39,554 bases of DNA, taken from assembly GCA_036491125.1 (NCBI GenBank), contig DASXCO010000181.1, forward strand, positions 72,486 through 112,039. Reading direction: 5' to 3'. Position numbers and translations under genes: made by a program. How positions within the stretch are numbered: the stretch's first letter is position 1; every line of letters starts with the position of its first letter. The notes beneath the pieces were generated by a model that had not been told where the DNA came from, searched no databases, and was given only the letters and a program-made list of their open reading frames with translations. Source of the stretch: Acidimicrobiales bacterium (GTDB lineage Bacteria > Actinomycetota > Acidimicrobiia > Acidimicrobiales > AC-9). Positions 1 to 39,554 of this stretch are shown piece after piece.

Positions 1-447
1 CTCAGCACTACGACTGCGAGCGTCAACAGCGCTCTACAGCGGGCCCGGGCCGGCCTGGCCCATGCCGGCGTCGACCCAGATGCGCAGGCCGAGCCTGCGG
101 CCAAGCAACGGGCCGTCGTCGACCGCTACGTCGCCGCGTTCGAGCGGACTGACGTCGCCGGCCTCACCGCGCTGCTGGCCGACAACGTGGTGCTCGAGAT
201 GCCACCGATGTGGAACTGGTACGCCGGCATCGAGCCCTACCGCGGATTCATGCGGCGGGTGTTCCGCCTAAGGGGTGCCGCCTGGAGGACCGTGCCTCTG
301 TGGGCGAACGGCGAGGCCGGTTTCGCCGCATACGCGGCCGGGGTGCTCCACAGCGTCCAGATCCTGACGGTGGCTGAAGGGCGGGTGACCCGCACCACTG
401 TCTACCAGGACGAGGCGGTGTTCGATCTCTTCTCCCTCGACCGATGA
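1..447 (+). CDS. ECF sigma factor with C-terminal SnoaL-like domain (3' part)
   Basis: The reading frame is open from the first base and ends at TGA 445-447, so the 5' part lies outside the window. The first ~20 residues (STTTASVNSALQRARAGL) match the end of sigma region 4.2 of ECF sigma factors, where a helix-turn-helix precedes a conserved SALQRAR stretch. The remaining ~115 residues look like a SnoaL/NTF2-like domain with the MPPMWNWYAGIEPYRGF motif, typical of the SigX5/SigJ-like ECF group whose C-terminal domain modulates sigma activity. The protein would direct RNA polymerase to a small set of promoters. No anti-sigma gene follows; the next gene is a reductase on the same strand about 70 bp away. 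The family call is secure, the subgroup less so. Confidence 0.85.
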   Translation, partial: LSTTTASVNSALQRARAGLAHAGVDPDAQAEPAAKQRAVVDRYVAAFERTDVAGLTALLADNVVLEMPPMWNWYAGIEPYRGFMRRVFRLRGAAWRTVPLWANGEAGFAAYAAGVLHSVQILTVAEGRVTRTTVYQDEAVFDLFSLDR

Positions 448-519
448 GCTGGCGGGGTGTCGCCGGTATGTAGTGGTGGACCAGCGCTCCGGCTGGGGCC
501 GCGACCGGGAGGAACCGCT

Positions 520-1083
520 ATGGGCAAGGTCATCGTCATCGAGTTCGTCACGCTGGACGGCATCGTCGAGGACCCAGACGGCTCGGGTGGCACGCCCGGA
601 GGCGGCTGGGCGTTCCGCTTCGGTCCCGACGCGGTGGCCGGCGACAAGTTCAAGCTCGGCCCGATCTTTGACACTGGCGTGCTTCTGGTCGGGCGCTCGA
701 CGTGGGAGCTTTTCTCCCGCATCTGGCCGAACCGCACCGGCGAGTTCGCCAACGCCATGAACCGCATCCAGAAAGTCGTCGTCTCGCGCTCGGCGCCAAT
801 CTTCGATGCCTGGAGCAACACGTCACCGCTCGAGGGCGAGCTCGTCGAGGGCGTGAGCAGCTTGAGGCGCGATCGGGACGTGGTCGTCGTCGGTAGCATG
901 AGTGTGGTGCACGCGCTGGCGGCCGCCGACGCCGTCGACGAATATCGCTTGCTCGTGTTCCCGACCGCGCTTGGCGCGGGGGAGAAGCTCTTCGTTGCGC
1001 CCGTGGACCTGCAGCTCACGTCGATCGAGGTATCGAGCACCGCCGTGCTCGCCCGTTACCAGCGGGCGGCCTCGCCAGTGTGA
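520..1083 (+). CDS. Dihydrofolate reductase family protein (RibD C-terminal-like)
   Basis: A protein of 187 residues. It begins MGKVIVIEFVTLDGIVEDP, the characteristic first strand of RibD-C/YwjB/YyaP-type proteins, followed by LLVGRSTWELFSRIWP and VVVVGSMSVVHAL, which fit the NADPH-binding part of the DHFR fold. The reading frame extends upstream to 457, but the ATG at 520 has a Shine-Dalgarno-like GGGAGGA about 6 bases before it and matches the family's N-terminus. Such proteins are predicted NADPH-dependent reductases of the riboflavin/folate fold; the substrate cannot be told from sequence. It sits alone between the sigma-factor end and a convergent MOSC gene. Confidence 0.88.
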   Translation: MGKVIVIEFVTLDGIVEDPDGSGGTPGGGWAFRFGPDAVAGDKFKLGPIFDTGVLLVGRSTWELFSRIWPNRTGEFANAMNRIQKVVVSRSAPIFDAWSNTSPLEGELVEGVSSLRRDRDVVVVGSMSVVHALAAADAVDEYRLLVFPTALGAGEKLFVAPVDLQLTSIEVSSTAVLARYQRAASPV

Positions 1084-1157
1084 CTTCGCTTCGCGCCTAT
1101 CCCGGACAATGCCGCCTCTGCTGCGCTCACTCCCTTTCACAAGTCAAGCAGTAGGAG

Positions 1158-2045
1158 TCAGACGAGCGAAACTGCGTCACCTTCTTGCATCGTGCCAGCG
1201 GACTCCGCGACCGCGTAGACCCCGGCACACGGATAGCGCCCAGCGCCGGGGACCTCGAGTCTGTTGTTCTGGACGAGCGTGCGGAGAACCTCGGCGTCCT
1301 TCGGAAGGTCATCCTGTGCCAGTGTGGTCATCACGCACCGGGGGTCAGGGATCGAGGCCCTGAGCCGCACATCGCCACCGATCGACAGCTCCCGACCGAA
1401 CCACTCGTTCTCGAGGAATCCCTCCTTCTCGGTGGCCACAATGACGTTCATGCGGAACCGGCGCGCGTCGAACCGGCTCTCGGAACGCAGACCGTTCAGC
1501 CGGTCGAGTGTGGAGCTCGTCAGGAGAGAGACAGGGAAGAGGTCGAAGAACGAGCCGACCGGGACGGCAGAAGGGAGTCCGGCTTCAGCGAAGAACGCCG
1601 ACCCGAGCTTCGACTCGGCGACGGTGTCGCGATGTCCCTCCGGGTCCAGCTCCTCGACGTCAGGGTGGTACTGATCAATCGTGAAGTCCTCAGGAGCAGC
1701 CTGGGCGAGCCTGACCTCGCGCCCGAAGAACCGCGAGAGGCGAGCTCCGACGTCTGGCTCATCACTCGTCACCCATGTCGCATCGGGGAATGTGATTCGA
1801 ACAGGGGGCGTATCCTCACCTCGCCGGGGTGGCTCGACGAAAACGGCGTGACAGGCGAACATGTCCGGCCACAACTTTGGGTTCTTGGCACTGACCACTT
1901 TGCCCGTTTTGGAATCGATGAGCGCGTATGCACGGTCACCGACCACGCCGCTCAACGTCAAGTCGGCTGTGGCAACCTGTTCGCCCAGCATGGACTTGAC
2001 GGGGAACCTCCAGAGGGCAGCGACCGCACCTACAGGCTCACTCAT
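1158..2045 (-). CDS. MOSC domain-containing protein (YcbX-like)
   Basis: A 295-residue protein with an N-terminal MOSC_N beta-barrel (about 1-120; LWRFPVKSMLGE, VGDRAYALID) and a C-terminal MOSC domain (about 140-295). The conserved MOSC cysteine is present in the PDPRCVMTT motif (Cys237). MOSC domains occur in molybdenum-cofactor sulfurases and in mARC/YcbX-type molybdoenzymes, where the cysteine coordinates molybdenum. That suggests a Moco-dependent reductase of N-hydroxylated compounds, though no partner reductase is encoded nearby. The ATG at 2045 has a strong GAGGAGG about 6 bases upstream. Length agrees with the YcbX/MOSC_N group. Confidence 0.9.
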   Translation of the reverse strand: MSEPVGAVAALWRFPVKSMLGEQVATADLTLSGVVGDRAYALIDSKTGKVVSAKNPKLWPDMFACHAVFVEPPRRGEDTPPVRITFPDATWVTSDEPDVGARLSRFFGREVRLAQAAPEDFTIDQYHPDVEELDPEGHRDTVAESKLGSAFFAEAGLPSAVPVGSFFDLFPVSLLTSSTLDRLNGLRSESRFDARRFRMNVIVATEKEGFLENEWFGRELSIGGDVRLRASIPDPRCVMTTLAQDDLPKDAEVLRTLVQNNRLEVPGAGRYPCAGVYAVAESAGTMQEGDAVSLV

Positions 2046-2177
2046 CGGCCACCTCCTCGCTGATCACGACGGAACCCATGTTCCCGCCTGTTGGGGAGCC
2101 CGGCAAGGTTCCCTCGGCGGGATTTCGGGATATCCGAGCGTTCCCATGGCAGCTGGGGTCGAGCAAACGGCGCGACT

Positions 2178-2681
2178 TCAGGCCAGACGGCCGCTCAAGG
2201 TCTTCACTCCTTCCCCGCTCAGGTCGGCCAGTGCCGCCATACGCCCTGATGCGGCGAGGACAAGAGCCTCCGCTGCCCCCTCTATGCCTGGCCCGTCGCC
2301 GCCAGACCAGTCGATGTCGGTGGCCACAAGCTTGAGGCCAGCCACATTCTTCTTTGGGCTGAACATCGGCGTGCCCTCGGTGCGGACGAGCTCCAGGGCA
2401 CGGCGCAGCCTCTCCTCGGGGACCTGGCGCGAATGGCCGGTCGGACGGCGCATGTCCTGGTTGTGGACCAGATGATCGAGAAAGTTGACCCTGTTTGGGA
2501 TGAGGCGGCTGATCCCCCGCCGAGGGCGGTCGGCCACCATCACGTCGTCCCAGAAGTGCCGGATCTCGTCCCCGCTCTTCCCAGCGAACGGCGTCTTGGA
2601 TTCGTTGTAGCTTCGTCCCACCAGTAGTGCACCTGCGGGGTGTTCAGCGCATCGAGGTCGATGTGTTGCGTACGAGGACAC
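2178..2681 (-). pseudogene. 5'-truncated mycothiol-dependent maleylpyruvate isomerase-family gene
   Basis: The C-terminal ~110 residues match the C-terminal half of the maleylpyruvate isomerase/mycothiol-dependent DinB-like family: LVHNQDMRRPTG, then a basic VAGLKLVATDIDWSGGDGP segment and AASGRMAALADLSGEGV. Intact members have ~200 residues and start with a helix bundle carrying a GWTVRDVLAHL-type segment with metal-binding histidine. That part is absent; the first ~30 residues of this frame are unrelated and run into the 3' end of the ABC transporter gene (which ends at 2644). The 5' third has therefore probably been deleted by the joining of this DNA to the transporter gene. A short expressed protein is possible but would lack the metal site. 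Confidence 0.68.
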
Positions 2682-4395
2682 CCCAGGTGGCGACCAGGAA
2701 CAGGACCGCGAACGCAGCGAGAATCAGCCAGTAGGTGCCGGTGGATGCTGTGCCGGCGTCGCCGAAGGACGCCAGGAGCGGAGGCCCGAGTGTTGAGCCG
2801 CCATGACCGAGGATCTGCCGCGCCCCGAGGTCATGACCGACTGCCTCGAAGGCCCAGCGCGACGGCATCATCATGCTGAGAACCGCGCCGGCCCTCGCCA
2901 TGAGGTTGACCGGGAGGATCGCGCCTGCGAACAACACGGCGGGAAAGCACAACATCGGCAGGGCAAGCGTCGCTTGCGCCACGTTTCTGACCAGGGCCGA
3001 GGTGAGCAGACCGAGGCCAAGAGCCGCCAAGGCGCACAACAAGAGGCCGACCGCCATCGAGGCGTATGTTGCCAGGGGGCGACTGGGCAGGCGGTCCAGC
3101 AGACGAAGCACAGCCAGCATTGCCACAACCACGACGAGGAGGAACGGCACAAGGACTGTCACCTTTGACGCCACGTACGCGCCCAGTCGAAGGCCGACGA
3201 GGCGTTCGCGGCGCAGGATCGCGCGCTCGGTGCAAATCTGGAGCAATCCGTAGGTGAGCCCGAAGAAGAAGGCGGCAAAGACGATCCAGAAGCCGATCAT
3301 CACCATCGAGCTCGGGCTCGGGTCCTGGAAGTCGAACGCGCCGGGTCGGAAGAGGATGGCGAACATGCCGACGACCAGCGCCGGTGACGCCACAAGGATC
3401 GCGAGCGTCAAGGGGTTGCGCACGAATGTCTCGAGCGCCCGGCGTGTAAGGACACCCCATTGCGTGAGCCCGCTCGCCACAGGACGCCTTTTCACGTCGT
3501 GGGTGCCGGCGGCGGGTATCGGCACGGCGCCTGCCGTGCCCGCGGCGTAGGTGGTGGTGTCCACTTTGGCCAGGCGACGGTAGAGCTCTGGGACCGAGCT
3601 AACGCCGAACTGCTCGAGCGCTTCGTCGACGGTGCCGACGAAGGCGACTCGTCCACCCGGTGCCATGAACACGATGCGATCGCATAGGGCGAGGTCTTCG
3701 GCCGAGTGGGTCGTGAACACGACGGTGGCCGACCGGTCGGCAAGCTCCCGCAGGTGGGCGCTCAGCTCCGCGCTGGTGGCTGGGTCGAGGCCAGACGTCG
3801 GCTCATCCAGGAAGAACGCGCGCGGCTCGGTAAGCAGCTCGACGGCAATGCTGGCTCGCTTTCGCTGCCCACCGCTCAAGGAGCCGACACGGACGTGGGC
3901 GTGTTCGGTCAGGCCTACGGTGTCGATCGCGGCACGCACCGCGTGGTCGACCTCGGCCGAGGTGATGGACGAGGGGAGCCGGAGCCGCGCTGCGTAACGG
4001 AGCGTGCGTTGCAGGGGTAGGTCGGCGTGGATGATGTCGTCCTGGGGCACGTAGCCGATCACGCCGCGGAATTTCCCCAGGTTGACCTGCAGGTCGATGC
4101 CATCGAAGCGCACCGATCCCGCGGAGGTCGGGGCGACGCCGGCCATCGCGTCCAGCAGTGTCGTCTTGCCCGCACCGCTGAGGCCGACGATGGCCACGAG
4201 CTCACCAGCCGCGACGGAGAACGACACGGCGTCCAGCAGGGTGACCTCGCCCCGGCCGCGGACATGAACGCGCCGGGACACCTCGTTGACTTCGACGCAG
4301 AAGCCCTGGGGCGAGACGGCGGCGACGGGGGTCACAGTGGCTTCGGTCGTTCTGTCGAACGTTGCAGTGTCGTCCTTCTCGTAAAGTACGGTCAT
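2644..4395 (-). CDS. ABC transporter, fused ATPase and ABC-2-type permease
   Basis: A 583-residue half-transporter of ABCG-like order: ATPase first, membrane part second. Seen: Walker A GLSGAGKTT (about 71-79), Q-loop GYVPQDD, signature LSGGQ (about 173-177), Walker B FFLDEPTSGLDP (about 194-205) and H-loop TTHS. Residues ~320-583 contain about six hydrophobic spans and the AGAILPVNLM and MPSRWAFEAVGHD motifs of ABC-2 permeases. Length and order resemble the transporter half of mycobacterial Rv1747 without its FHA domains. ATG 4395 was chosen over an upstream in-frame ATG (4746) because GGAGGAGG lies 5-6 bases before it and upstream residues are not protein-like. Substrate unknown; lipid or drug export is plausible. 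The SRPBCC gene lies 104 bp upstream on the same strand behind the TetR operators, so the two are probably co-regulated. Confidence 0.92.
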   Translation of the reverse strand: MTVLYEKDDTATFDRTTEATVTPVAAVSPQGFCVEVNEVSRRVHVRGRGEVTLLDAVSFSVAAGELVAIVGLSGAGKTTLLDAMAGVAPTSAGSVRFDGIDLQVNLGKFRGVIGYVPQDDIIHADLPLQRTLRYAARLRLPSSITSAEVDHAVRAAIDTVGLTEHAHVRVGSLSGGQRKRASIAVELLTEPRAFFLDEPTSGLDPATSAELSAHLRELADRSATVVFTTHSAEDLALCDRIVFMAPGGRVAFVGTVDEALEQFGVSSVPELYRRLAKVDTTTYAAGTAGAVPIPAAGTHDVKRRPVASGLTQWGVLTRRALETFVRNPLTLAILVASPALVVGMFAILFRPGAFDFQDPSPSSMVMIGFWIVFAAFFFGLTYGLLQICTERAILRRERLVGLRLGAYVASKVTVLVPFLLVVVVAMLAVLRLLDRLPSRPLATYASMAVGLLLCALAALGLGLLTSALVRNVAQATLALPMLCFPAVLFAGAILPVNLMARAGAVLSMMMPSRWAFEAVGHDLGARQILGHGGSTLGPPLLASFGDAGTASTGTYWLILAAFAVLFLVATWGVLVRNTSTSMR

Positions 4396-4499
4396 CGTTC
4401 CTCCTCCGGTGGTCAGCGGCTCGTGATTGGTCGCGACCATCGAACGCGCGAGTTGATCGTTGACTTCCGCCGATGGCTTTCGGCCGAGGGCGGAGAGGC

Positions 4500-5051
4500 C
4501 TAGGCAGTCTGCTTCTCGACAGCCGCGAGGGCCCTCCTGAGAAACCAGCCCCACAGCAATTTGCCGACTGTGTGGTGTACGGCGCTTGCGATCCTGCCCT
4601 TCGGACCGCTGCGGAAGCCGCGGTTCAGGATCATTTCCACCTCGCTTCCGCCGTCGCGGGGGGTGGCCCGGAGCTCCCATGTGCTGCCAGGCTGAAAAAT
4701 GTTGGAGTCGATCACTGTTGCCTTGACCGATCCCGGTTGCGACCACTCGTAGCGGTTCCGCTCCCAGAACAGGCCGACGACCCAGGTGCCCTCGTCTACC
4801 TCGGCGAAGTTCTCACCCCGCTCGTGGACCTCGAGGTGCCTTGCTGTCACGTTCGGCCACACGCCAGCACGCCGGTCCGAAAAGTCGCGGGCGGCCTGGA
4901 GCACTCGCTGGGGACGCAACACGGTCTTGGCAGCCACCTTGATTGTCAACAGGTGACGGCTCTCGCTAGGGGAAGGGTCACTGGGGAGCGCCTCCTCCTC
5001 GATGACCCCTTCGGCGGGGACCGGGCTGGGGGAGTGATGAACGGCGTGCAT
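4500..5051 (-). CDS. SRPBCC (polyketide cyclase/dehydrase-like) family protein
   Basis: A 183-residue protein. After a disordered acidic N-terminus (about 1-35) it has the START/SRPBCC helix-grip pattern: VLQAARDFSDRRAGVWPNV, then strands with WERNRYEWSQPGSVKATV, then a C-terminal long helix ending in LRRALAAVEK. Such domains bind hydrophobic ligands; no catalytic residues can be assigned. ATG 5051 has AAGGAG about 9 bases upstream. The gene is divergent from the TetR gene, with two operator-like palindromes in the 87-bp gap, and is followed by the ABC transporter, so ligand binding and export under TetR control is a reasonable inference. Confidence 0.85.
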   Translation of the reverse strand: MHAVHHSPSPVPAEGVIEEEALPSDPSPSESRHLLTIKVAAKTVLRPQRVLQAARDFSDRRAGVWPNVTARHLEVHERGENFAEVDEGTWVVGLFWERNRYEWSQPGSVKATVIDSNIFQPGSTWELRATPRDGGSEVEMILNRGFRSGPKGRIASAVHHTVGKLLWGWFLRRALAAVEKQTA

Positions 5052-5083
5052 GAGGGCTGCTCCTTCCGGACCTCTAGCAAAAA

Positions 5084-5101
5084 AGCACGATCGGTCGTGC
5101 T
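5084..5101. promoter_or_regulatory. TetR operator candidate 1
   Basis: AGCACGATCGGTCGTGCT is an 18-bp inverted repeat with 8 of 9 half-site positions matched. It lies in the divergent gap between the SRPBCC gene and the tetR gene, 33 bp from the SRPBCC start. Size and symmetry are typical of TetR-family operators. Its centre is 26 bp from that of the second site. Confidence 0.75.
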
Positions 5102-5109
5102 ACTAGCAA

Positions 5110-5127
5110 TGTACGACCGTTCGTGCT
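5110..5127. promoter_or_regulatory. TetR operator candidate 2
   Basis: TGTACGACCGTTCGTGCT shares the ACGA..CG.TCGTGCT core with site 1 but is less symmetric (6 of 9 half-site positions). It directly abuts the putative -10 hexamer of tetR, so occupation should block transcription of the regulator (autorepression, inference). Confidence 0.7.
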
Positions 5128-5132
5128 ATCTT
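5127..5132 (+). promoter_or_regulatory. Putative -10 element of tetR, leaderless transcript
   Basis: TATCTT lies 7 bases before the tetR ATG at 5139 and no Shine-Dalgarno sequence is visible. Transcription would begin at or next to the A of the ATG, giving a leaderless mRNA, which is common in actinobacteria. No convincing -35 element is seen because operator site 2 occupies that space. Confidence 0.45.
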
Positions 5133-5138
5133 GTCAAC

Positions 5139-5840
5139 ATGCATCAATCCCGGAAGCCTCGGGCGGACGGAGAACGCACCCGCGAAGCAATCGTCCGCGA
5201 AGCCGTCTCGCTCGCGACCCTCGACGGCCTGGAAGGGCTCTCGATCGGCAACCTCGCCGACGCCCTCGACATGAGCAAGAGCGGTATCTACGCTCACTTC
5301 GGCTCGAAGCAGGAGCTCCAGCTCGCCACCGTGGACGAAGCGAGGCGGATCTTCGACGCCGAGGTCATCGAACCGGCGCTCGCCGCCGCTCCCGGGATCG
5401 GCCAGCTCGTCGCAATCTGCGACGGGTTCTTCGACCATCTCGTGCGGCGCACCTTGCCCGGGGGCTGCTTCTTCGCCGGGGCTGCCCTGGAGATGGGCAC
5501 GCGTCCGGGACCCGTGAAGGAACAGATCGCCGATTTTCAGAGTGGATTCACCTCGCTGATCCGCCAGTTCATCGTCACCGCCGTCGAACACCACGAACTT
5601 CCCGCCGACGAGGACCCCGACGCGCTGACGTTCGAGCTCAGCGGCGTCATCCTCGCCGCCAACACCAACTTCGTCCTCCGTGGAGACCCAGCGGCGCTCG
5701 ACATGGCCAGGGTCATCGTCCGCCGACGGCTCGGAGTCACAACGACAGCAGCGGCCTCACCGCAACGAACGGCGGCAACTCAAGAGCAGCGAGGGAGGCC
5801 AGGAAAAGGATCCCGCCGTACAGCAGCCGTTGGTTCTTGA
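5139..5840 (+). CDS. TetR/AcrR family transcriptional regulator
   Basis: A 233-residue regulator. The N-terminal helix-turn-helix is clear: TREAIVREAVSLATLDGLEG, then LSIGNLADALDMSKSGIYAHFGSKQELQ with the usual K-S-G-I-Y-A-H-F recognition helix (about residues 38-60). The ligand-binding part (about 70-205) has the PGGCFFAGAALEMGTRPG segment seen in TetR_C/YcdC-like regulators. The last ~25 residues are Ser/Thr/Arg-rich and disordered. The reading frame stays open upstream to 4473, but ATG 5139 is the natural start because the HTH begins ~15 residues later and the promoter/operators end just before it. Likely represses itself and the divergent SRPBCC-ABC transporter genes. Confidence 0.92.
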   Translation: MHQSRKPRADGERTREAIVREAVSLATLDGLEGLSIGNLADALDMSKSGIYAHFGSKQELQLATVDEARRIFDAEVIEPALAAAPGIGQLVAICDGFFDHLVRRTLPGGCFFAGAALEMGTRPGPVKEQIADFQSGFTSLIRQFIVTAVEHHELPADEDPDALTFELSGVILAANTNFVLRGDPAALDMARVIVRRRLGVTTTAAASPQRTAATQEQRGRPGKGSRRTAAVGS

Positions 5841-5872
5841 CCGTCGCAACGGTGGCCCAAGGGTCCTGAACG

Positions 5873-7879
5873 TCAAGGGCGCCGCTCCGGACCACCAGGA
5901 AGTGCCGCGATTCGCTGGTAGAAATCGCGGGCATCTCTCAGAACGGCAAGGAGGTCATCCAGTTGCGCCTCGCTCGTGAAATGACCGTGGGCGCGAGCGA
6001 GTCCTTCGACGCGATCGAGCCAGTCGAGGCACCAGCCGGCGCTCTCGGCTCGGGCGACGGAAGCCCCATCGACCTCCACGTAGACCGGGCTGGTGTGGGC
6101 GAACACCGAGGGCCCGAGAACAGCGGGATGGCGAGGACCGCGGGCCTGGGCAGCGATCCAGAGCGACTTCGAAACCGTCAGCTCGCTCACGAGATCGCCG
6201 CCACTAGTTTCCGCCGCCACGCCGCCGGGGCCGAGCACCTCGAGCACCTCGACCCCCGGACCCTGGACCCGAGCGGAGACTGGCAAGGTCGTACCCGCCT
6301 CGACAGCCACGACGTCGCCCGGTCCGTGTCCGCCCACGTCGAGTTCCAGCCACGGCCCGTTGGTGGCGAAGGTCCGACCCCCTTGCACGGCCGATTGCCA
6401 AGCATCCACCGAGAGGTGCTCGCCACTCAGGTCGGCATAGGCTCGGGCCCATCCAGGGGGGTTGGAGAAGTTCGCAGCCCTTGAGTGGGACAGGAACACG
6501 TCCGTACCGACGGTGGCGGCGAGGCGCAGGCCGCAGTTGAGCAGATGGTGGTAGAGCACGGCGGTGCCGGCCGCGTCGTTGGGGCCGAGGAGATCGACCG
6601 AGTCGACCAGGCCCAGAGCGGCGTCGGCCACCAGCTCCCGTGCCTCCACCGAGCGGGGGTTGGCGAAGGCCCCCGCTGGCGTCCCGTCCGCCAATGGTGA
6701 GAAGACCGGGTGCGTGTAGCCGACGGTGGCCCCCAGGTGGCGGAACTCCTCACAGGCGCTGGCGTTGGGGGGCCAGTCCTCGGGGTGCTCGGAGCCGTGG
6801 TGGCCGGTCTGGTAGCGGATCGGCGGACCGCTTGGTGAGAGGGCATGGAAGTGGCCGAGCATGTCGTTTCGGAACTCAACCCCCCAGCGGGCGACCTGGC
6901 CCTCGATCGTCCAAGGTAGGTCCTGGCCGGCGAAGTGCTCGAAGGCCTCTCGGTCGTAGATGCGGGCGCCGAGCAGGTTGCCCGCCACCAGGTTCATCAG
7001 ATGCAGCCCCTCGCCGCGCTGCATGAGCGCCGCGTCGTGTGGTCCGCATACCAAGTCCCCTGAATAGTTCATGTGCACGTGGAGGTCTCCGCCGTACCAG
7101 CCCCGGGCGGCGGCGTCGTAGATGCGCGTCGGATGGAGCTCGACCAGCGCCTCTTCTCCCGACTCGCAGGTGACGGTTGTCGTGGCCTGGTCGAATTCCA
7201 TCCCCCGAGTGCAGGAAACGCGGAGGGCGGTGGCGGGCACCTCGAGGGCGACATCGTTGCCGTGGAAGAACGGACGGCGGTGGAAGTCCCACTTCCGCAG
7301 CCGGTCACCGGGGAACCAGCCCTCACCCCGGTCGTCGGTGACCGACCAGCGGGACACCGACCCTGAGCGGAGACGGAGGCGGGCGGCCTCTGCCGGGGCG
7401 GCCAGGGGCACCGTGTCATGGCCGATGACGCACTCCGGCCGATCGTGGGTGACGGCGACCATTACCAGTGCGACAGCCCCTGGCGCCACCTTGTGGGTGG
7501 CCTCCCCGACGATCATCTCGGCTTCCTCCTCGACACGAGAATCGAGAAGCACCCCGACCTCGGTCGTCGTGTCGGGGAGCACCCACGGCGGCGGACCAGC
7601 GGCGATCGTCAGCCCCGTGGCCTCCACGGTGGCCACGACGAGGCCACATGGAAGCGCCTCGGGCAGGCATCGGCGTACCGCCTCGGGCCAATTCCCGGTC
7701 TCGGCAGCCGTCGACCACAGCCGGCGCAGGTTCAGGTACCGGCCGTAGTCCTCGCCCGGCAAAGCCGGGTTCTCTCCACCCCAGTCGACAGGCGTCGCTG
7801 CCTGGAGCCGTCGGTACTCGGCCAACATCTCTGCCACCCGAGGTGGGACGAGAGCGGCTTCGGGCAGGTCGCAGCACAT
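5873..7879 (-). CDS. CehA/McbA-type metallohydrolase (PHP-like domain)
   Basis: A 668-residue protein with a PHP-type metal site in the middle: GDLHVHMNYSGD (about 264-275) supplies the H-x-H and following Asp ligands. Later candidates for the site are TGHHGSEH, GYTHPVFS and TVGTDVFLSHS. The N-terminal ~250 residues are beta-rich and probably a substrate or carbohydrate-binding region; about 520-600 forms another beta-domain (FATNGPWLELDVGG). The pattern (central PHP domain plus FATNGPxL) is that of CehA/McbA carbaryl-hydrolase-like proteins; the true substrate is unknown and many members are uncharacterised. No signal peptide is evident. It is convergent with tetR (32-bp gap) and divergent from the PPOX gene. 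Confidence 0.85.
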   Translation of the reverse strand: MCCDLPEAALVPPRVAEMLAEYRRLQAATPVDWGGENPALPGEDYGRYLNLRRLWSTAAETGNWPEAVRRCLPEALPCGLVVATVEATGLTIAAGPPPWVLPDTTTEVGVLLDSRVEEEAEMIVGEATHKVAPGAVALVMVAVTHDRPECVIGHDTVPLAAPAEAARLRLRSGSVSRWSVTDDRGEGWFPGDRLRKWDFHRRPFFHGNDVALEVPATALRVSCTRGMEFDQATTTVTCESGEEALVELHPTRIYDAAARGWYGGDLHVHMNYSGDLVCGPHDAALMQRGEGLHLMNLVAGNLLGARIYDREAFEHFAGQDLPWTIEGQVARWGVEFRNDMLGHFHALSPSGPPIRYQTGHHGSEHPEDWPPNASACEEFRHLGATVGYTHPVFSPLADGTPAGAFANPRSVEARELVADAALGLVDSVDLLGPNDAAGTAVLYHHLLNCGLRLAATVGTDVFLSHSRAANFSNPPGWARAYADLSGEHLSVDAWQSAVQGGRTFATNGPWLELDVGGHGPGDVVAVEAGTTLPVSARVQGPGVEVLEVLGPGGVAAETSGGDLVSELTVSKSLWIAAQARGPRHPAVLGPSVFAHTSPVYVEVDGASVARAESAGWCLDWLDRVEGLARAHGHFTSEAQLDDLLAVLRDARDFYQRIAALPGGPERRP

Positions 7880-8080
7880 CGCGTGAGCTTAAGGATCCGG
7901 CGAAGGGAGCGCTCAACCCTTTGGATCAGCAAATGGTCTCGCAAGCAAAGCGAAGCCATCGCGCAGATCGGCCTCCCCGAGGATGGCGGATCGCCATGGT
8001 GGTGGCTCCAACGTTGCCTCCAGGTCAGCCGCCGGCGTCCTGCCCCTGCGACCGCGCGCGTTTTGGAGTAAGAAGCGGGT

Positions 8081-8473
8081 GTGAACATTCCCGATTCTCA
8101 CCGAGATCTGCTGGACAGCCAGGTGGCCACCCTCGGCACCGTCGGCCCGGACGGGCGACCGCAGTTGTCCGAGGTGTGGTTCCTCGCTGATAGGGACACG
8201 GTCCGTCTGTCGTTGAACTCCAGCCGGCAGAAGACGAAGAACCTGTTGCGAAACCCGGCTTGCAATCTCTTCATCCTCGACCTGGCCAACCCGTATCGCT
8301 ATCTAGAGCTGCGAGGCGACGCCGTCGTCGAGGCGGATCCCGACTACAGCCTCGCCGACAGGGTCGGTTCCAAATACGGCGCGGACCTGCGCGGGCACGA
8401 CGGACCGGGGGAGTCAAGATGTCGCGTGGCTGTTCAGACTACGCGGGTCAACGCCGTGAACATGGGAGGGTGA
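8081..8473 (+). CDS. PPOX-class F420-dependent oxidoreductase
   Basis: A 130-residue split-barrel protein. IPDSHRDLL, VATLGTVGPDGRPQLSEVWF, SRQKTKNLLRNP and NPYRYLELRGDAVVE are the hallmark segments of the pyridoxamine-5'-phosphate-oxidase-like deazaflavin (F420) family, and the length is typical. Such enzymes bind FMN or F420 at a dimer interface and reduce varied small molecules. The start is GTG 8081, whose frame gives the family's IPDSHRDLL N-terminus; a GGAG lies about 12 bases upstream, a weakly placed ribosome site. The C-terminal TTRVNAVNMGG agrees with the family end, so the gene is complete. Confidence 0.9.
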   Translation: MNIPDSHRDLLDSQVATLGTVGPDGRPQLSEVWFLADRDTVRLSLNSSRQKTKNLLRNPACNLFILDLANPYRYLELRGDAVVEADPDYSLADRVGSKYGADLRGHDGPGESRCRVAVQTTRVNAVNMGG

Positions 8474-8528
8474 GACCTGCCCGCGGTATCGGGACCAGGC
8501 ACGAGAACCAGATCAACGATCCAGAACG

Positions 8529-8585
8529 CTAGTCCAAGCCGGGGAATGCGGACCCGAGGGGGAAGTACGGCACACAGACGACGCC
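8529..8585 (-). pseudogene. Possible aldo/keto reductase fragment
   Basis: The minus-strand frame ending at TAG 8529-8531 reads GVVCVPYFPLGSAFPGLD. This resembles the internal FVPYFPLGSAFPGLP-type segment of some aldo/keto reductases, which in intact enzymes is followed by ~100 more residues. Here it stops at once, and upstream residues are not recognisable. The match is short, so the call is tentative. Confidence 0.3.
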
Positions 8586-8657
8586 GGTCATCGTGAGTTC
8601 GGCGCTGCCGTCCGTGTCAGGTGCGATGGCCGTCTCGTGACACCGAGGAGACGGGGC

Positions 8658-8820
8658 TCAGTCGGATTGCCCTCCGGGGTTGATCGATGGCCAGCCGGCG
8701 GGCCGCCAGTCTCCTTGTGGGTCCGTGGTTTGCCCGACCTCGATGATGTAACCGTCGGGATCTCGGACCGGGCTGTCTTGCCGCCCGTCGAAGGCTGACG
8801 GTCGAAGCCGTTGCTGCCAC
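8658..8820 (-). pseudogene. VOC (glyoxalase/bleomycin resistance) family C-terminal fragment
   Basis: The minus-strand frame ending at TGA 8658-8660 contains VRDPDGYIIEVGQT (8727-8768), the near-invariant C-terminal motif of vicinal-oxygen-chelate proteins in which the Glu is a metal ligand. It is followed by a plausible natural C-terminus. Upstream the frame is open for some 30-40 codons, but the rest of the ~120-residue domain and a start are not recognisable, so this is the tail of a lost gene. Confidence 0.65.
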
Positions 8821-9323
8821 TCCCGGTGGCCCCTTGTCGTTGGTTCTAGTTGAGGTGCCGCCTCAGCCGGAGGAGCTGAAGGCCTTTCTCGTGTCTGGTG
8901 CCGTCGTGCACGGTCGAGTTGAGGGAGCCTTCATCAGCATCGTTCGAAGGCGCGGTGAGCACTCTCTAGCCATCTCGCCCGCCGGTATCCACGCGGCCGT
9001 GCCTGCTGGCCCGCTTCTTCGGGGCGAAGAATCGAGAGAACTGAGCGACTCAGGCGGTTCGGGGAACACTCAAAGCGGCGACCAATAGGTCGAGGATGGC
9101 TGCCAGCGGGCCCCAGTCCTGGGTTGTCTTGGCGTCGCCATGGCGGAGCGCCTCATTTCGCGCAGGGCCACGTTGACTTCCTACGGCTGTTGGCCTAATG
9201 TCCGCGCCGTAGCTGTTGTGGGGAGGCGTTGACTCCTCGGGGTGTTGTGGTCGCGGGAGCCCTCGAGGACGAGCCAGTCGCGAAACCGGCCTCACGGACA
9301 ACGTCCAGTGAGAAGCAGGAGCG

Positions 9324-9611
9324 ATGTCAATTCAGCCCCAAGCACCAGGTGGCCGTGTTCGTCTGTGTCCGTGGCCCACGAGTCGGCCGCCGGGTCTACG
9401 GCCTGTCGCATTCACGCCCCCTCCCTCGTTTGGTTCGCGCATTGTTGCTACTGGATCTCCCCCAGCAGTCGCTGCTGATCGGGCTACGGAACGGGCCGAC
9501 GAGGTTCGCCAAGGGGAACAATCCATCTTCGGGACTGCCAAGACGATTGGCGAGGCGATAGACGAACTCCGCGACACGGCTGAGGGGCTACGTCCGACGG
9601 GGTCGTCGTGA
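9324..9611 (+). CDS. Small hypothetical protein coupled to the LAL regulator
   Basis: A 95-codon frame whose TGA (9609-9611) overlaps the GTG start (9608) of the downstream regulator in a GTGA junction, a common sign of translational coupling. AGGAG lies only 2 bases before the ATG, closer than usual. The first half is Pro/Arg-rich and resembles an out-of-frame translation; the last ~45 residues (DRATERADEVRQGEQ, TIGEAIDELRDTAEGL) look like amphipathic helices. No family is recognised. It could be a true leader gene or only the C-terminal remnant of one. Confidence 0.4.
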   Translation: MSIQPQAPGGRVRLCPWPTSRPPGLRPVAFTPPPSFGSRIVATGSPPAVAADRATERADEVRQGEQSIFGTAKTIGEAIDELRDTAEGLRPTGSS

Positions 9612-11860
9612 ACTCGGCCATTGTGCACGGGGCGACTGAGCGAAGGATCGAGAGCAATCGACCCTGTGTGCCTCTACTCTCCAAGCTCCGTTCTCCCGTC
9701 TTTGGGCACGGTGTGATCGATCGCTCAAGGATGATCCACATCCTGGAGAGGCAGAGAAAATCCTCCGTCGTTATCGTCGCGGCCCCGGCGGGCTACGGCA
9801 AGACGACCATCCTGGCCCAGTGGGCCGCACGCGACCCCCGGCCTGTCGCCTGGCTCCAGCTCGACGAACACGACAACGACACCGTGACGCTGATGGCCTA
9901 TGTCGTGCTGGCCCTGCGGCAGGTGGCTGAGCTCGATCCGAAGATTGATGAATGGTTGATCACCAGGACTCCGCCCATGAGCGACCTCATCCTTCCCACT
10001 CTGGCCAACGACCTTTCTGCAGCTGATCCATTCCTCTTTGTTCTGGACGACACCCACGTGCTGACCGGAGAGAGTTCGTGGTCGATCGTGCAGTTCTTGG
10101 TGGAGCATCTCCCACCAAGCTCACAGATCGCGCTCGGAGGCAGGGTCGACCCTCCGGTATCGCTCGGAAGGATGGCAACCAATGGGCGCCTGGTCGAGGT
10201 GCGCTCTGCAGACCTTGCCTTTCGGAACGGGGAAGCCGAGAGCATGCTGGCCGAGGGCGGCCTCCACCTCGAGGAGACGGCGTTGAGGATGCTCCTGGCC
10301 CGAACCGAGGGGTGGGCGGCCGGACTCCAGCTGGCGATGCTCTATCTGCAGAATCGCGGCGATCCCGCTGCCCTGGCCGACTTGCACGGCGGCGTGGGCC
10401 ACATCCCGGACTACCTAGCCCATGAGGTACTGGCCGGTCTGCCGCTCCGGATCAAGCGCTTCCTTCTTCGAACCTCGGTGCTGGAGCGGCTGAGCACTGA
10501 GTCGTGCAACGCGGTCATGGGCCATCGTGGCTCGGGCGAGATCCTCGCAGAGCTCGAGCGGTCAAACGTCTTCCTCACCAGACTCGACGAGAGAGGGAAG
10601 TGGTACCGATACCACTCGCTCTTCGCCGAGTGGCTCCGGACCCAGCTCGAACGGGACTCGCCGGAGGCCATCCCCGAGCTCCATCGAAAGGCAGCAGCCT
10701 GGTATCGGTCGAAGGGTATGCCCGAGGACGCCTTTGAGCATTGGCTGGCGGCAGGCGACGTAGAACAGGCTGGGGAACTTGTGGCTCGCCACTTCCGGAC
10801 CTGGGCGATGGGTGGACGGACCGAGACAGTGCTGCGATGGTTCAGCGCCTTTGACGAGGAGCAGATCCTCGCATACCCGCAGTTGGCGCTGGCAGGGGCC
10901 TGGTTCGCCGCAGCACTGGGGCATTCCCAGACGGCGGCTACGAGACTTGCGGCCGCAGAACGGGGTGATCCACAGGCTCCGTCGCTCGAAGGTGCGGCCA
11001 CGTTCGGCTCGGCCCTGCTCACGCTTCGCGCCCTCCTCGGACAACGAGGTGTGGGCGCACTGCACGGTGACGCCGAGGCCGCCTACCAGCTCGAGCGTTC
11101 GGTTGGAGGCGCCTTGGAGGCCACCGCTGCATGCCTGGCGGGAGCTGGTCGGCTCCTTAGTGAACGTGACATCTCTGGGGCGCGGACGTTGCTCGAGGAG
11201 GCGGCGGCGCTGGGTCGCGAAGGTGAGCCAAGTGCCCGAGTGGGATCCCTCGGACTGCTGGCCCTCATCGCCGCTCAGTGCGACCAGTGGGATGAGGCGG
11301 CGAAGCTGGCTACCGTCGCACAAAGGGTCGTGGAGCAACACAAGCTCTCGAATCTGAGCTTAATTGCCTGTGTCTATGCGATGGTCGCCCTGGTGGAGAG
11401 TCACAGGGGCGACGTGGATTCAGCACATACCAACCTTGATCTCGTTGGGCAAATGCTCGCTGGGCTGGCACCCTACCCGTGGATCGCGGCGCTCGTGGCC
11501 ACCATCATGGCTTGGTCGGCCGTAGAGATCGAAGAGATCAAGAAAGCTAGAGCCTTGCAACGAGAGGCGGCTCTTGCGGCTGGGAAGCTGCCAGACGCTG
11601 GCCTTCTTGTGGAGTGGATCGACGAACTTCGGAGAAGGGTAGGGGCTGAGACCGGGCACGGTCCCGCACTCACTCCATCAGAACTTCGGGTCCTACAGGA
11701 GTTGACCACCTTCCGGTCAGTCTCTGACACCGCACGAGATCTCCTTGTATCCACGAACACAGTGAAGTCCCATCTGAAGTTGGTCTACAGGAAGCTTGGG
11801 GCGAGCTCGAGGGCTGAGGCGATAGAGCGAGGCCGAAGAATGGGCTTACTCGAGCGGTGA
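9608..11860 (+). CDS. LAL-type LuxR family transcriptional regulator (MalT-like)
   Basis: A 750-residue regulator of the STAND/MalT type. After a PLLSKLRSP N-terminal motif it has Walker A APAGYGKTT (about 59-67), AWLQLDEHDND (sensor/Walker B region of MalT-like NTPases), FLFVLDDTH (about 143-150), and the RTEGWAAGLQLA segment diagnostic of LuxR-family ATPases (about 235-247). The middle (about 390-680) is a helical TPR-like repeat region. The C-terminal HTH (about 686-745) reads LTPSELRVLQEL, then STNTVKSHLKLVYRKLGASSR. Such proteins activate adjacent operons upon ligand binding. It lies 402 bp upstream of, and on the same strand as, the ACP-LuxE-LuxC operon, its most likely target (inference). 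GTG 9608 gives a GTGA overlap with the preceding small ORF. Confidence 0.93.
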   Translation: MNSAIVHGATERRIESNRPCVPLLSKLRSPVFGHGVIDRSRMIHILERQRKSSVVIVAAPAGYGKTTILAQWAARDPRPVAWLQLDEHDNDTVTLMAYVVLALRQVAELDPKIDEWLITRTPPMSDLILPTLANDLSAADPFLFVLDDTHVLTGESSWSIVQFLVEHLPPSSQIALGGRVDPPVSLGRMATNGRLVEVRSADLAFRNGEAESMLAEGGLHLEETALRMLLARTEGWAAGLQLAMLYLQNRGDPAALADLHGGVGHIPDYLAHEVLAGLPLRIKRFLLRTSVLERLSTESCNAVMGHRGSGEILAELERSNVFLTRLDERGKWYRYHSLFAEWLRTQLERDSPEAIPELHRKAAAWYRSKGMPEDAFEHWLAAGDVEQAGELVARHFRTWAMGGRTETVLRWFSAFDEEQILAYPQLALAGAWFAAALGHSQTAATRLAAAERGDPQAPSLEGAATFGSALLTLRALLGQRGVGALHGDAEAAYQLERSVGGALEATAACLAGAGRLLSERDISGARTLLEEAAALGREGEPSARVGSLGLLALIAAQCDQWDEAAKLATVAQRVVEQHKLSNLSLIACVYAMVALVESHRGDVDSAHTNLDLVGQMLAGLAPYPWIAALVATIMAWSAVEIEEIKKARALQREAALAAGKLPDAGLLVEWIDELRRRVGAETGHGPALTPSELRVLQELTTFRSVSDTARDLLVSTNTVKSHLKLVYRKLGASSRAEAIERGRRMGLLER

Positions 11861-11866
11861 TCGCAT

Positions 11867-11879
11867 CGAGAAGTTCTCG
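11867..11879. repeat. CGAGAA palindrome
   Basis: CGAGAAGTTCTCG is a perfect inverted repeat with a one-base centre, starting 6 bases after the LAL stop codon. The loop would be too small for an RNA hairpin, so a protein-binding site is more likely than a terminator. The CGAGAAGT half recurs 29 bp downstream at 11896-11903. Confidence 0.5.
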
Positions 11880-11895
11880 TCTAGATCAAGGAGGC

Positions 11896-11920
11896 CGAGA
11901 AGTGGGCCTGACAATTCTCG
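11896..11920. repeat. Spaced CGAGAA/TTCTCG inverted repeat
   Basis: CGAGAA (11896-11901) and TTCTCG (11915-11920) repeat the half-sites of the palindrome at 11867 with a 13-base spacer. It could act as a second operator half-site pair or as a weak RNA stem-loop ending the LAL transcript; no T-run follows. Confidence 0.45.
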
Positions 11921-12262
11921 AGGACAACGAGCAAACGTGAGTCGAGACCTGCCAGGCGCTATGTGGTATTTCGACCAAAGGTCGCTTGCTCGGCTTGAAT
12001 GTCTGATCCTACCCCGGACCGAACATACGATCCACTCTCACAGGTGATGTTTGCCTATCCGCTGCGGTTCTAGTCTTTCCTAGGTCGAGCGGTGGGTGCG
12101 GCCAGCGTCGCGATCGAGGAGGTAGAGCATGTCGAGCCCTCGGGCCAGGCAGCGCCGCCAGCCGAGCGGACGCTCGCCTCGGCTCGACCCGGTGCGAAAT
12201 GCGACACCGGCATGGTCGCAAGGATCTCTCGGTTGTTGTCACTCATCATCAGCGGAGACACT

Positions 12263-12505
12263 TTGAACCTCGACAAAACCAAGTCGATATTCCTTGAAGT
12301 CCTCGACCTGCCGCCAGACGTCGACCTGTACTCGATCCGCTTCGCCGAGGTCGAAACGTGGGACTCCCTTGCGCACATGGTCCTCGTCGGCGAGCTCGAG
12401 GAGCAGTTCGACGTCATGCTCGACACCGACGATGTCTTGAACATGTCGGACCTCAAAATGGCTGTGAAGATCCTAGAGAAGTTGGGCGTTGATTTCACTT
12501 CTTGA
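12263..12505 (+). CDS. Acyl carrier protein
   Basis: An 80-residue ACP. FLEVLDLPPDVDLYSIRFAE leads into EVETWDSLAHMVLVGELEEQ, where the Ser of the WDSLAHM motif is the 4'-phosphopantetheine attachment site, followed by acidic helix III residues (FDVMLDTDDVLNMSDL). The chosen start is TTG 12263, because GCGGAGA lies 4-5 bases before it and it gives the usual ACP length; an in-frame ATG at 12212 would add 17 residues. It would carry an acyl group as a thioester for the enzymes encoded downstream. It overlaps the next gene by 17 bases. This is a specialised ACP of an accessory operon, not the fatty-acid-synthase ACP (inference from context). Confidence 0.9.
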   Translation: MNLDKTKSIFLEVLDLPPDVDLYSIRFAEVETWDSLAHMVLVGELEEQFDVMLDTDDVLNMSDLKMAVKILEKLGVDFTS

Positions 12506-13241
12506 GTCGAAGGTGGCTGTTGTGACTGGGGCCACAGATGGCATCGGGTGGGCCACTGCTCAAATGCTCGCAGAGTGCGGGGCGACGGTAGTGCTTAACG
12601 GACGGAAAAGCGACGAGCGGTTACACGAGCGAGCTGAGCAGCTGTCGGTCGTATCCAAGCAACCCGTGAGAGCGATCGGTGCCGACGCTCGTAGCCCAGG
12701 CGAGGTGACTGAGCTGTACCGGAACGTGCACTCGATGCACCGGCGACTGGATGTCCTGGTGGCCAACGCTGGTGTGCTCGGTGACGGCCGCATTGGCATG
12801 ATCGCAGAGGAGATGCTCGACGACACGCTCCAGACCAACCTGTGCGGAGCCATCCGCCACATTCAATCGGCAGCACGCCTAATGACACGGGGCAAGAGTG
12901 GTTCAATCATCGCAATGAGCTCGATCATCGGTGTCCGGGGCAATGAGGGACAGGTCGTCTACGCGGCGTCGAAGGCCGGCATCATCGGCGTAGTCCGGTC
13001 TGCTGCTAAGGAGTTGGCGCGTCATGGCATCCGAGTAAACGCTCTTGCGCCCGGATACATCGACACGAAGATGATCAGCCACCTCCCTACTAATGTGCAC
13101 GAGGACCGTCTCAGGTCGATCCCCCTGGACAGACCGGGTACTGCTCGCGAGGTGGCAACCTGCGCCGCGTTCCTGGCCAGTGACCTCGCGTCCTATGTCA
13201 CTGGCCAGGTGCTAGGCGTCGATGGCGGGATGGCAATCTGA
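12489..13241 (+). CDS. FabG-like short-chain reductase (3-oxoacyl-ACP reductase type)
   Basis: A 250-residue classical SDR with NAD(P)-binding TGATDGIG (about 13-20), NAG motif VANAGVLGDG, catalytic Ser144 (AMSSIIG), Tyr158 and Lys162 (VVYAASKAG), and the C-terminal FLASDLASYVTGQVLGVDGG typical of FabG. Next to an ACP gene, a role in reducing a 3-oxoacyl-ACP to 3-hydroxyacyl-ACP is likely, but the substrate may be another ketone. The start TTG 12489 lies inside the ACP gene with GAGAAG ~9 bases upstream, consistent with coupled translation. Length is normal for FabG. Confidence 0.9.
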   Translation: MISLLESKVAVVTGATDGIGWATAQMLAECGATVVLNGRKSDERLHERAEQLSVVSKQPVRAIGADARSPGEVTELYRNVHSMHRRLDVLVANAGVLGDGRIGMIAEEMLDDTLQTNLCGAIRHIQSAARLMTRGKSGSIIAMSSIIGVRGNEGQVVYAASKAGIIGVVRSAAKELARHGIRVNALAPGYIDTKMISHLPTNVHEDRLRSIPLDRPGTAREVATCAAFLASDLASYVTGQVLGVDGGMAI

Positions 13242-13245
13242 CGTT

Positions 13246-14631
13246 ATGGTGCTGAACGAGACCGCCCGAGACCGCACAGCTCTCTTCGACGCCGATTCAG
13301 GGCGATCGTTGACCTACCGGGCACTCGCCGCTGAGGTGGAGAAGACCAGGCTCGCCCACAACGGCATTCGCCCCGGCCAGCTGCTCTTTCTCCCAATACG
13401 GGCTCGCTTCGAAGACGTCCTTCTCTACTTGGCGGCGCTCGATGCGGGCTGCACTGTCGCGCTCCTAGACCCAGAGCAGTACAACACCCATGGAGCTCGG
13501 CTCGAAGCTGCGTATAGCCCAGATCTGTTGGTGCGACCGCCCACTAGTCATGACCCGTACCTGCTCGAACCTGAGAGTGCTATCGACCGTCGCCTGTGGG
13601 TGCGCCAGGGAACGGATGATCTGAACGCGGATACTGCCGTTCTCCTACCCACTTCGGGCAGCACCGGCAGCCCTAAGCTCGTTCGCCTGAGCTCCGAGGC
13701 ATTGCTCGCCAATGCTCATGGGATCCGCGAGTGTCTCGCCATCAGCGATTCTGACGTGGCCATCGCCAACCTGCCACTTCACTACTCGTACGGCCTCTCC
13801 GTGCTCAACAGCCATCTCGCCGCTGGCGCGACCGTTGTGCTCACGGAGACAAGCGTGCTGCAGCCCGAGTTCTGGGAGATCATGGCCGAACATGGCGTAA
13901 CAACACTGGCGGGAGTGCCCTACTCATACGACTTGTACCGGCGCGTTGGGCTGTTGGAACGCCCGCTTCCAGCTCTGTGCACTCTCACGCAGGCGGGCGG
14001 ACGCATGGCGCCCGAACGCATCCTCGAATTCCAGGCCGGCATCACGGCGCGCGGTGGCCGGATGTACGTGATGTACGGTCAGACCGAAGCCACGGCTCGC
14101 ATGTCGGTGCTCGACCCCAATGACCTCCCCGAGTACGTGGGCTCCGTTGGGACTCCCCTACGTGACGGCAAGTTCGAGATCCGCAACGCCGCCGACGACG
14201 GTACCGGCGAGGTCATCTACTGCGGTCCCAACATCATGTTGGGCTACGCGGAGACACGAGATGACCTCAACAAGGGCGATGAGCTATGTGGCGTTCTCGA
14301 AACCGGTGACCTCGGGAGGCTTGACCTGGCAGGCCGCCTCTGGATCGTCGGGCGCACAAAGCGGATCGCGAAGCTCTTCGGCGAACGCGTGAGCCTTGAC
14401 GACGTCGAGGACTTGCTCGTCGAGGAAGGCCCGACCGCCGTTGTTGATGCCGGCGATCAGATCATCCTCTATTGCGAGTGGGGAGAGGGGGAGCGCTTCT
14501 CGGTCGTCCGTCGCGCACTGGCTCGTGAGTTGGGCACGAACCCGAAGGCCTTCGATTTCCGGCGTGTGGAGAGGATCCCGCGGAGACTCAATGGCAAGGT
14601 GGCTTATGGCGAGCTACGAGACCGTCTCTGA
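13246..14631 (+). CDS. AMP-forming acyl-CoA/acyl-ACP ligase family protein
   Basis: An ANL-superfamily adenylating enzyme of 461 residues. Seen: P-loop-like PTSGSTGSPKLV (about 135-146), the YGQTEAT core motif (~282), TGDLGRLDLAGRLWIVGR (Asp binding the ribose), and a C-terminal domain ending NGKVAYGELR with the adenylation Lys (~451). It should activate a carboxylic acid as acyl-AMP and pass it to a thiol; with an ACP in the operon, acyl-ACP ligase is the best guess. The SDR stop is 4 bp upstream of ATG 13246; an earlier in-frame ATG (13222) is possible. The size is smaller than fatty acyl-CoA synthetases and closer to aryl/short-acid ligases. Confidence 0.9.
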   Translation: MVLNETARDRTALFDADSGRSLTYRALAAEVEKTRLAHNGIRPGQLLFLPIRARFEDVLLYLAALDAGCTVALLDPEQYNTHGARLEAAYSPDLLVRPPTSHDPYLLEPESAIDRRLWVRQGTDDLNADTAVLLPTSGSTGSPKLVRLSSEALLANAHGIRECLAISDSDVAIANLPLHYSYGLSVLNSHLAAGATVVLTETSVLQPEFWEIMAEHGVTTLAGVPYSYDLYRRVGLLERPLPALCTLTQAGGRMAPERILEFQAGITARGGRMYVMYGQTEATARMSVLDPNDLPEYVGSVGTPLRDGKFEIRNAADDGTGEVIYCGPNIMLGYAETRDDLNKGDELCGVLETGDLGRLDLAGRLWIVGRTKRIAKLFGERVSLDDVEDLLVEEGPTAVVDAGDQIILYCEWGEGERFSVVRRALARELGTNPKAFDFRRVERIPRRLNGKVAYGELRDRL

Positions 14632-15712
14632 GCTGAGCGACAGCTTCTTGGAGCGATCGACATATGGCATTCGACAAGATCACAAGGAGGCTGCTCTCGC
14701 TCCGGCGCTTCACGACCTCACGCGCCACCACGCAGGCAACTGCCCTGATTATGGCCGCATGGTTGGCGCCGCCTACCCGGGTTGGGAAAGCGGCTCTGGA
14801 TTGGGCGCGGTTCCCTTCATTCCAATCTCCATGTTCAAACAACGGTCGCTAGGAAGCGTGCCCGAGTCGGCGATCTTCAAGACGCTGACGTCGAGTGGCA
14901 CGACCGGATCCGAGGTGAGCCGAATCTTGCTCGATCGTCCGACAGCGCAACGTCAGACGCGAGCGCTGGCGTCGGTGATGCGGCACATCCTTGGCGTCGA
15001 GCGGCGACCGATGCTGATCATCGACTCGTCGTCGATTCTCAGAGATCGCAAGCAGTTCAGTGCTCGCGGCGCCGGAATTGTCGGCCTGATGAACTTCGGT
15101 CGAAACCACACCTATCTACTCGACAGCGCCTTTCGCCCGGACGCGGACAGATTGGAAGAGTTCGCTACGAAACACCGAGGTGAGGCGATCTTCATTTTCG
15201 GGTTCACCTTCATGGTGTGGCGGCACCTGATCAAGGATCTGGCGGCAACTCCTCTCGACCTGAGCAACGCTGTCCTGGTGCACAGTGGCGGCTGGAAAAA
15301 GCTCGAGGAGGAACGCGTGGACAACGGGGAGTTCAGGCGAGTTCTCGCCGAAGGGTTCGGCATCAGACACGTCTACAACTTCTACGGCATGGTCGAGCAG
15401 GTGGGAGGTGTGTTCATCGAAGGCGACGACGGACTGCTTCATCCCCCAGCCTTTGGGGATGTCATCGTTCGTCATCCTCGCACGTGGAAGGAGCAGCCCG
15501 TCGGAGAAGAGGGGGTGCTTCAGGTTGTGTCAGTACTCCCGACGAGCTACCCCGGGCACTCGGTCCTTACTGAAGATCTCGGCGTCGTGGAGGCGATCGA
15601 CTCTTCGGCGACTGCCCATCTCGGCAAGGCCTTTCGAGTCGTGGGTCGGGTTCCCCAGGCGGACTTGCGAGGCTGCAGCGACACGTACGCGTCCATGTTG
15701 TCGGCGGCCTGA
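14606..15712 (+). CDS. LuxE-like acyl-protein synthetase
   Basis: A 368-residue protein of the LuxE/PaaK-like family. It shows the adenylation motif LTSSGTTGSEVSR (about 94-106), preceded by VPFIPISMFKQ, a segment conserved in LuxE, and VYNFYGMVEQVGG near residue 255, a YGxTE equivalent. In bioluminescence LuxE activates a fatty acid with ATP and transfers the acyl group to the LuxC reductase; the same pairing is present here (LuxC follows with one-base overlap). There is no luciferase. ATG 14606 is preceded by AAGGTGG and lies 26 bases inside the previous gene; an in-frame ATG at 14591 is an alternative. The substrate acyl group is unknown. Confidence 0.88.
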   Translation: MASYETVSELSDSFLERSTYGIRQDHKEAALAPALHDLTRHHAGNCPDYGRMVGAAYPGWESGSGLGAVPFIPISMFKQRSLGSVPESAIFKTLTSSGTTGSEVSRILLDRPTAQRQTRALASVMRHILGVERRPMLIIDSSSILRDRKQFSARGAGIVGLMNFGRNHTYLLDSAFRPDADRLEEFATKHRGEAIFIFGFTFMVWRHLIKDLAATPLDLSNAVLVHSGGWKKLEEERVDNGEFRRVLAEGFGIRHVYNFYGMVEQVGGVFIEGDDGLLHPPAFGDVIVRHPRTWKEQPVGEEGVLQVVSVLPTSYPGHSVLTEDLGVVEAIDSSATAHLGKAFRVVGRVPQADLRGCSDTYASMLSAA

Positions 15713-16965
15713 TGCTCGATCAGGTGGTGTCGTCTGGAGAGCCGGTGGAAGTGGAGGTCCTTGCCGGCCGCCTGCGCAGCGCCGCCCCAACTGGTCCCTT
15801 CTCCGAGGTCACTCGCTCCCTCCTAAGGGAATTCTCCAAGCGACTACGCGCTCATCCGGCGGCAAAGGCTTACCCAGAGGTGCAGGCGCTGGCCTTCTCG
15901 ATCAGGCCTGCGTGGATCAACGAACTACACCGTGAGTGGGACCGTCTGGCCGATGACTTCAGCGTGCTGGTACCCCGCGGGCTCGCCTTCCACGTTCCTC
16001 CCGGTAACGTCGACACGGTGTTCATCTACTCGTGGGCCCTGTCCGCGCTGGTTGGGAACACGAACGTCGTCCGCCTCCCGTCGACTGCCACGGATCAGGT
16101 GAACGTGATCTGCGAGGTGCTCGGTTCTGTGCTGGAGAGCGACGAGTTCACGTCACTACGGCCCACCGCTGCCTTTGTGCGCTACGGGCACGATGATGAT
16201 GTGACCGCGGCGCTATCGAAGCTTGCCGACGTCCGCGTCGTATGGGGTGGCGACGAGACGGTATCCCGGATCCGAAGGCTCCCACTGAGCCCGGCAACCG
16301 TTGAGATGACCTTTCCGGATCGGTTCTCCCTCGTCGCATTCGATGCCCCAACGGTCACGAGACTCGGAGACTCGGATGTCAACTGGGTCGGACGCGCCCT
16401 GTACAACGACGTTTACTGGTTCAACCAACTCGGCTGCTCGTCACCGCGGCTCGTGATCTGGCGTGGTGAGGCGGAACAGTGCATCGTTGCTCGAGATCGC
16501 GTGTACCAAGCTGTCGTCAGGGCGTGTGACGAGCGGGGCTACGAGACACCACTGAGCGCCCATCTCGCCAAGCTCGGCTTCGCCTTCAACCTCGCCGCCG
16601 AAGGGTCCGCGACCAGCATTCGGTATTTCTCCAACGAAGCAACCGTGGTGGAGCTCTGCGACCTGTCAGCGGTGCGCCGCACGAGCCCCGGTGGAGGATT
16701 CTTCCTCGATGTGCGAGTCGACACGCTTCTGGACCTCGTCGACTTCGTGGCGCGGAAAGATCAAACGCTGACGCACTTTGGGTTTGAACGAGCTGACCTC
16801 GTCGAGCTGGTGGCGGCACTCAACGGGCGCGGGATCGACCGCTTGGTCCCGGTCGGACAAGCGATGACATTCAGCCGCTACTGGGATGGGTACGACTTGC
16901 TACAAGCCTTCAGCCGACGAGTCCAGGTCCTCGACGTTCACCGAGCCGCACCAGCAAACTCATGA
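15712..16965 (+). CDS. LuxC-like acyl reductase
   Basis: A 417-residue member of the acyl-CoA reductase LuxC family, distantly related to aldehyde dehydrogenases. RGLAFHVPPGNVDTVFIYSW and LVGNTNVVRLPS are the LuxC-specific nucleotide-binding motifs, and FNQLGCSSPR contains the catalytic cysteine (Cys242) that accepts the acyl group. It would reduce an acyl-enzyme, delivered by LuxE or from ACP/CoA, to the aldehyde with NADPH. The ATG overlaps the luxE-like stop by one base (TGATG) and the end overlaps the next gene as ATGA, so the operon is translationally coupled. Size is slightly below the ~480 residues of Vibrio LuxC. Confidence 0.9.
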   Translation: MLDQVVSSGEPVEVEVLAGRLRSAAPTGPFSEVTRSLLREFSKRLRAHPAAKAYPEVQALAFSIRPAWINELHREWDRLADDFSVLVPRGLAFHVPPGNVDTVFIYSWALSALVGNTNVVRLPSTATDQVNVICEVLGSVLESDEFTSLRPTAAFVRYGHDDDVTAALSKLADVRVVWGGDETVSRIRRLPLSPATVEMTFPDRFSLVAFDAPTVTRLGDSDVNWVGRALYNDVYWFNQLGCSSPRLVIWRGEAEQCIVARDRVYQAVVRACDERGYETPLSAHLAKLGFAFNLAAEGSATSIRYFSNEATVVELCDLSAVRRTSPGGGFFLDVRVDTLLDLVDFVARKDQTLTHFGFERADLVELVAALNGRGIDRLVPVGQAMTFSRYWDGYDLLQAFSRRVQVLDVHRAAPANS

Positions 16966-17630
16966 GCACCGCACCTTCGCGCGTCGTGGTCGTCGGAGCG
17001 GGCGGATTCGGTATCGAAGTTGCGGAGATCGTCGAGGCGGCGTCCCTCCATGGCGGGCCTCGGTTGGCGGGGTTTCTCGACGACGACGAGAGCGCTGCAT
17101 CCCGGGACCTGCCTGCCCCCGTTCTAGGCACGATCGGCACCGCGGACGTTGGGCCAGACGACGGTGTCGTCATCGCAGCGGGTGACCCGCAGATCCGCCA
17201 CGCGCTACGAGGCCAATTCGATCCGAGCGCCCGGTGGTGGACAGTGATTCACCCCACCGCTTCCGTTTCGGCTCGCGCCATGCTGGGGCCAGGGTGCGTT
17301 GTGGCACCGTTCGCCTATGTCGGCCCCGGTGCCCAGGTGGGTGCTCATGTGGCACTCAACATCTACGCAGGTGTCGGCCATGACGCGGTGGTGGGCAATT
17401 TCGCAGTTCTCTCGCCGTACGCAACCCTGAATGGCCACAGCGTGGTCGGCGAGGGAGCGTTCCTGGGTACAGGCTCGGTGTTGACCGTCGGAAAGCGCAT
17501 AGGCGAGTGGTCGAAGCTCGCCGCGGGCGCGATCGCTTTCGGTGACATCGCGTCGAACAGCCTGGCCGCAGGGAACCCTGCGAGGGGCCGGACACTGTAC
17601 GCCGGTCCTCGAGCCACACGCGGGTCGTGA
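16962..17630 (+). CDS. NeuD/PglD-like sugar O/N-acetyltransferase
   Basis: A 222-residue protein with an N-terminal PglD_N Rossmann-like domain (VVVVGAGGFGIEVAEIVE, LAGFLDDDE) and a C-terminal left-handed beta-helix of hexapeptide repeats (about 95-205; GPGCVVAPFAYVGPGAQVGAHV onward). The His of the VGHDAVVGNF segment matches the usual catalytic histidine. Members use acetyl-CoA (or other acyl-CoA) to acylate nucleotide-activated amino sugars in surface glycan pathways. Its presence in the ACP-LuxE-LuxC operon is the strongest direct tie of that operon to glycan making. Overlaps the previous gene (ATGA) and the next gene (GTGA). Confidence 0.88.
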   Translation: MSTAPSRVVVVGAGGFGIEVAEIVEAASLHGGPRLAGFLDDDESAASRDLPAPVLGTIGTADVGPDDGVVIAAGDPQIRHALRGQFDPSARWWTVIHPTASVSARAMLGPGCVVAPFAYVGPGAQVGAHVALNIYAGVGHDAVVGNFAVLSPYATLNGHSVVGEGAFLGTGSVLTVGKRIGEWSKLAAGAIAFGDIASNSLAAGNPARGRTLYAGPRATRGS

Positions 17631-18889
17631 ATCAGATGGGCGACTCGGACAGTGCCGCGTCCCCGGAGAGTCGTGTTGACCGACGCCGGCCCACTTCCCG
17701 GCGCCAGCTGTTCACTCTGGCCGGGGCCGCCGCCATTGGCTCAGCTGGTGCCTCGCTGGCGATGGCGGAGTACCGGCCGACGACAAAGGGGTACGCTGAC
17801 TCGCTGGCCGTGACCGGGCGAACCTTCGTCACGGACACCTCGAGCGCGGGCATCCAAGCGGCAGTGGGTGACGCTCCTGACGGCGGGCTGGTAGTACTTG
17901 CCCCCGGACAGACCTACGGGTTCGATGCAGTCGAGATCGGTGACAAGGCCCTTACACTGGACCTGCGAGGCGCGACGATCGACAGCATGAACGCGGGCCA
18001 CTATGCCCTCCAGCAAACCACGGCCCGCAAGAGGCTGACGGTCCTCGGTGGCGTGTTCACAGGGGCGGGTCACGGCATCCTGTGGAAGATGCCGCCATCC
18101 GACAGCCAGTCCTACGACGTGTCGTTGAGCGACGTGTCCTTCGTGCTCCCCAGCTCGAAGAACGGCCTGACCCTCACCGGCGCCCGTGAGGTCACTATCC
18201 GAGACTGTTACTTCGAGACCTGCACGGGCATCTACATAGTGGCGACAGTCAACTCCCACGTCATGGGCTCCCAGTTCAAGAACTGCACAGCGGCGGTTGA
18301 CTGCGAGGGGACTGGCACCAGCTACGACGCGGGCCTCTTCGTCAACGACGCCACCATGCTTGGCTGCGGTTATGGGATCAAGATCGTGAAATGGGACTAC
18401 TTCAACGTCGCCGACAGCATGATCGATTACTGCTATCGCCCTCTCAACGTGGCGAACACCGTGACGGGCACGGTGAACAACAGCTACCTGACTTGTCCTG
18501 TCAGCATCGGAGGAGTGGCCTATCCCGCTGTCGATATCACTTCGTCAGACCACATCAAGATCGCCAACTGCGTGATCCGCACGCATACCGACCTACCGGT
18601 ACAGTCCCTGGGCATGAGGATCAGCGGCACCCCGCGTACTCAAATCATGCACAATACCATCGACTTCTGGCAGAAGTTCGGCGTCCAGATGGTCGGAGAC
18701 AACGCGTTCACGAGATTCACCGGCAACTACATCCACTCCGTCAGCCCGACGACAGGACCAGCAGCGATCCGCGGGGCGAGCAACGCCTCGGAGTCGTCAT
18801 GGTGCCTGATTGGCAACCAGTTCAGCGACGCGCTGTCCAACGTCCATGCGGACTATACGGACATAGGCAACTACACAGGAGAGGGATGA
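17627..18889 (+). CDS. Tat-exported right-handed beta-helix protein
   Basis: A 420-residue secreted protein. The N-terminus carries a twin-arginine signal (TSRRQLFTLAGAAAIGSAG, about residues 24-42) with likely cleavage near residue 47. The mature part is rich in short beta-strands with Asn/Gly turns (GLTLTGAREVTIRDCYFETC, IKIANCVIRTHTD), the pattern of pectate-lyase-like parallel beta-helix proteins. No catalytic residues can be assigned. It may be a polysaccharide lyase, epimerase or binding protein acting on the exopolysaccharide outside the membrane. GTG 17627 overlaps the acetyltransferase stop (GTGA); ATG 17636 is an alternative. It is the last gene of the operon and faces the exopolysaccharide operon with a 44-bp gap. 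Confidence 0.82.
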   Translation: MNQMGDSDSAASPESRVDRRRPTSRRQLFTLAGAAAIGSAGASLAMAEYRPTTKGYADSLAVTGRTFVTDTSSAGIQAAVGDAPDGGLVVLAPGQTYGFDAVEIGDKALTLDLRGATIDSMNAGHYALQQTTARKRLTVLGGVFTGAGHGILWKMPPSDSQSYDVSLSDVSFVLPSSKNGLTLTGAREVTIRDCYFETCTGIYIVATVNSHVMGSQFKNCTAAVDCEGTGTSYDAGLFVNDATMLGCGYGIKIVKWDYFNVADSMIDYCYRPLNVANTVTGTVNNSYLTCPVSIGGVAYPAVDITSSDHIKIANCVIRTHTDLPVQSLGMRISGTPRTQIMHNTIDFWQKFGVQMVGDNAFTRFTGNYIHSVSPTTGPAAIRGASNASESSWCLIGNQFSDALSNVHADYTDIGNYTGEG

Positions 18890-18933
18890 GCCGTGGTCGA
18901 GGAGCTGTTCGTCACTGTGGCCGCTTTCGAGCA

Positions 18934-19998
18934 TCATGGCGTCTGTCCGAGAGGTCCTAGCACAGTTCGCTCCCACGTGGACCGCCATGCGGCGAACGAG
19001 TATTCTGCGTCAGCAACAACGCGGGCGTAGGCGCCCATCTTGCTCCGGGACTCACCCGGCAGTGACAAGAGCTCGAGAACGGCCTCCATCCACTCTCCCT
19101 CGGTAACGGGCGTCGGCATGCCTACCGCCTCGAGAATCTCCTGATTGACTCCGATGGCTGTCGCTACTGAGGGGACGCCGGCGGCGCAGTACTGGAGCAG
19201 TTTGTAGCCGCACTTCCCCGAAGAGTCTGCATCAGCTGGCAAGGGCATGATCCCAACGTCGAAAGTACGCAGTAAGGCCCTTTGCGCTCGAGGTGACCAC
19301 AAGGACTGGTTCGCCATCGTGTCAAGCGGACCGAGCGACACCGGGCTAGGACCGAGAACGCGCAATCGAGCGCCAGTCCGCCTGTGGATCTCGAGAAGAG
19401 CACCCGTGAAGCTCCGCAAGGAGGAGATGCTCGATGCCGAGCCTATCCACCCCAATGTGGGAGGATCAGATAAGTCGAAGTTCACCTTCGGCTCGTAGTC
19501 ATCGAGGTCGACGCAACTTGGGATGACAACAACGTCGTCGTTGAGCGTTGCGGCCCATTGCCCCAGGATCCTATTGCCCGCAATGACGCGATCAGCGGTC
19601 TTCACGGCCGCGCGCGCTCGCGGTGCGGGTGGGGCGAGGCGGCGCACCAAACTACCCTCTCCCCGGTCCCACATCAGGGCATCATCGAAGTCGTAGACAG
19701 AAAACTCTGCACTTCGCAGGAGCCGACTTTCGAGCCTTCCGTTGCCGAACGGAGAGGCTTGGCGCTGCAGGAACAGTAAACGGGAGCGCGACCCGGCAAG
19801 CCGGCGTAGGCGCCGTTCAGCCTGAAGAACTGCGAGAGGATGGCGCGCCAGGAGGCTGGGCCGCGCGGACGCATAACCCAGGTAATCTGTGGGCCGAACA
19901 TCGAGGCCCATCCGGCTGATCCACTCGTGGACGCGGATGCGCGTACTGGGAGCGTCCGGACCGTATGGAGTCACGAATGAGATCGGGGAGGGTGTCAT
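18934..19998 (-). CDS. Glycosyltransferase, GT4-like
   Basis: A 354-residue GT-B fold glycosyltransferase. The N-terminal domain has SFVTPYGPDAPSTRIRVHEW and VYDFDDALMWDRG, segments typical of a group of GT4-like enzymes in surface polysaccharide loci. The C-terminal domain has LGWIGSASSI, FDVGIMPLPAD and a KCGYKLLQYCAAGVPSVAT motif that places the E/K-x7-E equivalent for donor binding. It would transfer one sugar to the growing repeat unit on the cytoplasmic side. It is the last gene of the exopolysaccharide operon, 61 bp after the preceding GT4 gene. Donor and linkage cannot be predicted. Confidence 0.85.
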   Translation of the reverse strand: MTPSPISFVTPYGPDAPSTRIRVHEWISRMGLDVRPTDYLGYASARPSLLARHPLAVLQAERRLRRLAGSRSRLLFLQRQASPFGNGRLESRLLRSAEFSVYDFDDALMWDRGEGSLVRRLAPPAPRARAAVKTADRVIAGNRILGQWAATLNDDVVVIPSCVDLDDYEPKVNFDLSDPPTLGWIGSASSISSLRSFTGALLEIHRRTGARLRVLGPSPVSLGPLDTMANQSLWSPRAQRALLRTFDVGIMPLPADADSSGKCGYKLLQYCAAGVPSVATAIGVNQEILEAVGMPTPVTEGEWMEAVLELLSLPGESRSKMGAYARVVADAEYSFAAWRSTWERTVLGPLGQTP

Positions 19999-20059
19999 AG
20001 CCTCCTCCGGCGTGGCGACACCGGATCGACCAGAGTGCCCGAGCGAAGGGCAACGTCAC

Positions 20060-21187
20060 TCACGGCCCTACACCGAGCTCATCGTATGCAGCAAACAATC
20101 GCCGGAATACGGCCGCTTCGCGATGATGGGTGCTGGCGCGATCGAAGCTGGCTCGGCCCATCCGGGCTAGTTCGAGCGTGGGAGTCTCAGCAGCCTGTCG
20201 AAGCGTGGAGGAGAGACCACTAGGATTACGTGGAGGAAACGACCACCCGTTGACTCCGGGTTCGACCAGCTCTCGACAACCACGAATGCCACTGGCCAAC
20301 ACGGGAAGACCCGCGGCCATGGCCTCGATGATCGATCTCGGCAAGCCCTCCCGCCAACTGGGCAATACGAAGACGTCGGCACTTGCAAGTAGGCGACGAA
20401 TGGCAGCAGCGTCCAACGATCCGGTGAAGCGGACGCGGTCACCTAGGCCCGCTGCGATGTCATGCGTTTTGGCCATGACCCCGCCGCGATCCGACGGTAG
20501 CTCGGATCCGACGACCGTGAGATCCACGGAGTCGACTTCTCGGAGCGCCGTAAGCAGATCCAGCAGCCCCTTCGCCCTCGTAAGCCGGCCCACGTACACC
20601 GCTCGAAGCCGCCCTCGACGGCGAACGCGTCGATCCTCTCCCGTGAACCACCCGTCTTCGACTCCGTTGCCGAGGTAGCGGAGACGGCCGCAATACCCAC
20701 TTTCACGAGCGTGATCAAGGTCCTCCCTGGACTGGAAGAGCAGTAGGTCCGTTCGGCGTGATAGAAGCCGTTCGATGTGAGCAAGGTATCGATCTGAACG
20801 GCCGGATGAGTCCGCTTGGTACGACAGGCCGTGGGCCGTGAACACCACTCGTGGCCAACCACTCGAGCCCAGCGCCAATGCGGCTCGGCCCGGAATCGAC
20901 GCTGCCGGCGTGTGAAAGTGAACGACACGAGGGCGGCAGGTGCGAATCAATCGCTTGAGCTCCCACATGGCGGACATGAGGCTGCCGGGCTCGAACTTTC
21001 GAGGGAACCGTATCGGATGCGGCTCAAAGACATCCAGAGACGGGTGAAAGCTCCGCCCCTCCGGCGCACAGGCGAGTGTCACTCGATAGCCCTTGTCCCT
21101 CAGCGCTTGGAGCTGCGGCAAGAGCAGGGTGCGCGCCGTGATCTCGATGGCTGTGACATGGAGAATCGGCCCGCGGTCGTTCTTCAT
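20060..21187 (-). CDS. Glycosyltransferase family 4 protein
   Basis: A 375-residue GT4 enzyme: VHFHTPAASIPGRAAL and VFTAHGLSY in the N-terminal half, and the donor-binding C-terminal half with AVYVGRLTRAKGLLDLL, ADVFVLPSWREGLPRSIIEAMAAG (the E-x7-E motif) and a following GCRELV. The N-terminus resembles capsule/EPS enzymes such as EpsD or PglA-like transferases. The start ATG 21187 overlaps the epimerase stop by 4 bases (ATGA), so the genes are co-translated. It should add a sugar from a nucleotide donor to the lipid-linked repeat. Confidence 0.92.
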   Translation of the reverse strand: MKNDRGPILHVTAIEITARTLLLPQLQALRDKGYRVTLACAPEGRSFHPSLDVFEPHPIRFPRKFEPGSLMSAMWELKRLIRTCRPRVVHFHTPAASIPGRAALALGSSGWPRVVFTAHGLSYQADSSGRSDRYLAHIERLLSRRTDLLLFQSREDLDHARESGYCGRLRYLGNGVEDGWFTGEDRRVRRRGRLRAVYVGRLTRAKGLLDLLTALREVDSVDLTVVGSELPSDRGGVMAKTHDIAAGLGDRVRFTGSLDAAAIRRLLASADVFVLPSWREGLPRSIIEAMAAGLPVLASGIRGCRELVEPGVNGWSFPPRNPSGLSSTLRQAAETPTLELARMGRASFDRASTHHREAAVFRRLFAAYDELGVGP

Positions 21188-22140
21188 CTCATGATGCCCT
21201 GCGCCGCTGCGGCAGACTCAGTAGTAAACCAGGCGACCGTGCGCCGCAGTCCTTCCTCGAGGCCTACGCTCGGGGTGAATCCGAGACACCTGCTGGCCTC
21301 CGAGATGTCGGCATAGGAGTGCCGAACATCCCCCGCTCTGGGGCCTGCATATTGCGGACTCGTGTCGGCCCCCATGATCTGACGAAGTGACTCCAAGAGC
21401 TCGATCAAGCTATGAGGGTCGCCGCAGGCGATGTTGAAGGCGGCACCACTGCACTTCTCTCTGGGCGCCATTGCCGCGGCGAGGTTCGCTGCCACGACGT
21501 CTTCCACGAATGTGAAGTCGCGGGTCTGCTTGCCGTCGCCGTGTACCACCGGCGGTACCTGAGACCGAAGTGCATCAATGAAGAGAGGGATGACGGCCGC
21601 ATAGCGAGAGTCAGGACGTTGGCGCGGGCCGTACACATTGAAGTAGCGGAGTGAGACGGTAGCGAGACCGTATTGCTCCGCGAAGACACGGCAGTACAGC
21701 TCTCCACCCAGCTTGGACGCGGCATACGGGGACCGAGGATGAAGCCCCGCCGATTCGGGGGTCGGAAGCTGGTTCGCACCCCCGTAGACGCTGCTCGAAG
21801 ACGCAGCCACGACTCGACTGACTTCGGCATCCAACGAGGCCTTGAGCACAGTCAACGTCCCGTGGATGTTCGCGACGTCAGTGCTGAGCGGGTCCTCAAC
21901 TGACTGGAGCACAGCACGGTGTGCGGCTTGGTGGAACACGACGTCGATACCGTCTACGACGTCTGAGACGATGCCCATGTCGGCGACGTCGCCCTTGACG
22001 AACGTAGCTCGACCATCGACGTTTTCCAGGTGTCCAGAGGACAGGTCATCCAGCACCCGGACCTCGTGGCCAGAGTCGAGCATGGCACGCACCAAGTGGC
22101 TGCCGATGAACCCAGCACCTCCGGTAACGAGCGACTTCAT
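21184..22140 (-). CDS. NAD-dependent epimerase/dehydratase (UDP-sugar 4-epimerase-like)
   Basis: A 318-residue extended SDR. GGAGFIG (about 7-13) binds NAD; the S-x-x-x-Y-x-x-x-K set appears as SSSSVYGG and SPYAASK. RYFNVYGPRQRPDSRYAAVIP is the substrate-binding segment of GalE/WbpP-type UDP-HexNAc 4-epimerases. ATG 22140 was preferred to an upstream in-frame start (22158) because it forms an ATGA overlap with the previous gene and starts MKSLVTGG as is usual. With the neighbouring UDP-sugar dehydrogenase it could interconvert UDP-GlcNAc/GalNAc or their uronates. Precise specificity is not readable. Confidence 0.9.
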   Translation of the reverse strand: MKSLVTGGAGFIGSHLVRAMLDSGHEVRVLDDLSSGHLENVDGRATFVKGDVADMGIVSDVVDGIDVVFHQAAHRAVLQSVEDPLSTDVANIHGTLTVLKASLDAEVSRVVAASSSSVYGGANQLPTPESAGLHPRSPYAASKLGGELYCRVFAEQYGLATVSLRYFNVYGPRQRPDSRYAAVIPLFIDALRSQVPPVVHGDGKQTRDFTFVEDVVAANLAAAMAPREKCSGAAFNIACGDPHSLIELLESLRQIMGADTSPQYAGPRAGDVRHSYADISEASRCLGFTPSVGLEEGLRRTVAWFTTESAAAAQGIMR

Positions 22141-23798
22141 GACGCAGCTCGAGACCATCTCGTCATGCGAGGCCCGGTAGTGGTAGCTCGCCTGCGCCTT
22201 CTCTGATGCAGAGCGCGGAGCCTGCGTACTCCAGCAAGCACCGATACTCGGTTGCGATACGAATCGAACACAAGCTGGTCTCGATAAAAATTCAGAGTAT
22301 GTGGACCGCGCTGGTGCCCCAGACGTATCTCGCCGAGAAGGACCTCACTGTAACGATCTGGGGTCAGGACATGGACTTCGAAGGCGATCAGTCCGTCTCC
22401 ATAGCCGGATGTGGATGTTTGCCCGAATCTGATAAGCCGCTTGTCAAGCTTTAGCAGACCACCACCCATTCGAGACCCTTGCGGAGAAATTCTGACTGGG
22501 CTGGCTGGGTGAAGATCGAAGTGTCCATCAATGGAGCTCGAGGACCATAGGAAAAGGGCGCCGTTCCCGACGGACGGGATATTTCCGAAGAGATAGAACC
22601 TCCCCTCGTGCTCGGCCAGCGTAGGATCCACAACGGGCGTCGAGCCTGCTATCGACAGCTCCTTCTGCTCGACCATGCGCTTGTCCTCGAGGCCGTAGAT
22701 GATTGGCGAGGACCAGCTGGCAACTTCCGGAAGAATGAACTCGGACCCACGTAGGCTGATAGTGCAAGGATAGGAGTAGTGCGCCCCGCTGTTGTTTGAT
22801 AGACGACGCTGCCCGTCGTCTGACACGAGCAGGATTTCTCCCAAGCCCGTTCGCCTATTTACGGCTTCAACGACGACCCCGCCTAGCCCCTCGCTGAAGA
22901 AGGGGTCGGCGAAGAAGAGTTGGGACCGTGTGACTGGTAGCGTCCTCCAATCGCGCGGGGACGGGAAGGGTCGACCCGTGATTACTGCTTCGACTCGATC
23001 GGGCGAGCAGTTCGCCAGAGAGACATTCCACCTCTTCTCGACGAACGCCCCGTAGCAGAGGCGCTTGAGGAGGCTGAAGGCCATCATGAACAGCAGGCTC
23101 ACGACGGCCGTGTTCGACGGGAGGGCGCAATTCTCTCTAGGGATGGTGGCTGGGACTGATCTGCCGAAACAGACATTCTCGACCGCTTCTTGGAGAAGGA
23201 AGGGCGAGTGTCGGTAGGCCTCTATGAGAGTCGCCCGTAGTGAGTGAGCATACACACGGGTTTCGGCAAAAGCGGCGCATGTTGCGTCATCCGCATTATT
23301 CGTGAGGACCCTGACCATCTGGCCCATGGTTGATTCGCCGTGGACCACTTCCCAAAATCCCTCAGACGCGCCGGGGTGGCGTTCCGGGCCACTGTAGTGA
23401 TAGGAGATGATGGGCGGCAGCTTTGGTTCCTGGGGCAATGTCAACAGGCCCATCCCGAGCTTGACGACCACATCGAAGCCGGCGGTCGAAAGGTCCGTCA
23501 GGACCGTGGCAGGAAACGACTGCCGAGCACCTTCATGCTGGGACTCGAACGTGATCGTTCGAGCGATCCGCTTGGTGCCCGTGGTAACGGGCACACGTGC
23601 CGTCATCGGGTTGCGCATGGTCAACCGGCTCAAGGCGTGATGGGCAGCGTGCTGTCGTGGCGGACGCGTTCTGCGGCTGTTGGAGCAGGAGAGAACCGTG
23701 ATCTCGTCGCAACTCGTGACCGAATTCAGAGCTTCAAGGCCAAACCTCGGGACCTGGCCCTGATCAGTTATCACAGCGAGCTTCACTCCGAGCATCAC
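22137..23798 (-). CDS. Formyltransferase-like domain fused to a GINT1-N-like beta-propeller
   Basis: A 553-residue two-part protein. Residues ~1-225 look like a formyltransferase-type domain: LGVKLAVITDQGQVPRF start, FDVVVKLGMGLL, then ISYHYSGPERHPG and FWEVVHGESTMGQMVRVL, placed like the formyl-donor and catalytic segments of Met-tRNA and sugar formyltransferases; the usual H-x-S-L-L-P motif is replaced by YHYSGPE. Residues ~270-520 form a beta-rich region with SQLFFADPFFSE, DPTLAEHEGRFYLFGN and GGLLKLDKRLIRFGQ, resembling the five-bladed propeller domain in glucosamine inositolphosphorylceramide transferase-like proteins. Role unknown: acyl or glycosyl transfer to the glycan is possible. 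Ends in an ATGA overlap with the epimerase. Confidence 0.7.
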   Translation of the reverse strand: MMLGVKLAVITDQGQVPRFGLEALNSVTSCDEITVLSCSNSRRTRPPRQHAAHHALSRLTMRNPMTARVPVTTGTKRIARTITFESQHEGARQSFPATVLTDLSTAGFDVVVKLGMGLLTLPQEPKLPPIISYHYSGPERHPGASEGFWEVVHGESTMGQMVRVLTNNADDATCAAFAETRVYAHSLRATLIEAYRHSPFLLQEAVENVCFGRSVPATIPRENCALPSNTAVVSLLFMMAFSLLKRLCYGAFVEKRWNVSLANCSPDRVEAVITGRPFPSPRDWRTLPVTRSQLFFADPFFSEGLGGVVVEAVNRRTGLGEILLVSDDGQRRLSNNSGAHYSYPCTISLRGSEFILPEVASWSSPIIYGLEDKRMVEQKELSIAGSTPVVDPTLAEHEGRFYLFGNIPSVGNGALFLWSSSSIDGHFDLHPASPVRISPQGSRMGGGLLKLDKRLIRFGQTSTSGYGDGLIAFEVHVLTPDRYSEVLLGEIRLGHQRGPHTLNFYRDQLVFDSYRNRVSVLAGVRRLRALHQRRRRRATTTGPRMTRWSRAAS

Positions 23799-23808
23799 AG
23801 GCTCGCCC

Positions 23809-25095
23809 TCACAGGTGCTCGACTCTCTCGCCCTCGAGGTGTCTCCTCGTATCGAGCACCAAGTGGGCGGAGGCTGCTATCGAGTCGAAGTCGAAACTGT
23901 CGTGGTTCGTCAGAAGCACCACGGCGTCGGCCGCGGCCACCTCCTCCGAGCTGGCCTCGACCTTCACCACGCGGGAGTCGACGACGTGCTCCTCGACCAC
24001 GTGCGGGTCGGCGGCCACCACGTCCGCCCCGAGGGCGAGCAGCCGGCGAGCGATCATCATCGCTGGTGACTCTCGGGCGTCACCGGTGTTGCGCTTATAG
24101 GCCAGGCCGAGGAGGAGGATGCGGCTCCCGTTCAGGGTCTTCCGCTCCCGATTGAGAGCGACAACGAGGCGGCTCACGATGTACTCGGGCATGTGGTCGT
24201 TGATGTCGTTGGCCAACTCGACAAACCGGAACGACCGGCCAAGCGTCCGCCGTACCCGCCACGAGAGGTAGCTGGGATCGATAGGTAGGCAATGACCTCC
24301 CACCCCAGGCCCAGGAGAGAATCGCATGAAACCGAAGGGCTTGGTGGCGGCCGCGTCCATGGCCTTCCATACGTCGATGTCGAGATCGTTGGCGAACATG
24401 GCGAGCTCGTTGACAAGTGCGATGTTCACATGGCGGAAGGTGTTCTCGAGGAGCTTCGATAGCTCGGCCTCTCGAACCCCGGACGTGGGCACTGTCGACT
24501 CGACGATCGTGTCATAGAAGCGCCGCACGGCGGCGAGCGAGGCGACGTCGACGCCGGAGACCACTTTGGGGGTGTTCACCAGGTCCCAACTGGAGTTACC
24601 GGGGTCGATTCGTTCGGGGCTGTACCCGAGATGGAAGTCAGCGCCGGCAAGGAGGCCGGACCCCTCCTCCAGGATCGGCCCTACGAGCTCCTCGGTGGTA
24701 CCGGGGTAGGTCGTCGACTCGAGAATCACCGTCGCGCCTGGGCGCAGGTAGCGGGCCAAGGTGGCAGCAGATGACTCGATGTAGGACAGGTCAGGGTTGC
24801 CTTCTCGCAGTGGTGTTGGGACGGTGATAATGGCCACATCGAACCCTGCGCAGGCCTTGGGCTTGGTCGCCGGCTGGTATCGGCCGGACGCGACCGCCGC
24901 GGCGAGTGTCTTGTCGGACACGTCCTCCACGTACGATTCGCCTGCGGCCAGGCGCTTCACTCGGGCCTGATCAGTGTCGAGGCCCACCACACGATGCCCG
25001 ACCTCCACCGCCCGCATGGCCAGTGGAAGGCCTACGTAGCCTTGGCCCACCACCACCACGTTCTGCTGCTCAGCCCGAGCGAGGCAATCTTGCAT
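23809..25095 (-). CDS. Nucleotide-sugar (UDP-HexNAc/UDP-glucose) 6-dehydrogenase
   Basis: A 428-residue UDP-sugar dehydrogenase. The N-terminal Rossmann fold has VVVVGQGYVGLPLA (about 13-26); the central part has STTYPGTTEE and LGYSPERIDPGN; catalytic Cys269 lies in GPGVGGHCLPIDPSY, the form found in WbpA/WecC-like UDP-HexNAc dehydrogenases; the C-terminal domain has LLGLAYKRNTGDARESPA. It makes a UDP-hexuronic acid with two NAD+ per sugar, so the polymer is probably acidic. ATG 25095 has GGAGGGAC ahead at normal spacing; ATG 25122 forms an ATGA overlap with the flippase stop and is nearly as plausible, adding 9 residues. Confidence 0.92.
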   Translation of the reverse strand: MQDCLARAEQQNVVVVGQGYVGLPLAMRAVEVGHRVVGLDTDQARVKRLAAGESYVEDVSDKTLAAAVASGRYQPATKPKACAGFDVAIITVPTPLREGNPDLSYIESSAATLARYLRPGATVILESTTYPGTTEELVGPILEEGSGLLAGADFHLGYSPERIDPGNSSWDLVNTPKVVSGVDVASLAAVRRFYDTIVESTVPTSGVREAELSKLLENTFRHVNIALVNELAMFANDLDIDVWKAMDAAATKPFGFMRFSPGPGVGGHCLPIDPSYLSWRVRRTLGRSFRFVELANDINDHMPEYIVSRLVVALNRERKTLNGSRILLLGLAYKRNTGDARESPAMMIARRLLALGADVVAADPHVVEEHVVDSRVVKVEASSEEVAAADAVVLLTNHDSFDFDSIAASAHLVLDTRRHLEGERVEHL

Positions 25096-25118
25096 GTCAC
25101 GTCCCTCCGATATGGTGT

Positions 25119-26816
25119 TCATTCCCGAACCGGTGTGATCAGTCTCGCGGCGGCAAAACACACTCGACGGCCGGCGACGTGGAGCCGATCGGCCTTCGAG
25201 TGCCCGTCTCCCATACGGCGGGAGGTCGAGAGGCCCGGGTCGCCCTCCGAGCGAAGATGGTTGGCAATCAAGGCCAGCGCGGTGAGGGGCGGTACGCAGG
25301 CCAATAGCAGAGGCAGCAGTCCGTGCCAGCCGGTGGCCGCCAAGGGCACCTCGCTGATGATCGTGAGTGCGACCACGAGAAGCACAACGAGGGCAAATCC
25401 CGGTCTGGGCGTTCGTTCGCGCAGCTTGGCGGATCCGCAGAGGCGGACAAAGTAGAGGGAACCACCAGTGAGACCGACGGCGGTCCCGACAACTACGCCG
25501 GTGACACCGAAGAAGAGCGCCAACGGCACAGTGAGGACCACGTTGATGATCATGGCCACCACGGAGTACCTGGTCTCGAGGCCGGGTCGGCCGACAGCTC
25601 GCACGAAGCAGGTACGCATGCCGGTGATACCTACGTGGAGCGTGAAGCCGGCCATGAGCACCACGGCAACGAGCTCACTGACTGCAAAGCCGTTGCCTAG
25701 CCACGCGCGCACACCGAAGCCAACGGCGGCGGTAGCCACGGCGCCATATCCGAGAACCGCCTGGAGCCACTGGCTTCCCAGAACGCGGAACTCGGCAACG
25801 GCGCCGTCCCGACCTCGAGTCGCGAAGACCTCGGTCATCCTCGTGAGGAGCGGTGGAAACGCGTAGGTGGGGAGACTCCTCAGGGCGACCGCGGCTTGGT
25901 ATCCGACCGAATACAGCCCGACATAGCGCACCGGTAGCAACAGGGCAATGACTAGGGCGTCCGTCTCCCCGGCGACGAAGGTGACGACGCCCGAGATCTG
26001 CATTGGGAGCGCAAAGCTCCAGATGTCGCGTCGCATCGCCACGTCTGGCATCACTGGGCGACTCAGTCTCATGTGCCGACCGCCGATGAAGAGCCCTATG
26101 ACGATCACCACGCCGTACCTGACCGAGAGGGCTGCGATCAGGGCACCGAAACCTCCACCCCCCGCCACGAGCACCATAGCTGTCACGACGTAGCCCACGG
26201 CAGAGCATGCTGAGACCGCGGCCAGCGGGGCGAAGCGCTGATTGGCTTGCAGCAATGCGGTGACGCCGTCACTTATGAGGGCGAGGGCCAGCAATGGGCC
26301 GAGGAAGCGAATCGCCTGTACAGCGTCGTGTTGAAACGGTCGGGGGATGCTCGCCAGGCCTATGATCTGTGACCCGAGCAACAGCGCGATGACCCCCGCC
26401 AGCACGCCCAACAGGAGGAACAGCGCCGAAGATCCGACAAGGAGTCGGCCTGCACTTGCCCGGTCGTGACGGGCCCCATAGAGCGCGAAGAACCGCGCCA
26501 ACGAGGGGATCATGCCACCGTCGAGTGCAGTCAGTGTCGCCAGGAGGACGAGGGCGAGCGACCAGATGCCGAACCGGTCGAGTCCGAGCCTCGCGATCAG
26601 GAAGGGTGTGAGGATGAAGGTGGCAAGCAACGGAAACAGCTGCGAGACTCCGCTGTAGCCAATACGCGTCAGGAGCGGCGCACGCTGAGCGACCCGACCC
26701 CTGGTGATGCTCGACCCGTTCCCGCCTTCTTCTACACGGCTGCACTCGGTGCCTGGCTGACGAACCGCACGCCAGCGCTGAAGCCCGTACCTATCGCGTG
26801 CCATCGTCGTCACCAT
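25119..26816 (-). CDS. Wzx-type polysaccharide flippase (MOP superfamily)
   Basis: A 565-residue membrane protein with about 12-14 hydrophobic segments beginning at residue ~50 (IGYSGVSQLFPLLATFILTP, LGLDRFGIWSLALVLLATLT). The pattern matches polysaccharide_synt/MurJ-MOP transporters, including a central FALPMQISGVVTFVAGETDA helix with a charged pair. It should flip the undecaprenyl-pyrophosphate-linked repeat unit across the plasma membrane. The first ~45 residues are hydrophilic and unusual for Wzx; no later start codon fits, so they may be real. Possible starts are ATG 26816 or 26804, both inside the preceding GT2 gene; no good Shine-Dalgarno is seen, so translation is probably coupled. 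Confidence 0.88.
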   Translation of the reverse strand: MVTTMARDRYGLQRWRAVRQPGTECSRVEEGGNGSSITRGRVAQRAPLLTRIGYSGVSQLFPLLATFILTPFLIARLGLDRFGIWSLALVLLATLTALDGGMIPSLARFFALYGARHDRASAGRLLVGSSALFLLLGVLAGVIALLLGSQIIGLASIPRPFQHDAVQAIRFLGPLLALALISDGVTALLQANQRFAPLAAVSACSAVGYVVTAMVLVAGGGGFGALIAALSVRYGVVIVIGLFIGGRHMRLSRPVMPDVAMRRDIWSFALPMQISGVVTFVAGETDALVIALLLPVRYVGLYSVGYQAAVALRSLPTYAFPPLLTRMTEVFATRGRDGAVAEFRVLGSQWLQAVLGYGAVATAAVGFGVRAWLGNGFAVSELVAVVLMAGFTLHVGITGMRTCFVRAVGRPGLETRYSVVAMIINVVLTVPLALFFGVTGVVVGTAVGLTGGSLYFVRLCGSAKLRERTPRPGFALVVLLVVALTIISEVPLAATGWHGLLPLLLACVPPLTALALIANHLRSEGDPGLSTSRRMGDGHSKADRLHVAGRRVCFAAARLITPVRE

Positions 26817-27783
26817 GCCGACGCGCTGTCAGCAGTTGAGCCGTGTAGCAGCGGTAGCCCTCGACGGTGTGTCTCAGCTCGCGCCAATTCCCTGACAACC
26901 CAGCCTTGAGGCATCGTGCCGGCAACTCAACAGCAAGGTTGAGGGCGACCAAGAGTCTTGCCTTCCAGCGCGGCCAGTATCGAGCAGCGTAGGCGTCGCG
27001 ACTGCGCAAGCTGTAGAAGAGGCGCTTGGCTCGCACCTGGTCCGAGCTCACGTTCCCCTTGTGATAGACGTGGACGTTAGCCAAGAAATACGAGCTGTAT
27101 CCGAGTTGGCTAGCACGGAACGAGAAGTCAACGTCCTCGTAGTACAGGAAATATCGCTCGTCGAACCCACCCAGCCGCGAGAGGAGTGAGCGCCGCACAA
27201 GGAAGAACGCTCCGATCACCTGGTCAACGGGACGACTGAGGACGGTCTCCGCCGGAGAGAGCTCTTGGCTGGGGAACCACCGTGGCAGGAGGAGGTTCAG
27301 CCCGATCATCTTGGCGAATGCACACCTGAGTGATGGAAAGCGTGAGCACGAGTTCCCGGGGCTGTCATCTTCTTCCGTCATGTGGCCGCCGCAAATCCCG
27401 ACTCTCGTGGCCTTCTCGCTCTGCATGAACCGCACAGCCGTCGCCAAGGACTGCTCGGACAGTTGCGTATCGGGGTTGAGGAACAGGACGTAGTCAGCGT
27501 GGCTCCCAGCCGCACCTTGATTGCACGCGGCCGCGAACCCACGGTTCTCAGAGTTTCGTAACACCTTGAGGGGTAGGGCCAAGGTGTCCAACCTCGCCAG
27601 CGAGTCGTCTGTCGACGCATTGTCCACGACGACGACGGTGGTGACGTCGGCATCGGAATCGTCGATCTGTTCAATCGACTCCAGGCACCGGAGGAGGTAT
27701 CGTCCGGCGTTCCAGTTGACGATGACGATGTCGACCGAAGGCTCCCGCTCAACATGCGGTAAGGGGCTCGTGACGGACATCAT
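26791..27783 (-). CDS. Glycosyltransferase family 2 (rhamnosyltransferase-like)
   Basis: A 330-residue GT-A enzyme. SVDIVIVNWNAGRYLLRCL opens the nucleotide-binding domain, VVVDNASTDDS and ENRGFAAACNQG follow, and VLFLNPDTQLS supplies the metal-binding D-x-D equivalent. The later VIGAFFLVRRSLLSRLGGFDE and YFLYYEDVDFSFRASQLGY motifs are those of WcaA/rhamnosyltransferase-like GT2 enzymes. It would add a sugar to the lipid-linked repeat unit in the cytoplasm. Its ATG overlaps the polymerase stop (ATGA) and its 3' end overlaps the flippase start by 26 bases. Confidence 0.92.
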   Translation of the reverse strand: MMSVTSPLPHVEREPSVDIVIVNWNAGRYLLRCLESIEQIDDSDADVTTVVVVDNASTDDSLARLDTLALPLKVLRNSENRGFAAACNQGAAGSHADYVLFLNPDTQLSEQSLATAVRFMQSEKATRVGICGGHMTEEDDSPGNSCSRFPSLRCAFAKMIGLNLLLPRWFPSQELSPAETVLSRPVDQVIGAFFLVRRSLLSRLGGFDERYFLYYEDVDFSFRASQLGYSSYFLANVHVYHKGNVSSDQVRAKRLFYSLRSRDAYAARYWPRWKARLLVALNLAVELPARCLKAGLSGNWRELRHTVEGYRCYTAQLLTARRHGDDDGTR

Positions 27784-29159
27784 CCCGTGACCCGCATTGT
27801 GTCAGGCTGCTGTTGCTGTTCGGCGGCTGGCGCTCCAGGTGAACGCGACAGCAAGTTGGGCGATTGTCTCGAGAAGATGACAAGGCTGGCGAGAATCCAT
27901 GTAGCCGTCCCGAGCCAAAACACCTGGAACGTGAAGATGCTGCTGAAAAGGACTCCTACCCAGACCGCTCCCAACGACGTCCACAGAGCAGTACGGCGCT
28001 TGCGGGCAAGAGCATCTAGGACCACTGAGACGGCACCGAGCAAAATTCCCTCGCCAATGATGCCGGCGACGCCGAAGTCGTAATAGGCATCGCCCACCCA
28101 CGTATAGACGTTGTAGCTGTACGGTATCTGCACGAACTGAGCAACGGTGTTCGGAACTTGCACCCGTGAATCGACAAGTTGCGCGACCCGGGGGACGATC
28201 CAGATGGTGCGCAGACTTGGGCCTGCGGCGGGGTCTCGGTGGCTGTCCAACGCCTGACTGAGAGCAACGGGAGCGCCAGTGAAGAAGAGAGTCGTCGGCA
28301 CCAGGGAGCTCGGAAGCGGTGATGCGTCCAGCGTCGCTATGTGCTGTGTCTTGTTCAGTACCACTTCCTGGTGATGGAAGTAGAGTAGGCCACCGATTGC
28401 CGCCAGGGCAGCGATCGTGACTCGCCAGACGCTGTACCGGCGCCGACCTCGGCGCGATGTGTACAACCAGGTAATTAGCGCTGCAACAGCCGTGATGTAG
28501 GTCAAGGTCCGAGCCGGATCGGTGGTTATCAGCACCAATGCCAGGATCGTGAACGCGTAGCCCCATACGATACGCCGACCAAGAATGACGCCCCCACAGG
28601 CGATGACTGGCGCGAGACTGACGAATATACCTGAGAGACTAGAATTTGCGTTTCCGTGCTCGCTCAAATAGAGGACCTGCTGGGGCTCGAGTGAAGAGAA
28701 CCCTGACCCTCCACCGGCTGCAGCGCTGATCGAGTTGCGGAAGATGAAGACGCCATAGACGAAGAGGATCGTCGCTATGAGCAGAAAGACCGTCAGGCGG
28801 ACTGTGGAGGAATCGGGGTGAGTGGGGTTGTGGTCCTCGTTGGAGCGCAGTCGCCGGGCAAGCTCTTGCCCCCCCAAGCATCCCAGGAAGACCGCCCCGA
28901 GTCCCAGGGCGAGGAGCCCAGCTCCCCGTGCGGTCAGGGGTCGCAGATGGAGAAGGTTCGGTACGAGGGACAGCAAGATGACGGTCCACAACGCGAAGTA
29001 CATGACCACGGGATGAAGCCACCGACGGAGGACGGCGGCCGATGCGACGGTCAGGAAGGCGCCGAGGATCGCTAAGGCAATGGCGGGGGTCATCTTCGCC
29101 GACTCCGCCGGTAGTTCGTACCGGGCACCCACTGCGGGCTTACGGTCCTCATCACGCAA
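27780..29159 (-). CDS. O-antigen/exopolysaccharide polymerase (Wzy-like)
   Basis: A 459-residue protein with about 10-12 predicted membrane segments (e.g. IALAILGAFLTVASAAVLR, LLALGLGAVFLGCLGG, LTVFLLIATILFVYGVFIF) and a large outside loop near residues 270-360 containing VPRVAQLVDSRVQVP and YNVYTWVGDAYYDFG. The latter is like the conserved loop motif of oligosaccharide repeat-unit polymerases. Such proteins join flipped repeat units on the outer face of the membrane. Sequence identity in this family is low, so the call rests on topology, the YDFG motif and operon position between the aminotransferase and GT2 genes. ATG 29159 overlaps the aminotransferase end by 8 bases; ATG 29093 is an alternative. 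Confidence 0.8.
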   Translation of the reverse strand: MRDEDRKPAVGARYELPAESAKMTPAIALAILGAFLTVASAAVLRRWLHPVVMYFALWTVILLSLVPNLLHLRPLTARGAGLLALGLGAVFLGCLGGQELARRLRSNEDHNPTHPDSSTVRLTVFLLIATILFVYGVFIFRNSISAAAGGGSGFSSLEPQQVLYLSEHGNANSSLSGIFVSLAPVIACGGVILGRRIVWGYAFTILALVLITTDPARTLTYITAVAALITWLYTSRRGRRRYSVWRVTIAALAAIGGLLYFHHQEVVLNKTQHIATLDASPLPSSLVPTTLFFTGAPVALSQALDSHRDPAAGPSLRTIWIVPRVAQLVDSRVQVPNTVAQFVQIPYSYNVYTWVGDAYYDFGVAGIIGEGILLGAVSVVLDALARKRRTALWTSLGAVWVGVLFSSIFTFQVFWLGTATWILASLVIFSRQSPNLLSRSPGAPAAEQQQQPDTMRVTG

Positions 29160-30300
29160 GCCTCTTGGAGGACATCTGTGGAGCCAGATGGAGAATGGCG
29201 TCGACGACGCGCTCTATGTCGCTATCTGACATGTTCGAGCCGCTCGGCAAGCAGAGCCCCTTCGAGAAGATCCGTGATGCCACCTCGCCTCCTCTGGCGG
29301 AAGATCCCGCGTAGAGCGGCTGCAGGTGCATCGGCTTGAGGATGGGACGGGCCTCGATGTCGTCGCCAGCCAGAAAGTCGATGACGTCGTCGCGAGACGC
29401 GCCAAAGACAGCGGGATCGATCATTAGGCAGGTCAGCCACGACGTGGGGATGCCATAGTGAGCGTCCGGCATGAAGTGGACGCCGGGGAGCTCATCCAGG
29501 GCGGCACGATATTCGGCATTGATCGCCCGCCGGCGGGCAACCCGCTTCGCGAGTGTCTTCAACTGCGCGCGACCGAGGGCGGCCAGGATATTGCTCATGC
29601 GATAGTTGTATCCGACCTCGTTATGCTCGAAGTGCAACGCAGGCAGGCGGGCCTGGTTTGACAGGTGTCGCGCACGCGCCATTGGTACCTCGTCGTCGGA
29701 TACGAGCATCCCCCCACTACTTGTGGTGATGATCTTGTTGCCATTGAAGGAGAACGCGGCCAGGTCGCCCAACTTGCCAGCCGGCCGATTTCTGTACGTT
29801 GCCCCTAGGGCTTCGGCAGCGTCTTCGATGATCGCAACACCGTATGGTTCGCAGCATGAGCGTATTGCGTCATAATCGGCGCATTGTCCGTACAGGTCGA
29901 CCGACAGCACAGCTTTGGGCTGTCGACCGCGCCTTGCCCTCGCGGCAAGCTCTTCTGCGAGCAAGGTGGGATCGAGAGTCCAAGTATCCGGACTGCTGTC
30001 GATGAACACTGGTTGGGCCCCCACGTAGCGGACCGCGTTGGCGGTGGCGACGAAGGTCAAGGTCGGCACAACGACCTCGTCCCCAGGCCCGACGCCCGCG
30101 ACCAAGAGGGCAAGGTGCAAAGCAGCCGTACCGCTCGACAGCGCCAAAGCGTGATCAGTTCCAACGGTGTCGGCAAACTCGGTTTCGAAAGCGTCGACGT
30201 GCGGACCGAGCGGCGCCACCCAGTTCGAGGCGAGGGCATCGAAGACGAGGCGGCCTTCCTCGTCCCCGAGATGCGGCGGAGAGAGGTAGATGCGCGTCAC
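29152..30300 (-). CDS. DegT/DnrJ/EryC1/StrS family sugar aminotransferase
   Basis: A 382-residue PLP enzyme. IYLSPPHLGDEEGRLVFDAL is the standard N-terminus of PglE/WecE-like aminotransferases; ALSSGTAALHLAL, PTLTFVATANAV and IIEDAAEALGA are PLP-binding motifs, and Lys189 in AFSFNGNKIITT forms the Schiff base. It transfers an amino group from glutamate to a 4-keto (or 3-keto) nucleotide sugar, fitting with the 4,6-dehydratase encoded upstream to make a 4-amino-4,6-dideoxy sugar (inference, as in PglF/PglE). Start is GTG 30300, 60 bp after the sugar transferase. A 23-codon relic of a second copy lies at 32733-32801. Confidence 0.94.
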   Translation of the reverse strand: MTRIYLSPPHLGDEEGRLVFDALASNWVAPLGPHVDAFETEFADTVGTDHALALSSGTAALHLALLVAGVGPGDEVVVPTLTFVATANAVRYVGAQPVFIDSSPDTWTLDPTLLAEELAARARRGRQPKAVLSVDLYGQCADYDAIRSCCEPYGVAIIEDAAEALGATYRNRPAGKLGDLAAFSFNGNKIITTSSGGMLVSDDEVPMARARHLSNQARLPALHFEHNEVGYNYRMSNILAALGRAQLKTLAKRVARRRAINAEYRAALDELPGVHFMPDAHYGIPTSWLTCLMIDPAVFGASRDDVIDFLAGDDIEARPILKPMHLQPLYAGSSARGGEVASRIFSKGLCLPSGSNMSDSDIERVVDAILHLAPQMSSKRLA

Positions 30301-30360
30301 AGGATCACCGATGATCGCCGCCCTGATTGCCTCCGGTGCGGGACGCGTGCCATCGCTGCC

Positions 30361-30993
30361 TCACCCCGGATTCGCAACATCGCCCGTTGCCAGAGGATCA
30401 TCGAGGTTGGTGGCCTCGAGACCAGAGCCCCGCAAAACTGCCGAGGCCGTGGAGGCCAGGATCGACAGATCGAGTGCGATGGACTGCCGATCGATGTATT
30501 CGAGGTCCAACCTGATTCGCTCCGACCAATCCAGCGTGTTCCGGCCCCGTACTTGTGCCAGCCCGGTGAGGCCGGGGCGGCTCGCAAGGCGTCCTCGTTG
30601 CCGCTGGGTGTAGCAGCGGACCTGAAGAGCCAGTGCCGGTCGCGGCCCGACGATGCTCATATCGCCGCGGGCGATGTTCAGCAGCTGAGGTAGCTCGTCA
30701 AGGGAAAGGCGACGCAGGAGCCGGCCGACCGGCGTGATCTCGTCTGGCGTGGGGAATAGCGAATTGTCGGGACGATCGAACATTGTGCGGAGCTTGTAGA
30801 GGCGAAACGACCGCCCGCCGAGGCCCACACGCTCCTGACGGAACAGTATCGGTCCGGGCGACGACAGTCGCACTGCGAGCGCGCACACCCCACCGAGCAG
30901 CAGGGCGGGCAGGCCGACGCCGATCAGCACCGTCCAGTCAAGGGCGCGCTTTCCCCGGTACGCCACCTTTTCGGGAAAGATGTCGGTAGCCAT
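30361..30993 (-). CDS. Sugar transferase, WcaJ/PglC-like (copy A)
   Basis: A 210-residue initiating phosphoglycosyltransferase. One membrane helix (about 20-42) leads to PGPILFRQERVGLGGRSF, LYKLRTM, RRLSLDELPQLLNIARGDMSIVGPRP and PGLTGLAQVRGRN, the motifs of bacterial sugar transferases; the catalytic Asp-Glu pair is in LDELPQ. It moves a sugar-phosphate from UDP/GDP-sugar to undecaprenyl phosphate, the first step of repeat-unit assembly. It is closely related to the protein at 33837-34514 (long near-identical motif blocks). It follows the tyrosine-kinase gene by 7 bp. Confidence 0.93.
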   Translation of the reverse strand: MATDIFPEKVAYRGKRALDWTVLIGVGLPALLLGGVCALAVRLSSPGPILFRQERVGLGGRSFRLYKLRTMFDRPDNSLFPTPDEITPVGRLLRRLSLDELPQLLNIARGDMSIVGPRPALALQVRCYTQRQRGRLASRPGLTGLAQVRGRNTLDWSERIRLDLEYIDRQSIALDLSILASTASAVLRGSGLEATNLDDPLATGDVANPG

Positions 30994-31000
30994 CTTCGGG

Positions 31001-32635
31001 TCACTCGCCTCGTGGTGAGGTCGGGCTGAATGAATAGTTGGGAGAGGACGAGGTATTCCTGAACACCGGCCCGGGAACGGAATGCCCGTCGCTGGATCCG
31101 TTGCTCACCTCGTGTAGCGGGGGTCGGTGGTACCCGTAGGTGCTCCCATATCCGTGGGCGGCCTGCCCGACAACCTTGTTGAGAATGGTGCCGACCACTG
31201 GGCTATCTACTTGGTGCAGCACCTCGAGCGCCCGTCCGACCTCCTTGGCCCTCGTCTTGCCCGAAGATGCGACGACAAGGGTGGCGTCGGCAGAGCGCGA
31301 CAGGACAGCGGCGTCGGTCATAGGCAGTACCGGAGGGCAGTCGAGAAGAACTACGTCTGCTTGGCATTTGGCACTCATCAGCAGGTCCGTGGTGCGCTCC
31401 GAGGCGAGAAGCTCCGCCGGGTTCGGCGGCATCGGGCCAGCCGCGAGCAGCGACACACCATTCTCACCGGGGACGGGCTGAAGGGCGTTCTCGAGCTGAC
31501 GCTCGCCCAGGAACACGGACGTGAAGCCGAACTCGTTCGTCAAACCAAGGAATTCGTGGATACGGGGAGCGCGCAGGTCGCAGCAGACGATGATGACCCG
31601 CTGACTAGCACGCGCAATCGTGACGGCGAGATTGGCGACTGTCGTGGACTTGCCCTCTGAAGCGCTGGAGCTGGTGATCTGCAGGGTGCGTATCGGGCTG
31701 TCGGGATGCAGGAATTGAATAGCGGTGCGCAGGTTTCGGTAGGCCTCGGCCGCAGGCGCGTGCGGGTCGTTCAGGGAGATAGTCCCGGCCTGGGACTTCT
31801 TCCTCCAGCCAGCGACCCTCGGAATGAGTCCCAAGACGGGAACGCGGGCGGCGGCGCGTTCGAGATCCTCCTTTGTCTGGATCGAGTCGTCGAGACTGTT
31901 ACGGAGAAAGGCCAGCCCGATTCCGACGATCAGCGAGACAACGAGGCCGATCAAGGCATTCACCAAGATTCGCGGCGAGCTGGGAGACGTTGGAACCGAG
32001 GCCGGAGACGCCACTTGGGCGCCACCCGTCTCGACTGCGCTGTTGACCTGAAGCTGCCCCAACTGGGTTCTGAACGCAGCCTGCTGGTCGGCAAGCGCAC
32101 TCTGCGCGGGGTCCTGGGGCGAAAGTGCCGCCATCTGCCGACCCAGGTCACTGATCCTGCCCTGGATCTCCGCCGCCGCCGCGAGCTGGGCGTCCACGGC
32201 CTGGGTACGTCGGACACCCACGTAACTAGTTGCAAAGGCGTTCGCCACGGCGGAGGCGCGGCGTGGGTCGGTGCTCGTGGAGGCAATGCTGATGACGTCC
32301 GTCTGGCCCACAGCCTGTACTGACGGCGTCGGGACGGGACCCACCTGCCGGGTCACCGCGGCCCGGACCGGAGCACTCGTGATGAGCTGAACCTGGGTGT
32401 CGATGTCGGACGGCTGGAGCTGGATCGTGTTGTTGGGGCTCAGTGCCTGGGGTGTGCCGCTCGGCTGGATGAGAACTTGGGCGGTGCTCGTGTACTTGGG
32501 TGTCTGCAGGAACGAGACGGCCAGCGTGCCCGCCACACCGAGCACGACCACCAGCGCGATCAACAGCTTCCTTCGCCTCAACACGCGCATGCAGCCGGCC
32601 AATTGTGATTGTGCCGTTGTTGGGTCAGTGGCCAA
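31001..32635 (-). CDS. Wzz/Wzc-type polysaccharide chain-length regulator and tyrosine autokinase
   Basis: A 544-residue fused regulator. A Wzz domain lies between membrane helices at about 24-43 and 222-244. The cytoplasmic BY-kinase has Walker A SASEGKSTT (K329), Walker A' VIIVCCDLRAPR (Asp353) and Walker B ADVVLLDCPP (about 426-435). Tyrosines near the C-terminus (Y496, Y500, Y502 in HGYGSTYGYH) are likely autophosphorylation sites. The start is TTG 32635 with AGGAGT about 8 bases upstream; its first codons overlap the end of the DegT-remnant frame. It controls polymer length and export. The outside loop is short, and no outer-membrane exporter is encoded, as expected for a monoderm-type envelope. 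Confidence 0.92.
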   Translation of the reverse strand: MATDPTTAQSQLAGCMRVLRRRKLLIALVVVLGVAGTLAVSFLQTPKYTSTAQVLIQPSGTPQALSPNNTIQLQPSDIDTQVQLITSAPVRAAVTRQVGPVPTPSVQAVGQTDVISIASTSTDPRRASAVANAFATSYVGVRRTQAVDAQLAAAAEIQGRISDLGRQMAALSPQDPAQSALADQQAAFRTQLGQLQVNSAVETGGAQVASPASVPTSPSSPRILVNALIGLVVSLIVGIGLAFLRNSLDDSIQTKEDLERAAARVPVLGLIPRVAGWRKKSQAGTISLNDPHAPAAEAYRNLRTAIQFLHPDSPIRTLQITSSSASEGKSTTVANLAVTIARASQRVIIVCCDLRAPRIHEFLGLTNEFGFTSVFLGERQLENALQPVPGENGVSLLAAGPMPPNPAELLASERTTDLLMSAKCQADVVLLDCPPVLPMTDAAVLSRSADATLVVASSGKTRAKEVGRALEVLHQVDSPVVGTILNKVVGQAAHGYGSTYGYHRPPLHEVSNGSSDGHSVPGPVFRNTSSSPNYSFSPTSPRGE

Positions 32636-32801
32636 GGTAGTGACTCCTTAGTCGATTCTTTGGACCGTCAAGCTGGGCTCGCGACCCTCGAAGCCCCACC
32701 TCACCGGAGGCGGGACCGCTACCCAGGTCGACGAAAGCATCGAAGACGAGGCGCCATTCCTCGTCGCCGACGTGTTGAGGGGATAGATGGATCCGTCTCA
32801 T
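32625..32801 (-). pseudogene. Truncated DegT aminotransferase (N-terminal remnant)
   Basis: The frame starts MRRIHLSPQHVGDEEWRLVF, with 17 of its first 23 residues identical to the intact aminotransferase at 29152-30300. After codon 23 (near 32733) similarity stops and the frame runs as unrelated residues to TGA 32625-32627, giving 58 codons in all. The ATG (32801-32799) overlaps the stop of the FemAB-like gene as ATGA, showing the original operon order. The missing ~360 codons were probably lost by recombination that joined the gene start to DNA upstream of the tyrosine-kinase gene. Confidence 0.82.
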
Positions 32802-33790
32802 AGAGTCAGCGATGACTTTGGGGGCGGACGGACTTGGCCATTGTCGATGGCCTCACGAAGGGAGGTGGCGCTGTAGATTCTCCCGCCGAGGTGTAGCCAT
32901 GTCGTATAGCTGCCGAAGTTGACCTTGTAACCCAGCAATGAATCGTTAGGCCTGCTGGTCAGGCCGCCGCCCAGAAGCACCTCATCGACACCCGCGTCGC
33001 GCAGTCGCTCGAGTCCGTGCCAAAGCGCGAAATTCGATGCCCCCGCCTCTGCGCCCCAGCGCGCGGCCAGATAGTGAGCGGCCCGTGTTCCAACAACAAG
33101 AAAGAGCCCGGCTGCACCGCCAGCCTCTCCCTCGACCTCGACCAGCATGAAGTGGCCACCAGCGCGGGTTGCGAGGCTATCGAAGTACTCGGGCCCAAAG
33201 CGCCACCGCGGGCTGGCGTCGAGGCGGTCCATCGCTGCGGTGTATCTGACGGAGAAGCGGGCCGCACCGTCCAACGTGAAGTCGGATACGGAGGTCGGGA
33301 CCTGTCGCCGAATGTGACGGATATAGCGACGGCGCCGCCTTTGCATCGCCTCCCAGAGCTTCGGCAGCTCGCGAAGCCGAACCAGGCAGATCTCCTTCTC
33401 TGGCTTGCAGGACCACGCCTCCGCGATCGCCCTACGGTCCGGGAGCCACGGACTCAGGAGAACCACTTCCTCGATTGCTCCGAGCGAGGGTATGTGCTCG
33501 TCCAGCTGTCGACGAAGCTCCGCCGCCGCCTTCCCCACTGGTCCGTGGCTGCGAATGTACGGGCCGCCGTACTCGGGAGTCCGAGCCATGAGCGTTCCGT
33601 TCGACAGTGGGCAGAGTACGATCACGTAGACAGCCGACCAGTCCGAGCCCTGAGCCTGGATCAATAGCGGGCGAGTACCGTCCGCCGCCGCTACCGCCGC
33701 CAGATAGGTCCGGTCACAATACGGCTCCGGAGGCAAGTCACCAGCCACGAGATCCCATTCCGGATCTTGAATCTCAATCGGCCTGATCAC
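32798..33790 (-). CDS. FemAB/GNAT-like (Acetyltransf_6) protein
   Basis: A 330-residue protein of the FemAB/CelD-like GNAT group. EIQDPEWDLVAG and PYCDRTYLAAV start the first GNAT lobe; the second lobe has LVEVEGEAGGAAGLFLVVGTRAAHYLAARWG and NFALWHGLERLRDAGVDEVLLGG, then LLGYKVNFGSY, the end motif in FemX-like enzymes. These proteins transfer an amino acid (from aminoacyl-tRNA) or acyl group; within exopolysaccharide loci they may add an amino-acid substituent, but that is inference. The frame is open up to ATG 33898, which would overlap the upstream gene by 62 bases; GTG 33790 is preferred because GCGGAGAG precedes it at ~8 bases and it leaves a clean gap. Confidence 0.75.
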   Translation of the reverse strand: MIRPIEIQDPEWDLVAGDLPPEPYCDRTYLAAVAAADGTRPLLIQAQGSDWSAVYVIVLCPLSNGTLMARTPEYGGPYIRSHGPVGKAAAELRRQLDEHIPSLGAIEEVVLLSPWLPDRRAIAEAWSCKPEKEICLVRLRELPKLWEAMQRRRRRYIRHIRRQVPTSVSDFTLDGAARFSVRYTAAMDRLDASPRWRFGPEYFDSLATRAGGHFMLVEVEGEAGGAAGLFLVVGTRAAHYLAARWGAEAGASNFALWHGLERLRDAGVDEVLLGGGLTSRPNDSLLGYKVNFGSYTTWLHLGGRIYSATSLREAIDNGQVRPPPKSSLTL

Positions 33791-33836
33791 TTCAGCGCTC
33801 TCCGCAGTCCTGGTGGTCGATTGCGATGCGCAAGAG

Positions 33837-34514
33837 TCATGGTCCCGACTTCGCCGTGTCGCTATGTGCAAAGGGATCATCGACTGGATGGCCCCCAACT
33901 CCAGAACCTCGCAATACAGTCGGGACCGTGGAGGTCAGGATCGACAGGTCAAGTGCAAGGGACTGCCGATCGATGTACTCGAGGTCCAGCTCGATTCGCT
34001 CCGACCAAGCCAGCGCATTTCGGCCCCTAACCTGAGCCAGCCCGGTGAGTCCGGGGCGGCTTGCGAGGCGTCGTCGTTGTCGCTCGGTGAAGCGCTCAAC
34101 TTGAAAGGAGAGAGCTGGTCGGGGCCCGACAATGCTCATGTCACCGTGGGCGACGTTCAGCAGCTGGGGCAGCTCGTCAAGTGAGAGGCGGCGCAGCCAC
34201 CGACCGACCGGGGTGATGTCATCCTCTCGAGGGAACAAGGAGTTGCCTTCGGGGCGGTGGCACATCGTTCGGAACTTGTAGACGCGGAAAGAGGACCCCC
34301 TCAGGCCCACACGTTCCTGGCGGAAGAGGACGGGACCACGAGAAGTCAGTCGGACTGCTAGCCCGCAGATCAGACCGAGCATGAGGCCCGGAAGACTGAC
34401 GCTGATCAGCACGCTCCAATCAAAAGCGCGCTTTCCGCGATAGATGGCGGGAGCGTGGAGGAATCCGCCGTCTGTGGCTGGGAGATGTCTGCTGAGTCGC
34501 TCAGTGGACACCAC
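33837..34514 (-). CDS. Sugar transferase, WcaJ/PglC-like (copy B)
   Basis: A 225-residue paralogue of the protein at 30361-30993. It shares RGPVLFRQERVGLRGSSF, YKFRTM, RRLSLDELPQLLNVAHGD, SIVGPRP and PGLTGLAQVRGRNALAWSER, with a single N-terminal membrane helix (about 33-55). It should be a second initiating phosphoglycosyltransferase; two primers in one operon suggest either redundancy after duplication or two different first sugars. GTG 34514 (or 34511) is preceded by GGAGGGAG, and the gene overlaps the end of the dehydratase gene by 14 bases. Confidence 0.92.
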   Translation of the reverse strand: MVSTERLSRHLPATDGGFLHAPAIYRGKRAFDWSVLISVSLPGLMLGLICGLAVRLTSRGPVLFRQERVGLRGSSFRVYKFRTMCHRPEGNSLFPREDDITPVGRWLRRLSLDELPQLLNVAHGDMSIVGPRPALSFQVERFTERQRRRLASRPGLTGLAQVRGRNALAWSERIELDLEYIDRQSLALDLSILTSTVPTVLRGSGVGGHPVDDPFAHSDTAKSGP

Positions 34515-36501
34515 GCGTGGCTCCCTCCTCGACCTCTGTTGCGCCAGCCAGGGTGAGCTGGACCTGGTGTTCCAGCCCGATCTCGTTTGCGGCAGGATGG
34601 CCGCACATCTCTCGTAGGGTGTAGATCAGCGCGCCCGAGTCAACATGTGCGTCGAGATGGCGCACGGCTTCGGGATCCAATGGGGGAACGGGGACATGCG
34701 AGATCAGTGGATGGAAAGCCCCACCGCTCGCCTCTTCCCTTTGGCCGAACAGGACCTCGTGCAACTTCTCCCCGGGCCGGAGCCCAGTGAAGACGATGTC
34801 GACCTGGTGATCGGCTCGTTCTGCCAGCCTGCGAGCGACATCGGCGATCCGGACGGGTTCTCCCATGTCGAGCACCAATGACTCGCCGGGACGGCCAATG
34901 GCTCCAGCCTGGATGACCAGTTGGACTGCCTCCTCCACCGTCATGAAGTAGCGGGTCACCTCGGGGTGAGTGACGGTAATAGGTTTCCCTGCTGCGATCT
35001 GGGCCTCGAAGGCCGTCAGTACTGAGCCCCGCGTGCCCAGAACGTTGCCGAATCGCACGCTCAGGTAGGTGCCTGTGGCGACCGCCGCTACGTGAGCAGT
35101 CAGGCGCTCGGCCAGTCGCTTCGAGTAGCCCAGGACGCTGATCGGGTCCGCCGCCTTGTCGGTGGATATATTGACGAATCGCTCCACCCCGAACGCAGCT
35201 GCCTCCTCGAGCAGATTGAGACTCCCCAACACGTTCGTCTTGAGCGCTTCGTCTGGATAGCGCTCGAGCAGCGTCAGATGCTTCAGAGCGGCAGCGTGGA
35301 AGATGACCTGGGGACGACGCTGCTCGAGCAACTGATGCACTCGACGCCTGTCGCGGATGTCGAGGACGGCGAGATCAGGTGAGTCCAGCAAGCCGATCCC
35401 ATCGACAGAGAGCTGCACGGCGTGCAGTGCAGACCCATCCTGGTCGGCCATGATCAACTCGGCCGGAGCCAGCTGATGGAGCTGCCTGCACAGCTCGGTG
35501 CCGATCGATCCCCCGGCACCCGATACAAGCACTCTCTTGCCGGTGATGTAGGCAGCGATGGCGGGGACGTCGGTATGAACCTCTTCCCGTCCCAACAAGT
35601 CGGCCTCGGTCAGGTCTCTGATGTCGGCGAGCCCGATGCTGCAATAGACGAGCTCGCTGACTCTGGGAAGCACCTTGACCTGAGCCCCACACTCGGAGGC
35701 CAACCGGTTGATCTCGGCAACGAGCCGGCTGCCAGCGCTCGGTATGGCAATGAGCACTACGCGTGCGCCAAGCCGCTGCACCGCGTCCTGCAATGCAAGC
35801 CGCCCACCCACGACGGAAATGCCCATGATCCGGAGGTTTCCCTTCGCCGGATCGTCGTCCAAGATGGCCACAGGCAGATAGCGCCCCCGGTGATCCCGCA
35901 TCATCGCCCGGATCACCTCCGAGCCGCCCTCCCCGGCGCCGAACACGAGAACCCGCGTGCTGCCCTTCCCGTCCGGACGGTATCCGCTGTCACGGCGGAG
36001 CCGCCAGAGATAACGCACGGCGCACATCCAGACGACGGCGACGAAGCCGCCCCCGATGATCGTGCTCACGGGCACCAGACGCGGGCCACCTCCCAGGCCA
36101 CACAACAGGTCCAGCCCAGCAACTGCGGCCGAGGTCAACGCGACCGTGCTCGACAGGGCCGCGACCTCCTCGAAGCTGGCGAACCACCACCGCCCGCTGT
36201 AGAGCCCACAAGCGGTACCAACGAGCACTTGCGTCAGTACGACGAAGGGAAGAAACAGCGCCACACGTTCGAGCTGGTCACCACTCGGCTCGAAGTTGAA
36301 CCGCACGATGGATGCGACGAGAAGAGCGAATGCCCACCCGGCTCCATCGGTTGCTGCCTTGAGGGCATCTCGCCGCCGAGCGAAGCACGAGACTCTGAGC
36401 TCGATCTGCCTCGCGAGCGACCGCAGCCGGGCCTCTGCCCTTCTGCCCGGTGTGCCTGATATGGCGTAGGTCAGACTGGGTTTCAAGCCGGCCCTGCTCA
36501 C
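34501..36501 (-). CDS. CapD/FlaA1/PglF-like NDP-sugar 4,6-dehydratase, membrane-bound
   Basis: A 666-residue polysaccharide biosynthesis protein. Hydrophobic segments at about 55-165 form an N-terminal membrane part; a first Rossmann-like domain (TRVLVFGAGEGGSEV, about 182-196) is followed by the catalytic SDR domain with KRVLVSGAGGSIGTEL (about 322-337), HAAALKHLTLLE and ISTDKAADPISVLGYSKRLAE (about 445-466). As in PglF/WbpM the classic SDR Tyr is replaced (Leu here where Met is usual). It would convert UDP-GlcNAc to the UDP-4-keto-6-deoxy sugar used by the DegT aminotransferase. Start GTG 36501 overlaps the stop of the mini-HTH gene (GTGA). It is the first enzyme gene in the operon. Confidence 0.93.
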   Translation of the reverse strand: MSRAGLKPSLTYAISGTPGRRAEARLRSLARQIELRVSCFARRRDALKAATDGAGWAFALLVASIVRFNFEPSGDQLERVALFLPFVVLTQVLVGTACGLYSGRWWFASFEEVAALSSTVALTSAAVAGLDLLCGLGGGPRLVPVSTIIGGGFVAVVWMCAVRYLWRLRRDSGYRPDGKGSTRVLVFGAGEGGSEVIRAMMRDHRGRYLPVAILDDDPAKGNLRIMGISVVGGRLALQDAVQRLGARVVLIAIPSAGSRLVAEINRLASECGAQVKVLPRVSELVYCSIGLADIRDLTEADLLGREEVHTDVPAIAAYITGKRVLVSGAGGSIGTELCRQLHQLAPAELIMADQDGSALHAVQLSVDGIGLLDSPDLAVLDIRDRRRVHQLLEQRRPQVIFHAAALKHLTLLERYPDEALKTNVLGSLNLLEEAAAFGVERFVNISTDKAADPISVLGYSKRLAERLTAHVAAVATGTYLSVRFGNVLGTRGSVLTAFEAQIAAGKPITVTHPEVTRYFMTVEEAVQLVIQAGAIGRPGESLVLDMGEPVRIADVARRLAERADHQVDIVFTGLRPGEKLHEVLFGQREEASGGAFHPLISHVPVPPLDPEAVRHLDAHVDSGALIYTLREMCGHPAANEIGLEHQVQLTLAGATEVEEGATRGVH

Positions 36502-36674
36502 AGTTCACGCCGCCGGTATCCGGGGCGCGGGCGAGCTTCGAGCGCCACCGACACAGGAGCGACGTCCGAACGGACGCCGAGCCTCACCTGCACGTTCTGC
36601 TCGTGGGTTCTGACCATGTTCGGAGAGAGTCTCAGCCTTCTCGCGATGGCCTCACGCCGGGGTAGTTCGATCAT
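36498..36674 (-). CDS. Mini LuxR-type HTH protein or LuxR remnant
   Basis: A 58-residue frame too short for usual gene finders. It reads LPRREAIARRLRLSPNMVRTH and then QNVQVRLGVRSDVAPVSVAL, which matches the LuxR/GerE helix-turn-helix (scaffold helix, recognition helix SPNMVRTH, then the KLGVRSR-like turn). There is no receiver or sensor domain: an in-frame stop lies about 33 codons upstream of the ATG, with no other start between. Its TGA overlaps the GTG of the dehydratase gene (GTGA), so if translated it would be coupled to the exopolysaccharide operon. It may be a small autonomous regulator or the tail of a lost LuxR gene. No Shine-Dalgarno is visible. Confidence 0.55.
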   Translation of the reverse strand: MIELPRREAIARRLRLSPNMVRTHEQNVQVRLGVRSDVAPVSVALEARPRPGYRRREL

Positions 36675-37151
36675 GGGACGGCGACGACGTCGAGTGCGTT
36701 TCTCTGAACCGTAGAGAGCAGCGGCTGGACGAACATCACCCTTGAGGGTGGATCCTGTGTTCGCTCCAGGGTCGGATCAGACGTTCATCCCGAGCGGGCC
36801 GCTAGTAGTCGAATAGGGCATATCTCATGACGAACTCCGTCGAGCCCACCAGGTCTACTCAGGCATGGCAGAGGATGTACTTGCTTCAGCCCGTTAGCGA
36901 CCACCAGCAAGCGGCTGGACGTGAGAATCGTTAGGCTCGAGAGAGTCGAAAGAGCAAGAGGTCAATCGTGCGCGCGTCCCGACTCGATCCGATGGTGGAC
37001 CTGTTCGTCCGTGAGTCGGGCCAGGTCGTCCTCCAGAGGTCGCGGTGTCCAGCCGGGAGAGATCGACGGTACGGTGCCTAGAGAGTCGCACTGCCCGTTC
37101 GTCCACGAGCGCTATGACGAGCTCTTGTCCGAGCGCGAGGAGTAGGTCCGG
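36675..37151. other. Divergent intergenic region upstream of the exopolysaccharide operon
   Basis: About 480 bases between the mini-HTH frame (minus strand) and the SDR gene (plus strand). It should contain the exopolysaccharide promoter. Seen: the palindrome at 36737-36750, a direct repeat GCGGCTGGACG at 36721-36731 and 36911-36921, and a minus-strand open stretch ending at 36962 (PRPLEDDLARLTDEQVHHRI) that looks protein-like but has no start codon or known family. A plus-strand frame at 36921-37145 is also open but without support. Confidence 0.5.
36737..36750. promoter_or_regulatory. Operator-like palindrome upstream of the exopolysaccharide operon
   Basis: CACCCTTGAGGGTG is a perfect inverted repeat (6-bp arms, 2-bp centre) about 63 bp upstream of the mini-HTH start. 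Size and symmetry suit a dimeric regulator; the partner is unknown. Confidence 0.45.
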
Positions 37152-38063
37152 ATGAAGAGCTTGACGGGCAGGGTCGCGGTTGTCACCGGCGGGGCCGCAG
37201 GGATCGGTCGGGCCATGGGGGAGCGCTTCGCGCGGGAGGGGATGCGGGTCGTGCTCGCCGACGTGGAGCAGGGCGCTCTCGACCATGCCGTAGAGGCGCT
37301 GCGCTCGCAATCGCTCGAGGTGACTGGGGTGATGACCAACGTGGCGAGCTACGAGTCGGTCGAGGCACTGCGAGATGGCACCCTCGAGCGATACGGGGCG
37401 ATCCATCTGCTCTGCAACAATGCGGGAGTCGGTGTCGGCGCCGAAGGGGCACTCTGGGAGCACGAGCTCAATGATTGGCACTGGGCTTTCGGGGTCAACG
37501 TCTACGGCGTGATCCACGGCATCAACGCCTTCGTCCCCGCCATGATCGCTGGCGGTGAGGAGGGCCACGTCGTGAACACCTCGTCGGGAAACGGTGGGGT
37601 CTCACCGCTTCCCGGCACCCCCCAGTACGCCGTGACGAAGGCGGCCGTCGCGACCCTCACCGAGTGCCTCTACGCCCAACTCAAGGAGGCCGGCGCACCC
37701 ATCGGCGTCTCGGTGCTGTTTCCGGGGCCCCACATCTTGCGAACAGGGATCTTCAGCTCATGGCGCAATCGCCCGGCGGATCTGGCCAAGGAGAAGCCGC
37801 GAAATGCGCCCTATCTGGCTATCGAGGACCTCGAGGCCCAGATGGAGGCGGCAGGCATCGAGGTCCGCTACACCGAGCCAGCTGAGGTCGCCGGGCAGGT
37901 TGTCGCCGCGGTCGAGGCCGATGACTTCTGGATCCTGCCGCAGAGCACACAGACCGACGAGGTGATCCACGCTCGGGCCGAGTCGATGCTCAAGCGGGAA
38001 AACCCGACCTATCATCGCCCGGTACTGCGCGGCAGTCGAGGGGAGCCGCTGCAGCTTCTTTGA
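37152..38063 (+). CDS. SDR family NAD(P)-dependent oxidoreductase
   Basis: A 303-residue classical SDR. VAVVTGGAAGIG (about 8-19) binds the cofactor, with a following Asp (VVLADVEQ, ~37) favouring NAD(H); NNAGVGVGAEG, catalytic Ser (NTSSGNGG, ~144), Tyr159 and Lys163 (PQYAVTKAA) are present. The C-terminal part (about 190-300) is longer than in FabG and has an FPGPHILRTGIF active-site loop, as in many actinobacterial SDRs that act on bulky or steroid/terpenoid-like alcohols; the substrate is unknown. ATG 37152 is preceded by GAGGAG. Its strand and separate promoter region suggest it is not part of the exopolysaccharide operon. Confidence 0.9.
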   Translation: MKSLTGRVAVVTGGAAGIGRAMGERFAREGMRVVLADVEQGALDHAVEALRSQSLEVTGVMTNVASYESVEALRDGTLERYGAIHLLCNNAGVGVGAEGALWEHELNDWHWAFGVNVYGVIHGINAFVPAMIAGGEEGHVVNTSSGNGGVSPLPGTPQYAVTKAAVATLTECLYAQLKEAGAPIGVSVLFPGPHILRTGIFSSWRNRPADLAKEKPRNAPYLAIEDLEAQMEAAGIEVRYTEPAEVAGQVVAAVEADDFWILPQSTQTDEVIHARAESMLKRENPTYHRPVLRGSRGEPLQLL

Positions 38064-38124
38064 CTCCATCGAGCGATCGACGCAGAGAGGCACCGGTGGG
38101 CAGCCCGTCCTGGGATAGCAGGTG

Positions 38125-38658
38125 ATGCGCTTCGCTAACGTCAGACGATGGCGACGTGCGGCAGTCGTGGTCATTCTGGGCGCCGTCGTGGCGATCGTTG
38201 GAGCAAGCCTCAGGCTCTTTGTCTGGCCTGCAACTGACCCGCCAGGTCGCGTGGACGCCATCGTGGCGTTGGCTACGAGTATCCCCCGTCGGGACAAGGC
38301 GCTGGCCCTGGCACGAGCCGGCTACTCCAGAGTGGTCGTCGTATCTACCACCGTTCCCCACGAAGTTCCGTGCCCTCAGCCGGAACCAGGAATCGACATT
38401 CTCTGCTTCCGGCCTGATCCGCTTACAACTCAAGGAGAGGCCCGCTACGTGGGGCACCTGGCAGCCGAGCGCAATTGGCGCCGCATCATGATCGTGCCTA
38501 CCACTACTCAAGCCACGAGGGCCCGCCTGCTGTTCGAGCGCTGTTACACGGGTCAGCTGCTTGTCGTCCCCGCCCGAGACCTAAAGAGTGTCCTCTATGG
38601 GGTCGCCTACGAGTGGGGGGCATTGGCCAAAGCGATCTTCCTGCGCCAGGGCTGCTGA
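38125..38658 (+). CDS. YdcF/SanA-like DUF218 membrane protein
   Basis: A ~177-residue protein with one N-terminal membrane segment (AAVVVILGAVVAIVGASLRL, about 11-31) and a small alpha/beta domain: VDAIVALATSIPRRDKALAL, AGYSRVVVVST, TTQGEARYVGHLAAE and RRIMIVPTTTQATRARLLFERC, the order found in DUF218 (ElyC/SanA/YdcF) proteins. The usual GG near the first strand is altered (ALATS). Members are linked to envelope polysaccharide or undecaprenyl metabolism, mechanism unclear. ATG 38125 or the adjoining GTG 38122 may be the start. It lies 61 bp after the SDR gene. Confidence 0.78.
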   Translation: MRFANVRRWRRAAVVVILGAVVAIVGASLRLFVWPATDPPGRVDAIVALATSIPRRDKALALARAGYSRVVVVSTTVPHEVPCPQPEPGIDILCFRPDPLTTQGEARYVGHLAAERNWRRIMIVPTTTQATRARLLFERCYTGQLLVVPARDLKSVLYGVAYEWGALAKAIFLRQGC

Positions 38659-38827
38659 CGGAAGGTGCCATGTGGGTGCGCCACCAATCGAATCTACGTA
38701 GTCCGGTCAGCTCGACGACAGCGGCGCTACCGCCGGACCTGCCGGCGTGCTCCTCTCGCGGCTTCTATCGTTCAGGTACGAATCGTTGAGTGGGCAGGGA
38801 CATGGCGCCCGACGAAAGGAGCCTCTC

Positions 38828-39554
38828 GTGGCATTAGGTGAGGTAGTCGAGATCGATCAGGCGACGTTGTTGGTCCAGGGCCAGGAGTTGATTGCGCCCA
38901 AGGGGCAGCCTGACGTCGCCAATTCAATTCTTCACCTGACGGGTGACACGCTCTTCCTCATCGACACGGGAGCCACAAGAGCCTTCCGCGATGTCCTGAG
39001 CGCCGCGGCTCAGGACATCGGCGCCTGGAGACATCTCGTGGTGTTGACCACCCACGGCCATGTCGATCACATCGGCAACAATGACCTGGCCGATCAGCTG
39101 GCAGACGACCACCGCGCCACGGTGCAACATCTCGTGCCGGCCAAAGAACTTGCCCAGATGCGCGATCCACTCGCCTACTGGACTACGTCCTTGCGTCGCC
39201 TCGTTGGCGTGCTACCTGGCTACGACCACCCCGAGGAGATGGCGGCCCAACTCGTCTCGATCTTCGAGCCGCTCCAACCGTTCGGTGCGACAACCACCAC
39301 CTTTGAAGATGAACCCATCGAGCGGCTTGATATCGGGCCACTCTCGCTGACGGGGTGGTCGTTCTGCGACGGGGCCGTGAACGTGGTGCGCAGTCAGGGC
39401 CACTGCGCAGGGCATGTGATGGTGCATATTCGCGACAGCCAGTTGCTGCACCTGGCCGACGAATCCAACGGGCCGTGCGGCGCCATGCACGACGCCGATC
39501 AGCTCAAGATCCTCACCGCGCTCAGCCACGCGGCGACGCTCGTGGAGTCCGGCC
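38828..39554 (+). CDS. Metallo-beta-lactamase-fold hydrolase (partial, 3' end outside window)
   Basis: The frame is open from GTG 38828 to the window end (~242 codons). AAAGGAG lies 6 bases before the start. Seen: LFLIDTGAT, then the metal motif TTHGHVDHIGN (H-x-H-x-D-H), SQGHCAGHVMVHI with the third metal histidine, and LLHLADESNGP with the bridging Asp. This is the core of the MBL-fold superfamily, which includes thiolesterases, lactonases and other hydrolases; the specific group is not clear and the C-terminus is missing. No link to the exopolysaccharide genes is evident. Confidence 0.9.
   Translation, partial: MALGEVVEIDQATLLVQGQELIAPKGQPDVANSILHLTGDTLFLIDTGATRAFRDVLSAAAQDIGAWRHLVVLTTHGHVDHIGNNDLADQLADDHRATVQHLVPAKELAQMRDPLAYWTTSLRRLVGVLPGYDHPEEMAAQLVSIFEPLQPFGATTTTFEDEPIERLDIGPLSLTGWSFCDGAVNVVRSQGHCAGHVMVHIRDSQLLHLADESNGPCGAMHDADQLKILTALSHAATLVESG

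Follow-up and report, generated by a model that had tools for sequence, protein, structure and literature searches.

We have found that a stretch of 39,554 nucleotides from an Acidimicrobiales bacterium (the window) carries a seven-gene operon in which a cassette of five genes, for an acyl carrier protein (ACP), a short-chain dehydrogenase (SDR), an AMP-forming ligase, LuxE and LuxC, is joined to a gene for a NeuD/PglD-type N-acyltransferase. On balance, we take this operon to be a donor module for an unusual N-acylation of a 4-amino sugar. The genes of the operon, and one gene upstream of it, are as follows:

9608..11860, + strand: MalT-like LuxR-family regulator (PF00196, 5e-10; PRK04841, 3e-91, below cut-off)
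12263..12505, + strand: acyl carrier protein, 80 aa (PF00550, 7.8e-5)
12489..13241, + strand: FabG-like short-chain dehydrogenase (PF13561, adh_short_C2, 2e-62; 3oxo_ACP_reduc, 2.4e-72, below cut-off)
13222..14631, + strand: AMP-forming acid--(carrier protein) ligase, 469 aa (PF00501, AMP-binding, 1.2e-41; PDB relatives)
14606..15712, + strand: LuxE-family acyl-protein synthetase (PF04443, 1.6e-49; PDB 7xc6 chain E, 8.5e-20)
15712..16965, + strand: LuxC-family acyl reductase (PF05893, 9.7e-26; PDB 7xc6 chain A, 8e-5)
16962..17630, + strand: NeuD/PglD/VioB-type hexapeptide N-acyltransferase for 4-amino sugars (NeuD_NnaD, 9.5e-47)
17627..18889, + strand: predicted Tat-exported right-handed beta-helix protein (PF13229, Beta_helix, 3.4e-11; twin-arginine motif SRRQLF)

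The operon is real: its seven ORFs, from 12263 to 18889, overlap or abut on the + strand, and every junction described in the sequence-only reading of this DNA was seen. The ACP gene, which starts with TTG behind GGAGA, overlaps the SDR gene by 17 bp (12489-12505). The SDR and ligase genes overlap by 20 bp if the ligase starts at 13222, and are separated by a 4-bp gap if the next in-frame ATG is used. The ligase gene overlaps luxE by 26 bp (14606-14631), and the three remaining junctions are TGATG (LuxE/LuxC, 15710-15714), ATGA (LuxC/NeuD, 16962-16965) and GTGA (NeuD/beta-helix, 17627-17630). The MalT-like protein encoded upstream is a possible regulator.

A motif check of the translations found the catalytic residues of the operon enzymes intact. 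The ACP has its phosphopantetheine site (DSL) within a WDSLAHM motif that is common to cassette ACPs in the alignment; the SDR retains TGATDGIG, NAG and YAASK, and the ligase retains motifs A3, A5, A7, A8 and the A10 Lys. The LuxE protein, the only one in the genome, has an SSGTTG loop and an acyl-accepting Cys within RGCSD, where GCSD is kept in all 33 of 33 cassette LuxE proteins. In LuxC the catalytic-type Cys242, located in QLGCSSP, is invariant in the alignment. A LuxC structure model built from three sequences had a pLDDT of 40, too poor for use.

The LuxE and LuxC families and the positions of their catalytic Cys residues are shared with the fatty-acid reductase of the lux system (LuxCDE), but the window operon adds an ACP, a ligase and an SDR. 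The earlier reading was also right that no luciferase gene is present in any of the seven ORFs; ORF and Pfam checks found neither luxAB nor luxD in the operon. Against the long-chain lux models LuxE scores 63 of 550 bits and LuxC 25 of 750 bits, both far below. Given these low scores, with luxAB and luxD missing from the operon, a bioluminescence remnant was rejected. The genome encodes 41 luciferase-like monooxygenases of family PF00296, none of them inside the window; these proteins are not specifically LuxA/B.

A related explanation is a fatty-aldehyde or lipid route, in which a long-chain acyl group is converted to aldehyde, as in lux operons, and becomes a lipid component of the glycan ('liposugar'). 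Work on Aeromonas (PMC7874193) and Enterobacteriaceae (PMC4875605) suggests such a route from homology, and the conserved catalytic Cys residues of LuxE and LuxC agree with it. We consider it unlikely: the operon has no LuxD thioesterase gene, the long-chain scores are those given above, relatives of the cassette accompany a sugar N-acyltransferase, and the excerpts of the island literature report no lipid-modified glycan.

Genomes other than those of E. coli were searched for the cassette, and 31 further loci were found, in Actinobacteriota, Deinococcus, and Alpha- and Gammaproteobacteria. The five genes all lie on one strand in 25 of the 31, with the exact order ACP-SDR-ligase-LuxE-LuxC in 21; the window operon has all five together, on a single strand and in this order. 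No SDR was seen in two of the 31 loci (L064 and L075), so this step may be unnecessary or provided from another site. In a tree, the window LuxE groups with cassette LuxE proteins of Deinococcus (97/95) and of actinobacteria (97/94). A contig scan with LuxC alone gave Motilimonas as its sole match, in a scan that needs near-exact peptides. A phage origin of the cassette was rejected: LuxC was absent from the 50,697 phage records searched, and no LuxE relative was found in the viral contigs searched.

The sequence-only reading had named homologous operons lying mostly far from glycan loci as the outcome that would count against it. That outcome was not seen: most of the 31 loci adjoin NeuB/PseH, DegT, PglF, RmlA/B or glycosyltransferase genes. 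A PseH-type GNAT adjoins the cassette in 18 of the 31 loci, and NeuD or another hexapeptide enzyme is near it in seven (NeuD in L004, L007, L008, L066 and L079, whereas L018 and L019 have other hexapeptide enzymes alongside); in the remaining six, the searches used found no neighbouring acyltransferase. A glycan-directed acyl pathway, as proposed earlier, thus stays the best reading. The recurrent N-acyltransferase points to an acyl donor as the product rather than an aldehyde, a choice that had been left open.

If the aldehyde were the product, the aldehyde released by LuxC would undergo condensation or amination to yield an unusual sugar or small molecule, and NeuD would perform ordinary N-acetylation. 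Rhizobium plasmids carry the cassette genes next to those for a transketolase of two subunits, a DegT aminotransferase and FabZ, a set that would suit C-C bond formation on an aldehyde. However, no transketolase was seen in other annotated cassette loci, and the constant partners are the ACP, the ligase and the N-acyltransferase, which makes this explanation improbable.

The window NeuD contains GHD at 139-141 and GNPA, and its PDB relatives are a Neisseria pilin glycosylation protein (4e-19), VioB (1.2e-18) and PerB (2.4e-11). It scores 159.2 bits against NeuD_NnaD (TIGR03570), for which the cut-off is 160.8, with PF17836 (PglD_N) and PF00132 (Hexapep) above cut-off, and no other full-length match to NeuD_NnaD was found in the genome. 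Like the PglD, VioB, PerB and NeuD N-acyltransferases, to whose family it probably belongs, it has the GHD motif and PglF and PglE partners. It differs from them in its translational coupling to enzymes that process an acid and to a dedicated ACP, which suggests a donor other than acetyl-CoA. The donor of NeuD/PglD enzymes is mostly acetyl-CoA. NeuD could be separate from the cassette, making an ordinary 4-N-acetyl sugar while the unrelated cassette shares the operon by chance; the cassettes of Ponticoccus and Nonomuraea, with no NeuD seen nearby, would fit. This we regard as very unlikely, given the ATGA coupling of LuxC and NeuD, a Deinococcus plasmid that has six genes including NeuD in the order of the window, directly behind a sugar transferase, and the adjacency of NeuD and ACP in L066, L079 and Rhizobium.

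The glycan genes next to the operon run on the opposite strand, convergent with it (the beta-helix gene ends at 18889 and the next gene at 18934); thus, they are neighbours of the operon and not part of the same transcript. Three of them are candidate partners of the operon:

29152..30300, - strand: DegT aminotransferase, PglE/LegC/perosamine synthetase-like (TIGR04181, 6e-111; PDB 1o61, 4e-78)
30361..30993, - strand: PglC/WbaP-like initiating sugar-phosphate transferase (PF02397, 9.3e-52; TIGR03025, 3e-64)
34501..36501, - strand: PglF/WlaL-like membrane-anchored UDP-HexNAc 4,6-dehydratase (PF02719, 8e-91; PDB 5bju WlaL, 2.7e-67)

The aminotransferase would supply the 4-amino group; the PglC/WbaP-like transferase has a paralogue at 33837-34514 (PF02397, 4.3e-55). 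As to the full Wzx/Wzy locus claimed earlier, Pfam confirms a Wzx-type flippase, while the 459-aa 'Wzy' ORF has no Pfam match.

In the proposed donor pathway, LuxE would activate the carboxyl of a small acid by adenylation and then bind the acyl group through a thioester at its Cys. LuxC would accept the acyl group and, with NAD(P)H as reductant, convert it to the aldehyde, which the SDR would reduce to the alcohol. The resulting short hydroxyacid, for example a four-carbon one (2,4-dihydroxybutyrate or 4-hydroxybutyrate), would be loaded by the AMP-ligase onto the dedicated ACP. The acceptor would be a UDP-sugar that the PglF-like and PglE-like enzymes of the neighbouring glycan locus would derive from UDP-HexNAc. 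The NeuD/PglD-type enzyme would transfer the acyl from the ACP to the 4-amino group of this sugar, which would then enter a Wzx-dependent surface polysaccharide. Enzyme families, intact motifs, gene order, the recurrent N-acyltransferase and the sole full-length PglD candidate can be read from the sequences; we infer the order of the steps, the acid, the sugar and the use by NeuD of ACP rather than CoA.

The beta-helix protein, which the earlier reading listed with the operon, was dropped as a pathway member: it is not conserved with the cassette, no homologue having been found in the other cassette loci scanned. Its gene is probably a passenger; a single-sequence AlphaFold model (pLDDT 40) was unusable.

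The earlier suggestion that the system is undescribed is also not supported. According to PMC7874193, Aeromonas Group II flagellin islands contain the identical set (ACP, 3-oxoacyl-ACP reductase, AMP synthetase, LuxE and LuxC; orf1-orf3, luxE, luxC), and PMC4875605 reports parts of it in flagellin-glycosylation islands of Enterobacteriaceae, with roles assigned from homology. The block has the same five families, in the same order in the loci scanned here. The Aeromonas block follows pseH within a pseudaminic-acid flagellin island, whereas the window operon is outside any such island, with a NeuD partner and a Wzx/PglF/PglE polysaccharide locus. Neither NeuB nor flagellin was found in the 96%-complete genome; therefore flagellin is not the common target of the cassettes, and what the window shares with the pseudaminic-acid islands is the N-acylation of 4-amino sugars. 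The Shewanella sfm cluster was rejected as a relative, having different genes (PMC3765264).

In Aeromonas AH-3 (Group II, with the cassette behind pseH), a 376-Da pseudaminic acid (Pse) derivative and a 102-Da moiety of unknown nature are described. The computed mass of C4H6O3 is 102.03, and that of Pse with C4H6O3 replacing one acetyl is 376.15; C4H6O3 also fits O-methylglyceroyl. We keep this weak match as a lead only, because a 376-Da label is also given for A. hydrophila AH-1, which has no glycosyltransferases between its pse genes and appears not to belong to Group II. Linking the cassette to 4-amino-sugar N-acylation would turn an old unexplained glycan mass into a specific prediction.

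More tentatively, the cassette could be a widespread, mobile 'reductive acyl-donor module', in which LuxE and LuxC, discovered through their part in bioluminescence, serve across phyla in the conversion of a carboxyl to an alcohol; this would provide rare hydroxyacyl-ACPs as donors in the N-acylation of nucleotide sugars. Homology has so far given the cassette the label 'fatty acid synthesis' or 'bioluminescence'; the link to 4-amino-sugar N-acylation would give one testable function to flagellin islands, O-antigen-like and exopolysaccharide loci, and would add a way of making rare surface-sugar decorations such as phages and hosts recognise. Since the gene set recurs in many distant bacteria, one experiment could account for all.

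The tetronate module of Vibrio cholerae O1 (VC0248-VC0252, RfbK-RfbO/WbeK-WbeO), whose product is a 3-deoxy-L-glycero-tetronyl group on a 4-amino sugar, comprises a LuxE/LuxC-type reductase and a hexapeptide acyltransferase. In this module a dedicated carrier protein works with an AMP ligase of ~470 aa towards N-acylation of a 4-amino sugar (PMC12208996, PMC3441752), as the 80-aa ACP and 469-aa ligase of the window may do; we regard it as the closest precedent, judging by a comparison made with the proteins of locus L061, whose architecture matches the Vibrio module. The L061 operon encodes an ACP (77 aa), a ligase (473 aa), an Fe-ADH (374 aa) and a LuxE:LuxC fusion (825 aa), and adjoins Wzz, NeuB, NeuD, DegT and PglF. 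It follows the same logic as the window operon, with a homologous LuxE (34% identity, 6e-57; ACP 27%, ligase 23%, LuxC 21%), but its Fe-ADH is not homologous to the window SDR, and LuxE and LuxC are separate genes in the window. The window LuxE scores 187 bits with the fusion and 74 bits with bioluminescence LuxE, and so is closer to the former; the fusion is present in four more genomes, all of one genus.

Seven plus-strand genes at 12263-18889 of the window, in a draft genome of 3.8 Mb that is 96% complete, each overlap or abut the next, which confirms the operon described in the sequence-only reading. Family searches assigned their products as follows.

Genes of the operon (12263-18889)
+ strand, acyl carrier protein (ACP), DSL serine intact
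+ strand, FabG-like short-chain reductase (SDR), TGATDGIG and YAASK intact
+ strand, AMP-forming ligase, motifs A3, A5, A7, A8 and A10 intact
+ strand, LuxE acyl-protein synthetase, SSGTTG and the C-terminal RGCSD cysteine intact
+ strand, LuxC acyl reductase, QLGCSSP intact
+ strand, NeuD/PglD hexapeptide N-acyltransferase, GHD intact
+ strand, beta-helix protein with a Tat signal

The cysteines of both LuxE and LuxC match their counterparts in alignments with the solved LuxC-LuxE complex (7xc6); structure models of the beta-helix protein and LuxC were unusable. A MalT-like LuxR-family regulator (9608-11860), on the same strand directly upstream, is a possible regulator of the operon.

The set of ACP, SDR, ligase, LuxE and LuxC (the five-gene cassette) recurs beyond chance. 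Among 31 further loci gathered with profiles of LuxE (A2) and of the LuxC family, all five genes lie on the same strand and within 9 kb of LuxE in 25, with the exact gene order of the window in 21; these counts are not independent events, since loci were chosen by similarity rather than random sampling and include close kin (a Motilimonas pair and a Rhizobium pair). The GCSD motif is present in all 33 cassette LuxE proteins examined, that of the window included. As judged from named loci and kinship labels, the cassette occurs in Actinobacteriota (L005, L018 and L019), on a Deinococcus plasmid (L004), in Alphaproteobacteria (Ponticoccus L006, Rhizobium L007 and L008) and in Gammaproteobacteria (Motilimonas and others). 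The SDR was not detected between ACP and ligase in L064 and L075; a Maf-like stretch separates ligase and LuxE in L075 and likewise in L069. In L065 (4.5-15.9 kb) two LuxE-LuxC pairs lie within 12 kb, one with ACP and SDR, and no ligase was detected. In L032 and L033 the LuxC that follows LuxE (380 aa) lies in an ORF too long for plain LuxC, of 811 and 806 aa respectively, which points to a LuxC fusion.

The cassette is recurrently accompanied by an N-acyltransferase whose substrates are 4-amino sugars. A PseH-type GNAT fills this place upstream of the cassette in 18 gammaproteobacterial loci, usually in the order NeuB-PseH-ACP-SDR-ligase-LuxE-LuxC; the partner is NeuD in L004, L007, L008, L066 and L079, and another hexapeptide enzyme in L018 and L019. 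These tblastn neighbourhood counts rest on few query proteins, and divergent acyltransferases will escape them.

To the right of the window operon, convergent on it from the opposite strand, lie genes for glycosyltransferases, an NAD-epimerase, a UDP-sugar dehydrogenase, a Wzx-type flippase, a DegT aminotransferase, two initiating sugar transferases and a PglF-like dehydratase. Since this locus encodes PglF/WlaL-like dehydratase and PglE/LegC-like aminotransferase and the operon encodes NeuD (with no second full-length match anywhere in the genome), the predicted UDP-4-amino-sugar pathway is complete, its final acylating step being encoded in the ACP's own operon. Searches of the 96%-complete genome found neither NeuB nor flagellin, so a role in pseudaminic acid or flagellin modification is very unlikely there. 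The two initiating sugar-phosphate transferases (30361-30993 and 33837-34514) are similar and may start two different glycans; the protein at 22137-23798 matches GINT1_N (glucosamine inositolphosphorylceramide transferase N-terminal domain), unusual for a bacterial glycan locus.

Locus L061 encodes ACP (77 aa), ligase (473 aa), iron alcohol dehydrogenase (Fe-ADH, 374 aa) and LuxE fused to LuxC (825 aa), next to Wzz, a glycosyltransferase, PglF, DegT, NeuB and NeuD. This architecture matches that of the V. cholerae O1 tetronate module (RfbK-RfbO). In 1995 Morona et al. reportedly put forward a putative pathway in which RfbM is an iron alcohol dehydrogenase, while RfbN is of LuxE/LuxC type and RfbO is a hexapeptide acyltransferase. 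The fusion is found in four further genomes, all of one genus. In V. cholerae O1 the 4-amino sugar perosamine carries tetronate (2,4-dihydroxybutanoate) as its acyl group, genes VC0248-VC0252 are assigned to tetronate, and the 471-aa ligase WbeL/RfbL activates tetronate, putatively onto CoA or the carrier RfbK (PMC12208996, PMC3441752).

The window has an SDR and separate LuxE and LuxC, whereas the Rfb-type module and L061 have Fe-ADH and a LuxE:LuxC fusion; neither of the latter was found in the window, and we therefore do not file it as an Rfb-type module. Its LuxE is nonetheless closer to the L061 fusion (34%, 187 bits) than to bioluminescence LuxE (74 bits), and from this and the L061 architecture we infer that the window module may work by the same logic. 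A carboxyl would be reduced to an alcohol, with the SDR in place of Fe-ADH, the resulting hydroxyacid would be loaded onto ACP, and the hydroxyacyl would pass from ACP to a sugar amine. The operon most probably supplies short hydroxyacyl groups for a 4-amino sugar that forms part of a surface polysaccharide.

Aeromonas piscicola AH-3 gives a clue to the product. It belongs to Group II, whose flagellin-glycosylation islands carry the same five families behind pseH, and is described as having a pseudaminic derivative of 376 Da and a moiety of 102 Da that was not identified. By our computation, dihydroxybutyryl (C4H6O3) is 102.03 Da, and Pse5Ac7Ac with one acetyl swapped for C4H6O3 is 376.15 Da. 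The masses fit dihydroxybutyryl on Pse but do not prove it, because O-methylglyceroyl is isomeric (C4H6O3) and a 376-Da label is also reported for strain AH-1, apparently not a member of Group II.

The sequence-only reading had proposed a glycan-directed acyl or aldehyde pathway, possibly an undescribed one. The glycan-directed part gains support from the N-acyltransferase partners and the glycan locus, but novelty does not hold for the gene set, which is described in Aeromonas (PMC7874193), its families being listed for more than 70 enterobacterial strains as well (PMC4875605); both papers suggest a fatty or lipid component. We found in the literature no direct test of that proposal and no biochemistry of the cassette. 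The window operon is a NeuD-coupled, non-flagellar variant of this known but uncharacterised cassette.

In the LuxE tree the window protein pairs with that of Deinococcus (support 97/95), joined next by three actinobacterial ones (97/94); lux and Rfb LuxE types fall outside the cassette group, with weak support for the branch separating the whole group (8/0). Close to the window in phylogeny the cassette is rare: a LuxC search found it in none of 58 relatives, and it is present in one of 296 genomes of the class (the window itself) and in three of 396 of the phylum, window counted, plus one distant LuxE. For the Motilimonas order the LuxC score band gives an estimate of about 35 of 316 genomes, and the LuxE subfamily lies alongside in all 22 loci fetched. 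Such a patchy distribution suggests spread by horizontal transfer. On the Rhizobium plasmids (L007, 4.1-16.3 kb, and L008) LuxE-LuxC, ACP, ligase and NeuD accompany a two-subunit transketolase, DegT, a GMC oxidoreductase and FabZ, with a siderophore receptor adjoining; this suggests a different pathway, which may condense the LuxC aldehyde.
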